From Deltaproteobacteria bacterium (GTDB lineage Bacteria > Myxococcota > JADLHZ01), in NCBI GenBank assembly GCA_020848545.1, contig JADLHZ010000089.1, positions 1-64,000 on the forward strand: a DNA stretch of 64,000 nucleotides. Reading direction: 5' to 3'. This document shows, piece by piece, positions 1 to 64,000 of this stretch. Position 1 is the first letter of the stretch; each line of letters opens with the position of its first letter. The notes under the pieces were generated by a model that had not been told where the DNA came from, made no database searches, and saw nothing but the letters and a program-made list of their open reading frames with translations. The position numbers and the translations under genes were made by a program.

Positions 1-165
1 CAACCTCGTTTTCGGCTGCAAACGCCGCTTTCGGCCTGATCCACCCGTCCTCTCTCCTCGCTTGTGCGACGTGGCTGGCGCCACGCCTCCGCGCTCGTCG
101 CTACGGGCGGGCGCCTCAGGCTCGAAATCGACGTTTTCGCTTCGAAAAGAGGTTATGAGATGCGC
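1..165. other. Left-edge spacer, no gene recognised
   Basis: This stretch has no open frame with a recognisable product. It lies downstream of the minus-strand dienelactone hydrolase-like gene, so it probably holds that gene's 3' untranslated region. I see no clear hairpin followed by a T-run that would mark a terminator. Confidence 0.5.
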
Positions 166-873
166 TCAAGCGAACAGCTTCAGCACCGTCGCCCAATGCC
201 GCTCTGACGCTTCGCGATCGTAGACGGGATGGCCGGTGACCGCGAAGCCGTGCTTGGCGCCGGGATACGTCTCGACGATCGCGTTCGGCAGTGCAGCGAC
301 GACCTTGGCGCGCTCCTCCGCGGTGAAGCCTTGGTCGAGCTCGGCGACCGCGACGTACAACTTGCCCTTCGCTTTTTGCGCGACGAGGTGCGGGCTCGTC
401 GGGCTGTCCGTCGCCAAGCGCCCGCCGTGAAACGACGCCGCGGCGACGACGCGATCGGGAAAGGCGCCGGCCGCCGACAACGCGAGCCCGCCTCCCATGC
501 AGTAGCCGACGCACCGCACTTCTCGCGCGCGCACCTTCGGCTGGGCGTCGAGAAACGCCAAGTACGCCTCGGTGTCGCGCATGACCTTCAGGTTGTCGAT
601 CGCTTTGACGAGCGCCATCACCCGCTCCCGCTCCGCCGGGTTCTGCGCGAACGCGGCCATGTCGACCGGCGCGATCTCACCTTGGCGATAGTGCAAGTTT
701 GGCAGGAGCACGTAGTAGCCGCTCTTCGCGAAGCGCTCGGCCATCTCGAAGAGCGCAGGGCGAATGCCGGGGCCGTCCATGTAGAAGAGCACGGCAGGAT
801 ACGGCCCAGGGCCGGCTGGCGAAAAGGTGTAGCTGTCGCAAACACCGTCCACCGTCGCGATCGTGACTTTCAT
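166..873 (-). CDS. Dienelactone hydrolase family protein
   Basis: A 235-residue alpha/beta hydrolase of the dienelactone hydrolase (DLH) family, a usual length for it. The nucleophile elbow is GYCMGG with Cys125, the Cys-for-Ser form typical of DLH. The C-terminal GAKHGF supplies the catalytic His, and the Asp should lie in the preceding strand-loop (AELDQGF). There is no signal peptide, so it is cytoplasmic. DLH enzymes open lactone or ester rings in chloroaromatic and related catabolism, but many genomic members have unknown substrates and nothing here names one. I chose the ATG at 873 because the protein from there matches the family start; an open frame continues upstream but runs antisense through yajQ. 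It is divergent from yajQ with 58 bp between starts. Confidence 0.85.
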   Translation of the reverse strand: MKVTIATVDGVCDSYTFSPAGPGPYPAVLFYMDGPGIRPALFEMAERFAKSGYYVLLPNLHYRQGEIAPVDMAAFAQNPAERERVMALVKAIDNLKVMRDTEAYLAFLDAQPKVRAREVRCVGYCMGGGLALSAAGAFPDRVVAAASFHGGRLATDSPTSPHLVAQKAKGKLYVAVAELDQGFTAEERAKVVAALPNAIVETYPGAKHGFAVTGHPVYDREASERHWATVLKLFA

Positions 874-931
874 GCACGGACTTTTCGGCGAAGCTCGACG
901 CGCGCGCAAGGGAGCGGCTAAGAGCGCCTGC

Positions 932-1420
932 ATGCCCTCATTCGACATCGTCTCGAAGCTCCCGTCCGCCGAAGTCGACAACGCCGTCGTGCAAGCGCAA
1001 AAAGAGATCGCCACGCGCTTCGACTTCAAGAACACCGCCGCCGAGATCGTCCGCGCCGAGAACGTGATCACGGTGCGCGCCAACAGCGACGATCGTTTGA
1101 ACGCCGCGATCGAAGTGCTGCACGCGAAGATGGTCAAGCGCGGCGTCAGCCTCACGCACCTCGACGAGAGCAAGGAGCCCGAACCGACGGCGAAGGGCGG
1201 CAAGAAGAAAGACATCACGCTCACCGACGGCATCGCCCAGGACAAGGCGAAGGAGATCGTCAAGGCGCTGAAAGAGAGCAAGATCAAAGTGCAGGCATCG
1301 ATACAAGGCGACACGCTGCGGGTGTCGGGAAAGAACCGTGACGATCTGCAAACCGCGATCGCGTTCGTCAAGGGTCAGAAGCTGCCAATTGCGCTGCAGT
1401 TCACGAATTACCGCGACTAA
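932..1420 (+). CDS. yajQ: YajQ family nucleotide-binding protein
   Basis: A 162-residue protein starting MPSFDIVSK, matching the YajQ (DUF520) family over its full usual length of about 160. Typical family features are the N-terminal FDIVSK segment, an FDFKNT block and the end LPIALQFTNYRD. YajQ proteins have two ferredoxin-like domains and bind nucleotides or RNA; in Xanthomonas and Pseudomonas members bind cyclic di-GMP and act as transcription co-regulators. A c-di-GMP role here is possible, since a PilZ protein is encoded in the window, but is inferred only. The open frame extends upstream of 932 without family similarity, so the internal ATG is preferred. Confidence 0.92.
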   Translation: MPSFDIVSKLPSAEVDNAVVQAQKEIATRFDFKNTAAEIVRAENVITVRANSDDRLNAAIEVLHAKMVKRGVSLTHLDESKEPEPTAKGGKKKDITLTDGIAQDKAKEIVKALKESKIKVQASIQGDTLRVSGKNRDDLQTAIAFVKGQKLPIALQFTNYRD

Positions 1421-1462
1421 GACGCGATTAGATCCAAGCTAAGCAGCGCCTAACGCGCCGCG

Positions 1463-1486
1463 CCATGTACCACTTTTTTTACATGG
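1463..1486. other. Small inverted repeat in the yajQ-fic spacer
   Basis: CCATGTA at 1463-1469 and TACATGG at 1480-1486 form a perfect 7-bp inverted repeat around a 10-nt loop rich in T. It lies in the 209-bp spacer between yajQ and the Fic gene. The T-run is inside the loop and not after the stem, so it is not a canonical terminator. It may be an operator-like site. A TTGACA hexamer sits at 1493-1498, but no good -10 box follows at the right distance. Confidence 0.3.
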
Positions 1487-1629
1487 GCACCGTTGACACG
1501 CACAATTCGACTCTGACACCGTTCGTTCCGCCTTGGACTTCAGTCTCCCCGTTTCGATCGTGTTTTGCCGTCTGTTTTTTGGTGCAGTGCCCCATCGACG
1601 TCGTGGAACGTCAGGAGTGCCGAACGCGC

Positions 1630-2397
1630 ATGCGACACATTTACTCTGAGCTCGACAAGAAAACCGCCCAACTGAAGGAACTTCTCCGCAAGCAGCACAA
1701 ATCCGACGACTTCCAGAAGATGCTCGACATCTCGTGGGTGCATCACGACAGCGCCCTCGAAGGCGTCGTGTACTCACAGGCGGAGATCGCGGCTGCGCTC
1801 GAGAACCGCATCCTCGCCGACGTGAGCCACCTCTCGACCTACCAAGAGATCCGCAATCACATGCAGGCGATCCAAGATGGTCGCGAGATGGCGAAGGCGA
1901 AGAAGATCAAGATCACGATCGAGACGCTCAAGGTCTTGCACAAGCGCCTCGTCTACTTGAACGACGACGCCGTCGAAGGCCGCTACCGAAAAGACATCCC
2001 GATCCACCGCACGTACTTTCACGACATCGCGCTGCCGAACAAGATCAGCTACCAGCTCGCCAAGTCGCTCGAGCTCTTGGTGTCGAGCGAGGTCAAAGAC
2101 TTCCACCCGATCAAGCTCGCCGCCTGGGCGCACTTTCACCTGATGCAAGTGTTCCCGTTCAGCGAGCACTCGGGCAAGATCGCGCGCATCATCATGAACC
2201 TGTACTTGATCCGCGAGGGTTACTACCCGTGCATCATCCACTCGAGCGACCGCCAGCGTTACTATGAGACGCTGAAGGGCCCGCCGCAGGCGCTGAAGAT
2301 GTTGATCTTGGAGTCGATGGACAACGCGTTGAACAACGCGATCAAGTTCATCACGCAGCCTGCCGACGACCGCCGCAGCACCGCGCGTTCTAACTAA
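1630..2397 (+). CDS. Fic/DOC-fold protein with degenerate active-site motif
   Basis: A 255-residue protein with the Fic core. The region around residues 165-195 aligns with the Fic motif and the following helix (LMQVFPF, then SGKIARIIMN, then REGYYP). The catalytic loop, normally HPFxxGNGRxxR, reads FPFSEHSGKIAR. The catalytic His is Phe175, and G, N and the first R are His180, Ser181 and Lys183; Pro176, Phe177, Gly182 and Arg186 remain. An inhibitory-helix-like segment, DSALEG, sits near residues 40-45. Normal Fic proteins transfer AMP or other phosphate-containing groups to hydroxyl side chains; this one lacks the base needed for that. I chose ATG 1630 because AGGAG lies at 1613-1617 and the alpha-helical family start follows. 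It converges with htrA with a 4-nt overlap of stop codons. Confidence 0.8.
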   Translation: MRHIYSELDKKTAQLKELLRKQHKSDDFQKMLDISWVHHDSALEGVVYSQAEIAAALENRILADVSHLSTYQEIRNHMQAIQDGREMAKAKKIKITIETLKVLHKRLVYLNDDAVEGRYRKDIPIHRTYFHDIALPNKISYQLAKSLELLVSSEVKDFHPIKLAAWAHFHLMQVFPFSEHSGKIARIIMNLYLIREGYYPCIIHSSDRQRYYETLKGPPQALKMLILESMDNALNNAIKFITQPADDRRSTARSN

Positions 2398-3824
2398 GGC
2401 TTAGAAAAAGCGATAAACAGCGAGCCTTCGCCGCGCTTGACGAGCATGCGCAGCATCTCGCCCGACTTGGCACCCTTCACGATCTTCGATACGTCCTTCA
2501 CGCCGCCGATCGGCTTGTCGTTCACCTTGACGATGACATCGCCTGGGTGCAGGCCGGCTTCGGCGGCGGGGCCCTGCGGATCGAGGTCGACGACGATGAC
2601 GCCGTTCTTCTCTTTGATGTTGAAGCGCTCGCGCAGATCTTGGCTCTGATCGGCGACCTTCAAGCCGAGCGCGCCGCTGCCCTTCTCGGGATCTTCTTCG
2701 ACGCCCGTCTGGGCGACGACCTCGTCGTTCTGCGGGAACTCGCCGAGCGTCACCTTGATGTCCTTCTTCTTCTGATCGCGCAGCACGACGACCGTCACCG
2801 CCTTGTTCACGCCGGCCTGCGCCGCGAGCAGCGAGAGCTCGGTCGACTCGCGCACCGGCTTGCCGTCGAACTCGAGCACGACGTCGCCCGGCTGCAGGCC
2901 GGCTTTGGCTGCCGGCCCGTTGGCGACTACCTCCGTCACGATGGCGCCCTGCGTACGCTCCAAGCCGAAGCTCTTCGCGAGCTGGGGCGTCATCCGCTGG
3001 ATCTGCACGCCGAGCCAGCTGCGCGACGCGCGCCCCTTGTCCTTCAGATCCATGATCTCGGCCTTCGCCAAGTTGATCGGGATCGCGAAACCCAGGCCCT
3101 GCCCAGAAGCGTTCACCGCCGCGTTGACGCCGATGACCTCGCCGCGCAGATTCAGGAGCGGACCGCCGGAGTTGCCGGGGTTGATCGACGCGTCGGTTTG
3201 GATGAAGTCGTAGAGCCCGCTGCGCCCGTTCGGCGCGAGATCACGGCGGTCTTTCGCGCTGACGATGCCGGCCGAGATCGAGTGCGCGAGGCCGAAGGGG
3301 TTGCCGATCGCCATCACCCACTCGCCGACCTGCACCGACGCCGAGTCGCCGAGCGGCAGCGCAGTGAACGTGCGCTTCGCGTCAATCTTCAAGAGCGCGA
3401 TGTCCGTGCGCGCGTCAGCGCCAACGACCTTGGCGGTGAAGTCGTCCGTCGACACCTCGTCTTGGAAGCGCACCTTGATGACGTCGGCGTTCTCGACGAC
3501 GTGGTTGTTCGTGAGCACGTAGCCGTCGGGGCTGATGACGAAGCCCGAGCCGACGCTCTTGTTGCGAAACTCCGGCGGGATGCGCTGGCCGAAGTAGCGC
3601 TCGTAGAACTCGTTCAAGTCGTCTTGCTGGCCAAGGCGTCCGCGCGATTGCCGGATCTTCTGCTCGACCGTGATGTTGACGACCGCCGGCAACGCCTCTT
3701 TGGCCAAGGTGCGAAAGTCGGGCATCGTCACGAGGGCGGGGGCCGCCTTCGCCTTCTCTTGCCAAAGCTGGGCGACGCCGGTCGGCATCAGGGTCAGGGC
3801 GAACGCGGCAAAGATGGGATTCAT
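2394..3824 (-). CDS. htrA: HtrA/DegP-type periplasmic serine protease with two PDZ domains
   Basis: A 476-residue trypsin-like protease of the Do/DegQ family, at its usual length. The N-terminus (residues 1-28) is a hydrophobic export segment ending near KAAPA. The catalytic triad is His108 (TNNHVV), Asp141 (RTDIALL) and Ser219 (NPGNSGGP). Two PDZ domains follow: about residues 265-360 (WLGVQI, GPAAKAGLQPGD) and 385-476 (GPAAEAGLHPGD). These proteases degrade or refold damaged envelope proteins, with PDZ domains sensing exposed C-termini. The ATG at 3824 is preceded by AAGGAG. The gene is monocistronic: it converges with the Fic gene and diverges from efp across about 130 bp. Confidence 0.95.
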   Translation of the reverse strand: MNPIFAAFALTLMPTGVAQLWQEKAKAAPALVTMPDFRTLAKEALPAVVNITVEQKIRQSRGRLGQQDDLNEFYERYFGQRIPPEFRNKSVGSGFVISPDGYVLTNNHVVENADVIKVRFQDEVSTDDFTAKVVGADARTDIALLKIDAKRTFTALPLGDSASVQVGEWVMAIGNPFGLAHSISAGIVSAKDRRDLAPNGRSGLYDFIQTDASINPGNSGGPLLNLRGEVIGVNAAVNASGQGLGFAIPINLAKAEIMDLKDKGRASRSWLGVQIQRMTPQLAKSFGLERTQGAIVTEVVANGPAAKAGLQPGDVVLEFDGKPVRESTELSLLAAQAGVNKAVTVVVLRDQKKKDIKVTLGEFPQNDEVVAQTGVEEDPEKGSGALGLKVADQSQDLRERFNIKEKNGVIVVDLDPQGPAAEAGLHPGDVIVKVNDKPIGGVKDVSKIVKGAKSGEMLRMLVKRGEGSLFIAFSKP

Positions 3825-3956
3825 GGGTTCATTGCTCCTTCACGCCAAGCGAATACGACAAACGAACGCACAGGCGTTTTTGCCTATTCCGACCTTCAAA
3901 ATGGGGCAGGTTGACGCCATTGCCAACCCCACCGAATTCGTTTAAGCGCCGCGCGC

Positions 3957-4520
3957 ATGTACGAAACGAGCGATTTTCGGAATGGGCTCAAGATCGAATA
4001 CGATGGCATCCCGTACGTCATCATCGAGTTCCAACACGTCAAGCCAGGCAAGGGCAACGCCTTCACCCGGACACGCATCAAGAGCTTGCTCGACGGCCGC
4101 GTGCTGCAGCCGACGTTCAAGTCGGGTGAAAAAGTGGGCAAGCCCGACGTCGAGGACAAGACGATGCAGTATCTCTACGCCGACGGCGACTCCTGCACCT
4201 TCATGGACACGCAGAACTACGAGCAGGTGAACATCCCGCGCGTAAACATCGGCGACTCCGTGGCGTTTTTGAAAGAGAACATGGACGTCGCCGTCGTGTT
4301 CTGGAACGGCCGCGCGATCTCGGTCGAGCTGCCGCGCTCCGTCAACCTGAAGATCACCGAGTGCGAGCCCGGCGTGCGCGGCGACACCGCGACGAACGCG
4401 ACCAAGGGCGCCACGCTCGAGACCGGCGCCAAGATTCAGGTGCCGCTGTTCATCAAGGAAGGCGAGACCGTCCGCATCGACACCGAGAGCGGCAAGTACA
4501 TGGAGCGCGTCAACTCGTAA
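3957..4520 (+). CDS. efp: Translation elongation factor P
   Basis: A 187-residue EF-P, full length, with three domains: KOW-like N-terminal domain (1-65), central OB domain (about 70-128) and C-terminal OB domain (about 130-187, with EPGVRGDTA). EF-P enters ribosomes stalled at polyproline and stimulates peptide bond formation. The tip of domain I is PGKGNAF with Lys32, so this is a lysine-type EF-P that could be beta-lysylated by EpmA/EpmB or left unmodified; neither enzyme is encoded in this window. The polyproline-rich proteins nearby are the type of client that needs EF-P. The last 85 nt overlap the convergent hybrid kinase gene. Confidence 0.97.
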   Translation: MYETSDFRNGLKIEYDGIPYVIIEFQHVKPGKGNAFTRTRIKSLLDGRVLQPTFKSGEKVGKPDVEDKTMQYLYADGDSCTFMDTQNYEQVNIPRVNIGDSVAFLKENMDVAVVFWNGRAISVELPRSVNLKITECEPGVRGDTATNATKGATLETGAKIQVPLFIKEGETVRIDTESGKYMERVNS

Positions 4521-6997
4521 CGCGCTGACTCGAACGCCGCCTCCAAGAGAATCAACGCATCGTACGCTTCCATCGCCTGCCCGGCTTCGGCGCAGCGCTC
4601 GACTGTCTCTGCGTGCTCGCTCACCCGCACAGCGCCGACATTGCCGCTGCTCCCTTTCATCGCATGCGCCTTCTCGCGCGTTTCCTCGAAGTCGCCCGCG
4701 ACGAGCGCAGCGCGCAGCGCGTCGAGCGTGGCTGTGGCTTCACCGAGATAAAGCGCGAGCACGTCTTCGACGACGAAGCCGCGATCGAGCTTGGCCAAGT
4801 GATGCAGCTCCGTCACCACTTCGCGATCAAAGGAGCGCGCCGCGCTTTGCCGTTGCAAGACCGCCGCGAGCTCCTCGATGCGCAGCGGCTTCGGCAAGAA
4901 GTCGTCCATCTGCGCGTCGAAGCACTGCTTGCGCTCGTCCTCCATCGCGCCTGCGGTGAGAGCGACGATCTTCGGCCGCGCACCCTTCGGCGCGCGCGCG
5001 GCGATCTGGCGTGACGCTTCGAGGCCGTCCATCACCGGCATGCGCACGTCCATGAGCACGATGTCGTAGCAGCCGCGCAGCGCCGCATCGACCGCTTCGT
5101 GTCCATTGGCGACGGCGTCGGCCGCATAACCAAGCTTCGCCAGCATCTTCGTCGCCACCAGGCGGTTGACGGCGTTGTCGTCGGCGATGAGCACGCGCAG
5201 CGGCGCCACGGTCGTGGTCTTCGCCGGCGTCACTTCTTGAGGCGGCGCCATGAGCCCGAGCGAGCGCAGCGCCGCTTGCTTCAGGGCCATGCGCTTGGCC
5301 GGCTTCGTCAGCGACGGATGGCGCTTGTTCTTGCCGCCGAGCGCCGTCAGCCGCACCGTGCCCTGCTCGGGCAGCGTGTCGACGCCCGCCAGGTGACCGT
5401 CGACGAAGCGCAGGTCGGCGTCGATCGCCTTGGCTTCCTCCACGCTCGCGGCGGTGCGCGCCGTCGCGCCCAAGTCCTCGAGCATCGCGGCGAGCGAGCG
5501 GCGTTGGTTCGCGTTGTCGTCGACGACGAGCGCGACCTTGCCGGCGAGCGGCTGCTCTTCCTCGACCGCTGCGCCGGCGCCGACGACGATCGTGAAGTAG
5601 AACTCCGCGCCTTTGCCGGCTTCGCTCGCGCAACCGATGCAGCCGCCCATGAGCTCCGCGAGGCGCTTGCTGATCGCGAGGCCGAGGCCGGTGCCGCCGA
5701 ACTGCCGCGTCGTCGAAGCGTCGACTTGGCTGAACGATTGAAACAGGCGGTGCTTGCGATCGTCCGCGATGCCAATGCCGGTGTCCTTCACCGAGAAGCG
5801 CAGCTCGACGTGGCCGCTCTCAAAAGTACGCTCCTTGCTCACGGTCACCGCCACTTCGCCGGCGGGCGTGAACTTCACGGCGTTGTTCAACAGGTTCGCG
5901 AGGATTTGCCGAACGCGCGACGAATCGCCGATCGCGGTTACCGGCACGTCGCCGTCGATGAGCGTGACGAGCTCGATGTGCTTCTCAGCGGCGCGCGCCG
6001 AGACGAGGTCCTGGCAGTCCTCGATGCACTGCGCGACGTCGAAGGGCTGAACCTCGAGCTCGAGCTTGCCCGACTCGATCTTCGAGAAATCGAGGATGTC
6101 GTTGATGATCGTCAGCAAAGCGTCGGCGCTGACGCGGATGGTGTCGACGTACTCCTTCTGATCCGCAGACAGCTCGGTGTCCTTCAACAGCGTGCTCATG
6201 CCGATGACGGCGTTCATCGGCGTACGCAGCTCGTGGCTCATGTGCGCGATGAACATGCCCTTGGCTTGGCTCGCTTGCTCGGCGACGCGGCGGGCTTCTT
6301 TGAGCGCGGCCGTCTGCACGTGGAGCTCGCCGATCGTGTTGCGCGCGAGCTGCATCGCCGCGGTGAGGCGGCGGCGAAGCGCTTCGGCGGCGCGCGCGGT
6401 GAGCGAGACGTAGAGGTTGCAGGCGTAGAGGGTGAGCACCTTCGTCGCCGCCGCGCCCCAGACGATGCTGCGGTCTTCGATCGTGATCATGAAGACGATG
6501 AGCGCCAGGTGGCACGCGAGCGCGAGGTGCGCCATGCCGAGCACGCGGCGAAACGACGTGTTCGTCTGGTGGGCGACGGGGATCAGCAGCAGGACGAAGA
6601 GCCAGCTCTTCTCGCCGCCGGTGAAGTAGATGACCACCGTGTAGAGGAGGACGTCGAAGCTCAGAAAAAAGAGCGCAAGGTCGAAGCGGCGACCCGGCTG
6701 ATAGAAGCGGCGCAGCGCGAGCCAGCTCATCGAGACATGCGCGCCGATGACCATGGCGAGGTAGCTCAGGTGCATGTCGGTCGCGTGGCCGAGCACGAAG
6801 CGGTTGTGCAGCCACGCGAGGAAGATGACGAGCGTGTAACCAAAGAGGCGCAGGCGCGGGATGCTCACCGTGTTCAGGCGCCGGCTGGCCTCGTGGCTGC
6901 GAGCGACCCGTCGTTGGGCGTCGAGCTCGACGAAGTGGCCTTCCGAGTCCGCAACGTCCGAGGTGTGGTGGGCTGCCGGGGTCATCATGCCCCCCAT
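4436..6997 (-). CDS. Membrane hybrid histidine kinase (HisKA-HATPase-REC-REC-HPt)
   Basis: An 853-residue hybrid sensor kinase of BarA/GacS-like layout. Residues 48-200 hold about five to six membrane segments with no obvious ligand domain. HisKA follows, with the phosphorylated His in [10 protein letters not shown] (about residue 254). The HATPase has the N box ([10 protein letters not shown]) and G boxes (DTGIGI, GTGLGL). A compact first receiver (VVDDN, FVDGH, LTAL, TKPAK) is shorter than usual. A full second receiver (IADDN, LMDVRMP, KPLR) and an HPt domain with [10 protein letters not shown] follow. A complete internal phosphorelay is therefore present; the target regulator is not adjacent. 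A G-run (GGGGGG) directly precedes tandem ATGs at 6988 and 6985, so translation may begin there, three or four codons inside. The C-terminal tail reads antisense into efp. Confidence 0.93.
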
Positions 6998-7165
6998 TTC
7001 GCAAGTGACGGGCCAGCGTTCGCGCTCCAGGAAGACTCGGGGTTTTCCGGGCGAAAGGCGGGTCGCATGGACCCAGGCCCGGGTCGCCGTCGCCTCAGCA
7101 TCGAGGCGCGTCGCTTAGAACCTGAGTAGGCGGTCGTGAGGGGCGGTGGCCGTCCGCTTTGAAAC

Positions 7166-7193
7166 TTGAATCTTCGGCGCGTCCTATTAGTAT
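7166..7193 (+). promoter_or_regulatory. Candidate promoter upstream of the TPR gene
   Basis: TTGAAT at 7166-7171 and TAGTAT at 7188-7193 are separated by 16 bp, each matching four of six consensus positions. They lie in the 270-bp spacer between the divergent kinase gene and the TPR gene, 80 bp before its start. The rest of the spacer shows nothing I can name. This is a weak call by eye. Confidence 0.25.
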
Positions 7194-7274
7194 TTCTCCA
7201 GTGCATGACCGCGGGCGTCGCGCGACGTTCCCGGCTCCTTTTGCCCTTGCCGTTGCGAGTAGAGGATCGTCACT

Positions 7275-10200
7275 TTGGCGCTGAATCGAGAGAAAATCGT
7301 CGCGAGCGCTCAGAAGTTCATCCAGCGCGGCCAACTCGACAAGGCGATCAAAGAGTTCCAACGGATCGTGGAGGAAGATCCCAAGGACGTCCGCACGCTG
7401 TTGAAGATCGGCGATCTGTTCTCGAAGAAGGGCGAGCGCGAGAACGCGATCGCCACCTACCTGAAGGTGGCCGAGTTCTACTCCGAGCAGGGCTTCTTCC
7501 TAAAAGCCGTCGCCGTCTTCAAGCAGATCCTGAAGGTCGATCCCTCGCTCATCGACGTCAACGTCAAGCTCGCCGATCTCTACGGCCAGCTCGGCCTCGG
7601 CTCGGACGCGCTGACGCAGTACCAGAACGTCGCGCTCTTCTACGAGAAGGCCGGTGACACCGCGAAGACCCTGCAGATCCTGCGCAAGATGATCGATCTC
7701 GATCCGCAGAACGTCGGCATTCGCATCAAGCTCGCCGAGATGTTCGCGAAGGCGCCCGAGACGCTCAAGCAAGCGATCGACGAGTTCACCGAAGCGGCGA
7801 AGGTGCTGAAGGAGTCGAACCGGCTCACCGACTACGCCAAGGTTTGCGAGCGCGTGCTGTTCCTACAGCCTGACAACATTTCCCTCGCGCGCGAGCTGTC
7901 CGAGCTCTACCTGAAGCAAAACGACGTCAAGCGCGCGCTCGCCAAGCTGCAGCTCTGCTTCAAGGCCGACCCGCGGGACATTCCCGTGCTCGAGATGCTG
8001 GCGCAGGCCTTCTTGGCGCTCGGCCAAACTCCGAAGACCGTCAGCGTCTATCGCGAGCTCGCGAAGATCCACGCGGACAAGGGCGAGTTCGACAAGCGCC
8101 GCAATTATCTCAAGCAGATCCTCGAGCTGCAGCCGGACGACGAAGAGGTGCGCAACGAGCTCGAGATGAAGCTCGGAACGCCGAAGCCAGCGGCCCCTGC
8201 GGCGGCGAGCCCTCCACCGACGGCCGCGGCGCCGACCTCGGCAGAGGCCACCGTGGCGAAGGCTGCCGCACCCGCGCCGCCCGCCGCGCCGGCGCCGCAG
8301 CTCAAGCCGCAGGAGATGATCCAAAAGCTGCTCACGGAGACCGACGTCTACGTGAAGTACGGCCTGAAGGACAAAGCGCTCGAGCACCTGAAGAAGATCT
8401 TCTCGCTCGCGCCGAACAACCTCGAGGCCCACGCCAAGGTCAGGGACATCTACGTGCAGGCGGGCGATCTCGAGGGCGCCGTCGGAATCCTGCTGAAGAT
8501 GGCCAACATCGCCGAAGGCCAAGGCCAGATCGATCGCGCGCGCGAGTGGGTGCAGGAAGCGGCGCGTCACGATCCGAACCACGCCGGCGCGCGCGAGCAG
8601 CTGCAACGGCTCGAGCCTCAAGAAGCCGAGATCCTCGACGACGACGCCATCGAAGACGCGCCGCTCGACGACAAAGAGGCCGCCGATCTCGACAGCGTGA
8701 GCGAGCGCGACGACGAAGGCGTAGAGCTCGTCGTCGACGAGAACGCCGCGCTCGAAGAAGAAGATCTCGAAGCGCCGAAAGAGACCGCGCTGCCGCCAGA
8801 GCCCGCCGTCGTCAGCGGCGCCTTGGACGACGAAGAGGGCATGGAGCTCGAGCCGCCCGAGCCCGACGCGCCGACCAAAGACGTCGACCGCGAGCCCGTA
8901 TTCAATGAACGGCTCGACGACACGCTCGACGACACGCTCGACGTGCCGAGCAACGAGTTTCGCGTGCAGAGCGGCGAAGGCAAGATCGATCCGCGCCCGC
9001 GCGTGCAAAGCGGCGAAGCACGGCTGGCGCCAGGGCCAGACAAGCCGAAGTCGTCGATGCCGACAGTCGAGATCGGCGGCGGCGAAGACGATGAAGAGGA
9101 TGTGGTCGCTCCGACGACCGGAGAACTGGCGTTCGACGCCCCACCTGACGGCGATCTCTTCGAGACCGGCGATCTCGGCGAGTCCGACCATACCTCGCCC
9201 GGCTTGGTCCCGGGCGAGCTGAAGGGCAAACAGGCGCCGCTCTCAGACGTCGACGACGAGACCATGGCGCTCGCCGACGAGGAGATGGCGGCGAAGCCGG
9301 AAGAGACGCACCCGGTCGTCGCCAAGATCGACCTCGTACACCCGAAGGCCGACGCGATGCCGGCGATCGAAGAGAAGCCGCTCGCCGCGAGCGCCGCGAT
9401 CTCGGCGGACGACGAAGAGACGCCCGACGAGGACGACGAGCCGACCGCGGCGGAAGCGCCGCCCACCGACGCCGATCTGCCCGACGTCTCCGACGAGCTC
9501 GAAGAGGGCGAGTTCTTCATCCAGCAAGAGCTGCTCGACGAAGCGATCGAGGTCTACAAGAACGTCCTGAAGAAGATCCCGGGCCACCCGGTCGCGTTGC
9601 AGCAGCTGAAGGTGCTCGGCGTCGACATGCCCACCGCCGCGCCTGCGAAGCCGGTGGCGGCGGCGAAGCCTACGACTCCGGCGGCACCCGCCAAGCCCGC
9701 CGAGCCGAGCGGCACGCAAAAGACGGCGCCGACCACGCGAACGCCGGACCTGGCAGCGAAGGCGACGGCACCGGTGAAGCCGCCGACCACCGCGCCGACG
9801 GTCGCAGCGAAGCCAACAACTCCGGCCGTGGCCGCGAAGCCGACGGCCCCGACCGTCGCGAAGCCGACGACAACGACGACAACGACGACGCCCGCGAAGC
9901 CGGCGGAAGCCAAGCCGGCAGTCACGCCAAAGCCGGTCGACGCGAAGCCCGCGATCGCCGCCAAGGCGGCCGAAGCGCCAGCGAAAGCCGACACGAACCT
10001 GAAGGTCGCTGGCGCGACGAAGACGTTGATCGACGAGTCCGCGCTCGGCGGCGACGCGTTCGATCTCGCCTCCGAGCTCGCCGACGACTTCAAAGACGCC
10101 GCCGACTCGACGCCCGCCGCGGCGCCACAAGAAATCCAATTCAGCGCCGAGGACGTGCTGAACGAGTTCAAGAAGGGCGTCGCCGCCACCGTCTCGAACG

Positions 10201-10679
10201 AAGACTACGCCACGCACTACGATCTCGGCATCGCTTACAAGGAGATGGGCCTCACCGAAGAGGCCGTGCGCGAGTTCGAGATCTCGTCGAGGGCGAAGGA
10301 AAAAGAAGTCGAGGCGTGGAGCATGATCGGCGTTTGCAAGCTGCTCCTCGGCGATTCCAAAGGGGCGATCAGCGCGTTCAAGACCGCCGCGAACTCGGAT
10401 CGCATCTCAGCGCAGCAGACGGTCGCCGTGCAGTACGAGCTGGCCAACGCATACGAGGTTTCGGGCGATCACACCGCGGCGAAGTCGCTCTTCGAAAAGG
10501 TCTCGAAGCTCGATCCGAAGTTCCGCGACGCTGCCACCCGCGCCAAAGCACCGACGAAGGCGAACGTGCCAGAGAACGGTGAGCAGGAGTTCGACCTGGC
10601 AAGCGAGCTCGCCCCCGACAGCAGCGGCGCCCCACCGAGCGAAGAGCCACCGAAGAAGGGCAAGATCTCCTACGTTTGA
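7275..10679 (+). CDS. Large TPR-repeat scaffold protein with acidic and Pro/Ala/Thr-rich linkers
   Basis: A 1134-residue cytoplasmic protein without signal peptide. Tetratricopeptide repeats fill residues 1-300 (for example DKAIKEFQRI, LKAVAVFKQIL), with a further block around 345-440. Residues about 450-740 are strongly acidic and probably disordered. A short TPR-like segment (ELLDEAIEVYKNVLKK) precedes a low-complexity Pro/Ala/Lys/Thr linker at about 785-915. A final TPR block fills about 960-1090. The TTG at 7275 is preceded by AGAGGAT at a good distance. TPR proteins of this type are common in Myxococcota and act as protein-interaction scaffolds; the partner cannot be told from the sequence. 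It is followed after 55 bp by a lipoprotein gene on the same strand. Confidence 0.85.
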   Translation: MALNREKIVASAQKFIQRGQLDKAIKEFQRIVEEDPKDVRTLLKIGDLFSKKGERENAIATYLKVAEFYSEQGFFLKAVAVFKQILKVDPSLIDVNVKLADLYGQLGLGSDALTQYQNVALFYEKAGDTAKTLQILRKMIDLDPQNVGIRIKLAEMFAKAPETLKQAIDEFTEAAKVLKESNRLTDYAKVCERVLFLQPDNISLARELSELYLKQNDVKRALAKLQLCFKADPRDIPVLEMLAQAFLALGQTPKTVSVYRELAKIHADKGEFDKRRNYLKQILELQPDDEEVRNELEMKLGTPKPAAPAAASPPPTAAAPTSAEATVAKAAAPAPPAAPAPQLKPQEMIQKLLTETDVYVKYGLKDKALEHLKKIFSLAPNNLEAHAKVRDIYVQAGDLEGAVGILLKMANIAEGQGQIDRAREWVQEAARHDPNHAGAREQLQRLEPQEAEILDDDAIEDAPLDDKEAADLDSVSERDDEGVELVVDENAALEEEDLEAPKETALPPEPAVVSGALDDEEGMELEPPEPDAPTKDVDREPVFNERLDDTLDDTLDVPSNEFRVQSGEGKIDPRPRVQSGEARLAPGPDKPKSSMPTVEIGGGEDDEEDVVAPTTGELAFDAPPDGDLFETGDLGESDHTSPGLVPGELKGKQAPLSDVDDETMALADEEMAAKPEETHPVVAKIDLVHPKADAMPAIEEKPLAASAAISADDEETPDEDDEPTAAEAPPTDADLPDVSDELEEGEFFIQQELLDEAIEVYKNVLKKIPGHPVALQQLKVLGVDMPTAAPAKPVAAAKPTTPAAPAKPAEPSGTQKTAPTTRTPDLAAKATAPVKPPTTAPTVAAKPTTPAVAAKPTAPTVAKPTTTTTTTTPAKPAEAKPAVTPKPVDAKPAIAAKAAEAPAKADTNLKVAGATKTLIDESALGGDAFDLASELADDFKDAADSTPAAAPQEIQFSAEDVLNEFKKGVAATVSNEDYATHYDLGIAYKEMGLTEEAVREFEISSRAKEKEVEAWSMIGVCKLLLGDSKGAISAFKTAANSDRISAQQTVAVQYELANAYEVSGDHTAAKSLFEKVSKLDPKFRDAATRAKAPTKANVPENGEQEFDLASELAPDSSGAPPSEEPPKKGKISYV

Positions 10680-10734
10680 CGCGCGCCGAGCGAGGTTTGC
10701 AAATCACTTGGAGCGCCGCTACGCTCGGCTCTCC

Positions 10735-11730
10735 GTGCGTCTCCTCTTGTGTCTCACGAGTTTTGTCCTCGCAGCGAGCGGCTGCCGGGCCAAGCCCAAG
10801 GCTTCGGACGAGACCTTGAAGCAGCAAATCCTCAGCAACGAGCCGGGACCACTGCGCCTCCCGCCAGCGCCGATCGCCGCCGACAAGCTGCACGAAGACA
10901 CCCGCTCGCGCGCGCTCGTGCTGATGCCGCAGGCGAGCGAGCTCGAGAAGCGGCTGCCGCACTTTCAGCTTCGCATCAAGCTCGCACTCGAAGGCACGGC
11001 GCAGGTCGGCACGCGCAACGAGGAGCACGTCTGGCGCCGGGCCAAGAGCGGCCGCTTCTCCGTGAAGCACTCGGGAAGCAGCGAGGTGAGCGAGTGGATC
11101 CTGATCACCCCGAACGCGTTCGTGAAACATAACAAAGGGGAGTGGCGAAAGCGGCCGTTCACCATCGAGCACACCGAGACGCTGAAGCGCGACGTCGTGC
11201 GCCAGCTCGCCGAGCCGATGAGCCTTTTCTTCGACGCGCTCACGGTTTCGCCGCCGCAGACGACGAGCGATGGGGGCCGCCCGGCGTTCCGCTACAAGCT
11301 CGGATTCACGGCACCGAACGCGCCAGGGGCGAAGGCCGACAAGTCGGCGCCGGCGAAAAGCGAAACAAAAACTGGCGAACCTGCGTCAGCCGCCACTATG
11401 AACCCCGAAGTGCGACCGGTGGAGCTCTCAGGCGAGATCGTGGTCGACAAGACGACCGGGGTGCTGCTCACCGCCGAGCTCAAGGGCACGTTCGAGCTCT
11501 CCCCGATCCCGCAGCCCCCGCCGAAGCCGCCGATGAACAAGCAAAACGTCAGGCTCAAGCTGAGCTGGAACTTCGAGTCGCTCGACGCGGGCGACGAAGC
11601 GAAGCTCGAGCCTGTACCGCCCGAAAACGCCATCGTCGAAACCGGCTTCAACCGCCCGCCCGCCGACGTCCTCGGCTTCTGGGGCGCGGCGAAGAAGCCG
11701 GGCGACGAAGAGCGCGAAGAGGAGGATTGA
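10735..11730 (+). CDS. Putative lipoprotein of unknown function
   Basis: A 331-residue protein with a lipoprotein signal: RLLLCLTSFVLA followed by ASGC. No family recognised. The mature part is rich in charged residues, with Pro-rich stretches near residue 260 (PIPQPPPKPP). It contains a repeated theme of beta-strand-like segments such as SGEIVVDKTTG and LLTAELKGTF, reminiscent of outer-membrane lipoprotein carriers (LolA-like), but the similarity is too weak to name. I chose the GTG at 10735 because only that start puts the signal peptide at the N-terminus. It ends 3 bp before proB and probably belongs to the same transcript. Confidence 0.7.
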   Translation: MRLLLCLTSFVLAASGCRAKPKASDETLKQQILSNEPGPLRLPPAPIAADKLHEDTRSRALVLMPQASELEKRLPHFQLRIKLALEGTAQVGTRNEEHVWRRAKSGRFSVKHSGSSEVSEWILITPNAFVKHNKGEWRKRPFTIEHTETLKRDVVRQLAEPMSLFFDALTVSPPQTTSDGGRPAFRYKLGFTAPNAPGAKADKSAPAKSETKTGEPASAATMNPEVRPVELSGEIVVDKTTGVLLTAELKGTFELSPIPQPPPKPPMNKQNVRLKLSWNFESLDAGDEAKLEPVPPENAIVETGFNRPPADVLGFWGAAKKPGDEEREEED

Positions 11731-11733
11731 GCG

Positions 11734-12912
11734 ATGCCGAGCGATCGCGATGAGAACGAAGTCCTGCGCAACAAGATCAGCCGCTCGAGCCGCGTGGCGG
11801 TGAAGGTCGGCAGCTCTGTGCTCGCGCGCGAGCCTGAGACCTTCAACCGAGTCATCAAAGACATCTTCGAGCTGCGCCGCGCCGGCAAGAGCGTGGTGCT
11901 CGTGTCTTCCGGCGCCATCGCGCTCGGCATGCAACGCCTGAACGTCAAAGATCGTCCGAAGGTGATCCCCGAGCTGCAAGCGCTCGCCGCCGTCGGCCAG
12001 TCGATCTTGATGCGCAAGTGGCAGGAAGCCGCCGTGCAGCTCCCGGTGGCGCAGGTGCTGTTGACCCACGCGGATCTCTCGGATCGCGGCCGCTACCTGA
12101 ACGCACGGCACGCCTTGAAGGTGCTGACCGACATGGGCGTTCTGCCGATCATCAACGAGAACGACACGGTCGCCGTCGACGAGATCAAGTTCGGCGACAA
12201 CGACACGCTCTCGGCGATGGTCGCGGGGCTGTGGGAAGCCGAGGCGCTCGTCATCTTGAGCGACATCGACGGCCTCTTCGACGCCGATCCGAACTTGAAC
12301 CCGCACGCCGAGCGCATTCCGCTGGTGACCGACGTCGAGAAGGCGAAGAAGCGCGCCGGCGGCCCGCGCACCGGTACGCTCGGCACTGGCGGCATGATCA
12401 CCAAGCTCAACGCGGTCGACATCGCGCATGCGCAGAACATCCCGGTGATCATCACGACCGGTGCCTACGCCGGCCAGCTCGCCGCGGCGATCCGCGGCGA
12501 CGACGTCGGCACCCTGTTCTGGCCGGATCAGGAGAAGATCTCGGACAAGAAGCACTGGCTCGCGAACGTGCTGAAGTCGAAGGGCAAGGTCCACGTCGAT
12601 GACGGCGCGCGGGCGGCGTTGATCCGCGGCAAGCGCTCATTGCTGCCGGCCGGCGTGCGCAAGGTGGAAGGCAAGTTCGACGTCGGCGACGCGATCGACA
12701 TCTACGGACCGCAGGGCGATCTCATCGCGCGCGGCCTCGTCGGCTACGATTCGCGCGAAGCGACGATGATCATGGGCAAGCAGTCGGCGCAGATCATCGA
12801 GCTGCTCGGCTACCGATCAGCGGACGAGCTCGTGCACCGAGATGACCTCGTCGTTTTCGCGTCGAACAAGGATAAGAAGGGCAGCAAGGCCAAGGAAGCG
12901 AAGGGCGAATAG
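11734..12912 (+). CDS. proB: Glutamate 5-kinase
   Basis: A 392-residue ProB with both expected domains. The amino-acid kinase domain spans about residues 18-270 (VKVGSSVLA, VSSGAIALG, INENDTVAVDE, GTGGMITKL). A C-terminal PUA domain follows (about 285-375). It phosphorylates glutamate with ATP to gamma-glutamyl phosphate, the first step of proline synthesis, and in characterised enzymes is feedback-inhibited by proline. The Lys-rich tail after residue 378 is an extension. proA follows after 8 bp, so the pair makes glutamate semialdehyde together. Confidence 0.97.
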   Translation: MPSDRDENEVLRNKISRSSRVAVKVGSSVLAREPETFNRVIKDIFELRRAGKSVVLVSSGAIALGMQRLNVKDRPKVIPELQALAAVGQSILMRKWQEAAVQLPVAQVLLTHADLSDRGRYLNARHALKVLTDMGVLPIINENDTVAVDEIKFGDNDTLSAMVAGLWEAEALVILSDIDGLFDADPNLNPHAERIPLVTDVEKAKKRAGGPRTGTLGTGGMITKLNAVDIAHAQNIPVIITTGAYAGQLAAAIRGDDVGTLFWPDQEKISDKKHWLANVLKSKGKVHVDDGARAALIRGKRSLLPAGVRKVEGKFDVGDAIDIYGPQGDLIARGLVGYDSREATMIMGKQSAQIIELLGYRSADELVHRDDLVVFASNKDKKGSKAKEAKGE

Positions 12913-12920
12913 TCGAGCGC

Positions 12921-14201
12921 TTGAATCAACCACTGGCACATAGACCCGAAGTCCTCGACGCGGTGCACAGAGCCCGTGCCGCGAGCCGCACGCTGCGCGT
13001 CGCGTCCGGCGATAAGCGCAACGCATTCTTGAAACACCTCGGCGAAGCGCTGATGAAAGATCGCGCTGTGCTGCTCACCGCAAACCAGGAAGACGTCCGC
13101 GCGGCGGAGGCGGCCGGCGTGTCCAAGGCGATGCTCGACCGCTTGGCGCTGAACGAGAAGCGGATCGACGATCTCGTCGCCAACGCGCGCGAGGTGCAGG
13201 CCCTGCCGGATCCCGTCGGCGCCGTGAGCAGCACGAAGGTGCTCGCGTCGGGCCTGCGCGTCGAGCGCCGCCGTGTGCCGCTCGGCGTGCTGCTCCTGAT
13301 CTACGAAGCGCGCCCGAACGCGACGATCGAAGCCGCAGCGCTCGCCGTCAAGAGCGGAAACGCGATCGTGCTGCGCGGCGGCAGCGAAGCAGCGAAGACG
13401 AACCGGGCGCTGTCCGGCGTGCTGCAGAAGGCCCTCGCCGCCGCCGACTTGCCGGCGGATGCGGCGACGGTGCTCACCGATCTGTCGCGCGACGAGACGA
13501 TCGCGCTCCTCGCGCTCTCCGACGACATCGATCTCGCGATCCCGCGCGGCGGACCGGCGTTGATCGACACGGTGAAGCAGAACGCGCGCATGCCGGTGCT
13601 CGCCCACGGCCCCGGGATCTGCCACGTCTTCGTCGACGCTGGCGCCGAGCTCGAGCAAGCGGCGGACGTTGCGGTCAACGCCAAGGCCAACCGGCCGGCC
13701 ACGTGCAACGCCGCTGAGACGCTGCTCGTGCACTCGGCGACCGCGGCGGCGTTCCTTCCGATGTTCGGAAAACGATACATGGAAACCGGTGGCGAGCTGC
13801 GTGCGTGCGACGAGAGCGCGGCGCATTTCAAGAAGGCCGGCATCGCGTACAAGAACGCCACGCCCGAGGACTACGCGACCGAGCACTTGGCGAACATCCT
13901 GAACGTGCGCATCGTGGGTTCCTTGGACGACGCCCTGGCCCACATCGAGCGCTACGGAACACGGCACACCGAAGCGATCCTGACCTCGTCGATCAAGAAC
14001 GCCGAGCGCTTCTGCCGTGACGTCGACGCCTCTTGCGTGCTGGTCAACGCCTCGACCAGGCTCAACGACGGCTTTTGTCTGGGATATGGTGCCGAGCTCG
14101 GCATTTCCACTTCCAAGTTCCACGCATTCGGTCCTATGGGTCTCGAGGCCCTGACGATCGAGAAAAACGTCGCCGTCGGAGACGGCCAAACCAGGAGATG
14201 A
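12921..14201 (+). CDS. proA: Gamma-glutamyl phosphate reductase
   Basis: A 426-residue ProA of normal length in the aldehyde dehydrogenase superfamily. It reduces gamma-glutamyl phosphate with NADPH to glutamate 5-semialdehyde, which cyclises on the way to proline. Visible signatures are YEARPNATIE near the substrate site, VLRGGSEA, and the catalytic Cys in NRPATCNAAE. The start is a TTG 8 bp after proB's stop, consistent with coupling; the protein from this TTG has the usual family N-terminus. The 3' end carries the Shine-Dalgarno sequence of the next gene. Confidence 0.97.
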   Translation: MNQPLAHRPEVLDAVHRARAASRTLRVASGDKRNAFLKHLGEALMKDRAVLLTANQEDVRAAEAAGVSKAMLDRLALNEKRIDDLVANAREVQALPDPVGAVSSTKVLASGLRVERRRVPLGVLLLIYEARPNATIEAAALAVKSGNAIVLRGGSEAAKTNRALSGVLQKALAAADLPADAATVLTDLSRDETIALLALSDDIDLAIPRGGPALIDTVKQNARMPVLAHGPGICHVFVDAGAELEQAADVAVNAKANRPATCNAAETLLVHSATAAAFLPMFGKRYMETGGELRACDESAAHFKKAGIAYKNATPEDYATEHLANILNVRIVGSLDDALAHIERYGTRHTEAILTSSIKNAERFCRDVDASCVLVNASTRLNDGFCLGYGAELGISTSKFHAFGPMGLEALTIEKNVAVGDGQTRR

Positions 14202-14204
14202 GCC

Positions 14205-14654
14205 ATCGATTCCAAGACCTTGCTGCAAACGATCGCTTCTGCTGCTGCCGATAAGAAAGCCGAGAACATCGTCCTGCTCGACGTCCGCGGCCTCGCGAGC
14301 TTCACTGACTTTCTGGTCATCGGATCGGGCACCTCCGACCGTCAGGTGCGCGCCGTCGGCGAGCATATCGAGGCCAAGGTGGCGGAAGCCAAAGGCCCGC
14401 GTACGATCGGCCGTGAGGGCTATGAACAAGGCGAGTGGGTGCTCGTCGACTTCGGCGAGGTGGTCGTCCACCTGTTCACGGACGACGAGCGCCGCGCCTT
14501 CGACCTCGAGCACCTGTGGGGCGACGCGCCGCGCCTGCGCTGGGATCCGAAGCACCCGCCGCGCGAGCTGTTCAACGTGCACAAGCTGAACGCTGGAGAG
14601 CGGCAGCAGGAAGTCGTGCAAGCTGCGCCGGTCCGCAAGCGCAGCGCGCACTAA
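14205..14654 (+). CDS. rsfS: Ribosomal silencing factor RsfS
   Basis: About 149 residues, RsfS/Iojap (DUF143) family, with LDVRGLASFTDFLVI, GTSDRQVRA and HLFTDDERRAFDLEHLWGDA. RsfS binds ribosomal protein uL14 and blocks 30S-50S joining in starvation. The start is unusual. A strong AGGAG at 14193-14197 sits 7 nt before an ATC codon (14205), and reading from it gives (M)DSKTLLQT, a normal RsfS beginning. The nearest conventional start is TTG at 14220, 22 nt from the same Shine-Dalgarno. I therefore favour a non-canonical ATC start with modest confidence. The C-terminal tail after HKLN is an extension. rsfS-rlmH is a classic gene order. Confidence 0.88.
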   Translation: MDSKTLLQTIASAAADKKAENIVLLDVRGLASFTDFLVIGSGTSDRQVRAVGEHIEAKVAEAKGPRTIGREGYEQGEWVLVDFGEVVVHLFTDDERRAFDLEHLWGDAPRLRWDPKHPPRELFNVHKLNAGERQQEVVQAAPVRKRSAH

Positions 14655-14662
14655 GCGCTGGC

Positions 14663-15121
14663 GTGCGCATCCGCATCCTCTCCTTCGGCCACAAGCGCGA
14701 CGAGCTCTACGGTGCTGCGCTCGCCGAGTACCAAAAACGCATCGTGAAGCCGTGGACGATCGAAATGAACGATCTGCCGACCGGACGAAAGAGCGAGCGC
14801 GAAGCGGCCGCGGTGGTCATGCGCCGTGAGGCCGAGGCGCTCGCCGACCTGGCTTCGCCTTGGGTGCTCGACGTCGGCGGCACCGCAGTCTCGACGGAGC
14901 AGCTCGCGGACTGGCTGCGCGGCGCACAAGACGGCGGCACGAAGCAGCTCGCCTTCATCATCGGCGGCGCCGATGGGATCGACGCCACCGTGAAGCAACG
15001 CGCGGCGCGGCGCCTCAGCCTTTCGAAGCTGACGCTGCCGCATCGACTGGCGCGCGTCGTGCTCATCGAGCAAATTTACAGAGCGCAAACGATCCTACGC
15101 GGCGAGGCGTATCACAAATGA
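14663..15121 (+). CDS. rlmH: 23S rRNA (pseudouridine1915-N3)-methyltransferase
   Basis: A 152-residue SPOUT methyltransferase, full length for RlmH. It methylates pseudouridine 1915 in helix 69 of 23S rRNA on assembled 70S ribosomes. The trefoil-knot SAM motif IIGGADGID is clear, as are the LSKLTLPH segment and the conserved C-terminal YHK. I chose the GTG at 14663, 8 bp after rsfS, because the family's N-terminal RIRILSFG follows directly. Its stop overlaps the start of the PilZ gene (ATGA). Confidence 0.95.
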   Translation: MRIRILSFGHKRDELYGAALAEYQKRIVKPWTIEMNDLPTGRKSEREAAAVVMRREAEALADLASPWVLDVGGTAVSTEQLADWLRGAQDGGTKQLAFIIGGADGIDATVKQRAARRLSLSKLTLPHRLARVVLIEQIYRAQTILRGEAYHK

Positions 15122-15453
15122 TCGACGACCAACCCAAACGAAAATACCGGCGGCGCAACCTCAAGGTGGAAGTGCGCGTGCGCGACGAGAGCGGCGCCGG
15201 CGAGGTCGTCTTCGACACCCACGACATCAGCATCGGCGGCTGCTTCTTGCGCTCCGATCTCTTGCTCGAGCTCGGCGAGATCTTGGACCTCGAGATCCCG
15301 CTGAAGGGGCACGACACGCCGCTGCGCGTCCAGGCCAAGGTGGTGCGCGCCGTGCGTGGCAACGAGCAAAAGTCCGGCCCGGGCATGGGCATCGAGTTCA
15401 TCAACCCGTCGCAAGCGCTGCGTGACGCGCTGACCGGGTTTCTGTCGGGCTAG
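15118..15453 (+). CDS. PilZ domain protein, probable c-di-GMP receptor
   Basis: A 111-residue single-domain PilZ protein. The c-di-GMP-binding residues are present: the basic motif KRKYRRRN near residues 7-14 and DISIGG, which fits the D/NxSxxG motif, near residue 37. Such single-domain proteins act as c-di-GMP effectors in motility, polysaccharide or type IV pilus control. Translation is coupled to rlmH by an ATGA overlap, making it the last gene of the proB-proA-rsfS-rlmH block. It converges with the minus-strand lipoprotein 9 bp away. Confidence 0.9.
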   Translation: MIDDQPKRKYRRRNLKVEVRVRDESGAGEVVFDTHDISIGGCFLRSDLLLELGEILDLEIPLKGHDTPLRVQAKVVRAVRGNEQKSGPGMGIEFINPSQALRDALTGFLSG

Positions 15454-15462
15454 CGAGGTCTC

Positions 15463-16323
15463 CTACTCGGTCGGACCCTTGCAGAAGGTCGACATCAGCT
15501 TCGTGTCGCAGACCTGGGCTGTGCCGCAGTCGGCCGGGTTCATCGGGTTGCAGGCGCCCTTCCTGCAGCGGAGCTCGCCGTCGACCGGGTTCGCCGTGCC
15601 CTTGGAGTTCAAGCAGATGAGCGGGAAGCCGGCGACGTTGCCGGGACCGATGTTCAGGCTGCAGGCGTCGTCGCCGCCGCCCACGCTCAGCGGATAGAGC
15701 ACGCACTTGCTGCCGTCGGGCGCGGCGCCCGCGGGGAGACAAATCAGATCGCCGTTTGCGACGCGGCCGCAGTGCGTCGGGTTACCCTGCGAGTCGGCGA
15801 CGCATTGGTCCACGCCGCGCGAGCTGTCGGCCACGCGAATTCCGATCTGGCAGATCGGCAGGCACATGCCGCCGTTTTGCGCCAAACGGACGCAGCGGTT
15901 GTTGCTGTTCGGCGACGCCAAGCGGCCGCCGAGATCTTGGCACGCCTTGTTCGCGTCGTCGCCGCTGCACTCGGCCTTGACGCACGCGCCGCCTTTGAAC
16001 TTGCCCTTGTTCGCCAAGTCGTAGACCGGCGCGCACACGGTGTTGGTCCCGCCGCAGTCGTTATTGACGTCGTAGACCTTGTTGCACGGCCGCGCGCACA
16101 CGAAGAGCGCGTGCGGACAGATGAGGCCGGTCGAGCACTGGATGTTGTCGGTGCACGTCTCGCCTTCCTTCAGCGAGTTGTTCGCGACGCAGTCCTCGGC
16201 GCGGCAGCTGTAGTCGGGACGGCACTGCTTGTTCGCGCATTTTAGGCCGTTGATGCCCGTGTCGATGATCAAGGAGCAGCCAGCGAACCACAGGCAAGCG
16301 ATGCCGGCGAGCAGCGCGCGCAT
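15463..16323 (-). CDS. Cysteine-rich secreted lipoprotein
   Basis: A 286-residue lipoprotein with signal MRALLAGIACLWFAGC; the lipobox is FAGC. The mature protein has more than twenty Cys residues spaced through its length, with short motifs such as CRPDYSC and CSTGLIC, suggesting many disulphides in the periplasm or at the surface. No named family recognised; small Cys-repeat lipoproteins like this are frequent in Myxococcota. Its ATG directly abuts the TGA of the upstream PEGA gene (TGAATG), so the two are almost certainly cotranslated and act together. Confidence 0.75.
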   Translation of the reverse strand: MRALLAGIACLWFAGCSLIIDTGINGLKCANKQCRPDYSCRAEDCVANNSLKEGETCTDNIQCSTGLICPHALFVCARPCNKVYDVNNDCGGTNTVCAPVYDLANKGKFKGGACVKAECSGDDANKACQDLGGRLASPNSNNRCVRLAQNGGMCLPICQIGIRVADSSRGVDQCVADSQGNPTHCGRVANGDLICLPAGAAPDGSKCVLYPLSVGGGDDACSLNIGPGNVAGFPLICLNSKGTANPVDGELRCRKGACNPMNPADCGTAQVCDTKLMSTFCKGPTE

Positions 16324-17811
16324 TCAGAACGCCCCGCTGGCGCCGACGTATGCGCCGGTCGGTGTCACCGAGAGGTCCAGGTCCACCGGGCCGAGGCCGA
16401 TCGCGCCTTTGCTGCCGGTCGGCCGATCGTCCCAAAAGATCAACGCGAAGATGCCGGCGACCGCGATGCCGGCGCCGCTGAAGATCAAGATGTCCGTGAG
16501 CATGCGCTTCATCTCGAGATCCGCCTTCGCGTTCGCCACCTTAATGTCGATCTGCTGCAGCGCCCGATAGGCGTCCCGATCGAGCAAGGTGATGATGCCA
16601 ATGACGCCGCCCGCCGCGAGCGCCGCGCCGCCGAGCCCGAGCAGGATGCCGCACAAGACAGGCTTCGCCTTCGCGCTCGACTTCGACATGCGCTCCTCGC
16701 TCTGCAGCCTGTTGTCGCCGCCGGTCGCGCGCAGGTCGCCGGCGGGCAGGCTGGCGATGTCTTTCTGCATCGTGTCCCAGAGCGCGATCGCTTCGTCGCG
16801 ATAGCTCTCCATCGCGGCCGAGAACGTGCGCTCGCCGAAGCCGAGGCGGCGGTTGTCGGCGTGGAACACGCCGGCCGAGACCTTCACTTGATCCCCGTTC
16901 ACCGACACGCTGCAGACGAGGACGAAGAGGCCCTTGCCCTTGGCGGCGATCGCGCTAGCCGTCGGCGATCGCGGGTTCTTCACCTCGCCGGCTGCCTTTT
17001 CGATCATCTGCAGCACTTGCTGCTGTTGCGGCATCGCGACGAGGTTCAAGGTGACCGCCGACTCGTTCTTGCCTTGCTTGACGTCAATGACCTCGGCCGT
17101 CGCGCGAAAGCCGTCGCGGACCACGCGCACGATGTGCGGCGCCGCGTCGATGCGGTCGATCTTGTCCGGCGTCATGCCGATGAAGTCGCCGTCGACGTAG
17201 AGCTCGGAGTACGCCGGGTTCGTGGTGATCGAGAGGCTGCCCTTTTGCGACTTCGACAGCTTGCTGCGCACGTCCTTGAAGGCGCCGAGCATGCTGCTGT
17301 TGTACACGCGCGGATCGGGCTGCACGTTGGGATCGAAGAGCAGCGCGCGCTGGATCAACGCCCGGCCGGTCTTGTCGTTCGGATCGTTGACGAGGACGGC
17401 GCCCGCCGAGAGCAACGCAAGCCGCGCGGCCGGCCGCAAGTTGTCGAACTCGCCCATGTTCTGCTCATAGAGCGCGAGCGCTTCGTCGAACTTTTGCTTC
17501 GCCTTGTCGGTGTCCAGGTTGTCGTAAGCGGTCTGCCCTTCGGCGGCGAGGGCGTCGGCGTCTTTGGCCAGCTTCTGCACGTCGATCTCGCGATCGCCGT
17601 AAAGCGCCGTGGGCGAAACGAGCTGGAACTTGTCCGGCGCCTTCGCCAGCGCCTCGCGAAAGCCGTACGACATGTACTGTGCTGCCCGCTTCGACGCGCT
17701 GTCCGCTGGATGAACGACGACGACGACGGATTGCGGCGAAGCGTGGGCCGCACCGCCGAGCGCGAGAACGATGAGGGCAACGCCCGCGCTGACGTGTTTT
17801 TTACGCTGCAT
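16324..17811 (-). CDS. PEGA-domain protein with two C-terminal membrane segments
   Basis: A 495-residue exported protein. A cleavable signal is at residues 1-24 (LIVLALGGAAHA). Residues 60-190 look like an alpha-helical TPR-like stretch. A PEGA domain lies at about 195-265 (GSLSITTNPAYSELYVDG, GFRATAEVIDV). Two hydrophobic segments near the C-terminus (GILLGLGGAALAAGGVIG and IFSGAGIAVAGIFALIF) probably anchor it. PEGA domains are beta-rich modules of surface-associated proteins. The start at 17811 was chosen because the signal peptide begins there; the frame continues upstream without similarity. It forms a pair with the Cys-rich lipoprotein, an arrangement that partly recurs at 62-64 kb. Confidence 0.75.
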   Translation of the reverse strand: MQRKKHVSAGVALIVLALGGAAHASPQSVVVVVHPADSASKRAAQYMSYGFREALAKAPDKFQLVSPTALYGDREIDVQKLAKDADALAAEGQTAYDNLDTDKAKQKFDEALALYEQNMGEFDNLRPAARLALLSAGAVLVNDPNDKTGRALIQRALLFDPNVQPDPRVYNSSMLGAFKDVRSKLSKSQKGSLSITTNPAYSELYVDGDFIGMTPDKIDRIDAAPHIVRVVRDGFRATAEVIDVKQGKNESAVTLNLVAMPQQQQVLQMIEKAAGEVKNPRSPTASAIAAKGKGLFVLVCSVSVNGDQVKVSAGVFHADNRRLGFGERTFSAAMESYRDEAIALWDTMQKDIASLPAGDLRATGGDNRLQSEERMSKSSAKAKPVLCGILLGLGGAALAAGGVIGIITLLDRDAYRALQQIDIKVANAKADLEMKRMLTDILIFSGAGIAVAGIFALIFWDDRPTGSKGAIGLGPVDLDLSVTPTGAYVGASGAF

Positions 17812-17905
17812 AATTTTGCGACGAGCTTTGAGGGTATGGCAGAGGAGATGTGTGTTTTCAAGAAAAGCGGGCGCCGTCGCCTGGCCTAAGACGCAGCGCG
17901 TCGGT

Positions 17906-18241
17906 GTGCGTTGCACCCCGCGAGGCTTCGAACAACGCGGCGTCTACGTGTGCAACGGCGCCTGGAGCCGCACCCGCGGCCTGCTCGGGCGTCCCGAAGA
18001 TTCGAGCGCGCTGCTGTTTCCCTGCGGGTCCGTTCATACTATTGGCATGCGGCGCGCGATCGATGTGATTTATTTGAGCCGGGCCGCGCGCGTGGTGAGA
18101 ATAGTGAGTGCCCTACGGCCCCTTCGCGCCAGCGTTGGACCGCGCGGCAGCTTCGCGGTGTTGGAGGTCCCTGCGTCTTCGGGACGGATGTTGCAGGTCG
18201 GCGACGAGCTCGAGTGGATGAGCGAGGAAGAGCAGGCATGA
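17906..18241 (+). CDS. DUF192 family protein
   Basis: About 111 residues of the DUF192 family. The signature is NGAWSRTRGLLGR followed by FPCGSVHTIGMRRAIDVI, with conserved Trp, the GLL(G/R)R turn and the C-x-S-(V/I)-H-T-x-G-M block. The function of the family is unknown. Many members are exported, but no signal peptide is visible here. I chose GTG 17906 because the family domain begins just after it; an alternative is a longer frame with an unrelated N-terminus. The stop overlaps the PP2C gene start (ATGA), so the two are probably cotranslated. Confidence 0.75.
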   Translation: MRCTPRGFEQRGVYVCNGAWSRTRGLLGRPEDSSALLFPCGSVHTIGMRRAIDVIYLSRAARVVRIVSALRPLRASVGPRGSFAVLEVPASSGRMLQVGDELEWMSEEEQA

Positions 18242-18999
18242 AGATCCGGTACGCCGGTGGAACGCACGTCGGGATGAAGCGCGGTCACAACGAGGATTCG
18301 TTCTTCCTCTTGGCCGATCAGAATCTCTACGTCGTCGCCGACGGCATGGGCGGCCACAACTCGGGCGAGGTGGCGTCGCAGATCGCAGTCGAGACGCTCG
18401 CGAACTTCTTCCGCGAGACGGAGCAGGACGAGGATCTCACCTGGCCGTTCAAAGAAGATCCGGCGATGCGCTACGAGGAGAACCGGCTCTCGACCGGCAT
18501 CAAGCTCGCAAACCTGCGCATCTATGAAATGGCCGCGTCGGACGAGAAGCACCGCGGCATGGGCACGACGATCGTGTCTTTGTACTTCGGCAAAGAAGGC
18601 GCCTACCTCGGCCACGTCGGCGACTCGCGCGGCTATCGCGTGCGCTCGGGCGAGATCGCGCAGATGACCGAAGACCACAGCTTGTTGAACGACTACTTGA
18701 AAGTGCACAAGCTGACGCAAAAAGAGATCGAGAACTTCCCGCACAAGAACGTCATCGTGCGCGCGCTCGGCATGAAGGACTCGGTGATCGTCGACGTCAA
18801 GCGCCTCGATCTGCGCTCCGGCGACTTCTACCTGCTCTGCTCCGACGGCTTGAGCGGCATGGTGCCGGACGACTCGATCCGCGACGCCGTGGTGAAGAAC
18901 GGCGACAACATCGAGCAGGCGGTGCAAGACTTGATCGCCCTCGCCAACAAGAACGGCGGCCTGGACAACGTCACCGTCGTGCTCGTTCAAGCCGTGTAG
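18238..18999 (+). CDS. PP2C-family serine/threonine protein phosphatase
   Basis: A 253-residue Stp/PrpC-type phosphatase. The metal-binding motifs are in order: RGHNEDS, VVADGMGGHNSGE, GHVGDSRGYR, CSDGLSGMV and LDNVTVVLV, so both Mn/Mg sites look intact. The soluble enzyme removes phosphate from Ser/Thr of proteins, usually opposing Hanks-type kinases. A PEGA-domain fragment at the right edge might be the tail of one, but that is speculative. The ATG at 18238 overlaps the DUF192 stop, and the deacetylase gene follows after 3 bp. Confidence 0.95.
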   Translation: MKIRYAGGTHVGMKRGHNEDSFFLLADQNLYVVADGMGGHNSGEVASQIAVETLANFFRETEQDEDLTWPFKEDPAMRYEENRLSTGIKLANLRIYEMAASDEKHRGMGTTIVSLYFGKEGAYLGHVGDSRGYRVRSGEIAQMTEDHSLLNDYLKVHKLTQKEIENFPHKNVIVRALGMKDSVIVDVKRLDLRSGDFYLLCSDGLSGMVPDDSIRDAVVKNGDNIEQAVQDLIALANKNGGLDNVTVVLVQAV

Positions 19000-19002
19000 C
19001 CT

Positions 19003-20022
19003 TTGGCCAAGGTCGGGCTCTTCGATCATCCTGCCTTGACGCGACACCAGCCGGGCGCGCTGCATCCCGAGCGGCCTGCCCGCGTGCTTGCGGTGCGCGA
19101 AGCCCTGGAGACGAGCGGGCTCATGCGCCACTTGAATCCGTTCGAGGCGCCGCTCGTCGACGCCGCCCACGCGCTGCTCGTACACGCGACGGACGTGCTC
19201 GAGCGACTGAAGCGCACGGCGAGCGCTGCGGAGACACACTTCGATCCCGACACCGTCGCCTCAGCGGGATCGTACGAAGCGGCGCGCGCCTCCGCCGGCG
19301 GCGCGGTCGCTGCGGTCACGCGTGTCCTGCGCGGCGATCTCGACTCGGCGTTCGTCATCGCGCGACCGCCGGGCCATCATGCCGAGCACGATCGACCGAT
19401 GGGCTTTTGCTTGTTGAACAACGTGGCGATCGCCGCACGCGCAGCGATCGCGTCGGGCCGCGCCGAACGCGTGTGCATCCTCGACTGGGACGTGCACCAC
19501 GGCAACGGCACGCAGTGGTCGTTCTACGACGACCCTCGCGTTCTCTACGTCTCGCTGCACCGCTTTCCGTTTTATCCAGGCACCGGCGCCGCCGAAGAGA
19601 TCGGCAGCGGCGCGGGCGCGGGCACGACGCTGAACATTCCGCTCAGCGAAGCGCAGGACGACGCCGTTTACCACGCGGCCTTCGAGCGCGTGATCTTGCC
19701 GAAGCTCGGGGCGTTCGCGCCGTCGCTCCTCATCGTCTCGGCGGGCTACGACGCGCACGCGCGCGATCCGCTCGGGGGCATGCGGCTCACGCACGGCGCG
19801 TACGCGGACATGACGAAGATGCTCGTCGACTTCTGCCGCGCGCATTCGGTCGCCGGGCCGGTGCTCGTGCTCGAAGGCGGCTACGCGTTGGACGGCCTCG
19901 CGCAGTCGGTCGTCGCGAGCGTGGAGCAGCTGCTGCAGCCGACTTACGAGGCGCCGTCAGGGAGCGTCGTGGGGGCGATTGCCGCGGAATTCGATGCCCT
20001 CCGCGCTTTGCACCGGCTCTAG
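19003..20022 (+). CDS. Histone deacetylase-fold (AcuC-like) deacetylase
   Basis: A 339-residue protein of the arginase/deacetylase superfamily. Conserved blocks are RPPGHHAEHD with the catalytic His pair, LDWDVHHGNGT with the zinc-ligand Asp and His, VSAGYDAHARDPLGG with the third zinc-ligand Asp region, and LEGGY near the C-terminus. Bacterial members remove acyl groups from protein lysines, polyamines or small amides; the substrate is not evident. The TTG start at 19003 lies 3 bp after the PP2C stop. The gene ends at a shared CTAG with the convergent PBP1A gene. Confidence 0.92.
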   Translation: MAKVGLFDHPALTRHQPGALHPERPARVLAVREALETSGLMRHLNPFEAPLVDAAHALLVHATDVLERLKRTASAAETHFDPDTVASAGSYEAARASAGGAVAAVTRVLRGDLDSAFVIARPPGHHAEHDRPMGFCLLNNVAIAARAAIASGRAERVCILDWDVHHGNGTQWSFYDDPRVLYVSLHRFPFYPGTGAAEEIGSGAGAGTTLNIPLSEAQDDAVYHAAFERVILPKLGAFAPSLLIVSAGYDAHARDPLGGMRLTHGAYADMTKMLVDFCRAHSVAGPVLVLEGGYALDGLAQSVVASVEQLLQPTYEAPSGSVVGAIAAEFDALRALHRL

Positions 20023-22547
20023 AGGCCTGAGTCCGCTTTGTAAAACTCTTCGTTCCCGTCGTCCTTCTTCTGGCCGGGCTTCGGCTCGGTGCCCTTCTTG
20101 AAGTACTCGGTCACGCTGCGTCCGGTTCCGTCGGCGCGGTCGCCCGTCTCCGGATTGATCGGCACGCTGACGACGCCTTCGGGCATCGGGATCGGTGGCT
20201 GATCGACGTTCTTCAACGCCGCGATCATATAGTCGGTCCAAATCGGCAATGCGGCGCGGCCGCCGAACTCGTTGGCGCCGAGCGGGCGTTCGTTCTTGTC
20301 GTGGCCGACCCAGACCCCGGTGACCATGTCGCGCGTGAAGCCCATGAACCACGCGTCGAACTGATCGTTCGTCGTGCCGGTCTTGCCCGCCGCCGACTTG
20401 CCGAGGCGCGACGCGTAGAAGCCGGTGCCGCCGTTGACCACGTTCATCATCTGCCGCGTCATGACGTACGCCGTGCTTTCGTCGAGCACCTTTTCACGCG
20501 GGTTGAAGATCGCGTCGCGCGCCGCCAGCAGCCGTGAGACGACGGGGAGCGCGCTGTCGGTCAGGTGCGAGTGATCTTCGAGCACGCGACCCTCGCGATC
20601 GACGACGCGGCGAATGAGTTGGTAGCGCGGCTTGTACCCTTGCGCGGGGTACACGCCGTAGACCGTCGAGAGATCCCACATCGTGACGCACGAGGCGCCG
20701 AGCGCCATGCCGAAGTCGCGGTTGATCTTCGTCGTGATGCCGAGCTTACGCGCGTATTGGATCGCCATCTCCATGCCGACTTTTTCCAGCGTCTTCACCG
20801 CCGGGATGTTCATCGACATCTGAAACGCTGTCCGCACCGTCACGTCGCCCTTGAACTCGGCGTGCGAGTTCTCCGGCTTCCAGCGCACCTTGTTGTCCGG
20901 ATCGTCGAACACGATCGGCGAGTCTTGCAGGATCGTGGCCGGCGAGAAGTTGAGCTTCGGGTGATCGAACGCCGCCGTGTAGATCACCGGCTTGAACGAG
21001 CTGCCGGGCTGGCGGCAAGACTGCATGGTGCGGTTCAGCTCGGAGGCGTCGTAGTTGTAGCCGCCGACCATCGCGTGCACGTAGCCCGTGTGTGGGCTGG
21101 CCGAGAACAACGCCGACTCGGCGATCGGCTCTTGCTCCAAGCGCACGAAGGGCAAGTCGTCGGTGAACTTCGGCGGCCCCTCCTTGTTGCTCTTCATCGC
21201 GATGATCGTCGCCTTGGTCGTGGGCTTCACGAACACGACGTCGCCGCGCTTCAGCACCTTCTTCGCGCTGTCCTGCAGCTGATATTCGTAGGCGATGACC
21301 GGGTTCGGCTTCCGCGCCCAGCGCATCGCCGAGATCGGGATCTGCGCTTTGATCTTCACGCCGATGTCCACGATCGCGCGTTGATCGCTCACCTCGGTGA
21401 CGAGGCCGAGATAGAACGTGTTGTCCTGGAGCTCGTCTTTTTCGGTGACGAGCTTCTCCAAGATCGGCTGGTACTTCTCGAGGAACGCCTTCTCGTCCTT
21501 CTGCGCGATCTCGAGCAGCGGACCACGAAAGCCCTGGCGCTTGTCGAGATCGGAGAGGCCCATGGCGACGGCGCGCTCGGCGGCCTTCTGCTTCTCCATG
21601 TCGATCGTCGTATAGACCTCGAGGCCTTCTTCGTAGAGCGCCTTCTCGCCGTATTTGTCGGCGATGTGCCGGCGCACGGTCTCGACGAAGTGCGGCGCCG
21701 TCTTCCTGAACACGTCCTCGTTCGGATAGACCTTGAACGGCTCCTTCAATGCCTGCTCGTGCTGCGCCTTGGTGATGAAGTTCTCCTCCATCATGCGCCG
21801 CAAAACGTAGCGTTGGCGCTCGCGCGCGCGCTCCGGATGCGCGAAGGGCGAGAAGGTGGACGGCGCTTGCGGCAGCCCGGCGATCAACGCCTGCTCGCTC
21901 AGCGTCAGCTCGTCGACGTTCTTGTGAAAGTAGTTCTCCGCAGCCGCTTGCACGCCGTAGGCGCCGTGACCCAAGTAGATCTGATTCAGATAGAGATAGA
22001 GGATGTCCTCTTTCGAGAGCGACGACTCCAAGCGCTGCGCCAAGATGATCTGCGAGCCCTTGTAGCGCGCCTTGGCGTAGAACGACTTCTTCTTCGCGCC
22101 CTTGCGCACTTCCGGATCGAGGAATGATTTGGCGACCTGCATCGTGATCGTCGAGCCGCCCTGCTGGCCCTTGGCGGTCATGGTCTTCACCACCGAGCGC
22201 ACGAGGCCGAAGTAATCGATGCCCTCGTGCTCGAAGTAGCCGTCGTCTTCGCTGGCGATGAAGGCTTGCACGAAGGTCTTCGGAATGCGGTCGAAGGGGA
22301 TGAGAATGCGGCGCTCGACCGAGAACTCGCCGACGAGCTCGTTGTCGATGCCGTAGACGCGGGTGACGACCTTCGGCTTGTACTCCTGGACCGAGCTGAA
22401 CTCGGGAAGCCCTTGCGAGAACAGCGTGTAGAACACGAGCCCGATGATCACCGCGACGCCAAAGGACACCGCCGCGCCGTAGGCGACGAACATCACGAGC
22501 TTCCGCTTCCAGGTGCGTTCGGCGGGCATGTTCGAGAATTTAACCAC
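20019..22547 (-). CDS. mrcA: Class A penicillin-binding protein 1A (transglycosylase/transpeptidase)
   Basis: An 842-residue bifunctional peptidoglycan synthase. A single N-terminal membrane anchor spans about residues 18-42. The GT51 transglycosylase domain has EDDGYFEHEG with the catalytic Glu and GGSTITMQVAKS. An OB-like insert (about 330-430) is typical of PBP1A. The transpeptidase has SSFK (nucleophile Ser), SMN and KTGTT. It polymerises lipid II and crosslinks stem peptides in the periplasm. The GTG at 22547 has AGGAT just upstream; ATG 22529 is an alternative. It is last in the MoxR-DUF58-transglutaminase operon, 8 bp after TgpA, a suggestive link to envelope remodelling. Confidence 0.96.
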   Translation of the reverse strand: MVKFSNMPAERTWKRKLVMFVAYGAAVSFGVAVIIGLVFYTLFSQGLPEFSSVQEYKPKVVTRVYGIDNELVGEFSVERRILIPFDRIPKTFVQAFIASEDDGYFEHEGIDYFGLVRSVVKTMTAKGQQGGSTITMQVAKSFLDPEVRKGAKKKSFYAKARYKGSQIILAQRLESSLSKEDILYLYLNQIYLGHGAYGVQAAAENYFHKNVDELTLSEQALIAGLPQAPSTFSPFAHPERARERQRYVLRRMMEENFITKAQHEQALKEPFKVYPNEDVFRKTAPHFVETVRRHIADKYGEKALYEEGLEVYTTIDMEKQKAAERAVAMGLSDLDKRQGFRGPLLEIAQKDEKAFLEKYQPILEKLVTEKDELQDNTFYLGLVTEVSDQRAIVDIGVKIKAQIPISAMRWARKPNPVIAYEYQLQDSAKKVLKRGDVVFVKPTTKATIIAMKSNKEGPPKFTDDLPFVRLEQEPIAESALFSASPHTGYVHAMVGGYNYDASELNRTMQSCRQPGSSFKPVIYTAAFDHPKLNFSPATILQDSPIVFDDPDNKVRWKPENSHAEFKGDVTVRTAFQMSMNIPAVKTLEKVGMEMAIQYARKLGITTKINRDFGMALGASCVTMWDLSTVYGVYPAQGYKPRYQLIRRVVDREGRVLEDHSHLTDSALPVVSRLLAARDAIFNPREKVLDESTAYVMTRQMMNVVNGGTGFYASRLGKSAAGKTGTTNDQFDAWFMGFTRDMVTGVWVGHDKNERPLGANEFGGRAALPIWTDYMIAALKNVDQPPIPMPEGVVSVPINPETGDRADGTGRSVTEYFKKGTEPKPGQKKDDGNEEFYKADSGL

Positions 22548-22555
22548 GGAATATC

Positions 22556-24637
22556 CTAACCCGAAGCCCGGCGAGCGTCACGGCCGTGTGGCGGTTTGGT
22601 CAAATGCGCCACGTCCTGCAACATGGCGCGCATGGTCACGACGTCTTCTTCGCTGACTTCGCCCGAAAAACGCGCGCGCAAGTACGCCGTGGCGAAGCGC
22701 TCACTGAGCGGACGCACCGGCGGATCCTTGTCGGCGACCGCGCGGAAGTAGAGGTTCGGGGGTTGGTGGGCCGGGCGTGGCGCGTGACCACGCTTCTCCA
22801 TCGCGCGCTCGAAGCGTTTGAACAACCGGCTCGCTTCGACCTCGCGCGGCACCGGCGCCGAGCGCTTGCGCCGCAGGAAGACGATCGCGGCAACGACGAT
22901 GAGCACACCACCGGCGAAGTGCCACTTGTGCGCGTTCATCCACACCTTCCACGACTGGTTCTCCGGCAGGTCTGTCGTCGGTGCGGCTTCGAACGAATGC
23001 TTGATCGAGCGAAGCGCCGAGACCTGGAGATCGAGATCGTACTCGATGACGTAGCGGTTCCAGCGGTAGCGCATGAGGTCCGACACCGCGGCGATCTTCT
23101 CCCACACGCCGAAGCTCTCGCGCGCCGACGACACTGGGGTGGGATCGATGCGCCGCCAGCCGCCGTCCTGCGAGCGATACTCGACCCAGCTGTGCGCGCG
23201 GTACTCCTGCACCGCGTAGTACTTGCCGTAGGGGTTGAAGCTCGCGCCTTTGTAGCCGCTGACGATGCGCGCTGGCACGCCGCTCATTCGCAGCATCAAC
23301 GCCAGCGCGCTCGCGTAGTACTCGCAGTGGCCGGCTTTGCGATCGAAGAGAAAGTACGCGAGCGGGCTCGAGCCTTCTGGCGGCGCCTTCATCTCGGTCG
23401 AGTATTTGTACTCGACGCCGAAGCCGTTCTTGAGCGCCGTCGCGATCTCCTCGGCGCTCTTTGCGTCGCCACGCCACTGCTTCGCGAGCTCGCCGATGCG
23501 CGCATCGGTCGCTGGGACGGCAGTCGCGTCGACGTCGTCTTCCTCGCGGCCGTACGCGTTCGGGTCGAACCAGGCGTCGAGCGTCACAGCCATGCCGAGC
23601 GGACGAATAATCGTCACGTCCCCGGAGTCGTCGGTGTAGAGGCGCACGCGCGCGTGGCCGGCGACGAGCGGATTGTCCTGCAGCAGGCGCGCCGTGTGCG
23701 TCAGCTCCGGCAGGAACAGGTACTCGCTCTCGGACGGCTCTTGGTAATAGCGAAAGCGCACGTCGTGTTTCACGTCCTTCCGGTGCAGGAGAAACGTGCC
23801 ATCCGCGCGAAAGTGCACGCCGCTCTGGCCGCGGCTGCTCTTCTGCCAGTGCTTGCCGTCGAAGCGTGAGAGCGTGGCGCCGCGAAAGTAGAGCTGCTCG
23901 GGATCGAAGCCCTCGGGCATGTCGAGGAACTCGAGGCGCGCGACGACCGTCGCGTCGTCTTCGAGCTGACCGCTCATGCCGAGCTCGACGCGATCGGAAA
24001 AGCCCGTGGCGGTCTGCGACGAGCGCAGCTTCGGCTTGAAGTAGCCGAGGCCCATGCGCGGAAAGAGCATGAAGAACATCGTCGTCTGCAAGAAGACGAT
24101 CACCGCGAGCACGCTCGTCGTCACCCAGAAGCGCCGCGAGATGCGCAGCTCCCGCGCGAGCTCGGGCTGCGACTCGGCGGCGCGCGTCAGGTGCGTGGTC
24201 GTCAGCGCCCAGATCGAGCAGATGATGACGAGCACGAAGTACGGCGCGAAGGCGAAGGTCGCGTTCAGCGCCGAGCCCGCGAGCACGACGACGAAGGAGA
24301 GGGTCAGGATCTGCACTGCGTCGTTCGAGGTGCGCTTGGTGAACAGCCGCGAGACCAACACGAGCACGAGGAAAAGCGTGGCGCCCGAAATGATGTCGCG
24401 CAAGCCGTTCCACACCTCGAGCAGCACGCCGCCGAGCAGCATGATCAGGCCGAGGACGACGACGCGCGACTCGCTCCAACGTTCGCGGAGGCGATACGGC
24501 ACGACGAGCGAAGCGCAGGTGGCGGTGAAGATGCCGGCGACGAGCGGCCACTCGAAGGCCTCTGCGGAGAACACAGTGCCGAGTGCGCTGAGCACGAGGA
24601 GATAGAGCGCCATCGTTTGCGCTCGATAAATATTCAT
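22556..24637 (-). CDS. TgpA-type membrane transglutaminase-like protein
   Basis: A 693-residue protein with the TgpA layout. The N-terminal DUF3488-like part has about six membrane segments (residues 1-190). A large periplasmic transglutaminase-like domain follows, with Cys in GHCEYYAS, His in RAHSWVEY and Asp in RRIDPTP, so the catalytic triad is intact. One more membrane segment (WHFAGGVLIVVAAIVFL) precedes a cytoplasmic DUF4129-like tail. TgpA of Pseudomonas is essential and envelope-related, but its substrate is unknown. The gene sits with moxR and DUF58 genes in the usual conserved order, here extended by PBP1A. Confidence 0.93.
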   Translation of the reverse strand: MNIYRAQTMALYLLVLSALGTVFSAEAFEWPLVAGIFTATCASLVVPYRLRERWSESRVVVLGLIMLLGGVLLEVWNGLRDIISGATLFLVLVLVSRLFTKRTSNDAVQILTLSFVVVLAGSALNATFAFAPYFVLVIICSIWALTTTHLTRAAESQPELARELRISRRFWVTTSVLAVIVFLQTTMFFMLFPRMGLGYFKPKLRSSQTATGFSDRVELGMSGQLEDDATVVARLEFLDMPEGFDPEQLYFRGATLSRFDGKHWQKSSRGQSGVHFRADGTFLLHRKDVKHDVRFRYYQEPSESEYLFLPELTHTARLLQDNPLVAGHARVRLYTDDSGDVTIIRPLGMAVTLDAWFDPNAYGREEDDVDATAVPATDARIGELAKQWRGDAKSAEEIATALKNGFGVEYKYSTEMKAPPEGSSPLAYFLFDRKAGHCEYYASALALMLRMSGVPARIVSGYKGASFNPYGKYYAVQEYRAHSWVEYRSQDGGWRRIDPTPVSSARESFGVWEKIAAVSDLMRYRWNRYVIEYDLDLQVSALRSIKHSFEAAPTTDLPENQSWKVWMNAHKWHFAGGVLIVVAAIVFLRRKRSAPVPREVEASRLFKRFERAMEKRGHAPRPAHQPPNLYFRAVADKDPPVRPLSERFATAYLRARFSGEVSEEDVVTMRAMLQDVAHLTKPPHGRDARRASG

Positions 24638-24662
24638 GGCGCTCCGCAGGCTTTGCGCTTGT

Positions 24663-25679
24663 TCATCCGTCCACCCACACGACCGGCGCGCGGCCGAGGT
24701 TCGGCGGTGGCACGCTGCCCTTCGCGCCGATCGCCGTCTGACCGAGCATCGTCAGCAACGCGCGTTCGTGGGCAGCGCCCGTCGAGATCGGCGCCGTCGC
24801 GTCGCCGAGGAACAACCCGGTCGGTGCGCCGGCGCGCATGCGTTCGACCACGCAACCGGCGGCCTTCTCGAGCGCGCGCTCGAACGCTTCGTCGCCTGCC
24901 TCACCCCGCACGCCGACGATCACCGCGTCGCTCGCGTCGGTGGCGCGACGGATCGCGACCATGTTTTGGCGGCCAGCGCTCTTGCCCCACGCGATGTTGC
25001 GGATGTCTTCGTCGGGCTGCGCTTCGCGTACGTCGTACGGTTCGATCGCGTGCCCGGGCTTCTGCCGCGTGTGCGCACCGATCGCCGTCGGCGGCAGCTG
25101 CAGCGCGTCCGAGAGCTCTTGCGGCGCCGGCGCCACCGTCAGCTTCACGCTCGGCAGGAACACGCGGATCTTGCGGAAGAGGCCGAAGGGATACTCGGTC
25201 TCCATCGAGACTTCGTCGATCTCGTAGTCGCCGCGCTCGTCGAAGATCACCTCGCCGCGGATCGAGCGCTGCTCGTTCTTCGGCACGTGGACGATGGTGA
25301 CGCGCTTCTTCAAGAGCACCGGCTCGGTGTCTTCGCTCCACGCGCTCTTGGCATGAAACGACACCTCCATCACCAAGGAGAACGCGTCGCGCCGCTCGTG
25401 GGTGTTCGTGACCGTGAACTCGACGATGTGCGGGCGCGTGGCGATGGCGAGCGTCTCGGTGCGCATGTCGAGCTTCAGATCGCGCACGTTCCACTCGGAG
25501 AGGATGCCCGACACGGTGATGATGCTGAGCAAGAGGCCGAGGCAGAGGAAGAGCAGGTTGTTGCCCGAGTTCAACACACCGAGGCCGAGCGCGAGCGTGA
25601 TGCCGACGAAGATCTTGCCTTGGCGCGTGATGATCAGGCGGCGGTTGGTGGCGAAGAAGCCACGGCGTTTGCGTTCCAC
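24663..25679 (-). CDS. DUF58 domain protein
   Basis: A 338-residue protein with two N-terminal membrane segments (about 22-65, GKIFVGITLALGLGVL and LLFLCLGLLLSIITV), then a beta-rich region and the DUF58 core with EPYDVREAQPDEDIRNIAW at about residues 225-245. DUF58 proteins resemble von Willebrand factor A domains and work with MoxR ATPases, probably as assembly or chaperone pairs. The MoxR gene lies 10 bp upstream and the TgpA gene 25 bp downstream. Confidence 0.92.
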   Translation of the reverse strand: MERKRRGFFATNRRLIITRQGKIFVGITLALGLGVLNSGNNLLFLCLGLLLSIITVSGILSEWNVRDLKLDMRTETLAIATRPHIVEFTVTNTHERRDAFSLVMEVSFHAKSAWSEDTEPVLLKKRVTIVHVPKNEQRSIRGEVIFDERGDYEIDEVSMETEYPFGLFRKIRVFLPSVKLTVAPAPQELSDALQLPPTAIGAHTRQKPGHAIEPYDVREAQPDEDIRNIAWGKSAGRQNMVAIRRATDASDAVIVGVRGEAGDEAFERALEKAAGCVVERMRAGAPTGLFLGDATAPISTGAAHERALLTMLGQTAIGAKGSVPPPNLGRAPVVWVDG

Positions 25680-25689
25680 GGGCGGCTCC

Positions 25690-26667
25690 TCAGGTCGGGA
25701 CGGCGACCTTGGCGAGGATGTCCTTCAACGCCGCCTCGACCGCGATGCGATCGAGCTGCTGCGTCGCGTGGCGCAAGGTCACGCGATGGTTCATCACCGG
25801 CAGCCACAGTTGGCTCACGTCGTCAGGGATGGTGAACTTCCTGCCGCGCAGCCACGCGAGGCCGCGGCACGCGTTGACGAGCGACACCGCCGCGCGCGTC
25901 GAAGCGCCGAGCTGAAAGTCCGGCGACTCGCGCGTGGCACGGCAGAGCGCCACGGCGTAGTCGGCGATCGCAGGATCGACGCGCACCGCTTGCACTTCGT
26001 CCATCGCAAGGCGCAGCTCGTCGCTCGTGATCACTTGCTGCACTTTGTCGGCACGCACGGGCGCGCCGCCGTTCATCACGATCTCGCGCTCGCTCTGCGC
26101 GTCGGGATAGCCGACCGAGAGGCGCATCAAGAAGCGGTCGAGCTGGTTCTCCGGCAACGGGTGCGTACCTTGGGCGTCGAGCGGGTTCTGCGTGGCGACG
26201 ACCCAAAACGGCTCCGGCAGCTTGTGGCTCTGGCGCTCGACCGAGACGGTGCCCTCGCCCATCGCCTCGAGCATCGCGCTCTGCGTCTTCGGCGTGGCGC
26301 GGTTGATCTCGTCGAGCAGGAGCACGTTCGTGAAGATCGGACCCGGCTTGAACTCGAACTGCGAGGTCTTCTGATCGTAGATGACGACGCCGGTCACGTC
26401 TGACGGGAGCAAGTCGGCGGTGCACTGCACGCGGCGAAACGCGAGGCCGAGCGTGCGCGAGAGGACCAAAGAGAGCGTGGTCTTGCCGACGCCCGGCACG
26501 TCCTCGAAGAGCACGTGGCCGCGCGCGACGAGCGCCACGAGCGCCATCTCGATCACTTGGCGCTTGCCTTTGATCGATCGCTCGACGTGTTCGACGAGAC
26601 GCGTCAGAAGCTCGGCGTCGGTGCCCGGTTGGCCCTTGGCAGGCGCTTTGTCGGCGATCTTCAGCAT
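25690..26667 (-). CDS. MoxR family AAA+ ATPase
   Basis: A 325-residue MoxR ATPase. Walker A is EDVPGVGKTTL, Walker B is LLLDEINRA, sensor 1 is VVATQNP, and the family block LPENQLDRFLMR follows; an AAA lid fills the C-terminus. MoxR ATPases act as chaperones for DUF58/VWA partner proteins, which here are encoded just downstream. I chose ATG 26667 because MoxR proteins start with a short N-terminal helix before the AAA core; the frame extends upstream into the peptidase gene with no similarity. It begins 7 bp after the S26-like peptidase stop. Confidence 0.93.
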   Translation of the reverse strand: MLKIADKAPAKGQPGTDAELLTRLVEHVERSIKGKRQVIEMALVALVARGHVLFEDVPGVGKTTLSLVLSRTLGLAFRRVQCTADLLPSDVTGVVIYDQKTSQFEFKPGPIFTNVLLLDEINRATPKTQSAMLEAMGEGTVSVERQSHKLPEPFWVVATQNPLDAQGTHPLPENQLDRFLMRLSVGYPDAQSEREIVMNGGAPVRADKVQQVITSDELRLAMDEVQAVRVDPAIADYAVALCRATRESPDFQLGASTRAAVSLVNACRGLAWLRGRKFTIPDDVSQLWLPVMNHRVTLRHATQQLDRIAVEAALKDILAKVAVPT

Positions 26668-26674
26668 GAAACCG

Positions 26675-27079
26675 CTAGCCTCCGAACAACCGAGCGAGCG
26701 TGAACAACATTCTGCGGCAGGCGAGCCGGAAGCGGATCTTGAACGGCAGCGGCGCCGTGCGGGCGATGCCGACGACGGCGTCAATCGGGATCGGACCTTC
26801 GCCGTGGCGCATGGCATCGCCCCACAGCCACACTTGGTTCGCCCGCAACTTCACGACTCGATGCAAGGTGGTGACGCCAGCGAACACCGCAAGCACCACC
26901 TCGCCTACATGCGGCGGTCGGGTGACGGGATCGATCATCACGACGGTGCCGTCTTGCAGGTGCGGCTCCATCGAGCGGCCGCGCGGCTTGAACAGAATCG
27001 GCTTTCCCGACCGCAATTTCTCGACGAACGCGACTTCATCCTGCGCTTGCGCACGTGCTGAGATGGGAATCTCACTCAT
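26675..27079 (-). CDS. S24/S26 signal-peptidase-like protease, probable Ser/His type
   Basis: About 134 residues with the S24/S26 peptidase core. Box B is GRSMEPHLQDG, giving the nucleophile Ser; then GEVVLAVF, TTLHRVV and a C-terminal WGDAMRHGE block like the GDN box of signal peptidases. At the usual general-base Lys position the sequence has His (LHRVV), as in ER, archaeal and SipW-type signal peptidases. There is one possible C-terminal amphipathic helix and no clear N-terminal anchor. ATG 27079 gives a normal protein; ATG 27100 is possible. The gene could serve the MoxR operon 7 bp downstream, or release peptides for the divergently encoded radical SAM system; both are inference. Confidence 0.7.
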   Translation of the reverse strand: MSEIPISARAQAQDEVAFVEKLRSGKPILFKPRGRSMEPHLQDGTVVMIDPVTRPPHVGEVVLAVFAGVTTLHRVVKLRANQVWLWGDAMRHGEGPIPIDAVVGIARTAPLPFKIRFRLACRRMLFTLARLFGG

Positions 27080-27104
27080 TCTGTGGAAATAGTGCCACAT
27101 CCGC

Positions 27105-27118
27105 TGCGGCCGGCCGCA
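27105..27118. promoter_or_regulatory. Perfect 14-bp palindrome between divergent genes
   Basis: TGCGGCCGGCCGCA is a perfect palindrome in the short spacer between the minus-strand peptidase and the plus-strand radical SAM gene, ending 4 bp before the latter's ATG. A second smaller inverted repeat, GTGG-N8-CCAC, lies beside it at 27083-27098. Such sites can be operators for a dimeric repressor acting on both genes, but GC-only palindromes also arise by chance in high-GC DNA. Confidence 0.35.
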
Positions 27119-27122
27119 AAAT

Positions 27123-28295
27123 ATGCGACGGTTAAGCGTGGGTGACGCGCTAGCAAAGCTCGAAGCGGCGGCCTGGCGCGCGGTCGTTCCGCTTTATGTC
27201 ACCGTAGAGCTCACGCGCCGCTGCAATCTGAATTGCGACCACTGCTATGTCGATCACCACATCAAAGATCAGCTGAGCGTCGAGCAGCTCGACAAGATCT
27301 TCGCCGACGTCGCGCGCGCCGGCGGGCTCTTCTTGGGCTTCACCGGCGGCGAGGTCGGGCTGCGTAAGGATCTGCACGAGATCATCGCCGCCGCGCGCCA
27401 GTACCGCTTCAACGTGAAGCTGCTGTCGACCGCGACGTTGTTCTCGCAGGAGGACATCGAGCGGCTCGCGGCGAGCGGCGTGCGGCAAGTGAAGGTGTCG
27501 ATCTACTCTGCGTCACCTGCGGTGCACGATCGCGTCGTCCGCCGCGCCGGCGCGCACGCGCTGTCATTGCGCGGGATCCGCCGCCTGCTCGACGCCGGCA
27601 TCGAAGTGACGATGGCGTGCCCGATCATGCGCGAGAACAAAGACGAGATCGCGAGCATCGTGGCGTTGGCCGATTCGCTCGGCATCCGCGCCGAGTTCGA
27701 CGGCCGCGTGAATCCGATGGAGAACGGCGGCACCGATCCCTGCTCGTTGCGCATCACCGCCGGCGAGCTCGCAGCGTCGTTCAACGCGGCGCCGGGCCTC
27801 GCCGAGTATCTCATGAAGGGCGGTAGCTCGTGGGAGAACGGCGGCCTCCTACCGCCGCGCGATCCGGACGAGCACGTTTGCAGCGCCGGCAACACGCTGT
27901 GCTTCATCGACTCACGCGGCGACGTGTTCCCATGCGTGTGGTGGCGCGAGAAGATCGGCAACGCGCTTTCAGATGGGTTCTACGAGCTATGGAAGACGTC
28001 GCGGGTATTTGCGCGCATCCGCCAGTTCAAGCTGAAGGACTTGCACGAGTGCCAAGATTGCTCGCTACAACAGCACTGCAGCGTGTGTCCGGGCGTCGGA
28101 TACCAAGAGCGCGGCGACGCGGCGCTGGCGGGATCCTCTGTGTGCAACACCGCCGCCGCGAACAAGCTCTTCTATGATTACGAGCGGCACCGCGTGCCGT
28201 ACGAAGATCCGGGCTACGTCGTGCTCGGCGCGACCGGCGCGAAGGGCGTGGCGCGTGGGATGTCGAAGCGCACGAAGCTGCCGATCCTCGGGTAA
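27123..28295 (+). CDS. Radical SAM/SPASM enzyme, PqqE-like peptide modifier
   Basis: A 390-residue radical SAM protein. The [4Fe-4S] motif is CNLNCDHC near residues 34-41. A GG(E/D) SAM-site motif (FTGGEVGLR) follows. The C-terminal part has many Cys (CSAGNTLC, PCVWW, CQDCSLQQHCSVCPG), the SPASM pattern that binds auxiliary Fe-S clusters. SPASM enzymes such as PqqE, AlbA and MftC modify ribosomal peptides, although some act on proteins or small molecules. No PqqD-like domain is fused at the N-terminus; a separate PqqD-like protein is encoded at 37809-38075. Together with the candidate precursor at 29756 this suggests a RiPP pathway. Its stop lies inside the palindromic repeat at 28294. Confidence 0.88.
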   Translation: MRRLSVGDALAKLEAAAWRAVVPLYVTVELTRRCNLNCDHCYVDHHIKDQLSVEQLDKIFADVARAGGLFLGFTGGEVGLRKDLHEIIAAARQYRFNVKLLSTATLFSQEDIERLAASGVRQVKVSIYSASPAVHDRVVRRAGAHALSLRGIRRLLDAGIEVTMACPIMRENKDEIASIVALADSLGIRAEFDGRVNPMENGGTDPCSLRITAGELAASFNAAPGLAEYLMKGGSSWENGGLLPPRDPDEHVCSAGNTLCFIDSRGDVFPCVWWREKIGNALSDGFYELWKTSRVFARIRQFKLKDLHECQDCSLQQHCSVCPGVGYQERGDAALAGSSVCNTAAANKLFYDYERHRVPYEDPGYVVLGATGAKGVARGMSKRTKLPILG

Positions 28296-28388
28296 AAAGG
28301 TCCCAGGGACCTATTTTCTGTCCAACTTCTGGACAGTCGCCCCGGGTGTACAGAATCTGGACAAAATAAAGGTCCCTGGGACCTTTTT
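28294..28388. repeat. 95-nt palindromic intergenic repeat, copy A (probable bidirectional terminator)
   Basis: A 95-nt element with 19-nt perfect terminal inverted repeats, AAAAAGGTCCCAGGGACCT at the left and its complement at the right; each end is itself nearly palindromic. An inner hairpin, CTGTCCA-N5-TGGACAG, lies at 28317-28335. It fills exactly the space between the stop of the radical SAM gene and the stop of the convergent beta-helix gene. Transcribed from either side it gives a stem followed by five U residues. A second copy, inverted and about 89% identical (10 differences, most in the central loop), lies at 45368-45463. Confidence 0.85.
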
Positions 28389-29716
28389 CACGGCGTGAAC
28401 ACCTTGGCGATCGCGACGCCGTAGGGCTTCGCCTTCTCTTCCGCCGGGAAGGGCAGGTTCGCCAGATCGAGGCCCATGCGCGGCGCGAAGTTCTTGATCG
28501 CCACGGTGCCGCCGTCTTTGTTCACGCCGAACATGCCGCGAATGTCGTTCATGACGGTCTTCTTCGCGCTGACGCTCGACGAGTCGGCGGCGCCGAGATC
28601 GACGAGCGCGACCGGCACCTTCGGATCCATGACGACGTTGTCCTTGAACTCGTACGGGTAGTCGTCTTCCATGTGCGGCTTCAGGACGACGATCTGGTGC
28701 TTCGGGTTCGGGCCGAACTTGCCGGTGAAGACGCCGGCTTCCGGGCGCGCGTCGCCGAACAGGGTCGCGTTCATGTAGAAGAGGTTCGAGACGAACTTCA
28801 TCTTCGGCATGCGCCCGGTCGGCCAGTCGTGCTGCATGGCGCCGCCGGCGTTGTAGGCGAAGAGATTGCCCTCGACGACGAGCTCTTGGCACGCGTCCTT
28901 GTGCCACAGCTCGAGCGCGCCGACGTTCGACGAGGTCGGATCCGGATTGTACGGCCAGTTCAAGATCACCGAGTTGTTCTTGAAGTTGATCGTCTTCGTC
29001 TTGAAGCCCTTGTAGAGCGCCGGGAAGAACTTCACCGGGATGATCGTGTTCAGGAAGAAGTTGTTCTGGATGTCGGCGACGGCGTCGTTCGACATCGGCG
29101 AGTGATACACTTCGAACGCGCGCTGCGCCCCGTTCAAGAACACGTTGTCGGCGATGACCAGGTGGTTCGTCACCACTTGCTTCAACGCGATCAGCGGGAT
29201 CGTGCGCGACGTTCCTTTGAGCAAGCTGTTCGTCTTGGCATCGTACTTGTTCGACGGCGCCGCATCGAGCACAAAGCCGCTGATGACGAGCGTGCCGATC
29301 AAGGTCTTGTTGCCGCCGAAGTTGAAGAACGCGTCCGGGCGACCATCGTCCGAGAGGATCTCACTCGGACACTTGAACGGGTTGCGCTCCTTCCAATCAG
29401 GGCAATAGCCGCCGAGGATCATGAGCGAGCCCTTCGGCGCGGTGAGGCCGCCTTGCGAGAAGCCGAAGAGCCCGCCCTCTTTGCCGGAGAACATGATGCG
29501 CACGTCGTTCTCGGTGTTCTGGAGGAGCTCGCCGGCCTTGGCGAAGCCCTTCGCGAGCTTCGGAAACCAGAACGAGGTCTTCCCGTCGGCCATGGCTTCG
29601 GCCGCCTTGTGCGCGGGTGTGTCGCGCTCGGCGACGTAGATCTTGATGGTCTCGGCGCGGGCCGTGGCGGTGACCGCGAAGCAAAGGGCGAAGACGGCGA
29701 GTGAAGTTCGTTTCAT
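28388..29716 (-). CDS. Secreted right-handed beta-helix protein
   Basis: A 442-residue exported protein. The signal peptide is residues 1-21 (SLAVFALCFAVTATARA). The mature part has repeated segments rich in N-x-(V/F)-F-x-N patterns, for example IADNVFLNG, IQNNFFLNT, FKNNSVILNW, VEGNLFAYNA and FVSNLFYMN. These fit the turns of a pectate-lyase-like parallel beta-helix. There is no recognisable catalytic site, so it may bind or process a polysaccharide, or be structural. It follows the candidate peptide precursor by 39 bp on the same strand and may be the last gene of that operon. The ATG at 29716 starts the signal peptide directly. Confidence 0.7.
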   Translation of the reverse strand: MKRTSLAVFALCFAVTATARAETIKIYVAERDTPAHKAAEAMADGKTSFWFPKLAKGFAKAGELLQNTENDVRIMFSGKEGGLFGFSQGGLTAPKGSLMILGGYCPDWKERNPFKCPSEILSDDGRPDAFFNFGGNKTLIGTLVISGFVLDAAPSNKYDAKTNSLLKGTSRTIPLIALKQVVTNHLVIADNVFLNGAQRAFEVYHSPMSNDAVADIQNNFFLNTIIPVKFFPALYKGFKTKTINFKNNSVILNWPYNPDPTSSNVGALELWHKDACQELVVEGNLFAYNAGGAMQHDWPTGRMPKMKFVSNLFYMNATLFGDARPEAGVFTGKFGPNPKHQIVVLKPHMEDDYPYEFKDNVVMDPKVPVALVDLGAADSSSVSAKKTVMNDIRGMFGVNKDGGTVAIKNFAPRMGLDLANLPFPAEEKAKPYGVAIAKVFTP

Positions 29717-29755
29717 GGCACGTGTTCATGCCAGAAGCGGGCAGCGGCGCAAGAT

Positions 29756-29917
29756 TCAGGAACCTTGACGAGAAATCGGCGCGCGCTCGCAGCTCGCGAT
29801 CTTGCCTTGGCACGCGAGCGCTTGCCGCTCGAACACTTCTTCGGTCGTGATCGCCGGCGGCTCGTACGGGCGCCGCTCCTTGCGTTCGAGCGGCTTTTTG
29901 TCGTCGTCCGGCTTCAT
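29756..29917 (-). CDS. Small RiPP-precursor-like peptide (53 residues)
   Basis: A 53-residue peptide. The charged N-terminus (MKPDDDKKPLERKERR) leads into PYEPPAITTEEVFERQALAC and then a short tail with Cys36 and Cys43 (QGKIASCERAPISRQGS). A Y-x-P-P-x-(I/L)-x-x-E-x-(F)-E segment followed by ALAC is reminiscent of the leaders that PqqD-like recognition domains bind, such as the YxxP motif of lasso-peptide leaders. I recall similar small proteins in other deltaproteobacteria but cannot verify it here. Its ATG overlaps the giant gene's TGA (ATGA), which fixes the start and implies coupled translation; an ATG at 29929 is an alternative. The radical SAM enzyme and PqqD-like protein would be its partners. 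Confidence 0.6.
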   Translation of the reverse strand: MKPDDDKKPLERKERRPYEPPAITTEEVFERQALACQGKIASCERAPISRQGS

Positions 29918-32900
29918 CGCCACAACCATAGCGCAGAATTCGTCGTGCTGCCCAGCCGTCCCGCAGCGCCGACCTGCGACGCGCCGGCGCCAGCGTGCGT
30001 CTTCGCGTCGAACACGTTCACGCCCGGGCCGTTGCCGGCGCTCGCGTTGCCGCTGATCTCGGCGATCACCCGAAACACGTTGCCGTTGTCGCAGGTCGTC
30101 GGCTCGCGCGTCACCACGTAGAGGCGCGAACGGAAGCTGGTGCCGCCGGACTCGCCGACGAAGAAGTCGGCCTTGCCGTCGCCGTTGAAGTCGCCGGCTG
30201 GCGCGGCGCTGTTGCCCTTCGGAAAAATGTTCTCTTCGAGCGGTGGGTTCGTCACGTGCTTCGTCACATTGCACGAGTCGTCGAGCGACGGGCCGAAGGC
30301 GCTGATCGGATGCAGGTCGTTGATCTCGTGCGCGTTCGGGCGCGCGACGGTGGTCATGCTCGTGCACGTTGGGCCGGGCGCGAAGAAGTCGTCGCTGCCG
30401 GACAGCGCACGCAGGCTGCCCTTGTCGGGTGCACCGACGCGCGAGCGCACGAGCAACCAGTCGTGCGTCGCGTCGCTCAAGCGGCCGACGTTCGCGATGT
30501 TGAGCAGCGTCTCCGGGGGCGCAGTGTCGCAACGCTGTAGCGCAGCACCGGCGCCGCCCTTATAGAAACGGATCACCGTCTCCGGGCATGTGGAGAAGAA
30601 GCCGTACGACGACGCCACGTCGCGCTTGCCGTCGCCGTCCATGTCTGGCACCGCGACGGCGACGTCGTAGGTCGGAGGGCCACAGTCGTTGAACGGCCCG
30701 AGGCGCGTGACTGCTGCGTTCTGGCCCGCCGTGAGCGCGCGCAGATCGAGCACGGTCGTCGACGCCGGCGGGCTCAGGGCGAACAACGGCGCGCCGCCTT
30801 TCAAGATGAACGCTCCCGGTCCGCTCGCGTCTTGCATCGACGCGTCGGCGATGACGAGATCATCGGGGCCGTTCGTCGCGTTGACGTGACCCGCCTGCAT
30901 GTCCCAGCCGAGCAAGCCGAACGACGAGAAGACCGGATCGAGCGTGGCGCTGCCGCCGTGGATGATCACGTGTGGACACTTCGGCGTCGGCACGAGCGCG
31001 AAGCCGCAGCTCGCTTCACGCAAGAGCTTCGGGTTTGTGCCGCTCGAGTCGCCGGTGCCGTAGTAGATGTAGACGGTGCCGGAAGGCTGGCCGTCCGGGC
31101 CGTAGCCGCTCGGCGCGGAGATCGCGAGATCGGCAGCGCCGTCGCCGTTGAAGTCGCCGCCGGCCATCGCTTGTCCGAAGTACTGCGCGAACGCGGTCGG
31201 GCTTCCGGGCGGCGGCGGCAAAATGATCTCGCGCGGGGTGAAGCGCTCACTCGCCGGAGCGAACGCGGCGTTGCGCGCTTTCTTCGACGAGTACAAGCGC
31301 ACGCCGCCGTTCTCGCTGGCGACGGCGATCTCGACGCCGCCGTCGCCGTCCATGTCGCCGACCGCGATCGCCGAGTAGACTTGCCCGCCGGCCCAGGTGT
31401 CGAGCGCCGGCGGTGAATCGTCGGCGCGATCGCCTGCCGCGCGCGTTCCCGTGCGGGTCATCGGCGAGAGCGGTGCGCCGATCGGCACGAGCGGCGACAC
31501 GCGCATCACGCTCACCGGATCGCTGAAGTTGCCGACGTCGTCCTCCGCGCGCACGGCGAAGCACAGGCGCTGGTGCACCGGCACGCCGCCGGTCACAGAG
31601 AGCGTCTGCGTTTGCCCGGGCGCGAGCACCGGCGTCGCCGCGGTCGGGACGAAGAGCGCGCTCATCGCCGTCACGCCCGATGTCAGTAGAGTATTACACA
31701 GCGCCGCGCTCGTCGGCTGATCGTCCGTGATGCCGACTTGCACGCGGTACGCGGCGACGTTGCCGACGCTGCCGCCCGCGGCGCCGCGCGAGGTGAAGCG
31801 CAGCACGGCCTTGCCCGTGCGTGCGTCGCACTTGCCGCCCGCACACAGCGCTGCGCACGCAGCGTCGTCGGCGTAGAGTCCGGCGTCTGCCGGCGCCGGC
31901 GTCGGCGACAGCGACTGTCCGAGGCACACGATCGCGTCGTTCACCGCGGCTGGCGGATCGACGTTGACGCGCATCCGCAGGCTCTTGTCCGTCGCCGGCA
32001 TGCCGTTCTGTGATGTCGTCGCGCAGTCGCCGGCGAGGTTGCACACCGTCGCCGTGATCACCTGCGTCGTGGTCGTCGCCGGCGCGCCTGCGGTCACTGC
32101 CGTAGGAATACTGACGTCGTTCGAGAACGTGGCGGCGTTGGCAGCGACCGTCGTCTGCGTCGTTCCGGTCATGGTCGTCACCGAGCTCGTCAGCTTCGCC
32201 GTCCCGCCGTTGGCGTCCTGCACGGCGAGCTTCACGGCGAGACCTAGCCGGAATTGAAAGCCCGGCGCCGGCTGCGCGTCGAGGAGCAGCCCGAGCGCTT
32301 CAGTCCCCGGCCCTTCGATCGCCCGCACGGTCATGCCCGGCGTCGCCCCCGGCGCCGCGTTGAAGTGCGCGTCGGCGAGCCACTGCGGGTCGAAGGTGAC
32401 GCTCGGGGCGACGTTCACGGTGTTGATGCCCGAAACCTCGTTGATGCCGATGACGTCGCTGACGCTGCAGTCGTTGCCTTGGTGCAGCTCGGCGCGAATC
32501 GTGTACGGCGTGCCCGTCGGCAGCGAGACGTTACCGAACACCAGGTTCTGCGGGTTCGTCGCCGGCGCGCTCACGACTTGATCCACGGACACGCTCGCCG
32601 CCGGCACCGTGAGCCGCACGCAACGCGACGCCGCTGGCACCGATGGCGTGAACAACAGGCTCACGCGCAGATCGGTCGCGAACTGCGTGCCGACCGGCGT
32701 GACGACCACGTTGTGCCGCACGCCGAGCGTGTCGCCCGACTGCAGTGGACGTCCGAGATCGCCTGCGCCCGGCGCGTTGTCGAAGCCGCGCTGGATCGCG
32801 ACGATGGCGCCGGAGAACGCGTCGAGCTCCACGTGGCGCGCGGCCGACGTCGAGAAGTTGCCGTAGCGATCGCGCGCTTCGAGGCGCAGCCGCCAGAAGG

Positions 32901-35900
32901 TCGCCCGCTCGAGGCCCGGCGCTCCGTTCGGCGCAAGCGCTTCGATCAACGCCGCCGCGAGATCGGCCGCAAGCCCGCCCTTCTTGCTCGCATGCACCTC
33001 GATCGCCGGCGCGAGCGGCATGCCCGACGCATCGAGCGGCTCTCCGAGCAAGCGCACGGTGTAAGCGCACGAGTCTCCCGCGATCTGACACGCCGTCGTC
33101 TGCGTGCCGCTCGTGGTCAGGCGATACACTCCGCTCGCGTACCAACGCGGACACAAGGGTGGCGGCGACGGCGACGTTCCGGGATCGCCCGGCTGATCCG
33201 GACACTCGCCAGGATCGTCGTCGAAGCCGATCTCACAGCCGCTCGAGCTGAAGCTGCTGCACGTGCCAGGGACGGCGCTCACTTCGAGCACCGGCGCGCC
33301 GTTCGTCGCCAGCGTGTCGACGGTGTAGTCGACGGCGCTGGCGACCGTCACGTTGCCGGCGCCATCGGCCGCTTCGCCGACGACGGCGTTCGTTCCTTCG
33401 GCGAGGTTCGTCGCGATGATCGGCATCGCGCTCGAGCCCATCGCGAGCCCTGGCGCGCTGCAGGCCGTGAGGCAACGCGTGCCGCTCGTGCGCACACACA
33501 CGCAGCCGCCGCCGAGCTGCAGGTCGTCGGCGACGCCGAGCAGCACGTCGACGTTGCGGCCGGTCGGTGCGAGGCACAAGCCCGGTGTCAGGCACGTGTA
33601 CGGCGCTTGATCGGGCTGCGCGACGAGCAACACCGGCGGCGAGAGATCGACGACCACGCTCACGGTCTGCATGCGCGAATTTCCGCTCGGCGTGGTCGTC
33701 ACGAGCGTCAGCGTGTGCACGCCAGAAACGAGCGCGGCGATCCCGCTGAACACGATGCTGTTGCCGCTGAACATCGCGGTGCCAGCGAGCGCGCCTTGCA
33801 ACGACGAGCTCACCGACGCCGTGGCGAGGTCATTCGTCGCCGACGGGAAGGTGAAGGTCAGCGAACCGATCTGTAACGATCCGCCGTTGACCGTTCCTTC
33901 AGCGCGATAGGTCGAGCCGTCGTAGACGTTGCTACCGAGCTGCAGGACGATCGGATTCGCCTTGTCGTTCGCCAAGATGTTGCTCATCGAGGTCACGCTC
34001 GAGATCGTCGGCGGCAGCACCGAGTCGACGCGCACCGGGAACGACATCTGCGCCGGCGAGACTCCGAACGCGCCGCTCATCGGCACCACTTCTACAGCGA
34101 GGCCGTAGGGCGTGGCGCCGCTGTCGATGAGCCGCACGTTGCCGAAGATCTTCTGCGTGACGTTGCCGCCGAGCGACACGCTCTGGCCGCTCGCGAGGAC
34201 CTTCCCCGGTACGTGCGCGCACGGCGCAGCGCTCACCAACGCCGGATCGTTCGCCGTCGAACAGAGGTGCACGTCGGCGCCGGCCGGCAGGTTCAAGATC
34301 GTGACGAGGACTGAAGCCTGCACGCCGGCGTTCACCGGGTCTTCGTCGTCGTTCGTCGCGTTCAGGAACGTGACGGTCGTTGTATCGACGAAGTCGACGC
34401 GCGGCGTGCGGAAGCTGACGACCGGCGTCGTCGGATCGATCGTCGGGGTGCACACCGCCGACTGCGCCACGTTGTCCGCGGCATCGTGCGCTGCGCCGAC
34501 GAACGACGCGGTATACGTGGTGGCCGGCGACGGCACTGGAAACGCGATGGTCACGTCGGCAGCGTTTCCGAGGACAGGGCCAGTCGCGCTGACGACACCG
34601 TTCGGCGCGGTCGTCGTCACCGTCACGAGCGCGCCATCGAGCACGTCGGTCGTCGTGTACTCGGCGCGGTGCTCGACGGCGTTGAACGTTCCGGCGTCGT
34701 CGAAGGGATTGAACTGCGCGATCGTCATCGGGCACGCGTCGAGCGTCACGGTCGGCGGCACGCGATCCACAAGCGGCGTCACCGATCCCGTCGCCGACAA
34801 CGCGCCGAACGCGTTCGGCACGTCCGCGTCGAGGCGAACCTGCTCGCCGGCCGGCATCAACGTCGGCGACAACGTCAGCGCGCGAAACGTCGCTTGGCCG
34901 CCGGTGATCGGCGCCGTCGCAGAAGCGATCAGCGTGTCGGCCGGCAGCGCGAAGACTTGCAAGGTCGCGAGCGTGCCGTCGTCGGCGCCGACCGCGATCG
35001 TCACGTCTTGCTGATAACCCGCCGTCGCGCTCACGTCCGGCGCGAGCGCGTTGAAGTAGTACGCCGGCGCGCTCAGATGCACGCCCGTCGCGTCGAGGAA
35101 GGTCACGCCCGGCGCGCTGCTCCGATAGTGGAAGAGCAAACGCTGCGACGTGAAGGTGTCGCCGCCGCCGGTGCAGCGCACGAGGAAGGTGTGATCGCCG
35201 TCGCTCAACGCGCCGAGCGCGACCGCGCCGAAGCTGACGCTCGTGGCCGTCGAGCCCACGACCGACGCGCCGGCGATCGCCGCGTCGTCGCGATAGAGAT
35301 CGCAGTCTTTGCTGCCGCTGTCGGTGTCGAAGCTGACCGTGACGCTGCCGGGGCCGAGCTCGGCGCCATACAATGGGCTCGTGAGCTGCACGCGGCGATT
35401 GGCGTTCGCGCCCGCGTTCACCGTCACGTCGAGGCTCACCCACGGCGAACGCACGGGTGGCAGCTTCGTCGCGTTTTCGGTCACGCGCAGCCACAAGCGC
35501 ACGGTGTCGTTGGCCCACAGGGAAAAATCGATGTCGGAGAGATCGAGCACGCCGCCCGCAGGCACCGTCGCGCTGCGCGTGATCCACACGTCGCTCGCTG
35601 CCGGGGTCACGACGCCCGTGCCGGTGACTGCGAGCTCGACTGTCGCCGCGGCAGGCACCGCGTTCACGCGCGCCAGGACACGCACGTCGAAGCCGTCGGT
35701 GAGATCGGCGTCTTGATCCGGCGCCGCCAGCAGGACGGGCGGCGACGCGAGCCCGGTGATTCCGTTGACGCCGGTGAACGCAATCGTCGGCGCGCCGTTC
35801 GACACGAACACGTTGCGGGTGAGCGTCGTCGTGTTCTTCTTCGCCCCGTTGCGATCGTCGACCTCGACGCGCAGCACAGCACCCGGGGCCGCGACGGTCG

Positions 35901-37812
35901 CGCTCAAGGTGACGAAGATCTGCTCCCCCATCAGCGTCGCCGCCGGCACGAGCTCCGAGTCAGCGAGCGCCGCGCCGTTGTACACGCGCACCTCGCGCTC
36001 TTGCGGCTCGCCGTCGAGCTGCACGACGACGGACAGCGCGCCTGCTGGGACCACGTCGCCGTCGCGCGGCGAAGACACGTCGGCAAACGGCGCCGTCGCG
36101 TCGACCTGCACTTTGATCTTCGGCGAGCGCACGACGTGGGTGTTCAAGAGCGTCGCCGTCGCTTCGATGCCGTCGATGATCCCGCTCGGCGCCGGGCCGT
36201 CGCTCAAGCTCACCGGCACGATCTGCGGAGACGCCGAGTAGGTAAAGAACGTCGGCGCTTGGCCTGGGACGACGACCGATCCCGGCCGCCCGTTCAGGTG
36301 CGCCGCGTGCGCGATCTCGACGGTGAACGGCGCTTGCAGGCCCGGCGTGCCAGCGTCGACGTCGTCTTGCAGCGTGAGCAGCGTGATCTGCTCGGGCGAC
36401 GCTGTGTAGCTCGGCATGGTGATCGCGAGCTCGGCGTCGATGACCACGGCGACGAAGGTGATGACGCGCACCACGGCGTTCCCGGCGGCATCGCGCACCG
36501 TGAACAACAACTCCGTCGGCCCGTCGACCAATGTCACGCCGGGGATCGTGAAGCGCCCGATGCTCGCCGTCTGATCGAAGCACTCCTTGTCGGCCGGGTT
36601 CGCGAGCACGGCCTCCGCTTCGTAGTCCGTGATGACGCCATCGGCGTCGGTGACCCGCAGGAGCTGCACGGCGCCCTCTTCGATCCCGAGCGCTTCGCCG
36701 CGCGCGGTGATCTGAAAGCCGGGGAGCATCGGGTCGTCGTCGAGCAGCATCGGCGCCGAGCCCGAGTCCGGCGCAACGAAAGACACGAGCGGCGGCATCG
36801 TGTCGACGACGTATAGATTGTCGAGCGCGCGTCCTTCACGACCGCCCGCTTCGCTCACCGTCGCAAAAACGATGTTCGCATTTTGATACATCGGCACGTC
36901 GGCAAAGGTGACGAGGCCGCCGCTCACCGTGCCCATGATCGACCGAGAAGCCGGCAAGCGGCACTGGGTGGCGCCCGCGCTCTCGTCGTACACGGTGCCG
37001 TCGACAACCAAGGTCGCAGTGCTGCCGTCCGCGCACGTCGTCGACAGCACCACTTGCCGCGCCGGCGCGAGCGTGCCGGCGTCGCCGTCCTTCAGCGGAT
37101 CGTGCAGGAACGAAAAACCGTCGGGGGGCTGCAGCTCCGCGAGGCAACGTCCGGTGTCGACGACGACGTCGGCGGTCGCTTCCTTCGGCAAGAGATCACC
37201 GCGCACTTCGAGCGTGTTCGGCCCTTCGGCGAGGTCGACGCTGGGGGCGACGGCACGGCCGCGCGCATCGAGCACCACCGTCTTCGGCCGCCGCGCGTGC
37301 ACACCGACGGTGAGCTCCGTCCCTTCCGCCAAGCCGACGCACCCGATCGCCAAGTCGAGCTGCACGCCGGGCCGCAGCGCATCGACGTCGTCCGGCGTGC
37401 CGAGCAGGTCACCGTCGCGCGGCGCGATGAAGTCGCAGATCGAGCCCGTGCCATCGACGGTGACGGTGATCGCGGTCTCCACCCCGCGCGACGACGCGAC
37501 GAGCGTGACCTCGCCGACCGGCAGCGTGACGCCGAGGAACACGAGGTCTCCATCGATCGCCGCGATCGACAGCGTTTGATCGCCGACAACGAGCGTGACG
37601 CGATCACCCGGCAGCGCCCACGCCACCATGAGGTGCACGTCGATCTGCACGCCGTCGAGCGCGACCGACGTGTCGTCGATGAACGACAGCGCCGCGCCGT
37701 CAAAAGGCGAAGAGAACTCGAGCGTCACCGGCGGCGGCGGCTCGGCGACGTACGCGCCGCACCCGCGACACGCCGCGAGCGCGCACAACATCGCGGCGAG
37801 GGCGACCCTCAT
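29914..37812 (-). CDS. Giant surface lipoprotein: Ig-like repeats and C-terminal FG-GAP beta-propeller
   Basis: A 2632-residue exported protein. The N-terminus MRVALAAMLCALAAC is a lipoprotein signal with lipobox LAAC. Residues about 25-2100 are a long series of beta-rich modules with Ig/cadherin-like hallmarks (such as AVDGAGNV-type, DAAGNAVVRVI, DTMPPLVSF, DRVPPTVTL and ATDKSLRM segments). Residues about 2140-2632 contain FG-GAP/VCBS blades with calcium-loop motifs: GDMDGDGG, GDFNGDGAAD, PDMDGDGKRD and GDFNGDGKAD, as in integrin alpha propellers. It is probably a surface adhesin or display scaffold. I chose ATG 37812 for the signal peptide; it overlaps the PqqD-like gene's stop, and its own stop overlaps the small peptide start, so all three are coupled. 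Confidence 0.85.
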   Translation of the reverse strand: MRVALAAMLCALAACRGCGAYVAEPPPPVTLEFSSPFDGAALSFIDDTSVALDGVQIDVHLMVAWALPGDRVTLVVGDQTLSIAAIDGDLVFLGVTLPVGEVTLVASSRGVETAITVTVDGTGSICDFIAPRDGDLLGTPDDVDALRPGVQLDLAIGCVGLAEGTELTVGVHARRPKTVVLDARGRAVAPSVDLAEGPNTLEVRGDLLPKEATADVVVDTGRCLAELQPPDGFSFLHDPLKDGDAGTLAPARQVVLSTTCADGSTATLVVDGTVYDESAGATQCRLPASRSIMGTVSGGLVTFADVPMYQNANIVFATVSEAGGREGRALDNLYVVDTMPPLVSFVAPDSGSAPMLLDDDPMLPGFQITARGEALGIEEGAVQLLRVTDADGVITDYEAEAVLANPADKECFDQTASIGRFTIPGVTLVDGPTELLFTVRDAAGNAVVRVITFVAVVIDAELAITMPSYTASPEQITLLTLQDDVDAGTPGLQAPFTVEIAHAAHLNGRPGSVVVPGQAPTFFTYSASPQIVPVSLSDGPAPSGIIDGIEATATLLNTHVVRSPKIKVQVDATAPFADVSSPRDGDVVPAGALSVVVQLDGEPQEREVRVYNGAALADSELVPAATLMGEQIFVTLSATVAAPGAVLRVEVDDRNGAKKNTTTLTRNVFVSNGAPTIAFTGVNGITGLASPPVLLAAPDQDADLTDGFDVRVLARVNAVPAAATVELAVTGTGVVTPAASDVWITRSATVPAGGVLDLSDIDFSLWANDTVRLWLRVTENATKLPPVRSPWVSLDVTVNAGANANRRVQLTSPLYGAELGPGSVTVSFDTDSGSKDCDLYRDDAAIAGASVVGSTATSVSFGAVALGALSDGDHTFLVRCTGGGDTFTSQRLLFHYRSSAPGVTFLDATGVHLSAPAYYFNALAPDVSATAGYQQDVTIAVGADDGTLATLQVFALPADTLIASATAPITGGQATFRALTLSPTLMPAGEQVRLDADVPNAFGALSATGSVTPLVDRVPPTVTLDACPMTIAQFNPFDDAGTFNAVEHRAEYTTTDVLDGALVTVTTTAPNGVVSATGPVLGNAADVTIAFPVPSPATTYTASFVGAAHDAADNVAQSAVCTPTIDPTTPVVSFRTPRVDFVDTTTVTFLNATNDDEDPVNAGVQASVLVTILNLPAGADVHLCSTANDPALVSAAPCAHVPGKVLASGQSVSLGGNVTQKIFGNVRLIDSGATPYGLAVEVVPMSGAFGVSPAQMSFPVRVDSVLPPTISSVTSMSNILANDKANPIVLQLGSNVYDGSTYRAEGTVNGGSLQIGSLTFTFPSATNDLATASVSSSLQGALAGTAMFSGNSIVFSGIAALVSGVHTLTLVTTTPSGNSRMQTVSVVVDLSPPVLLVAQPDQAPYTCLTPGLCLAPTGRNVDVLLGVADDLQLGGGCVCVRTSGTRCLTACSAPGLAMGSSAMPIIATNLAEGTNAVVGEAADGAGNVTVASAVDYTVDTLATNGAPVLEVSAVPGTCSSFSSSGCEIGFDDDPGECPDQPGDPGTSPSPPPLCPRWYASGVYRLTTSGTQTTACQIAGDSCAYTVRLLGEPLDASGMPLAPAIEVHASKKGGLAADLAAALIEALAPNGAPGLERATFWRLRLEARDRYGNFSTSAARHVELDAFSGAIVAIQRGFDNAPGAGDLGRPLQSGDTLGVRHNVVVTPVGTQFATDLRVSLLFTPSVPAASRCVRLTVPAASVSVDQVVSAPATNPQNLVFGNVSLPTGTPYTIRAELHQGNDCSVSDVIGINEVSGINTVNVAPSVTFDPQWLADAHFNAAPGATPGMTVRAIEGPGTEALGLLLDAQPAPGFQFRLGLAVKLAVQDANGGTAKLTSSVTTMTGTTQTTVAANAATFSNDVSIPTAVTAGAPATTTTQVITATVCNLAGDCATTSQNGMPATDKSLRMRVNVDPPAAVNDAIVCLGQSLSPTPAPADAGLYADDAACAALCAGGKCDARTGKAVLRFTSRGAAGGSVGNVAAYRVQVGITDDQPTSAALCNTLLTSGVTAMSALFVPTAATPVLAPGQTQTLSVTGGVPVHQRLCFAVRAEDDVGNFSDPVSVMRVSPLVPIGAPLSPMTRTGTRAAGDRADDSPPALDTWAGGQVYSAIAVGDMDGDGGVEIAVASENGGVRLYSSKKARNAAFAPASERFTPREIILPPPPGSPTAFAQYFGQAMAGGDFNGDGAADLAISAPSGYGPDGQPSGTVYIYYGTGDSSGTNPKLLREASCGFALVPTPKCPHVIIHGGSATLDPVFSSFGLLGWDMQAGHVNATNGPDDLVIADASMQDASGPGAFILKGGAPLFALSPPASTTVLDLRALTAGQNAAVTRLGPFNDCGPPTYDVAVAVPDMDGDGKRDVASSYGFFSTCPETVIRFYKGGAGAALQRCDTAPPETLLNIANVGRLSDATHDWLLVRSRVGAPDKGSLRALSGSDDFFAPGPTCTSMTTVARPNAHEINDLHPISAFGPSLDDSCNVTKHVTNPPLEENIFPKGNSAAPAGDFNGDGKADFFVGESGGTSFRSRLYVVTREPTTCDNGNVFRVIAEISGNASAGNGPGVNVFDAKTHAGAGASQVGAAGRLGSTTNSALWLWR

Positions 37813-38075
37813 GCAACGACCCGGCGGATCATCCCGCGCGTCTCGAGCGAATGTATGAATTTTTCCACGTCGTTCGCGGCCGTCTCGCGCTCGACCGAAA
37901 ACTCCTCGACGACCGAGTCGACGATCGCCGCGAGCGACGTCTTGCCGTCGCAACGATCGAAGACCCACGTGCCGACGGCGTTCAAGCTGTGAATCTTCGA
38001 GTCCTCGGCGGTGATGATGAACGCTTCGCCGCCGATCGTGCGGTGATCGATGTCGGGGGATTTGTCGAAGTACAT
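37809..38075 (-). CDS. PqqD-like peptide recognition protein
   Basis: An 88-residue protein matching the PqqD/RRE fold. It opens with short beta-strands (GGEAFIITAEDSKIHSLNAVG), then the conserved helix TWVFDRCDGKTSLAAIVDSV and a winged-helix end (DVEKFIHSLETRGMIRRV). PqqD binds the leader of PqqA and presents it to the radical SAM enzyme PqqE; related domains serve many RiPP pathways. It heads the minus-strand operon and overlaps the giant gene by ATGA. Its natural client is probably the 53-residue peptide at the far end of this operon and its enzyme the radical SAM protein at 27123. I chose ATG 38075 for normal family length. Confidence 0.82.
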   Translation of the reverse strand: MYFDKSPDIDHRTIGGEAFIITAEDSKIHSLNAVGTWVFDRCDGKTSLAAIVDSVVEEFSVERETAANDVEKFIHSLETRGMIRRVVA

Positions 38076-38175
38076 CGACTTTGAAGTATGCCCGCCGTCG
38101 CCGCCGCGCTCAAGCAGCCTGCGTCCATGCGAGGACGGGCAACACGTTCGGTTGCATGATTCCGCACGTTTTAGC

Positions 38176-38203
38176 TTGCCTGGCGGCATATCGGCAGTTT
38201 AGT
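38176..38203 (+). promoter_or_regulatory. Candidate promoter for the collagen-like lipoprotein
   Basis: TTGCCT at 38176-38181 and TTTAGT at 38198-38203 are spaced by 16 bp, each matching four of six consensus bases. They lie in the 189-bp divergent spacer between the PqqD-like gene and the collagen-like gene. A weak call by eye; no matching site was found for the minus-strand operon. Confidence 0.25.
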
Positions 38204-38264
38204 CCCCGCAACTTCATGACGCGGTGTGCCGATAAGGCTCGGTCACCAAGACGAGGGTAAACGT

Positions 38265-39050
38265 ATGCAAAAGATCGCACTGACCATCGCATTCTCGGCC
38301 GCCACCATCGCGTGCGGCACCGCCGGCAAAGGCACCGACGCCACCGGCAAAGGCAGCTCGACGCCGCTCGGCACGCCAGACGCGACGGCCGTCGAGAGCC
38401 TCGCCAACGCGTGGGCGGTCGCCAGCGAAGACGACCTGCCCGAGTGCGACACCGCGCGCCGCGGCCAGCTCTACTTCGTCGAGAGCGACGACACCTTCCG
38501 AGTTTGCCGCGCGACCGGCTGGGCCGAGATCGATCTGAAAGGCGCTGACGGCGCGACCGGCGCCAAAGGTGCGACGGGCGCTGCAGGTGCTGCCGGTGCC
38601 ACGGGTGCGACCGGCGCCGCTGGGGCGACGGGTGCGACCGGCGCCAAGGGCGCAACTGGTGCCAAAGGCGCGACGGGCGCCGCCGGCGGAAGCGGCAGCG
38701 GAGGCGGCGGCTTCGACATCGCGGCGAAGCTCGACTGCGCGGCCTACAAGCAAGGCTGGTACCTCGAGTACACAGGCGTGCGCTTCACGAACAACATGCT
38801 CTTCGTCAGCTGCGTCGCGTCGGGCAGCACGATGCAATCGTCGGCGTCGACGATCTACTCGGAAGCGCAAGCGGGCAGCGACGACGGCTACTGCGCCGTC
38901 ACCTTCGACACCGACGGCACTGCCAGCTACGGCTACTGGGAATTCACCTACACGAACTTGGAAGTCATCTACAAAGATCCGGGCAGCCCGTACAACGGCT
39001 TCACCTTCCAGTTCGATCTCGCGGCCGACTGCGTCGAGATCTCTCAATGA
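38265..39050 (+). CDS. Collagen-like lipoprotein
   Basis: A 261-residue protein with lipoprotein signal MQKIALTIAFSAATIAC. Residues about 93-140 are sixteen consecutive Gly-x-y triplets, nearly all GAT, GAA or GAK, then a Gly/Ser stretch. The C-terminal 110 residues form a compact domain with three Cys (LDCAAY, VSCVAS, YCAVTF, ADCVEI). Bacterial collagen-like proteins form trimeric stalks that display such heads at the surface. GAGGG precedes ATG 38265. It is divergent from the PqqD-giant-peptide operon, so it may belong to the same surface system; that link is positional only. Confidence 0.82.
   Translation: MQKIALTIAFSAATIACGTAGKGTDATGKGSSTPLGTPDATAVESLANAWAVASEDDLPECDTARRGQLYFVESDDTFRVCRATGWAEIDLKGADGATGAKGATGAAGAAGATGATGAAGATGATGAKGATGAKGATGAAGGSGSGGGGFDIAAKLDCAAYKQGWYLEYTGVRFTNNMLFVSCVASGSTMQSSASTIYSEAQAGSDDGYCAVTFDTDGTASYGYWEFTYTNLEVIYKDPGSPYNGFTFQFDLAADCVEISQ
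38541..38684 (+). repeat. Tandem nonamer repeats encoding Gly-x-y triplets
   Basis: Sixteen 9-bp units, roughly GGCGCGACC or GGTGCGACG variants, encode the collagen-like triplets of the lipoprotein. The near-identity of the units makes copy-number change by slippage likely. Confidence 0.85.
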
Positions 39051-39217
39051 ATGTGAATGCGGTTCGGCGCTCCGTCGACCGCGGTCTGCATCACGAAGTT
39101 TCCTTCGGGGACCGGTATCCACATGTTGTGGTCGTCGCCGGCGCCCGGGATGGTGATCGAGCCAGGCTCAGGACAGCGAGAAGAAATCGCACGTGGTCAG
39201 AATAGCAGCTGTGGGTG

Positions 39218-39643
39218 TCAGAGACCCGTCGACAGTGCGTGCGGCAGGCTCGCCCGGTCGGCCAAGCGGCGCAGCGAGGCCGCCGTCGCGTCGTCGCGTT
39301 CGCTCTCGCTGAGCTTGGCGGCGTAGAACACGCGCCGCATCTCGTACACTTTCAGATCACGCTCGTAGCTCTTCCAGCTCACCTTGCCTTCGCGCGCGTC
39401 GTTGTAGCGTCCGCGGAGCGTTTGGTGCTCCGCGTCGAGCGCCGCGTGCTCCCGGCGGAGATCGAAGCGGCGCGACTTGGCGGTCTGTTCGTAGAGGTCA
39501 GCCGTCGATGACAGCACCGGCGCGACGGCCAAGCGCTCTGCGATCGAGAGGTCGGCGATCTCGCGGGAGATGCCCGCCTCTTCCCAATCGAGGATGCGGC
39601 GGTCGGCGATGGCGCGGGTGTAGACGGTGAGAAATTTGTCCAT
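39218..39643 (-). CDS. Small helical protein of unknown function
   Basis: A 141-residue soluble protein that I do not recognise. It is almost entirely predicted helix, rich in Arg, Ala, Leu and Glu, with a likely coiled coil at residues 50-115 (TADLYEQTAKSRRFDLRREH and following). The ATG at 39643 has a near-perfect Shine-Dalgarno, GGAGGG, 6 nt upstream, which argues that it is a real gene. It stands alone, between the collagen-like gene (167 bp of empty spacer) and etfA. The first residues (DKFLTVYTRAIAD) are typical of small regulatory helical bundles, but no function can be given. Confidence 0.7.
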   Translation of the reverse strand: MDKFLTVYTRAIADRRILDWEEAGISREIADLSIAERLAVAPVLSSTADLYEQTAKSRRFDLRREHAALDAEHQTLRGRYNDAREGKVSWKSYERDLKVYEMRRVFYAAKLSESERDDATAASLRRLADRASLPHALSTGL

Positions 39644-39707
39644 GGTGCCCTCCGAACGTACTTATCGGTAGGACACCAGTCGTGTTGTGTTTAAACGTAT
39701 TAAGCGT

Positions 39708-40661
39708 TTAAGACTTCTTGATGCCGTCGACCATCTCTGGGAGGGCTTTGAACAGGTCGGCGACCAGGCCGTAGTCGGCGATCTGGAAGATCGGCGCGTC
39801 GGCGTCCTTGTTGATCGCGACGATCGTCTTCGAGCCCTTCATGCCGGCCAAGTGCTGGATCGCGCCGCTGATACCGGCCGCGACGTACAGCTCCGGCGCG
39901 ACGATCTTGCCAGTCTGCCCGACTTGATAGTCGTTCGGCACCCAGCCGGCATCGGCGGCTGCGCGTGACGCACCGACGGCGGCGCCGAGCGCGTCGGCCA
40001 GCGCTTCGATCGGCTTGAAGTCGCCCTTCGTACCGCGGCCGCCGGAGACGACGATGCGCGCTTCGCCGAGGGCCGGGCGCGCCGACTTCACTTCTTTGAA
40101 GTCGACGAAGCTCACCTTCGGATCGGCGAGATCGGCCGCGAACGGCTTCGGCTCACCGGCTTCGGCGCCCGGCTTCGCGGATTCGAACTCGGTCGGCCGC
40201 ACGGTGATCACCTTGACCGGCGTCGACAGCTCGACCGTCGCGATGATGTTGCCCGCCCACATCGCGCGCTTGAACGTGGTCTTCGACTCGATCTTCATGA
40301 TGTCGGACGCCATCGCCGCGCCGCCCAGGCGAGCCGCCACGCGCGGGAACAAGTCCTTGCCCGCCGCGGTCGCTGCGCCAACGACGATCTCGGCGTTCAC
40401 TTGCTTCGCCGCCGCCGCGATCACCTGCGCGTACGGGCCGGCGAGCGTGTGCTCGAGCGACGCGTGATCGGCGACCCACACTTGGTTCGCGCCGAACGCG
40501 GTCATTTGCTTCGCGAGCGCGCCGACGCCTTTGCCGAGGACGAGCACGTGCAGCTCGCCGCCGACTTGCTGTTGCGCCTGCTTCGCTGCCGTCACCGCGT
40601 GGAACGTGGCTTTGCGCAGCTGCCCACCGAACGCTTCTGCTACCAAGAGGACGTTGCTCAT
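39708..40661 (-). CDS. etfA: Electron transfer flavoprotein alpha subunit
   Basis: A 317-residue ETF alpha. The N-terminal domain (1-190) has the ETF nucleotide-binding-like fold. The C-terminal FAD domain (200-317) carries the conserved [33 protein letters not shown] and [18 protein letters not shown] blocks. With EtfB it forms an FAD/AMP heterodimer that takes electrons from acyl-CoA dehydrogenases and passes them to the quinone pool through ETF-quinone oxidoreductase. It overlaps etfB by ATGA. The acyl-CoA dehydrogenase gene at the head of the operon is its likely donor. Confidence 0.97.
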
Positions 40662-41452
40662 GAGATCACCTTCGCTTCGCTGCGCAGCTTGGCCAGCAGC
40701 TCCGCGCTATCGGCCACTTTGACGCCCGCCTTCCGCGCCGGCGGCAATTCGAACTTCAACACGCGCACCTTCGGCGTCACGTCGACACCGAGCGACTGCG
40801 GCGTATGCTCTTTGATCTCTTTCTTCTTCGCCTTCATGATGTTCGGCAGCGACGGATAGCGCGGGATGTTCAAGCGCAGATCGGTCGTGATCACGGCCGG
40901 CAGCTGCACCTTCAAGGTCTCGATGCCGCCATCGGCTTCGCGCACCACCGTGGCGGTCGTGCCTTCGATGGTGATGCCCGGCACCTTGTTCTTCTCGTTG
41001 TCGCTTTCGAGCGAGTCGTTCTTCGACGCGTAGGTCGCTTGCGGCAACCCGAGGTATTCGGCGAGGAGCGGCCCGGCTTGCCAGCTGTCGTTGTCGACGC
41101 TGAGCTTGCCCATCAACACGACGTCCGGCTTCTCTTGCTCGTAGACCTTCTGCAGCAAGCGCGCCACGCCGTCCGAATCGAGCTCGCCGGCGTGCACGAT
41201 CTGGATCGCGCGATCGGCCCCCATGGCCAACGCCGTGCGCAGCTGCGTCGAGACATCGCTCGGTCCAACGCTGACGACGATGACTTCGCCTTGGTGCTTG
41301 TCACGCAGGCGGATCGCCTCTTCGACGGCGATTTCGTCGAAGGGGTTCAGGACGTACTTCAGATTGTCGGTCGCGATCGACTTCTGATCGGCGCCGATCT
41401 TCAGCTTCACTTCGGGGTCGGTGACCCGCTTGACCGTGCAAAGGATCTTCAT
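40658..41452 (-). CDS. etfB: Electron transfer flavoprotein beta subunit
   Basis: A 264-residue ETF beta that binds structural AMP in characterised complexes. Family features are MKILCTVKRVTDPEV at the start, the NPFDEIAVEEAIRL block and the recognition segment near residues 185-200 that docks on dehydrogenases. Its Shine-Dalgarno (TAAGGAG) contains the stop codon of the upstream acyl-CoA dehydrogenase gene, and its own stop overlaps etfA's start, so the three genes are tightly coupled. Confidence 0.97.
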   Translation of the reverse strand: MKILCTVKRVTDPEVKLKIGADQKSIATDNLKYVLNPFDEIAVEEAIRLRDKHQGEVIVVSVGPSDVSTQLRTALAMGADRAIQIVHAGELDSDGVARLLQKVYEQEKPDVVLMGKLSVDNDSWQAGPLLAEYLGLPQATYASKNDSLESDNEKNKVPGITIEGTTATVVREADGGIETLKVQLPAVITTDLRLNIPRYPSLPNIMKAKKKEIKEHTPQSLGVDVTPKVRVLKFELPPARKAGVKVADSAELLAKLRSEAKVIS

Positions 41453-41461
41453 CTGTTCTCC

Positions 41462-42607
41462 TTAGAACTGCTTGAGCAACTCGCGGGCGATGACCACGCG
41501 TTGAATCTGGTTGGTGCCTTCGTAGATCTGCAGAAGCTTCGCGTCGCGCATCAGCTTCTCGACCGGATATTCTTTGACGTAACCATAACCACCGAAGACC
41601 TGAACGGCATCGGTCGTCACCTTCATCGCGGTGTCGGTGGAGACGCGCTTGGCGAAGCTCGAGTACATGCTCGCGGGCTTGCCGGCGTCGATCATCCACG
41701 CGCTCTCCCACGTGAGCAGGCGCGACGCTTCCACGTCGGCGGCCATGTCGGCGAGCATGAACTGGATGCCCTGGAAGCCGCTGATCGGCTGGCCGAACTG
41801 CTTGCGCTCCTTCGAATACTTCACCGCGTGCTCGAGCGCCGCGCGCGCCACACCGACCCCGCTGATGGCGACGAGCGGCCGCGTCCGGTCGAGCGTCTGC
41901 ATGGCGATCTTGAAGCCTTCGCCTTCTTTTCCGAGCAGGCGATCGAAGGGGATCTTCACGTCTTCGAAGTTCAAGACGACGGTCTCGCTCGCGCGCTGGC
42001 CCATCTTGTCTTCGTGCTTGCCGACGCTGACACCCGGCATGTTCTTGTCGACGACGATCGCGCAGATGCCCTTCGGGCCGAGCTTGCGATCGATCGTGCA
42101 GAACACCGTGAGCTGATCGGCGACGCCGCCGTTGGTGATCCAGCACTTGCTGCCGTTCAGGAGATAATGATCGCCCTTCTTCTCGATCCGCGTCTCCATG
42201 CCGGCGGCGTCGCTGCCGTGGCCCGGCTCGGTGAGACCGAACGACGCGTACTTCAGCTTCTCGGCGAACGGCTTCACGAAGCGCTGCTTCTGCTCGGGCG
42301 TGCCGGCGAGGATGATCGGCGTCAGCGCCAGATCGTTCGCCATCATGCTCGTGCCCATGCCGACGCAGCCGTACGCGATCTCTTCGGTGATGATGCACTG
42401 ATCGAGGATCGCAAAGCCCGGCCCGCCGAGGTCCTGCGGGATGCTCAAGTTCATGAGCCCGGCCTCGAAGGCCTTCTTCATGATCTCGTGCGGAAACTCG
42501 GAGGTCTTGTCGTGGTGCGGCGCCTTCGGCCACATCTCGTTGCGGGCGAATTTCCGCGCGGTCTCTTGAAGTGCTTTTTGATCATCCGACAGCTCGAAGC
42601 CAATCAT
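41462..42607 (-). CDS. Acyl-CoA dehydrogenase
   Basis: A 381-residue flavin dehydrogenase of normal length. It has the N-terminal helical domain, the middle beta domain with FAD-binding FGLTEPGHGSDA and WITNGG, and the C-terminal domain with VFGGYGYVKEYP and LQIYEGTNQIQR. The Glu of YEGT is the base used by short- and medium-chain and short-branched enzymes. It catalyses alpha-beta desaturation of an acyl-CoA and passes electrons to ETF, encoded just downstream. The chain length preferred cannot be told. The start at 42607 has AGGAGA upstream. Confidence 0.95.
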   Translation of the reverse strand: MIGFELSDDQKALQETARKFARNEMWPKAPHHDKTSEFPHEIMKKAFEAGLMNLSIPQDLGGPGFAILDQCIITEEIAYGCVGMGTSMMANDLALTPIILAGTPEQKQRFVKPFAEKLKYASFGLTEPGHGSDAAGMETRIEKKGDHYLLNGSKCWITNGGVADQLTVFCTIDRKLGPKGICAIVVDKNMPGVSVGKHEDKMGQRASETVVLNFEDVKIPFDRLLGKEGEGFKIAMQTLDRTRPLVAISGVGVARAALEHAVKYSKERKQFGQPISGFQGIQFMLADMAADVEASRLLTWESAWMIDAGKPASMYSSFAKRVSTDTAMKVTTDAVQVFGGYGYVKEYPVEKLMRDAKLLQIYEGTNQIQRVVIARELLKQF

Positions 42608-42748
42608 GTGGGTCTCCTGCTCGGAGACTGCGTTGGCTCGACGAGACGCGGTGTGTCAAGGCTTGCGGCTGCGCGAGAGCGAACTCGCCGCGCTGGTCAT
42701 GCTCGCCGAAAATGCGCGGCGCGAGCGCGTCGGTGCCAAATCGCCCGC

Positions 42749-43657
42749 TTGCCCGTGCTTCTCGCGCTGCTGTTGTCCGCCGCCGCAGGCGACGACGCGG
42801 CGCGCTTCTACGGCGTCGACTTGCCAAAGGGCCACGCGATCCACTTCGCCTTGGTGACGCGGCCGAAGGCGCAATCGCGCGTCGTGCACGCAACGCAGCT
42901 CGAGAACTGGCTCGTCATCGAGGTGCCCGAAGGTGCGAAGCCGGAGGAGCGCGTCGACGTCGTGTTCCACGAGCTCTTTCACTATTTTTATGCGTCGGCG
43001 CCGAAGGCGAAGCACATCGCGGCGATGGAGGCACTGAAGAAACAGAAGAGCGCCAACGTGTTCGCGCTCTACACGCTCTTCGACGAAGCGTTCGCCACGG
43101 CGCTCGGCAACGGCCTCGTGCAAAAGCGAGTGACGCCGGACGCGTTCGCCAACGCGATGACGAAACCGCGCTCGTTCTACAACGACGACGCGATCGACAC
43201 CGCGGCCAAAGCGATCGTCCCCGAGCTCGAAAAGGCGTTGCCGAAGCGCGCGAGCTTCGACGCCATGGCGACGACGCTCGCGGATCGCATGGCCGCCGCG
43301 CTCGGGGCGCAGGTCTCGACTGTCGCGCTTGCGCTGCGCTCGGTCGCCGTCTTGTACGAAGGCGAGTCGACGCGCGCGTTGAGAAAGAAGCTGATGCTCG
43401 GCGTGCGCAGCGTGTCGGTCGCGTCGATTGCGCCGATCGAAACCGAAACTGCGCGCGAGTTCATGCGCCACGCCGATCGCAACGGCGTGATCTTCGTCAT
43501 CGGCGACGAGATCAAGAAGCTCGCGGCGCTCGAGCCGTGGTTCGGCGGGCCGATCTTGAAGCGCTTGAACGAGCTCGCCGCCGCCCTCGACACCCTGCTC
43601 GACCTCTTCGTCGCCCACGACGAGACCTTCACCGGCGTCGGCCTCTCCGACGATTGA
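42749..43657 (+). CDS. Small secreted HExxH protein, probable metallopeptidase
   Basis: About 302 residues with a short export signal (PVLLALLLSAAAG). A zinc-binding HELFH motif is at residues 74-78, followed by a gluzincin-like helix (LYTLFDEAFATALGNG) about 35 residues on that could give the third ligand Glu. The rest is helical with no named family recognised. The start is a TTG at 42749 (or GTG at 42755), preferred because it places the signal peptide at the N-terminus; the frame runs far upstream as antisense of the acyl-CoA dehydrogenase and etf genes. It may cleave envelope proteins, but the substrate is unknown. Confidence 0.7.
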   Translation: MPVLLALLLSAAAGDDAARFYGVDLPKGHAIHFALVTRPKAQSRVVHATQLENWLVIEVPEGAKPEERVDVVFHELFHYFYASAPKAKHIAAMEALKKQKSANVFALYTLFDEAFATALGNGLVQKRVTPDAFANAMTKPRSFYNDDAIDTAAKAIVPELEKALPKRASFDAMATTLADRMAAALGAQVSTVALALRSVAVLYEGESTRALRKKLMLGVRSVSVASIAPIETETAREFMRHADRNGVIFVIGDEIKKLAALEPWFGGPILKRLNELAAALDTLLDLFVAHDETFTGVGLSDD

Positions 43658-43853
43658 CGGCGCCGCCGAACGCCGCCGATTTCCTCCCCGGTCCCTTTTC
43701 GCAATTCCTCCCGGCGCGCCGGACTCGAACGGCATCAAGATGACGCCGGGCCACGTCTATCGCGCGTTACGGCGGGCGGCGAAGATCGATGAGCACGCGC
43801 TGCTCAGGCGTTTTCCGCTGTCGACCGCCAGAAGCGATTTGGCGCTCGGCTAG

Positions 43854-44015
43854 GCGGCCTGCGACAGTCGATTTCGCGACAGGATTTTGCGCGAGGCGCC
43901 CGAGATCCGTGTTCCGAAAACGCCACCAATACCGGCAGTATTCGCGAGTTTTCGGGACGCGGAGCTCGGGATGGATCGCGCGAAAGACGTTGCGCAATTG
44001 GCTGTTGCAGGCCGC
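43854..44015. repeat. 162-nt near-palindrome upstream of the sigma-54 activator
   Basis: Two arms of 68 nt, 43854-43921 and 43948-44015, are inverted relative to each other and pair at roughly three quarters of positions by eye. The inner 23 nt (43899-43921 against 43948-43970) match at 20 of 23, and the outer 9 nt (GCGGCCTGC) match perfectly. The 26-nt centre contains another hairpin, AATAC-N5-GTATT. It fills much of the 383-bp spacer before the activator gene. No flanking target duplication is obvious. It could be a miniature mobile element or a structured 5' leader. Confidence 0.6.
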
Positions 44016-44040
44016 TCTTGCCTGCTACAAAGACGAGGCC

Positions 44041-45369
44041 ATGTCGCAAGAGAAGACACCGGCGCTGATTCGCCGCGACACCTCTGCTGAAGCCGTCAAG
44101 TCGCGGCGGGCGCTCGCGCTCATCGTCGTGTTCTCGAACGACGCGAAGATCGTCGGGCAAGTGACCACGTTCATGAACCAGGTCACGGCCGGGCGAAAGC
44201 AGGAGGGCGACGTTCAGCTCGCGATCGACGATCGCATGCTCTCGCGCCGCCACTTCACCGTTCGCACGACGCAGCAAGGCGCCGAGATCGAAGACCTCGG
44301 CAGCACGAACGGCACCTACGTCGGCGGCCGCCGCATCACCAAGGAGCCGATCTCGTCGGGCTCGGTGATCCGCGTCGGCGAGACCTTGCTCGCCTTCGAA
44401 GAGGTGAGCTCGCCGCTGCACAAGGACGCGGCGGACGAGCTGGTCGGTAACGCGCTGCCCATGCAGCTCCTGCGCGTCGACATCGAGCGCGTGGCCAAGA
44501 CGGACCTGCCGGCGCTGATCCTCGGCGAGACCGGCACCGGCAAGGAGCTCGTCGCGCGGCGGCTGCATGAGCTCAGCGGACGCAGCGGCGAGTTCGTCGC
44601 CGTCAACTGCGGGGCGGTGCCGTCACAGCTCGCCGAAGCGACCTTCTTCGGCCACAAGCGCGGTGCGTTCACCGGCGCCACGTCCGATGCGCCGGGCCAC
44701 TGGCTCGCCGCGCACGAAGGCACGCTCTTTCTCGACGAGATCGGCGAGCTGCCGATGGAGCTGCAGCCGAAGATCCTGCGTGTGCTCGACAGCTGCGAGT
44801 TCTTGCCGGTCGGCGGCTCGGCCATCGTGAAGAGCAGCGCGCGGGTCGTCGCGGCGACCAACGTGGATCTCGCGGCGCGCGTGGCCGAAGGCCGCTTCCG
44901 CCAAGATCTCTACGCGCGCTTGGCCGTCTATATCTTGCGCCCACCGCCCTTGCGTGAGCGGCGCTCAGACATCGTCGCGCTCTTCGAGCTGTGGCTGAAG
45001 CGCGCCGCGCCGGCGAAGTCGTTCGCGCTCGACGCCGAGCTCGTCGAGCGCATGCTGCTGCACCCGTGGCCGATGAACGTGCGCGAGCTGCGCAACTTAG
45101 CGCAGCGCTTAAGCCTCAGCGATCAAGCGACGCTGACGCCGGCCGAGCTGCCGCCGGAGTGGGCGACTCAGGACAAGCCGAAGTCCGCGCCGGCGCCGAT
45201 CGGGCTCAAAGAGCTCCCGTCGCGCGAGCAGCTCGATGCGTTGCTGCAGTGGCACGGCGGCAACGTCGCCGCGATCGCCACGGCGATCGGCAAGGATCGC
45301 AAGCAGGTTTATCGGTGGCTCAAGAAGTACAATCTGCTGCCGGAAGGCTACCGCAAAGACGACGAGTAA
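44041..45369 (+). CDS. FHA-domain sigma-54-dependent transcriptional activator
   Basis: A 442-residue enhancer-binding protein. The N-terminal FHA domain (about 25-120) has the phosphothreonine-binding residues SRRHF and GSTNGTYV. The AAA+ domain (about 130-365) has GETGTGKE, GAFTGA (the sigma-54 contact loop) and TLFLDEIGEL. A Fis-type helix-turn-helix ends the protein (NVAAIATAIGKDRKQVYRWL). FHA-type activators are frequent in myxobacteria and link Ser/Thr kinase signalling to sigma-54 promoters. No target is adjacent. I chose ATG 44041, where family similarity begins; the frame extends upstream through the near-palindrome. Its stop lies inside repeat copy B. Confidence 0.93.
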   Translation: MSQEKTPALIRRDTSAEAVKSRRALALIVVFSNDAKIVGQVTTFMNQVTAGRKQEGDVQLAIDDRMLSRRHFTVRTTQQGAEIEDLGSTNGTYVGGRRITKEPISSGSVIRVGETLLAFEEVSSPLHKDAADELVGNALPMQLLRVDIERVAKTDLPALILGETGTGKELVARRLHELSGRSGEFVAVNCGAVPSQLAEATFFGHKRGAFTGATSDAPGHWLAAHEGTLFLDEIGELPMELQPKILRVLDSCEFLPVGGSAIVKSSARVVAATNVDLAARVAEGRFRQDLYARLAVYILRPPPLRERRSDIVALFELWLKRAAPAKSFALDAELVERMLLHPWPMNVRELRNLAQRLSLSDQATLTPAELPPEWATQDKPKSAPAPIGLKELPSREQLDALLQWHGGNVAAIATAIGKDRKQVYRWLKKYNLLPEGYRKDDE

Positions 45370-45463
45370 AAAGGTCCCAGGGACCTTTATTTTGACCAGT
45401 TTCTGTACACCGACGCGAAGTGTCCAAAAGTTGGACAGAAAATAGGTCCCTGGGACCTTTTTT
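45368..45463. repeat. Palindromic intergenic repeat, copy B (probable bidirectional terminator)
   Basis: A 96-nt element, inverted relative to copy A at 28294 and about 89% identical to it. The ends are AAAAAGGTCCCAGGGACCT and complement, followed by T6. It fills exactly the space between the stop of the sigma-54 activator and the stop of the convergent transglutaminase gene. Differences from copy A cluster in the central loop, as expected if the stems are selected or recently duplicated. Confidence 0.85.
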
Positions 45464-46863
45464 CAGTTCGCCTTCTCGATCGTCGCCTTCAGCTTCCCGA
45501 TGAGCATCGTAATCTTCGCCTGCTCCGCGAGATCGCCGCCGGCGAGCTGCACGTGCGTTGCATCGGCGCTCATCGTGCCTTGTGTCGGATCGACCGCGAG
45601 CCAACGCCCGACCCACACTTCCGCCCACGCGTGATAGCCGAAGCCGTTGCCGGGCGGCCAATAGGTGATACCGACGACCGGCCGCGCCGGGATGCCGGCA
45701 GCACGCGCCAGCGCCACGAAGAGCGCCGCGTGCTCGCCGCAATCGCCCTTGCGACTCTTGAACACCTCGAGCGCGTTCGACACCGCCGGCACGTACGCCT
45801 TCTCGAGCTTTTGATGCACCCACGCGAGGAGCTTGCCGGCCGCGCGGTAAGAGTTCTTCTCGCCGCCAACGATCTCTTTGGCCAACGCGCGGATCTCCGG
45901 CGCGTCCGATTGCAGCAGCGGCTCGGGCCTCAGCTCGGCCGCGAACTTCGCCGTGTCGACCGGCAGCGGCGCCGCGCTCTTCTCGTCGAAGGGCGCGCGC
46001 TTCACCGTCACGCGCACGTTGTCGCCTTGCGCCTGTACGACCTGCCGCTCGCTCTGCGGCATCGGATAGCCCTTGGCGCCGGCGAACGAGATCGCCACGT
46101 CGTTCAAGACGTAGGGATTATCGAGCAGCTTGTCGACCGGCACCACGAACGCGACGAGCACGTCCTGCGAGTAGCCGAGGTTCTTCGCGCGCTGCTCGTC
46201 CTCCAAGCGCAGCGTGAACAGGCCCGCGATCTTCGACTGCAACAGGCGTCCCTCGGGCGTGTAGACCGACTCCTCCTCCACGTTGAGCTCGACCATCTTC
46301 GACTTCACTTCGCGGATCGGCACCTCGACGCCGTCGAGCATGCGCTGCTCGATCTTCACGAGCTCGACCTCGCTCGTCGTCGCCTTCTGGATCGACGCGT
46401 CGAACGACTTCACCGTCGTCTTGCCGTTCAGCTTTCCGGCGATCGCGAGGAGCTCGCCGGCTTGATGCTGCGCCACGGTCTCGCCGTCGATCGACGGCAA
46501 CGCGCGCTTCTCGCCGCCGGCGCTGAACTCGAGCTCGATCTTCGCGCCCTTGGCCACGCCGTTCACTTCGACGGCGCCGGTCGGCGAACCTTGCTTGAAC
46601 GCGAGCGTGAGCAGCTTGCCGCTCGCCCAGTCGTAGGTGAAGTCGTTCACGACCTCGACCTCGACGTTCTTCCCCATGCCGGCGACACGCGCGATCATCC
46701 GCTGGCGCGTGTGCAGCACCTTGCCGTTCTTCTCGCGCGTCGCTTCCAGGTAGCCGACCTTGTTGCCGTTCAAATAGACGCCGTACCAATCGTGCGCGAG
46801 GGGCAACTTCTGCCACGCGGGCGCCGCGACCGAGACCTGCAGGGCGAGGAGGAGTGCGATCAT
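45463..46863 (-). CDS. Secreted transglutaminase-like protein
   Basis: A 466-residue exported protein with signal MIALLLALQVSVAA. Residues 20-300 are beta-rich and of unknown role. The C-terminal transglutaminase-like domain has a full triad: Cys in KGDCGEHAAL, His in YHAWAEVWV and Asp in VDPTQG. Bacterial members are usually peptidases or amidases of the cell envelope rather than crosslinking enzymes. I chose ATG 46863, where the signal peptide starts. It diverges from the M16 peptidase lipoprotein across 69 bp, which probably carries both promoters. Confidence 0.88.
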   Translation of the reverse strand: MIALLLALQVSVAAPAWQKLPLAHDWYGVYLNGNKVGYLEATREKNGKVLHTRQRMIARVAGMGKNVEVEVVNDFTYDWASGKLLTLAFKQGSPTGAVEVNGVAKGAKIELEFSAGGEKRALPSIDGETVAQHQAGELLAIAGKLNGKTTVKSFDASIQKATTSEVELVKIEQRMLDGVEVPIREVKSKMVELNVEEESVYTPEGRLLQSKIAGLFTLRLEDEQRAKNLGYSQDVLVAFVVPVDKLLDNPYVLNDVAISFAGAKGYPMPQSERQVVQAQGDNVRVTVKRAPFDEKSAAPLPVDTAKFAAELRPEPLLQSDAPEIRALAKEIVGGEKNSYRAAGKLLAWVHQKLEKAYVPAVSNALEVFKSRKGDCGEHAALFVALARAAGIPARPVVGITYWPPGNGFGYHAWAEVWVGRWLAVDPTQGTMSADATHVQLAGGDLAEQAKITMLIGKLKATIEKAN

Positions 46864-46932
46864 CTGGCGCGGATCGCACGGCGAAAGGCAAAAACGCAAC
46901 CGCAGCGCATCCGTGCTAGAAAAACGCCCACG

Positions 46933-49608
46933 ATGTGCCGTTTCTTCCCTGTCGTCTTCGTCATCGCCGCCTGCCAAAGCGCCGCCCCGCCGCCCGCGAA
47001 CGTGGCCGCCGCTCCGAAGGCGCCCGAGGCCGATCGCGTCCTCGTCGGCGCGCGCTTCACCTTGCCGAGCGGCCTCACGGTCATCGTGCAGGAGAACCAC
47101 GCGAGCCCGGTCGTCGCGATGCAAGTGTGGGTCGAGGCAGGCTCGGCCGACGAGATGCCCGGCGAAGAAGGCGTCGCGCACATGCACGAGCACTTGCTCC
47201 TGCGCGGCGCCGGCGAAGTCAGCCGCACGATCGAAGGCCTCGGCGGCGAGATCACGCTGCGCACGGGTTACGACGCGACCGTGCTCTCGATCGTCGTCGC
47301 GAGCCGCTTCTTCGACACCGGCCTCGGCCTCGCGGGCGACGTGCTCAGCAAGGCGAGCTTCGACAAGGCGGACGTCGAGCGGCAAGTCGCGCTGCAACGC
47401 GACGAGCTGAAGCGCGCCTCGCAGCAGCCCGCGCGCAAGCTCTCGCAGGCGCTCTTCGACACCGTCTATTTATTGCACCCCTACCGGCGGCCGCTGATGG
47501 GCACCGACGAGCAGCTCGCGAAGATCAGCGTCGACGCCATCAACCGCTTCTACGAGCGCCGCTACACGCCGCAGGGCACCGTGCTCGTCGTCACCGGCGA
47601 CGTCACCGCCGATCGCGTCAAGCAAGCGGCGACGAAAGCCTTCGCCAAGTACACGAGGAAGAGCACGAAGCAGGAGCGGCAGACCGAGCCCGAGCAGACC
47701 GAGCCGCGCGCGCGTACGATCCGCCATGACGGTAAAGACAGCTTCGTCGCGTTCGCGTGGCCCATCCCGGCGATCGATCACCGCGACGTCTACGCGCTCT
47801 CGCTCGCCGCGATCATCTTGGGCCAAGGCGACGGCGCGCGCTTACCGGCGAAGCTGCAGCGCGAGCAGAGCCTGGTGGCCGACGTCTACAGCTTCGCCTA
47901 CACGCCGAAGGGTCCCGGCATGCTCACCGCCGGCTTCGTCGCAGGGCCGGAGAAAGCGCAGCAAGCCGCGAGCGCGCTGTTGAAGGAAGTCGATCGCTTG
48001 CGCAGCGACGTCGTCTCCGAGGCCGAGCTCAAGCGCGCGCGCGTCGTCGTCTTGAGCGACAGCTATCATCACAAGCAGACCGCCGAAGGCCGCGCTGCGA
48101 AAGCCGGATTCTTCGCGGCCGCGGTCGGCGACGCCACCTTCGAAGAGCGCTACTACACGGAGATCGAGCGCGTGACGGTGGCCGACATCAAACGCGTCGC
48201 AGCGAAGTATCTGACGGCGACCAAGGTCTCGCTGGTTTCGCTGATCCCGAAGAGCGACGCCTTCGACACGGCCGCCGTGCTCGCGCAGGCGAAGACGCTC
48301 GACGAGCAGCTCGCGCGCCGCGAAGACGCCAAGCTCCCGGCGGCGTCGGCGCTCGGCGTGCATCGCGTGAAGCTGCGCAGCGGCACGACGCTGCTCCTGC
48401 AGCCGGATCGCACCGTGCCGATCGTCGCCTTTCGCGCAGCGTTCGTCGGCGGCTTGCGCTACGAGGACAAGAGCACGAACGGCTTACACGCGTTGCTCGC
48501 CCGCTTGTTGCCGCGCGCGACCGAGCGCAAGAGCCGCAACGACGTCGCCGCGTTGGAGGAGACGCTCGCTGCGAGCATCGAAGGCTTCGCCGGGCAGAAC
48601 TCGTTCGGCCTCTATGGCGAGCTCTTGAAGGCCACGGCGAACGAAGGGCTCGAGCTCGCGGCGGAGATGTTGAACGCGCCGAAGATCACCGCCGACGATC
48701 TCGATCGCGAGCGCGCGCTGCTCCTCGCCGAGATCCGCGGCCGCGAAGACAACTTGGCCAGCCTCGCCTTCGATCTCTTCACCGAAGCGCTCTACGACAA
48801 GCACCCGTACCGGTTGCGCCCGAAGGGCAGCGTCGACTCCGTGAGCGCGCTGCGGGCGGACGATCTGCTCGGCTTCTATCGGCGGGTCTACACCCGCGAC
48901 AAGCTGGTCGTGTCGATCGTCGGCGACTTTCAACCGGACGAGATGCTCGCGCAGATGCAGCGCTTGTTCGGCGCGCCGGTCGACAAGCCGGGCGCGCCCT
49001 TCGTGCAGCCGCTGACCGAGGAGAACCTGAAAGAGGCGCGTGTCGTCGAGCGCAAGAAGGAGCGCAGCCAGGCCCACGCCGTCATCGGCTTTCGCGGCGC
49101 GGCGATCGGCGACAAGGATCGCTACGCGCTCGAGTTGCTGTCGACGATCCTGAGCGGGCAAGGCGGCCGGCTCGCGCGCGTGTTGAAGGAGAAGCAGAGC
49201 CTCGCCTTGAACGTGGCGAGCGTGTCGATCGGCGGCCTCGAGCCCGGCTACTTCGCCGCCTACGTGTCGACGAGCCCGGACAAGCTCGACGCCGCGATCC
49301 AAGAGCTGAAGAAGCAACTCACGAGCGCCACCGAGCAGCCGGTGAGCGACGAAGAGCTCGAGCGCGCGCGACACTATCTCCTCGGCACCCACGCGATCCG
49401 CCTGCAGGACGCGAGCGCGCGTGCGGCGTCTTTGGCCCTGAACGAGCTCTATGGCTTGGGCTTCGCTGATGACGCGACGTACGAAGAGCAAGTGATGCAG
49501 GTGACGGCGCAAGAGCTCCGGCGCGTGGCCAAGGCGTACGTCGACTTCACGAAGAGCGTGACGGCGGTGGTCAAGCCGCAGAGCGCGCCGGCTGCGGTTT
49601 CGAAATAG
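46933..49608 (+). CDS. M16 family metallopeptidase lipoprotein, two domains in one chain
   Basis: An 891-residue lipoprotein (signal ending VIAAC, Cys14) with tandem M16 (pitrilysin/insulinase) halves. The first half has the inverted zinc motif HxxEH as HMHEH (His83, Glu86, His87), with the distal Glu expected near residue 160. The second half (from about 470) lacks HxxEH and should be the inactive partner that completes the peptide chamber. It is probably a periplasmic oligopeptide or misfolded-peptide degrader. Family members are often encoded as two adjacent genes; here they are fused. The frame extends far upstream as antisense of the transglutaminase gene; ATG 46933 is chosen for the lipoprotein signal. 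Confidence 0.92.
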   Translation: MCRFFPVVFVIAACQSAAPPPANVAAAPKAPEADRVLVGARFTLPSGLTVIVQENHASPVVAMQVWVEAGSADEMPGEEGVAHMHEHLLLRGAGEVSRTIEGLGGEITLRTGYDATVLSIVVASRFFDTGLGLAGDVLSKASFDKADVERQVALQRDELKRASQQPARKLSQALFDTVYLLHPYRRPLMGTDEQLAKISVDAINRFYERRYTPQGTVLVVTGDVTADRVKQAATKAFAKYTRKSTKQERQTEPEQTEPRARTIRHDGKDSFVAFAWPIPAIDHRDVYALSLAAIILGQGDGARLPAKLQREQSLVADVYSFAYTPKGPGMLTAGFVAGPEKAQQAASALLKEVDRLRSDVVSEAELKRARVVVLSDSYHHKQTAEGRAAKAGFFAAAVGDATFEERYYTEIERVTVADIKRVAAKYLTATKVSLVSLIPKSDAFDTAAVLAQAKTLDEQLARREDAKLPAASALGVHRVKLRSGTTLLLQPDRTVPIVAFRAAFVGGLRYEDKSTNGLHALLARLLPRATERKSRNDVAALEETLAASIEGFAGQNSFGLYGELLKATANEGLELAAEMLNAPKITADDLDRERALLLAEIRGREDNLASLAFDLFTEALYDKHPYRLRPKGSVDSVSALRADDLLGFYRRVYTRDKLVVSIVGDFQPDEMLAQMQRLFGAPVDKPGAPFVQPLTEENLKEARVVERKKERSQAHAVIGFRGAAIGDKDRYALELLSTILSGQGGRLARVLKEKQSLALNVASVSIGGLEPGYFAAYVSTSPDKLDAAIQELKKQLTSATEQPVSDEELERARHYLLGTHAIRLQDASARAASLALNELYGLGFADDATYEEQVMQVTAQELRRVAKAYVDFTKSVTAVVKPQSAPAAVSK

Positions 49609-49624
49609 ACAGCGTACGACGAAT

Positions 49625-50548
49625 ATGGCATCGGGCCGCGCCGTGCCTAGCTTCGAAGTCACTTTGGAGGTCGAAGAGACCATCGCCGACGAGGTGAGCG
49701 CCGAGCTCTTCGCCATCGGCGCCGAAGCGATCGAAGTGCGCGATCGCGAAGGCCTGAAGCTGCCCGGCGTCATCCTGCCGCCGGACGGGAAGTCGTGGCT
49801 CATCTGCGGCTTCACCGAGTCGTCGCGCGAGGATCTGGAAGCGCGGCTGACCCAAGAGCTCGCGCAAACGCCCTACAAGTACACGGTCACGAGCTTCCAG
49901 CTGCGCGACGACACCGACTGGGCGAACAAGTGGAAAGAGTTCTACCGGCCGCTGCGCGTCGGCGACAATCTGTGGGTCTCACCGAGCTGGGAGAAAGCGC
50001 CGGACGTGCCGGGCGCGGTGGTCATCCGCTTGGACCCCGAGATGGCGTTCGGCACCGGCCAACACCCGACGACGCGCCTATGCTTGCAGCTCGTCGAGCG
50101 CTTGCTCACCGAGCGCCAGCGCGAAATCGAACGCCTGCGCATTCTCGATGTCGGCACCGGCAGCGGCATCTTGGCGATCGGCGCGGCGCTGCTCGGCGCA
50201 AAGCATATCGTCGGCGTCGACAACGACCAAGTGAGCGTGGAGACCGCCAAGGCCAACGCCGAGCGCAACGGCGTGGCGGCGATGTGCAAGTTCTGGGTCG
50301 GCGCCATGCCGCAGGCCGCGCCGCACGTCGGCGAGACCTTCGACATCATCTTGGCGAACATCCTGGCCGATCCGTTGATCGAGATGGCGCCCACGCTGCG
50401 ATCGCTGCGCGCGTCGGCGGGGCAAGTCGTGCTCAGCGGGCTGTTGAACGATCAAGCGGACCGGGTGATCGCGGCGTATGCGGCCGAGGGCTTCACGGTC
50501 GAGGATCACCTGCGCGAAGACGAGTGGAGCGCGTTGCTGTTGAGTTGA
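49625..50548 (+). CDS. prmA: Ribosomal protein L11 methyltransferase
   Basis: A 307-residue PrmA of normal length. The N-terminal recognition domain is followed by a class I SAM methyltransferase fold with DVGTGSGILAIGAA, GVDND and the catalytic-site ILANILADPL. It trimethylates uL11 on free and assembled ribosomes. The start at 49625 (ATG) lies 16 bp after the M16 stop with no clear Shine-Dalgarno; GTG 49643 is possible. No special link to its neighbours is visible. Confidence 0.95.
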   Translation: MASGRAVPSFEVTLEVEETIADEVSAELFAIGAEAIEVRDREGLKLPGVILPPDGKSWLICGFTESSREDLEARLTQELAQTPYKYTVTSFQLRDDTDWANKWKEFYRPLRVGDNLWVSPSWEKAPDVPGAVVIRLDPEMAFGTGQHPTTRLCLQLVERLLTERQREIERLRILDVGTGSGILAIGAALLGAKHIVGVDNDQVSVETAKANAERNGVAAMCKFWVGAMPQAAPHVGETFDIILANILADPLIEMAPTLRSLRASAGQVVLSGLLNDQADRVIAAYAAEGFTVEDHLREDEWSALLLS

Positions 50549-50608
50549 GTGTCGGCCACGTTCACGGCCACGTTGATTTTGGTCTCCGGCGCGTCTAGCA
50601 GCAGCGGC

Positions 50609-51724
50609 ATGCTCGGATTATCAGGCCTGCACTCGATCCACTTCGCCGTCAAAAGCCTCGCCGACACGCGCGACTTCTACGAACGCCAGCTCGGCTTCGT
50701 GCCGCTGTTCAAAGCCTCGGCGGCGCTCGCGGAACGCTCGGGCCAAGACTCGATCGTCTACGGCGGCGGCACCGCGCGCGTGTGCTTGTCGGCGCCGAAG
50801 AACGAGACCTGCAAGGCCGCGCGCTACTTGAAGCAGCACCCTGAAGGCGTGATGAGCGTGGCGTTCAACGTCGAGGACATTCAGCACACGTTCAAGACCC
50901 TGGAGAAAAACGGCGCCACGCCGCTCTCCGACATCAACGTGGCCGGTGACTACAAGGACTTCGAGATCACGACGCCGCTCGGCGATGTGCAGTTCCGCTT
51001 CATCCAAGCAAAGGGGACGCCGTTTGCGCCGGGCTTCGAAGCGTTGCCGGTAAAAGAGCGCGGCGTCATCCCGTGGATCGGCGTCGACCACCTCACGTGC
51101 AACATGCGGACGATCAAGCCCTTCGTCGACTGGCTGAAGGACGTGATGGGCTTCGAGCAGTTCTGGCAGATCGAATTTCACACGTCGCAGCTCGAAGCCG
51201 GCAAGACCAAGGAGACCGGCAGCGGGCTGAAGTCGATCGTGATGTGGGATCCGAAGAGCGAGATCAAAGTCGCGTCGAACGAGCCGCTGCGGCCGTTCTT
51301 CCGCCAGTCGCAGATCGAGCGCTTCGTCGAAGACAACCGCGGCGCCGGCGTGCAGCACATCGCCCTCGGCGTGCCGAGTGCCATCGACGCGGTGAAGCAC
51401 CTGAAGAAGGTGGGCTTGAAGTTCTTGGACGCGCCGCCGTCGTACTACGAGCGCTTGCCGGCGCGCTTCAAGGAAGTCGGCTTCGACATCGCGCGCGTCA
51501 AAGAGCCGCTCGCCGAGATTCAGAAGAACAACTTGCTCGTCGACGGCAGTAAAGACGGCTACCTCCTGCAGATCTTCAGCGACGAGCTGCGCGAGGTTTC
51601 GGACAACCAGGGCGGCGCGCCAGCGTTCTACGAAGTGATCCAGCGCGAAGGCGATCGCGGCTTCGGCTACGGCAACTTCCGTGCGCTCTTCGAGGCGATC
51701 GAAGCGCTGCAGACGAAACGATGA
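50609..51724 (+). CDS. hpd: 4-hydroxyphenylpyruvate dioxygenase
   Basis: A 371-residue HPPD. It has two vicinal oxygen chelate domains. The iron ligands are His in VDHLTCNM, His in GVQHIALG and Glu in FYEVIQR, and the C-terminal gate helix has GNFRALFEAIE. It converts 4-hydroxyphenylpyruvate with O2 to homogentisate in tyrosine breakdown. hmgA follows 88 bp later on the same strand and takes the product onward. I chose ATG 50609, where the family's N-terminus (GLSGLHSIHFAV) begins. Confidence 0.95.
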   Translation: MLGLSGLHSIHFAVKSLADTRDFYERQLGFVPLFKASAALAERSGQDSIVYGGGTARVCLSAPKNETCKAARYLKQHPEGVMSVAFNVEDIQHTFKTLEKNGATPLSDINVAGDYKDFEITTPLGDVQFRFIQAKGTPFAPGFEALPVKERGVIPWIGVDHLTCNMRTIKPFVDWLKDVMGFEQFWQIEFHTSQLEAGKTKETGSGLKSIVMWDPKSEIKVASNEPLRPFFRQSQIERFVEDNRGAGVQHIALGVPSAIDAVKHLKKVGLKFLDAPPSYYERLPARFKEVGFDIARVKEPLAEIQKNNLLVDGSKDGYLLQIFSDELREVSDNQGGAPAFYEVIQREGDRGFGYGNFRALFEAIEALQTKR

Positions 51725-51812
51725 CAGGCGACGGAGCCTGCGGAGTCGCCCAAATGAAATCGCGCACCCAGCCGCGATATGATGCCGTTCTCCGCATCGC
51801 GGCGGGTGCGCG

Positions 51813-52961
51813 ATGATCGAGAGGCTTCTCCTAGGCACCGTCGCCGACAAGCCGCACATCGTGTTGAAGGACGCGCATGGCAAGCTCCTCTTCGAAGAGT
51901 GCTTCACGCGCCGCGGCTTCGACTCGTCTTATACGATCGTCTATCACTCGCACGCGCCTATGCCGGACGAGGGCTACGCACCGACGCAACGTGGCTGGCC
52001 GAAGCCCGCAGCGACGGAGGCGTCGCACGCGCGCCGCTTGTTTCACGCCGAGAAGACCACGCGCACCGGCAAGGCGCTCGATGCGCGCACCGTGCTGCTC
52101 ACGAACGCGCAGATCGACATCGGCGTCGTGCGGCCGACTGAAGACGACGACGCCTACCTCGCGAACAACGACGGCGACGATGTGTATTTTTTGTTACATG
52201 GGTCGGCCGAGTGCGAGACGCCCTTTGGTACGCTGTCGTTGAAGCAGCACGACTACCTGTGGATCCCGCGCTCGTTGCCGCATCGCTTCTTGCGCGTGGA
52301 GAAGGACGCGCACTGGCTGCACCTCGAGATGAAGCGCGGGATGCACTTGCCGAGGCAGTATCTGAACGAGCTCGGCCAGCTGAAGATGGACGCGCCCTAC
52401 TCGCATCGAGACTTTCGCCGGCCGACGTGGCTGCCGAAGAGCACGGACAAAGCGACGGTCGTCATCAAGCGCGACGGCCGCTTCTGGGAGCGGAAGACCG
52501 CGGCGCCGCTGCTCGACGTCGTCGGGCTCGACGGCTTCGTTTATCCCTTGGTGTTTCCGATCCATCGCTTTCAGCCGAAGACCGGGCTCGTGCACTTGCC
52601 GCCGACGATCCACGCGACCTTCGCCGGCGAGGGCGCGCTCGTCTGCTCGTTCGTGCCGCGGCTGACCGACACGCACCCGAACGCGATCCCGTGTCCGTAT
52701 CCGCACTCGTCGGTCGATTGCGACGAGATGATCTTCTACTGCAGCGGCAACTTCACGAGCCGCCGTGGCGTGGGGCCGGGCGCGATCTCGTTGCACCCGG
52801 CGGGCGTTCCGCACGGTCCGCACCCGGGCGCGTACGAAGCGAGCATCGGCACGAAGAGCACGGAAGAGCTCGCCGTGATGGTCGATACGTTCTTGCCGCT
52901 GCATCCAACGCAGGAAGCGCTGGCGGTGGAGCAGGCGGATTACCACGGGACGTGGAAATGA
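51813..52961 (+). CDS. hmgA: Homogentisate 1,2-dioxygenase family protein
   Basis: A 382-residue protein of the homogentisate dioxygenase family, shorter than the roughly 430 residues of the human and pseudomonad enzyme. The C-terminal catalytic cupin has the likely iron ligands in CDEMIFYCSGNF (Glu) and HPAGVPHGPHPG (His). It would cleave the ring of homogentisate to maleylacetoacetate, the step after HPPD. The adjacent hpd gene supports this. The isomerase and fumarylacetoacetase needed to finish the pathway are not in this window. Its stop overlaps the next gene's start (ATGA). Confidence 0.88.
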   Translation: MIERLLLGTVADKPHIVLKDAHGKLLFEECFTRRGFDSSYTIVYHSHAPMPDEGYAPTQRGWPKPAATEASHARRLFHAEKTTRTGKALDARTVLLTNAQIDIGVVRPTEDDDAYLANNDGDDVYFLLHGSAECETPFGTLSLKQHDYLWIPRSLPHRFLRVEKDAHWLHLEMKRGMHLPRQYLNELGQLKMDAPYSHRDFRRPTWLPKSTDKATVVIKRDGRFWERKTAAPLLDVVGLDGFVYPLVFPIHRFQPKTGLVHLPPTIHATFAGEGALVCSFVPRLTDTHPNAIPCPYPHSSVDCDEMIFYCSGNFTSRRGVGPGAISLHPAGVPHGPHPGAYEASIGTKSTEELAVMVDTFLPLHPTQEALAVEQADYHGTWK

Positions 52962-53407
52962 CGCTGTACGCGCGGCTCTGCGCGTTGGTGCACGACGACG
53001 CGCGCGCGCCGAAGCAGCGTTTGCAGGACGCGATCGAAGCGATCCACGAGGCGCGGCCGCGGCATCAGTTCACTGGCCTCTACGTGGTTCGCAGCGACGC
53101 GCTCGAGCTCGCAGCATTCGCCGGCCCGCCGACCGAGCACACGCGCATTCCGATCGGCCGCGGGCTCTGCGGGCGTGCGGTGCGCGATCGGCGCGACCTC
53201 GACATCGCTGACGTGAACGCCGAGCCCGAGTACCTCGCGTGCTCGCTGACGACGAAGTCCGAGGCGATCGCGCTCGTCTGGCTGCGCGGCGAAGTCGTCG
53301 GCCAGATCGACATCGACTCCGACACGCCCGGCGCGTTCGGCGCGGACGCGATGCAGTCGCTCTCGACGATGGCGCACATCCTCGCCCCATTGGTTGCGCA
53401 GATCTGA
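52958..53407 (+). CDS. GAF domain protein, similar to free methionine-R-sulfoxide reductase
   Basis: A 149-residue single GAF domain protein. The segment HTRIPIGRGLCGRAV, then YLACSLTTKSE and the following strands match fRMsr, a GAF enzyme that reduces free methionine-R-sulfoxide. Two Cys expected to be redox-active (GLCG and LAC) are present. The third, usual near the first motif (CTRI), is His here. It may act in oxidative-damage repair or as a ligand-binding GAF module. The ATGA overlap with hmgA implies cotranslation, which is unusual company for this family. Confidence 0.75.
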   Translation: MTLYARLCALVHDDARAPKQRLQDAIEAIHEARPRHQFTGLYVVRSDALELAAFAGPPTEHTRIPIGRGLCGRAVRDRRDLDIADVNAEPEYLACSLTTKSEAIALVWLRGEVVGQIDIDSDTPGAFGADAMQSLSTMAHILAPLVAQI

Positions 53408-53468
53408 AATCAGGCTCGCAGAGACAATTCGTGAGGTTCGCCGAGAGCGCCAAGCTTTGACGAGCGGC

Positions 53469-56393
53469 TCAGGGCGGCAGCCGCACGCGCAAGACGACGT
53501 TTTCGCTCGCGTCAGTCACGAGCAGGGTGCCGCCCACCTCGAGCGCAAGGCCACTTGGCGCGCGCAGCGATCCTGGCAGGGCGCCGAGGCGCAGCCCCAA
53601 GGTCTCCGTCGAGCCAGCGACAATGGCGCTCGTGCAGGCGAGATCGAGCGGCGAGCGGATGCGGCGTATGAGGCTACCGTCGGCGATGAGGAGGTCGCCG
53701 TTCGGCAAGAGCAGGATCCCGCGCGGCTGACCGAGCGCAACGTCCAGGCACGCGCTCGCGGAGGGGAGCGCCCCGCCGCCGACGATCGTGCGCGGCGTTC
53801 CGCCGGAAGGAAGCACGCGCACGCGCGCCGCGGGCAATCGCTCGGCGACGAAGATGTTGCCGAGCGCGTCGACGGCGATCGCGGCGACATCGCCGAGGGT
53901 CTGGACCGACCCGCCCATCGTTTGGCGCCTGCCCCAGTTCAGGGCGTTGCTCTGCGTCAGCGTTTCCGTGTTGGCGCCGATGCGGCGCAGCACGGTGCTC
54001 GATTGGACGTCGGACGCGTACACGGTGCCGAAGGCGTCGCGGGCGAGCGCGCGCGGCGCTTCGAAGAACGCGCTGAGCCCGACGCCGTCATCGTAGTTGC
54101 CGGATGAATGCGGCTCGCTGACGTAGGGGCCGAGCAGCAGACTCGCGCCGAGGCGGCGAACTGCGCGGTTGGCCGTGTCGGAGACGAGGAACGAACCGTC
54201 GTCCAGGGCGACCACCTGCTCGGGTGAGGAGAGGCGCGACACGGCAGCGAGCCCATCGACGTAGCCGGGAGTCCCGTCGCCGGCGACCGTCGAGCACGCG
54301 CCGCTGGCGACGCGCCGCAGCCGATGATCGGCCTGGTCGACGACGATCATGGCGCCGTTGCTTCCGACCGCGATCGAGGTCGGCTCGGTGAAGCGCGCGG
54401 CGCCGGCGGCGCCGTCAGCATGGAGGCGCGCAAAGGGCGCACCGGCGTAGGTCGTCACGATGGTCTGGCTCGGCGCGGCGAGCGCGTTCGCAATGTGGCG
54501 AATCGCGTGGCTGCCGTAGTCGCTCACGAACAGCTCGCCAGCGCTCGGCGCAGCGATCCCGCTCGGCGCGGTGAAGCGTGCGCTCGACCCCGGACCGTCG
54601 TCAATGCCGGCAATGCCGCTATCGCTTCCCGCGACGAGCACGCCGGTCGGACCGGTGCCGCCTGGGGCCAGTCGCAGGACGTGGTGGAGGCTCGGCACCG
54701 TGACGAAGACGTTGCCCGCAGGGTCGACGGCGATGCCCCCGAGGTCGGCGGACCCGGTGGACGGCTGCCAGAAGTCCGTGATGGTCGTGTAGGCGGCATC
54801 GACGACGCCGATCTTCTTTTTGTCGACGACGAGCACGCGATCGTCGGGCAACACCGCCAGCGCGATCGGCTGGTAGGTGGCGAGCTGGTTGAGATCCTCG
54901 AGCACGCCCGCGCTGACGCGCGCGAGACCGCCATCGTCGCCGATGAGCAAGCGGCCTTGATTGTCTTTCGCCACGGCCTTGGGCGAGCAAACGGGAACGG
55001 CCGTCGCGGCGCCATTGCGGCTCATGCAACCGATCGCATTGCCGTTACCAGCATAGAGCGCGCTGGTGCCGTCGCTTTGGATGCGCAGCACCCGATGATT
55101 CGCGGTGTCGGCGACGAACAGCTCACTGCCGATGACGACGATCCCCGCCGGCCGCGAGAAGCGCGTCTGCGCGCCGGTCCCGATGGCGTTACCCGGAGTG
55201 CGTGCCTTTCCCGCGACGCGCAGGACGGCGCCCGTCGCGTCGATGCGTCGCAGGTCGTCGTTCGGCACCGGTGACGTCGGTGCGGCCGGATCCCATGCTG
55301 CCGCCGCTTCTGCGACGAACAGGCGCCCGGTGTCGTCGGCGGCGATCGCCGCGGGAAAGCTGAACCTCGCCGCGTTGGCCTGGCCGTCGACATCGCCGGG
55401 GCCGCCGGCGATCCCGGCGACGAGCTCGAGGCCGAAGGGCTTCACCTCGATGGCGAACGGGTCGGCGTCGGTGACGTCGCCTGCGGCGTTGACCGCTGCG
55501 ACCTCGAGCACGGCGGTGCCGGCGCCCGCCGCATCGAAGGTCGCAGTGCCAGCCGGTGTGTCTGGCACGACAGACAAGGTCGCGCTGCCGGTGACGCGCC
55601 ATACATAGGAAACGCCGGGCTCCGCGGTGCTCACGCGCACGGCGTTCCCCGCGCTCTGCTCGGTGACGACGGCGGGCCCCAGGATCACCGGCTTCGCGGC
55701 GCGGGCGATGACGCTTTGCACCGCGACCGCCGGCGGCGCGACGTCTCCCGCCTGGTTCTGCGCGTAGGCGGTGAGGACCAATAAGCCGACGGCGCCGGCG
55801 TCATAGGTGACGGTCTCGCTGCTGGCATCGGACGTGATCGTGCCGTTGATTGCCGACCAGGCAAAGCTCACGCCGTCCTGCGGCGCCACGCGCGCGACGA
55901 GGCCTGTCTTGCCGGTCGACACGAGCGCGCCCTCAACCTCGACGAGTGGAGTGAGCGGCGCGCGGACGACGCGCACGACGGCGGTGGCCGTCCGTGAGGG
56001 ATCGTTGACGCTCGTCGCCACGACATGGAAGTCGCCGGGGCCCTGCGGCGCGGAGTAGCGCCCGTCCGATTGGATCGTGCCGCCGTTTGCCTCGAGCACA
56101 GACCACGCCACGCCGCCGCCAGTGTCATCGCGCACGCTGGCCAAGAAGTTGAGCACCCGGCCTGTCGACAGCGTCGCGCTCGCCGGGCTGATACTCACCG
56201 ATACGCAGCTGCAGCCCCCGAAGCCGCGTCCGTCGTCAGCGCACACCTGCGTTCCCGCGCTGCCCGACGCACACACGCAGGGACTGTGCACCCCTGGCTC
56301 GCAGCTGACGACCTCGGGCGCCGCGACGCGCGTGAAGGCATGAAGGCAGCCGGACAGCGTCGTGGCAAGCAGCAGGGCGTGAACGGATCTCAC
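53469..56393 (-). CDS. NHL-repeat and Ig-like surface lipoprotein
   Basis: A 974-residue lipoprotein with signal ending LSGC (GTG start at 56393). After a short Cys-rich segment (residues 35-65, SCEPGVHSPCVCASG and GGCSC), Ig-like beta domains fill about 65-340. A beta-propeller follows, made of NHL-type repeats, each with a D-x-x-x-x-x-(V/I)-(L/R)-R turn: DTANHRVLRI, DYGSHAIRHI, DQADHRLRRV, DTANRAVRRL and DASENVVLRV. NHL propellers bind proteins or glycans or act as hydrolases in some families; no catalytic site is seen. It is probably exposed at the cell surface. The GAF gene converges with it 61 bp away. Confidence 0.85.
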   Translation of the reverse strand: MRSVHALLLATTLSGCLHAFTRVAAPEVVSCEPGVHSPCVCASGSAGTQVCADDGRGFGGCSCVSVSISPASATLSTGRVLNFLASVRDDTGGGVAWSVLEANGGTIQSDGRYSAPQGPGDFHVVATSVNDPSRTATAVVRVVRAPLTPLVEVEGALVSTGKTGLVARVAPQDGVSFAWSAINGTITSDASSETVTYDAGAVGLLVLTAYAQNQAGDVAPPAVAVQSVIARAAKPVILGPAVVTEQSAGNAVRVSTAEPGVSYVWRVTGSATLSVVPDTPAGTATFDAAGAGTAVLEVAAVNAAGDVTDADPFAIEVKPFGLELVAGIAGGPGDVDGQANAARFSFPAAIAADDTGRLFVAEAAAAWDPAAPTSPVPNDDLRRIDATGAVLRVAGKARTPGNAIGTGAQTRFSRPAGIVVIGSELFVADTANHRVLRIQSDGTSALYAGNGNAIGCMSRNGAATAVPVCSPKAVAKDNQGRLLIGDDGGLARVSAGVLEDLNQLATYQPIALAVLPDDRVLVVDKKKIGVVDAAYTTITDFWQPSTGSADLGGIAVDPAGNVFVTVPSLHHVLRLAPGGTGPTGVLVAGSDSGIAGIDDGPGSSARFTAPSGIAAPSAGELFVSDYGSHAIRHIANALAAPSQTIVTTYAGAPFARLHADGAAGAARFTEPTSIAVGSNGAMIVVDQADHRLRRVASGACSTVAGDGTPGYVDGLAAVSRLSSPEQVVALDDGSFLVSDTANRAVRRLGASLLLGPYVSEPHSSGNYDDGVGLSAFFEAPRALARDAFGTVYASDVQSSTVLRRIGANTETLTQSNALNWGRRQTMGGSVQTLGDVAAIAVDALGNIFVAERLPAARVRVLPSGGTPRTIVGGGALPSASACLDVALGQPRGILLLPNGDLLIADGSLIRRIRSPLDLACTSAIVAGSTETLGLRLGALPGSLRAPSGLALEVGGTLLVTDASENVVLRVRLPP

Positions 56394-56660
56394 TCGAAGG
56401 AATCTAGCCGCACGGGTGCAGAGTGCCAGAGAACAGCATGCGGCGGGTCGTCGTCGAGCCTCGCACTCGCCCATGCATTCGCCCGGCAAGGGAGAAGTTC
56501 GGCTGCGGGTGCGTGCGAGCGTGACGAAACGACGGTGGGACGAAACGGGGGCGCAGGGAGGCAAAGAACGAAGGCGTTCGGAAGGGCGAGGCACCGCACC
56601 AACAAACCGTGCTCCCGGCCGCGGACTCGGGTAACTCTCAATCCGGCGCTCGGAGACATC
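56394..56660. other. Divergent spacer, nothing recognised
   Basis: A 267-bp spacer between the divergent NHL lipoprotein and the asparagine-synthetase-like gene. It should hold both promoters, but I see no convincing -35/-10 pair, operator or RNA. Its base composition is like the coding regions around it. Confidence 0.4.
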
Positions 56661-58265
56661 ATGCCTTGTGATCTAAGGACGACGTTGCGTTCAGCGTGGC
56701 CGCGGCTAGGTTGGCTCGCGAAGTACGACTTTTCCGCCCGCGTGCTCTCGGTCGACCACGGCCCGTTCGTCGTGGTCGATCCGCAAGCGCGGCCTCGCTT
56801 CGTCGCCGCGGGCGTGTGGGACGGACCCTTTGCCGAAGGCGCGTTTCACAGGACCGAGCACGTGTTTGGCTCCGGGGTCGTGCTCGGGACCGACGGGATC
56901 TATTTCGTGCCGCCGGCCACCACCCTCGAGCGGCTCCTCTACTTACGCTTTGGTCATGAGTTGTACGTGAGCAACTCGCTGCCGCTCCTGCTGGCAGCGA
57001 TCGGCGCGACCCTGCGCGACGACTACGACTACGAGCGCGTGAGCGAGAGCAGCGGCTACGGGATCGACGACTACATTCGCGAGATTCCCGTCGCGCACCC
57101 GGTGCACCGCACCGTCATGCAGGTCGTCTACGATCAACTCGTGGTCGTCGGCGATCTGCTCGGGACTCGCCGGCGCACGCAGCCGCACACTTTCGCGAGC
57201 GCCGACAGCTACCTCTCAGCGCTGACCGATATCGCCAAACGCGTGCTGGAAAACGCGCGCGATCCGCTGCGCCGGCGCCCGGTCCGTGTCGTCTCCAACG
57301 TCTCGCGCGGGTACGACTCGCCGGCGATCACGGCGCTGGTGACGAACCTCTGCGAGGTCGACGCCTACTGCGCCGCACGCTCGAACACGCGCCTTCCTGC
57401 GATCGTCGCCAGCCGGATGGAGGGCGACGTCGTCAACGACGACGGCACCGACATCGCGAAGATCCTCGGCGCGCGCCCGCGGCACCTCGAGCTCGACCTC
57501 GGGCAGTTGCCGGCCGACCTCGAGCGCTGGATGTGGGCATCGTGGCAACTCTCGCCAGAGCTGGTCTTCTGGCGCATGTTCACGGATGCCGAGGCGGGTG
57601 ACGCGCTCACCTTGTGGTTCGCCGGTCACTTCGGCGGCATTTGGGATACGCACCAGGACGAGCGCTTCTTGCGCGGGCTGCTCCCTCGGAGCATGCCGAG
57701 CGGCTGCAGTCTGACCGAAGCGCGCCTGCGCTATGGCCTGATCGACTGCAGCTTGGCGTTCATGTTCGGAGAAGACGCAGCCGCCATCCACGCGCTCAGC
57801 ACGTCCGACGCGTTGGCCGAGTGGCGGCTCGGCAACGCGTATGATCGGCCGATCTCGCGCTATGTGCTCGAGCGCCGGGGCGTGCCGAGGAGCTACTTCG
57901 GCTACGGCAAGCGCGCCGTCGCGCAGGACTTCGACGCGCCCCGCGGCCAGGCCCTGCGCGCCGAGATGTTCGCCGCGACGGGTTGGAGCGGTTGGAAGGA
58001 GCGCAGCTATCGATCGGTGAACCTGGGCCTCTATTACGTACAGCGCGCGGCGGCGTTCATCGAGGCGCGCGGCAATCGCGCGAAGATGCTGAAGCTCGGC
58101 CAGCACGCGACCAAGAACGTCTTGCGCCGGCTCGGCCCGAACGTCGATCTGCGCCGCGCCACCTTCGTCTACTGCGTCAACACGCTGGCGGCCAAGCTCG
58201 TGCAGCAGAGCGCGGTGGCCGTGCCTCTTTCGTCTCGCGCACGATCTCACGACCGCCAGGGGTGA
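56661..58265 (+). CDS. Asparagine synthetase-like protein without glutaminase Cys
   Basis: A 534-residue protein. The C-terminal part (about 185-400) has an adenylation PP-loop, NVSRGYDSPAI, in place of the usual SGGxDS, and a downstream DDGTDIAKILGAR region as in asparagine-synthetase folds. The N-terminal 180 residues resemble the beta sandwich of glutamine amidotransferases, but there is no Cys at position 2 of a mature glutaminase (MPCDL has Cys3). Such stand-alone synthetase-like proteins occur in polysaccharide gene clusters and as lasso-peptide cyclases, where ammonia or an amine is the acceptor. No lasso precursor or lasso peptidase is visible beside it. GGAG precedes ATG 56661. Confidence 0.65.
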   Translation: MPCDLRTTLRSAWPRLGWLAKYDFSARVLSVDHGPFVVVDPQARPRFVAAGVWDGPFAEGAFHRTEHVFGSGVVLGTDGIYFVPPATTLERLLYLRFGHELYVSNSLPLLLAAIGATLRDDYDYERVSESSGYGIDDYIREIPVAHPVHRTVMQVVYDQLVVVGDLLGTRRRTQPHTFASADSYLSALTDIAKRVLENARDPLRRRPVRVVSNVSRGYDSPAITALVTNLCEVDAYCAARSNTRLPAIVASRMEGDVVNDDGTDIAKILGARPRHLELDLGQLPADLERWMWASWQLSPELVFWRMFTDAEAGDALTLWFAGHFGGIWDTHQDERFLRGLLPRSMPSGCSLTEARLRYGLIDCSLAFMFGEDAAAIHALSTSDALAEWRLGNAYDRPISRYVLERRGVPRSYFGYGKRAVAQDFDAPRGQALRAEMFAATGWSGWKERSYRSVNLGLYYVQRAAAFIEARGNRAKMLKLGQHATKNVLRRLGPNVDLRRATFVYCVNTLAAKLVQQSAVAVPLSSRARSHDRQG

Positions 58266-58404
58266 AGCCCACCACGAGAGCGTCATCTCCTCGGCAGGGT
58301 CGCTCGTCGCCCTGGCGCGTCTTGGCCGGTGTTTGGCGCCTGGGAGAGGGGTGGTGTCCACATCGAAGCTCCAGAGAGGTCGATACCGGATGCGGAGGTG
58401 GTCG

Positions 58405-59679
58405 ATGGAGCGTTTCCGTGTGGGAGATCTGTCGTCAGGTTTCGTCGAGCTCGTCCACAGCAAGGGCCTGGATGCCGACCGCAACGGGGTGCTCGACCGG
58501 CGTGACCTCGGGGCGATCGCGACCGCGAAGACCGACTCCCAAGACGAGGTGGAGAAGCTCTACATGCTTCGCGACGCGATCACGACCGGTCGCGCGCCGC
58601 GCACGCGCTTCGTCGCGCAACGCATCGAAGCGGCGCTTCAGCTCTTTCCCGCCGAGCAACCGTGGTTGGTCGCTCGCTTCCCGAACGGTGTGTTCCGGCC
58701 GCTCCTCGAGCGGCCGCCGACGCTTCAGAACAAAGCGAGCCTCGACGACGACTCGTTCCGCGCCATGAGCATCGACGAGCGGCTGCGTCTGCTCGCGACC
58801 TATCAATCGGAGGACGACGTCGACGACGTCGCGCGCGCCGCGGTCGACAAGATCCCCGCCCACCAACGGGAGCTGTTCCGGGCGGCGGTGCAGGGGGAAA
58901 AATACGAGGTGGCCGCCAAGCTCATCGCTGCACGCCGCCAGGCCTGGGAGCAAGAGCGCGTCGACGAGCTGTCGCTGCTGCCGGCCGACGAGCGGCTCGC
59001 GTGGCTCTCGGAGTTCGCCGCCGCCGGTCGCTGCGCCGACCCCGCCGCGCGAGAGCTCCTGCAACGGGCGCCCGCCGGCCAGTACGACGCGCTCGCCGCC
59101 CGAGCGAAGGCGCCGGCCGCCCCTTGCGCGGTGCTCACCGAGCGCGAGGTGAACAAGCTCCGCAGCGAGCGCCAGCAGGCCGACGCCGCAGCGGCTCTTG
59201 CCGCGGAGCTCGAGCGTCGAAAGGCGATCGACACGATCGAGATCGAGCGCCTCCGGGCGGTGTCCGCCATCGAGGCCGAAAAGCTCACGCTCGTCGAGCG
59301 CGAACGTCAGTCCGCCGCCGCCGCCGAGACCGACCGGCTCACCAAGCTCGAGCAAGCCCGCCAGGCATCGCTCGCGCTCGAAAACGAGCAAAAGAAAGCC
59401 GAGCGCGAGTTCGTTCGTGCGGCCGCAACTCGCCAAGATCTCCGCCTCGCGGAACGCGCCATCGTGGCGGCTGCAAAATCGACGCTCGCGTCGTCGAGCG
59501 GCTCGGAGTACGAGCAGTGCATCGCGCTCTCGGCGGTGATCCGACAGGCCGCGAAGCTCGAAGGGAGCTCGGGCCTCGGTGCCTTGGTGGCCGGGCAGCC
59601 GAGCTGCGGGAACAACGGCGCGTATCACTATGCCCACGCGGTCGTGACCTCGATCGCGGCGTACGTGCCGGCAGAGTGA
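58405..59679 (+). CDS. EF-hand and coiled-coil protein of unknown function
   Basis: A 424-residue protein I do not recognise. Residues about 22-35 form one EF-hand-like calcium loop, DADRNGVLDRRD, as in dockerin or calmodulin loops. The middle is helical, and residues 250-350 are a long charged coiled coil (ERRKAIDTIEIERLR, then many ER/EK/EQ repeats). The C-terminal segment has two Cys (EQCIAL and SCGNN). There is no signal peptide or membrane segment. A strong GGAGGTG Shine-Dalgarno precedes ATG 58405, which decides the start over upstream in-frame codons. It lies 139 bp after the synthetase-like gene; a shared transcript is possible. Confidence 0.65.
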   Translation: MERFRVGDLSSGFVELVHSKGLDADRNGVLDRRDLGAIATAKTDSQDEVEKLYMLRDAITTGRAPRTRFVAQRIEAALQLFPAEQPWLVARFPNGVFRPLLERPPTLQNKASLDDDSFRAMSIDERLRLLATYQSEDDVDDVARAAVDKIPAHQRELFRAAVQGEKYEVAAKLIAARRQAWEQERVDELSLLPADERLAWLSEFAAAGRCADPAARELLQRAPAGQYDALAARAKAPAAPCAVLTEREVNKLRSERQQADAAAALAAELERRKAIDTIEIERLRAVSAIEAEKLTLVERERQSAAAAETDRLTKLEQARQASLALENEQKKAEREFVRAAATRQDLRLAERAIVAAAKSTLASSSGSEYEQCIALSAVIRQAAKLEGSSGLGALVAGQPSCGNNGAYHYAHAVVTSIAAYVPAE

Positions 59680-59719
59680 GGGGGACGTCGGCTTCATCGA
59701 CTGTTCGGAGCGCGATCGC

Positions 59720-62017
59720 TCAGGGCGAGCAGGTGCCGATGTATTGGTAGGTCGACGCCGCGAGCTGAGTCGTGCTCGTCGGACCGGTCGACAGCACCGC
59801 CGCGGCGTCGATCGCCGAGCTGGCCGGCCCCCCTTGCAAGGCCGCATCGAGGCCACCGCTGTTGGTGCGCGCGCGCAGGGTGAGCGTCGCCGTGCCATCG
59901 CTGTCCGGCGGCCAGGCGACGACGCTCGCCAGCGCGGCGGCGCTCGCCGAGAGGCCGGCCGTGATCACGTGATAGATGGCGCGGTTGCTGGCGCCACTGA
60001 CGTCGATGTCTAGCTCGTAGAGCGGGCCCGCGCCGAACGCCGACCAGGTGTACGCCGAAGCGGGATGACAGCTCGGCATGGCGCCGTAGACGAGCCCGTC
60101 GGGGACGGTGATCGCGGGCGCCACCGTGGCAAATCCGCTCACCGAGATCCCTGGCTGCCAATGCGACACGAGGCGCGAGTTGTCGGACGCCTTGGCGGTG
60201 AGCAGAACGTCGTACTGGGCACTGATGCTCACCGGCGCCGCCTTCTTCCACTGCGGCGAGGGAGCCTGAAGCACCAGCCCTGGCGCCGGCAACGCAATGC
60301 CACGCTGCCGGCCGAACGCACGATAATAGACATTGACCTGCAGCGCCGCGTCGAGCGCCGCCGGCTTACTCACGTCGCCTTCGATGTTGCCGGTAAAGAG
60401 CGTGTTGCCGAGCACGAGATCGGCGTTCAAGGTCGCCGCGTGCGTCAGGGTCGGCGTGATGTCTCCGTACAAGTCGTAGCAGACGCCGAGCGGACAGGTT
60501 GGGTCAGGCGTGACGATGCGGTAGCTGAGCGCCGCGAGCACCGCGCTGACCGCGCTCGTCGGCCCGAACCAGCTCGCCATGGCCGGATTGGGCGGGTTCG
60601 TCGCAGCGGCGCTCGGCAAAATCGAGCTCGCGGCGACGACCGGTGCCTCGGCGCCGAGGGCCGCCGGCGAGCCCGCCCCGAGCGCGAGCGCGACGTTGGC
60701 GCCGTCGCGCAGCGTGAGGTTGAGCAGCGCGTTCTTCGACAGCGGTGAGGTGTAGAAGTAGCCGAGGCTCAAGTTCGTCGCCTGCACGCCGACGTACATC
60801 CAGGCCTGGCTCAGCGCCGGTGTGTTCGTCGGAGGAATGACCATCAGGTCGTAGGGCGGGACCACGCCGGGCAACACGTACTTTCCGTCGCTCGCGGTCG
60901 TCGTCATGACGCTGCCGCTGCGCACGATGATGCCCGAAGAGACGGGCACACCATTGATGTAGAGCAGCCGCCCGCGGACGTCCGGGGCGATCGCGAAGCT
61001 TCGGGCGATCGTCTTGCTCGCGTTCGGCGTGGTGAGAACGAGATCGAAGCTGCGATCGAAGATTCCCGCGTTTTCGGCGATCGTGAACGAGACCCGAATC
61101 GTCTGCGCGTCGAGCGCCGCCGGGGTGACGGTGACGTCCGCCAGAGTGCCGCTCGCTCCGACACTCGTCGACGTGATGGCGTCGAGGCCGAAGTCGATGT
61201 CTATCGCCGGGCTCGTGCCGCGGGAGACGGTGCCGAGGGTCTGAGCGACCGGCGAGAGAACGGCGAACGGGACCGACACGTCCTCGAAGCGCTCGTCTTG
61301 GCGCGTTGCCCGCACGATGAGCGTGTAGTGACCGGCGGCGAGCGCAGCGGGCACGTCGAGGGTGACGTTCGCGCTAGTCGCCACGTCGGCGATCACCACA
61401 TCGGAGGCGCTCACGCCCGGCGGCGCCGCCACCAAGGAGAGCGCCAGCGGATCGAAGGAGGTCGTTCGCACGACGCCCACTGAAAAGTGCGCCGGCGCGC
61501 CGGCGAAAGCGACCACCTCGCCAGGGCTCGTGAGGGAAAAGCCGGAGCTCGGCCGCTCGCTCACGTGTAAGACCACCGTGACGATGCGCGAGAGCACGCC
61601 ACCGGACGCTTGGCCGCTCACCGACAGCTGAATGTCACCGGCAGGAACATTGGCCGACACCGAGATGCTCAGCTTTTCGCTCGGTGTCGCCGTCGTGAGC
61701 AAGATCGCTTCGGCCCCGATTCCCGGCGGCGGCGCGAGCAGGGAGACGGTGACGTCCTCGGCGAAGCCGCTGACGGCCTCGAAGGACACGTCGGCAAGGA
61801 CGCTGTCGCCCTGGATCACGCTGAGCTCAGCCGGGGCGTACAGCACGAACGCAGGCTCGTCGTTCGAGTCGCCCACGACGCTCACCTGGTTCGTTCTTCC
61901 CTTCGGAATTCTGAGCGCCAGACAGCCGCTCAACAAGCAAACGACGAGACCCGCCGGGACGAGCGCAGAAACAGCCACAGTGACCGTCCCGAGCCTCTGT
62001 TGTGTCATGGAAGGCAT
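59720..62017 (-). CDS. Large Ig-like surface lipoprotein
   Basis: A 765-residue protein with a lipoprotein signal: LVPAGLVVCLLSGC near residue 32 (ATG 62017, or ATG 62008 which would shorten the signal). The mature protein is Ser/Thr/Ala/Val-rich with repeated beta-strand segments of invasin/Ig type (FALYAPAEL, VTVSLLAPPPG, DIQLSVSGQ, VTVVLHVSE and others). There are two Cys near residue 510 (PTCPLGVCY). No enzyme motif. It is probably an adhesin or matrix protein. It converges with the EF-hand gene across 40 bp. Confidence 0.72.
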   Translation of the reverse strand: MPSMTQQRLGTVTVAVSALVPAGLVVCLLSGCLALRIPKGRTNQVSVVGDSNDEPAFVLYAPAELSVIQGDSVLADVSFEAVSGFAEDVTVSLLAPPPGIGAEAILLTTATPSEKLSISVSANVPAGDIQLSVSGQASGGVLSRIVTVVLHVSERPSSGFSLTSPGEVVAFAGAPAHFSVGVVRTTSFDPLALSLVAAPPGVSASDVVIADVATSANVTLDVPAALAAGHYTLIVRATRQDERFEDVSVPFAVLSPVAQTLGTVSRGTSPAIDIDFGLDAITSTSVGASGTLADVTVTPAALDAQTIRVSFTIAENAGIFDRSFDLVLTTPNASKTIARSFAIAPDVRGRLLYINGVPVSSGIIVRSGSVMTTTASDGKYVLPGVVPPYDLMVIPPTNTPALSQAWMYVGVQATNLSLGYFYTSPLSKNALLNLTLRDGANVALALGAGSPAALGAEAPVVAASSILPSAAATNPPNPAMASWFGPTSAVSAVLAALSYRIVTPDPTCPLGVCYDLYGDITPTLTHAATLNADLVLGNTLFTGNIEGDVSKPAALDAALQVNVYYRAFGRQRGIALPAPGLVLQAPSPQWKKAAPVSISAQYDVLLTAKASDNSRLVSHWQPGISVSGFATVAPAITVPDGLVYGAMPSCHPASAYTWSAFGAGPLYELDIDVSGASNRAIYHVITAGLSASAAALASVVAWPPDSDGTATLTLRARTNSGGLDAALQGGPASSAIDAAAVLSTGPTSTTQLAASTYQYIGTCSP

Positions 62018-62070
62018 TGAAGCACAGCCGAGGCCGTCGCGCCCGGCGATTCATCATGCGCGGAGCTCTC

Positions 62071-62732
62071 CTAAGGACAAACGATCGCGCCGGCGTCGTA
62101 CGGCGCTGTCCGCGGCGCGCCGAGACGATCGCTCGTGCTGCCGCAGACCTCCGGCGCTTCGTGCGTGCCGCAGGCGACCGCGCGCGGATCGGTGCCGATG
62201 CCGCACACGCCGGTCGGCCCGGTCGGTGCGTAGCCAGTGCCGAAGACGACACCCGCCAGCAACGCGTTCCCGCCGGCGCGCGTCGTCGGACATGGACCAT
62301 TCGCGAGGCACGCGATCGACTCGACCGGGCTGCCGTCGAGCGCGTCGAGAGCACGGCGATCGTATAGACGCGCGCGAGCTGCGCCGACGTCGACAGGATG
62401 ACGCTGCGGCGGTCGAGCGAGGGAACGGCGTCGGTCAAGGCGAGGCCGGCGATCGCGTAGCTCGCGAGATCCGACGCGGGTCCCGGCGCCATCGGCTCGG
62501 AGAACGACAGCTCGACGCGCTGATTGCCGAGCGATTGCGCGCCGGTGAGCCGCGGCGGCTCGTCGTCGCCGGGGGCGATGCACTGCTCTTCGCGGCACAC
62601 TCGGCCGTCGCGGCAATCGGTGTCGGCGGCGCATGCGATCAGCACGTCGTTCGGAAGCGTCAGATCGACGACGCAGCCGGGCACGAACGCCAGGAGCACG
62701 AACGCCGCGCTTCGCACTAGTGCACCGTGCAC
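62071..62732 (-). pseudogene. Lipoprotein gene with frameshift
   Basis: A Cys-containing lipoprotein reading frame split by a frameshift. The first part begins at GTG 62732 (or 62717) with signal SAAFVLLAFVPGC, then CAADTDCRDGRVCREEQC and a putative Ig-like segment. It runs to RVYTIAVL near 62352. The rest continues in another frame (DALDGSPVESIAC, then CLANGPCP and VCGIGTDPRAVACGTH) to a stop at 62071. The join falls in CTCTC on the coding strand (62347-62351), where an extra dinucleotide or one lost base would explain it. The gene may be a real pseudogene or a sequencing error. The upstream gene overlaps its GTG start by one base. Confidence 0.65.
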
Positions 62733-63634
62733 TAGATCCCGCCGAGCACGAGGCGCATCTCGCCCAGCGGACCGAGGGTCACCGTGGGCGGCGCGAGCGT
62801 CGCACGCCCGCGCGCAGGCGACGCCGCGAACGCGTCGATGATCTCGATGATCGCCAGCGTGATCGCGGCGAAGCCCGCCACGTTCATCGCGACGAGCAAC
62901 GGAAAGCCGTCCTGCCCCGGACGATAGAAGCGGCCGTCCGCTGTCTTCGTCCCGTTGTGCACGATGCCGAGCGCGATGTTCGTCGCCACGCACGCCGCTT
63001 CCAAGCCGAGGAAGACGCCGCCGGCCGCGAAGTCGTGGTTCACGAAGTGGCCGATGCCGCCGGGGAAGATCCGCAGCCACGGATGGCGATCGCCCACGGT
63101 CTCTGCGGGTGCGATCTGCTTCGTCTCGACGACCGGCTGCGACGTCGAGGGCGCCACCGGCGCGACGACGATCGTTTCCTTCGTCGGCGCCGCGACCGGC
63201 GGCAACGGCTCAGTCTTCACCGGCTCGGTCTTCACCGGCTCGGTCTTCGCCGGCTCGGGCGCCACGGGCTCCGGCTTCTTCGCCGCCTTGGCCCGCTCTT
63301 CGTCGAAGAACTTCAAGAGGTCAGGGTGCGTCGCGTCGCGATCGATCGTGAACCCAGGGTTCTCGAAGAACAGCTCCTGCAGCACCTTCGAGGCGTCCGC
63401 CGGATGGCCGCCGAGAAAGAACGCGAAGGACAACAGCAACCGGGCCTGCTGGCGCTGCGCGTCCGTACCGCCGACCTCTGCAAGCGCGGCCTGAAACAGC
63501 TTCACCGCTTTGTCGTATTCATAGCGATCGAACGCGTGCTCGGCGGCCTTGATGTCTTTGGCCCAGGACTTCGCGGCCTTTGCGCCGCCCTTGGCCGGCG
63601 CCGCGACGAGCATCACGCACAAAAGCCACGTCAT
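62732..63634 (-). CDS. TPR-like membrane protein with Pro/Lys-rich linker
   Basis: A 300-residue protein. An export or anchor segment is at the start (MTWLLCVMLVAAPA). A short TPR-like region follows (AAEHAFDRYEYDKAVKLF, residues 30-110), then a proline-rich linker with repeated EPVKTEP units (about 120-150). Two hydrophobic stretches near the C-terminus (GGVFLGLEAACVATNIALG and LLVAMNVAGFAAITLAIIE) are probable membrane segments. It overlaps the PEGA gene by ATGA upstream and the frameshifted lipoprotein gene by one base downstream. The layout resembles the 15.5-17.8 kb pair. Confidence 0.7.
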   Translation of the reverse strand: MTWLLCVMLVAAPAKGGAKAAKSWAKDIKAAEHAFDRYEYDKAVKLFQAALAEVGGTDAQRQQARLLLSFAFFLGGHPADASKVLQELFFENPGFTIDRDATHPDLLKFFDEERAKAAKKPEPVAPEPAKTEPVKTEPVKTEPLPPVAAPTKETIVVAPVAPSTSQPVVETKQIAPAETVGDRHPWLRIFPGGIGHFVNHDFAAGGVFLGLEAACVATNIALGIVHNGTKTADGRFYRPGQDGFPLLVAMNVAGFAAITLAIIEIIDAFAASPARGRATLAPPTVTLGPLGEMRLVLGGI

Positions 63635-64000
63635 GGTTTTTCCAGTGTGACATGAATCTCGCGCCGCTCGCCGCCTTTTAGATCGACCTTCTTCTCGACG
63701 GTGCGATACGCCGGATTCTCGAAGCGCACGACGTAACGGCCGGGGGGAAGCTCGAGCGTGTTGAAGAGCGGCGTCGTCCCGTAGAGCTTGCCGCCGATCG
63801 AAATCTTCGCCCACGGCTTCGTGAAGAAGCGGAGCACGCCGGGCTCGTTCGCCGCCGGCCGCGGCTTCGGCGCGTCGACCGGATCGGGCACCGGCGCCGG
63901 CACCGGCACCGGCGCAACATCGACCGGCGGCGCCAGATCGACCGGAGGCGGCGCCGGCAACTCCGGCGGCAGATCGCTCACCGGTACGACGACCGGCGCC
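63631..64000 (-). CDS. PEGA-domain protein, partial at the right edge
   Basis: The last visible gene runs off the window. The retained 122 codons give a proline-rich stretch (VPVPAPVPDPVDAPKPRP) followed by a complete PEGA domain (FFTKPWAKISIGGKLYGTTP, then GRYVVRFENPAYRTVEKKVDL). No start is found before the edge. A C-terminal PEGA after a Pro-rich linker is common at the end of myxobacterial Ser/Thr kinases and of surface proteins; which applies cannot be said. Its stop overlaps the TPR-like gene (ATGA). Confidence 0.75.
   Translation of the reverse strand, partial: APVVVPVSDLPPELPAPPPVDLAPPVDVAPVPVPAPVPDPVDAPKPRPAANEPGVLRFFTKPWAKISIGGKLYGTTPLFNTLELPPGRYVVRFENPAYRTVEKKVDLKGGERREIHVTLEKP

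Follow-up and report, generated by a model that had tools for sequence, protein, structure and literature searches.

The window analyzed here, a 64,000-nucleotide stretch of DNA, comes as a single contig from the 8-Mb genome of a Deltaproteobacteria bacterium, and its genes were called as six-frame ORFs. A radical SAM/SPASM gene on the plus strand converges with a minus-strand operon that encodes a PqqD-like protein, a giant lipoprotein, and a small peptide. The features of the locus are listed below.

22556–24637, minus strand: TgpA-type transglutaminase gene, beyond the MoxR gene
25690 to about 26670, minus strand: MoxR ATPase gene, close downstream of the S26 peptidase gene
26675–27100, minus strand: S24/S26-family (archaeal-type signal peptidase I-like) peptidase, 141 aa; proposed leader peptidase
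27123–28295, plus strand: candidate radical SAM/SPASM maturase gene, 390 aa, with Pfam matches; convergent with the minus-strand operon
28298–28386, unstranded: two facing terminator-like stem-loops that share the stem AGGTCCCAGGGACCT, located between the convergent ends of the radical SAM gene and the operon
28388–29716, minus strand: secreted 442-aa protein, separated from the peptide gene by a 39-bp gap
29756–29917, minus strand: putative precursor peptide, 53 aa, MKPDDDKKPLERKERRPYEPPAITTEEVFERQALACQGKIASCERAPISRQGS
29914–37812, minus strand: giant lipoprotein, 2632 aa, with Ig-like repeats and C-terminal FG-GAP propeller-type repeats
37809–38075, minus strand: PqqD-like stand-alone RiPP recognition element (RRE), 88 aa from MYFDKS, Pfam PqqD 1.4e-17

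All genes named in a first-pass annotation of this DNA are present, with Pfam support for radical SAM/SPASM, PqqD, and FG-GAP. The two ATGA junctions that it had reported can be read directly in the sequence; the stop codon of PqqD overlaps the start of the giant at 37809–37812, and that of the giant overlaps the start of the peptide gene at 29914–29917. We set the PqqD start at MYFDKS because this form fits homologues better than an alternative longer ORF that extends to 38189. The S26 peptidase gene diverges from the radical SAM gene, as annotated, and may instead share an operon with MoxR in this genome, since MoxR follows it closely. A scan for sigma-70-like promoters gave no match, an absence that is uninformative. 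The gene annotated as encoding a secreted beta-helix protein exists, but its product (442 aa) matched no Pfam family, NCBIfam family, or PDB chain that would speak to its fold, and it has no homologue in sister loci; it is known from the window locus only and does not count among the conserved members. Divergent from the PqqD gene lies a collagen-like lipoprotein gene (38226–39050, plus strand) with GATGAKGATGAA repeats and the lipobox IAC. A GATGST-repeat ORF in another genome (G051, L155) is far larger, comprising 6142 codons and remaining open at the contig end.

The radical SAM protein matches the Pfam families Radical_SAM (1.5e-23) and SPASM (1.5e-8). It carries the CxxxCxxC cluster as CNLNCDHC (C34, C38, and C41) and a complete SPASM domain with seven cysteines (C253, C271, C310, C313, C319, C322, and C341), and it lacks a recognition domain of its own. 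Its nearest solved structures are SkfB (4.4e-41) and PqqE (8.9e-34), and it falls below every curated equivalog cut-off listed. Comparison with plasmids returned distant homologues only (<29% identity), and the alignment of radical SAM relatives is too diverse for a pattern scan. The S26 peptidase retains the catalytic residues Ser43 (GRSMEP), His80 (LHRVV), and Asp95 (GDA); its best model, the NCBIfam archaeal SPase I, scores 23.5 bits, below the cut-off of 51.85. A catalytic trio of the Ser-His-Asp type has been reported for LppS of the linear polyphosphorylated peptide (LPP) RiPPs (PMC13381572). The giant has the lipobox LAAC, an FG-GAP match of 7.4e-20, and weak Big_13 matches. AlphaFold2 models of its C-terminal 543 residues (pLDDT 43.7) and N-terminal 601 residues (pLDDT 44.6) were too poor to use.

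The small peptide consists of a leader reading KERRP-Y18EPPAI...F29ER and a core, LACQGKIASCERAPISRQGS, that carries Cys36 and Cys43. We aligned 35 precursors on the leader motif, such that Pro and Tyr/Trp (position 0) are fixed by construction (35/35 each). I, V, or L occupies position +5 in 34 of the 35 peptides, K or R position −3 in 31, and F position +11 in 17. These features fit the [Y/W]xxPx[L/V/I/F/A] leader motif to which the recognition elements of lasso and LPP systems bind (PMC13381572; PMC12710340). Among solved structures, the PqqD profile is nearest to the leader-binding RREs TbiB1 (5v1u), 9x8z (9x8z_B), TfuB1 (6jx3), and 9x90. With PDB chain 9x8z_B taken as LppB, and N33 and D70 placed there by spacing and neighbouring residues, N70, D107, and F111 of the window PqqD (126-aa numbering) align with LppB N33, D70, and F74; the Asn-Asp spacing is 37 residues in both proteins. 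Across 12 loci, the Asp and Phe are kept in all 12 and the Asn in 10. Mutation of N33 or D70 in LppB weakens binding of the YxxP leader (PMC13381572). Recognition of the leader by the PqqD-like element, as predicted from these residues, is well supported at the sequence level. The proposal in the first-pass annotation that the small peptide would be a partner of the PqqD-like protein is strongly supported by sequence comparison on three grounds: the YxxP leader of the peptide, the retention of leader-binding residues in PqqD, and a gene order conserved in many families.

This conservation emerged from searches for relatives of the peptide, radical SAM protein, and PqqD within the same phylum; the search beyond the phylum was a single pattern scan. 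The order of PqqD, giant Ig/FG-GAP lipoprotein, and short peptide, for which the first-pass annotation had suggested a co-occurrence search, was seen again in at least 30 loci, which represent about 16 Myxococcota families, as counted in metagenome-assembled genomes (MAGs) with short contigs. The named loci recovered belong to Myxococcota or ‘Deltaproteobacteria’ MAGs, and a search of genome contigs with the single window peptide gave no match. Giants in sister loci are 1.2–3.4 kaa in length, stand directly after PqqD, and are usually followed by a short ORF containing YxxPx[ILV]. An HprK-like kinase gene comes next in most sister loci, often together with a radical SAM gene and an S26 peptidase gene, homologues of which occur in many of them. 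The kinase is absent near the window locus, and its nearest homologue in this genome lies at C84:74521. Members of the HprK-like family retain the P-loop together with the invariant His and Lys.

To score peptides, we counted ORFs of 38–90 codons that contain YxxPx[ILV] and start between −50 and +45 bases from the preceding stop. Such ORFs stand behind the giant in 24 of 26 loci, compared with 7 of the 446 other genes there; five of these seven plausibly encode precursors and belong to related RiPP loci (L081, L144, L145, L147, and L150). One of the two giants that fail the test precedes a precursor in which Met replaces I/L/V (L143); the other (L121) is truly without a precursor. As a second control, 22 FG-GAP proteins longer than 1000 aa were sampled from the same genomes regardless of PqqD. 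Two were followed by a YxxPx[ILV] ORF, one of which identified a further PqqD-giant-peptide-HprK locus (L167), while the other was spurious; FG-GAP giants not beside PqqD thus gave one spurious match in 21. The architecture and leader motif recur across families more than chance would allow. Across the phylum, many FG-GAP giants lack an adjoining PqqD, which in part bears out what the first-pass annotation had named as contrary to its proposal, but giants beside PqqD almost always have the peptide and the others lack it.

The giant and RiPP modules can part, because each is also found alone. L121 (2814–8572, plus strand) contains a PqqD-giant pair joined by an ATGA overlap, but genes for a precursor, a kinase, and a radical SAM enzyme are all missing; it may be a remnant or reflect a separate use of PqqD. 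L210 (7438–9847, plus strand) and L150 (9941–12386, minus strand) contain PqqD, radical SAM, YxxP peptide, and HprK genes without a giant and represent a sister RiPP type, with the peptide strings LLALCAFGG...CEVC and LSMCKTGG..., respectively. The existence of such loci implies that the giant is dispensable for biosynthesis. Among neighbour genes common to at least three loci, no conserved exporter was found.

Several arrangements were noted in passing. In genome G022, L080 (8469–8985 of C18, minus strand) encodes two tandem LxC-type YxxP precursors with no PqqD close by, about 300 kb from that genome’s own locus and near a 1411-codon FG-GAP ORF on the other strand; these may be extra substrates used in trans. 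L206 (10850–14300, plus strand, G043) is a probable true lasso cluster without a giant, comprising a PqqD-containing ORF, an ORF with an asparagine-synthetase-like start, and the precursor YSKPELRRHGGLLEVTRAQGTG.... In five loci (L063, L064, L066, L076, and L082), the gene immediately before PqqD encodes about 497 aa, and it is SpoVR by Pfam in L063; by eye, one gene of this type lies further upstream of PqqD in L209, and thioredoxin-like genes lie just upstream of PqqD in another five loci.

Over its N-terminal as well as its C-terminal region, the window giant is about 30% identical to the giants of three named MAG loci. A strict pattern finds a lipoprotein signal in 18 of 33 giants, and most others show a relaxed form by eye (FGC, PGC). 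Myxococcaceae-type genomes (e.g., G049) encode, in this order, an S26 peptidase, PqqD, a secreted protein of about 1030 aa, a YxxP peptide, and HprK. In both cases scanned, the ~1030-aa protein contains a PQQ/BamB-type propeller region, and one of the two has weak Ig-like matches. The recurring slot between recognition element and precursor is occupied by a large secreted propeller-ended protein rather than by one sequence family, since the PQQ-type propeller replaces FG-GAP there in Myxococcaceae.

Peptide tails vary together with the enzymes encoded nearby. When radical SAM proteins of giant-bearing and giant-free loci were placed in one tree, labels changed 5 times compared with 14.4 in shuffles, indicating strong clustering. 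The first radical SAM subfamily is present in 9/9 LxC-tailed loci versus 2/18 loci with other tails, and none of the 16 loci devoid of this enzyme has an LxC tail; these counts are not corrected for shared ancestry. A second subfamily (L113, L117, L124, L126, L127, and L128) forms one clade and is accompanied by YGxFxRPPP/YGPFRxxPRR tails. No radical SAM gene was detected near HprK in loci with Cys-rich tails (L143, L148, and L182–L185) or the Myxococcaceae tail (WEQPFVALAQ...C...ECxP). Loci with YGPFRxxPRR tails were considered as radical SAM-free, which was rejected because a divergent clade member directly follows HprK. A protein arginine methyltransferase (PRMT) as partner of Arg-rich tails was likewise rejected; it occurs in one such locus only (L113), and another adjoins an LxC-type locus (L065). 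In L113, a single 730-codon ORF (10899–13091, plus strand) joins radical SAM and PRMT-like methyltransferase domains. Next to the second radical SAM subtype, L117 (6774–7631, minus strand) and L124 (6586–7638, minus strand) encode an S26-like N-terminal part fused to a GNAT acetyltransferase domain, a hint of acetylated cores. Ser or Thr is the last residue of several LxC tails; because lasso kinases already known phosphorylate C-terminal Ser, this is no more than suggestive of kinase action. The first-pass annotation had the radical SAM enzyme modify the peptide. No LxC tail was found without the subfamily to which this enzyme belongs, and the enzyme likely modifies the peptide core; the modification itself stays a candidate.

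Among known systems, the closest parallels are with LPP and lasso RiPPs. LPP RiPPs, reported as restricted to Bacillota (PMC13381572, 2026), also combine a stand-alone RRE, a YxxP leader, an HprK-like kinase, an archaeal-type S26 peptidase, and a variable core. However, the window locus lacks the nearby kinase found in most sister loci, and the present loci belong to Myxococcota, separate RRE and precursor by a giant propeller lipoprotein, and use two radical SAM subtypes. The full LPP leader YxxPxVLxHQxIxFETxxS is absent here; common to both are only YxxPx[IVL] and a later F (here at +11). Neither an LPP-type NTP transferase nor an MsbA-like transporter was recognized among neighbour genes common to at least three loci. 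The lasso bsf cluster of Bradymonas shares a YxxPx[L] leader, stand-alone B1 RRE, and HprK-like kinase with these loci; an FG-GAP protein borders that cluster and was presumed not to be involved (PMC10368454). That study independently records a comparable neighbour. In contrast to lasso peptides, the core here lacks the lasso ring pattern and the giant lies inside the operon. Neither an Asn-synthetase-like cyclase nor a B2 transglutaminase-like peptidase was found among the window neighbours scanned, and the TgpA transglutaminase (22556–24637), located on the far side of the MoxR gene, is not a B2. SPASM radical SAM RiPPs (SkfB/sactipeptides, PqqE, and mycofactocin MftC) likewise pair a radical SAM/SPASM enzyme with a PqqD-type helper and a short Cys precursor, but the present loci differ in the YxxP leader, surface giant, kinase/peptidase set, and lack of an equivalog-level score. 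A PQQ/mycofactocin identity (PqqE, PqqD, MftC) was rejected because all scores are below curated equivalog cut-offs. Other Myxococcota FG-GAP/Ig-like giant lipoproteins resemble the giants described here in domain make-up and lipoprotein export, but they are not beside PqqD and have no YxxP peptide behind them. We conclude that the locus is a RiPP gene cluster of a new layout with lasso/LPP-type leader logic and not, by itself, new chemistry.

These comparisons suggest a model, which we consider reasonably probable, in which a RiPP pathway makes a modified peptide that works together with the propeller protein on the cell surface. The N-terminal half of the peptide (KR-P-Y-x2-P-x-I-x5-F) would dock on the stand-alone PqqD-like element, leaving the C-terminal half as the core. 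The SPASM radical SAM enzyme would then modify the core, most likely in the L-x-C/second Cys region, by a thioether or similar linkage. The archaeal-type S26 peptidase may remove the leader near F29-E-R, by analogy with the LPP enzyme, which cleaves only with the RRE present and after F-E-T (PMC13381572). In most sister loci, the HprK-like kinase would also act on the peptide. The giant lipoprotein is predicted to be exported and anchored by its N-terminal Cys, and translational coupling would keep its synthesis in step with that of the peptide. It would bind or carry the mature peptide, most plausibly at the C-terminal propeller, a role we infer from the translational coupling, the export signal, and the terminal propeller.

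Present data fit this display model and also one in which the giant is the producer’s receptor, immunity, or sensing protein, binding the exported peptide of its own cell or a neighbour rather than displaying it. As with a ligand and its receptor, the giant is conserved overall and the peptide tails differ from family to family; coupling of the precursor and binder genes would hold such pairs together, and RiPP loci without giants would make the giant an added function. Against this, the giants scanned revealed neither signalling nor transport domains, and the loci share no conserved exporter or further immunity-type gene; we regard this alternative as unlikely. Strict adjacency and coupling of the genes, the giant being by far the largest investment, and the retention of PqqD and giant alone in L121 would also be expected if the giant were the end product, matured or activated by the enzymes and the modified peptide acting as covalent appendage, chaperone, or cofactor. 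However, the ligands known for PqqD-type domains are short leader peptides, the YxxP leader is on the peptide, and the L121 giant exists without peptide, kinase, or radical SAM gene, which leaves this explanation distinctly improbable.

Two further explanations would deny the giant any part in the pathway. It could be an unrelated adhesin that entered the operon by chance, with PqqD, peptide, and radical SAM alone forming one system, as might be argued from the abundance of FG-GAP giants without PqqD and from PqqD-rSAM-YxxP-HprK loci without giants. We find this very improbable because in about 16 families the giant stands between PqqD and peptide, often overlapping, the same slot in Myxococcaceae is filled by a different propeller protein, and other giants have no such peptide behind them. 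Least credible of all is that the peptide is consumed for a small redox cofactor, like PQQ or mycofactocin, beside a merely co-transcribed surface protein. The radical SAM protein can indeed be aligned with MftC (1e-33, 117 bits) and with PqqE along most of its sequence, PqqD is present, and the E-x3-Y string of the peptide (E14-Y18) resembles PqqA. Nevertheless, scores are far under equivalog cut-offs (117 versus 265 for MftC, 91 versus 381 for PqqE), E occupies that site in only 7 of 35 peptides, no C-terminal residue pair is conserved, and cores vary in length and content.

We found no paper in the literature searched that joins PqqD and FG-GAP or describes the PqqD-giant-peptide arrangement. 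The arrangement is real, conserved, and apparently undescribed, as the first-pass annotation had supposed for a giant inside a RiPP operon.

RiPPs are usually regarded as secreted natural products or cofactors, and Myxococcota are known for predation and contact-dependent behaviour. That a conserved operon sets the giant between recognition element and precursor suggests a peptide modification pathway serving a cell-surface machine. A broader and more doubtful possibility is that surface-mounted RiPPs extend across the phylum, with modified peptides synthesized alongside anchored giant fibres and carried on their propeller tips; varied chemistries (two radical SAM subtypes, Cys-rich cores, and kinase-only loci) would then share one display architecture with a role in contact-dependent recognition, adhesion, or attack by myxobacteria. 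The version in Myxococcus- and Corallococcus-like genomes makes these ideas testable in organisms with genetics, and the rule of a YxxP peptide after a propeller protein provides a simple search key for many unrecognized precursors.

Follow-up and report, generated by a model that had tools for sequence, protein, structure and literature searches.

The window, by which we mean the whole 64,000-nucleotide stretch of DNA analysed, carries on its minus strand a PqqD-like RiPP recognition element (RRE), a giant lipoprotein gene and a small peptide gene, in that order and joined by two ATGA junctions. The RRE gene (37809..38075, ∼88 aa), which is absent from the first-pass annotation of this DNA, matches PF05402 with 65.3 bits; nothing else in the 8-Mb genome passes the Pfam cut-off for that model. 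The closest solved structures to its product are TbiB1, 9x8z. Its TGA overlaps the ATG of the giant gene (29914..37812, about 8 kb), whose 2,632 aa product has a lipobox-like N-terminus, a Big_13-like domain and C-terminal FG-GAP repeats, as judged from Pfam and from the homology network described below. A mechanical list of open reading frames starts this gene at a GTG at 37968, which is probably wrong; a lipoprotein-type ATG at 37812 (MRVALAAMLCALAACRGCG) appears to be the start, and it is this codon that overlaps the PqqD-like stop. AlphaFold was run on the first 624 and the last 703 residues of the giant; the models had very low confidence (mean pLDDT 38.6 and 34.2, respectively), were discarded and lend no support.

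The peptide gene (29756..29917, minus strand) encodes 53 residues, MKPDDDKKPLERKERRPYEPPAITTEEVFERQALACQGKIASCERAPISRQGS, followed by a stop codon. Re-translation gave Cys36, Cys43, the segment Y18-E-P-P-A-I23 and then EEVFERQALAC, exactly as first described, and the start is likewise the one given then: the ATG at 29917 shares an ATGA with the TGA of the upstream giant gene, which ends at 29914. No Shine-Dalgarno-like run is present in the 25 nt ahead of this ATG. Overlap and missing run together fit termination-reinitiation, so that translation of the peptide probably depends on termination of the giant gene. Searches of Pfam and NCBIfam with the peptide gave no match. From column conservation, and by analogy with the LPP peptides of Bacillota (PMC13381572), residues 1-31 (29825..29917) are taken as the leader, with Y18-x-x-P21-x-I23 as putative RRE binding motif. 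Residues 32-53 (29759..29824; QALACQGKIASCERAPISRQGS), a variable region, form the predicted core. Cleavage is predicted after F29-E30-R31, on the model of F-E-T in LPP.

Beyond the peptide gene, a radical SAM (rSAM)/SPASM enzyme of 390 aa is encoded on the plus strand (27123..28295). It was recognised by Pfam and has a CxxxCxxC motif and seven SPASM cysteines; most of these cysteines fall among the invariant columns of the alignment, and the nearest solved relatives are SkfB (E 4e-31) and PqqE. Divergent to it, on the minus strand, lies a gene for an archaeal/ER-type signal peptidase-like protease (26675..27100; SxM...H...GD), which we propose as leader peptidase. The best solved match to its profile is SEC11A (7e-18). 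The Ser (S35) and His (H72) were found in all eight sequences compared, and the GD/Asp in that of the window and in most others. A secreted 442-aa protein without Pfam match is encoded on the minus strand between the peptide and the rSAM gene (28388..29716). It was rejected as a component of the system, being unique to this genome among the loci fetched, none of the others having a homolog.

The genome also holds an HprK-like kinase gene (G000:C84) and an NTP_transf_5 protein, both unlinked to the window's cluster, which makes phosphorylation uncertain in this organism. The HprK-like protein, at L199:8507-9337, is an orphan with no RiPP genes around it and a candidate kinase in trans. No MsbA-type exporter was detected among the part of the neighbouring genes scanned with Pfam, no lasso cyclase (C) or B2 protease among the neighbours identified, and no Rfam match in positions 26000-39500.

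Conservation of the giant-peptide arrangement

A search with the peptide only found genome G033 (E 1.6e-6), where PqqD, giant and peptide genes are followed by convergent rSAM and HprK-like genes, the rSAM enzyme being 36% identical to that of the window. Profile searches then expanded the set to 20 giant-peptide loci, found via the peptide or the rSAM enzyme; a profile scan of genome contigs gave mostly more distant rSAM relatives and was of use for some loci. Gene calls in all loci are mechanical. In the 20 loci the distance from the stop of the giant to the start of the peptide ranges from −4 to +34 nt, and PqqD accompanies 18 of them, the other two being cut by contig ends. For profile matches outside the training set (E < 0.01), a giant lies directly upstream in 8 cases out of 9. 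The giants form one homologous network with lipoprotein-like N-termini, and the members scanned have FG-GAP and mostly Big_13 domains.

Because these first loci had partly been found through the peptide, a non-circular test was run, in which 195 genomes were searched with the N-terminal region of the giant alone. Twenty further giants were fetched, 7 of which run off their contigs. A YxxP peptide followed 12 of the 13 giants with an intact 3′ end: ten were detected by the YxxP pattern, that of G013 by eye (YRKPKS), and that of G185 (RRPYARPVL) after the true stop of a frameshifted giant. The sole exception is G037, with no YxxP peptide after its giant. Applied behind 768 other long genes of the loci, a comparable scan gave 10 hits, almost all of which belong to rSAM or other RiPP loci. 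Of the 20 giant-first loci, 18 contain PqqD. The giant-then-peptide arrangement is thereby present in at least 32 distantly related genomes, and the order RRE, giant, peptide recurs throughout what is probably one phylum, the Myxococcota. The coupling to a giant gene noticed in the window is thus real and widely conserved.

The other genes are less constant. An HprK-like kinase (in most loci with enough context), the signal peptidase and mostly an rSAM gene are linked in the relatives, and the rSAM gene is missing from the fetched stretch of five loci of family f8, the giant being the more constant of the two. The HprK-like proteins of relatives retain the His, Walker A and Asp of HPr kinase; their match to HPr kinase structures is weak.

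The 53-residue open reading frame is a real gene, one that ordinary gene calling overlooks. A chance frame behind a large gene might be suspected, since G+C-rich genomes are full of spurious ones and no Pfam or NCBIfam model covers the peptide. Such an origin is next to impossible, being contradicted by sequence, position and frame kept in more than 30 genomes, after homologous giants, and by an excess of synonymous change in the leader codons of four f8 relatives (pS 0.27–0.48 versus pN 0.10–0.25; in the three close relatives among them pN is 0.10–0.13). The claim of real translation made for this frame is supported: the motif is conserved in related genomes, and the homologs have kept the frame.

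Leader and tail of the peptide family

Twenty peptides were aligned on the Tyr of the motif. K/R at −3, Y/W at 0, P at +3 and I/V/L at +5 are present in all 20, E at +8 in 14 and F or L at +11 in 18, and entropy rises past +18. The leader, [KR]xxYxxPx[ILV]...FER, is thus conserved and the tail variable, as expected of a RiPP precursor, and the peptide is encoded with modification enzymes and a recognition element. The initial suggestion of a RiPP-type precursor whose YxxP motif is linked to a PqqD-like domain fares well: YxxP is the most conserved part, and a PqqD/RRE gene belongs to the operon. Conservation is also higher in the segment before ALAC than in the tail, a comparison that had been proposed at the outset.

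At least three kinds of tail were distinguished: LxC...C, as in the window; LF...C..C without proximal Cys, in the five f8 genomes that lack rSAM; and YGPFRxxPRR without any Cys, in family f4. The last, or a similar tail, is seen in the giant-linked peptides of L251, L252, L254, L255 and L257. Some peptides are both Cys-free and only 40–46 aa long. The two-Cys tail, pointed out in the first-pass annotation as characteristic and suited to thioether or disulphide modification, is therefore not a feature of the family, as the five rSAM-less relatives have no proximal Cys, and cysteine is missing altogether from the peptide of G093 and from several giant-linked ones. A thioether is plausible in the peptide of the window alone.

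A Cys located 18–20 residues past the Tyr was found in 11 of 13 loci with an rSAM gene and in none of the 5 without (p = 0.0025), a correlation that is phylogenetically weak because the five rSAM-less loci all belong to one family. It suggests that the rSAM enzyme acts at the proximal Cys. Two genomes, G093 and G023, break the rule. A C-terminal Ser as phosphorylation site of the giant-linked family was considered and not adopted, its occurrence in 6 of 20 peptides (p 0.009) being weak.

Related peptides without a giant gene

The rSAM search revealed a second group of clusters, in Omnitrophota, Desulfobacterales, Aminicenantes, Chloroflexota and others (L103, L105, L109, L116-L120, L124, L132, L186). 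Their peptides, YKKPxxxxVxL...EEAVLxxCK...C...GS, are encoded with HprK-like and often signal-peptidase genes. A C-terminal Ser is present in 12 of 14 (p 5e-10), which suggests, by analogy with paeninodin, that it is phosphorylated by the linked HprK-like protein. Three clusters of this group have a large secreted peptidase C25 (gingipain-like) in place of the FG-GAP giant (L114:5854-9456, L119:4549-9633 and L120:1687-9594); they belong to Chloroflexota, Aminicenantes and Desulfobacterales. Large secreted partners may be a wider theme, which we mention as a lead and not as a result.

Other YxxP-like peptides were met along the way. In L226 (G104), L229 (G180) and L233 (G105), peptides of the form RRRWAAPQVRS...LLCTSGTPITCEGGACCDV..C have W replacing Y, and no giant. 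Multi-copy Cys-free peptides RRxYQPPRIVKKRAVSRATLFTGSGP occur in L221 (G082), L224 (G042) and L225 (G081), all of one genus. A hit in G042 (L029), like the RRSYQPPRIVKKRAVS peptides that its genus carries in multiple copies, has no giant upstream; these were set aside as a different family. Finally, L023:10469-10985 (G022) encodes two tandem precursors, KRPYRRPAIASSETYERMALACTGS..., with neither giant nor rSAM nearby; at another place (L092) the same genome has a complete cluster that includes two rSAM genes.

Discussion

The closest described systems are the linear polyphosphorylated peptides (LPP), RiPPs of Bacillota with an RRE (LppB), an HprK-like kinase (LppK) and a signal peptidase (LppS). 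Experiments showed that LppB binds YxxP, that LppK polyphosphorylates a Ser of the core, and that LppS cuts the precursor after F-E-T, only when LppB is present (Popov et al. 2026, PMC13381572). According to the same paper these peptides occur in Bacillota only, with a patchy distribution, and their biological role is unknown. The system described here resembles them by its discrete RRE, which is predicted to bind the leader, by the YxxPx[hydrophobic] motif in that leader, by F-E-(T/R) ahead of the core, by an archaeal-type signal peptidase with Ser/His/Asp and, in most relatives, by an HprK-like kinase. The protease and the kinase of the relatives point by analogy to the LPP kind, a link missed in the first-pass annotation. 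The differences are the rSAM/SPASM enzyme, the giant lipoprotein and the phylum, together with an NTP transferase that is not linked here and a kinase that is unlinked in the genome of the window. The precursors also diverge, since YxxPx[ILV]xxEExFER replaces the LPP motif YxxPxVLxHQxIxFETxxS, with a Y-to-F spacing of 11 residues instead of 13 in the LPP consensus.

Other known systems share part of these genes. Paeninodin-type phosphorylated lasso peptides have a [Y/W]xxP leader, a discrete RRE and an HprK-like kinase acting on Ser (PMC8498205). Leader motif, RRE and, in most relatives, the kinase are also present in the giant-linked family, which differs by its signal peptidase and by the lack of lasso cyclase and B2 peptidase among the neighbours identified. 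Sactipeptide synthases provide the closest solved rSAM relative, SkfB, and act on Cys-containing substrates, whereas the cysteines of the giant-linked family are not conserved throughout. The SynChlorMet cassette combines HprK-related, PqqD-related and rSAM/SPASM proteins (NCBIfam ScmC, ScmD, ScmE, ScmF), yet all matches to models TIGR04248-04251 were far below cut-offs. It also has a short target peptide; we know of no giant lipoprotein in it. GeoRSP systems have an rSAM/SPASM enzyme and a PqqD family chaperone; their models scored below cut-offs here, and to our knowledge their definition includes neither signal peptidase nor HprK-like kinase.

The explanation that we favour, and consider probable as a whole, is an LPP-like RiPP with two additions, an rSAM/SPASM maturase and an obligate giant Big/FG-GAP lipoprotein with which the core would act; the open reading frame would then be a RiPP-type precursor of the LPP-like kind, the same grade applying to all parts jointly. 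What the analysis shows is the gene and how it is conserved, the order of the operon, and the families of the enzymes with their catalytic residues; on this we build the following proposal for leader binding, cleavage, chemistry, export and function. RRE, giant and peptide would be made from one coupled operon. The RRE would bind the YEPPAI leader and present the peptide; the rSAM enzyme would modify the core, with Cys36 as the most likely site. Cleavage after FER by the Ser-His signal-peptidase-like protease would release a core of ∼22 residues, and this core would reach the cell surface and act with the giant lipoprotein, as a bound ligand, a modified part or a cargo. A point that sits less easily with this explanation is that cores differ greatly between lineages, some having no Cys. 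The giant of G037, with no peptide behind it, the unlinked kinase of this genome and the failure to see an MsbA-type exporter among the neighbours scanned also speak against it.

The hypervariable core, as seen in antagonistic peptides, could rather indicate an ordinary secreted RiPP, bacteriocin or signal, the giant being the immunity, receptor or delivery protein of the producer. RRE, rSAM enzyme and leader peptidase are indeed those of diffusible RiPPs, and LPPs have a patchy distribution (PMC13381572). We nevertheless regard this as unlikely, given that the giant outlasts the rSAM gene in the five f8 loci, that no linked exporter was seen among the neighbours scanned, and that the non-giant clusters of other phyla indicate that similar peptides can exist without a giant. 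The constancy of the RRE, giant and peptide triad, the most constant part of the loci, together with Cys-free peptides as short as 40–46 aa, might also mean that the peptide escapes RiPP processing and serves the giant as a small partner or chaperone, its YxxP bringing the PqqD-like protein to it. This seems more doubtful still, as signal peptidase, HprK-like kinase and usually an rSAM maturase are linked, and as a conserved leader with a variable tail is the RiPP pattern.

Returning to the LPP-like RiPP paired with a giant lipoprotein, the pairing is, on our best reading, what is new here, the LPP machinery itself being already known. We found no description of it in the open-access literature, and one may exist elsewhere. 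Signal-peptidase type processing of RiPPs, so far reported from Bacillota only, probably extends beyond that phylum. More tentatively, and somewhat short of what we would call probable, the RiPP may be dedicated to a giant surface lipoprotein, as its partner, its ligand or a prosthetic peptide, with RRE, giant and precursor as an ancient coupled unit whose chemistry was swapped between lineages (rSAM or not, Cys or none).

The usual picture of a RiPP is that of a diffusible antibiotic, signal or cofactor. In the present case a phylum-wide operon structure ties a precursor to a predicted surface protein fifty times its size. If the partnership is true, it would give modified peptides a testable physiological role, where none is known for LPP, the closest described family, and the pairing offers a way to approach the Big/FG-GAP giants, a large class of proteins that is uncharacterised.
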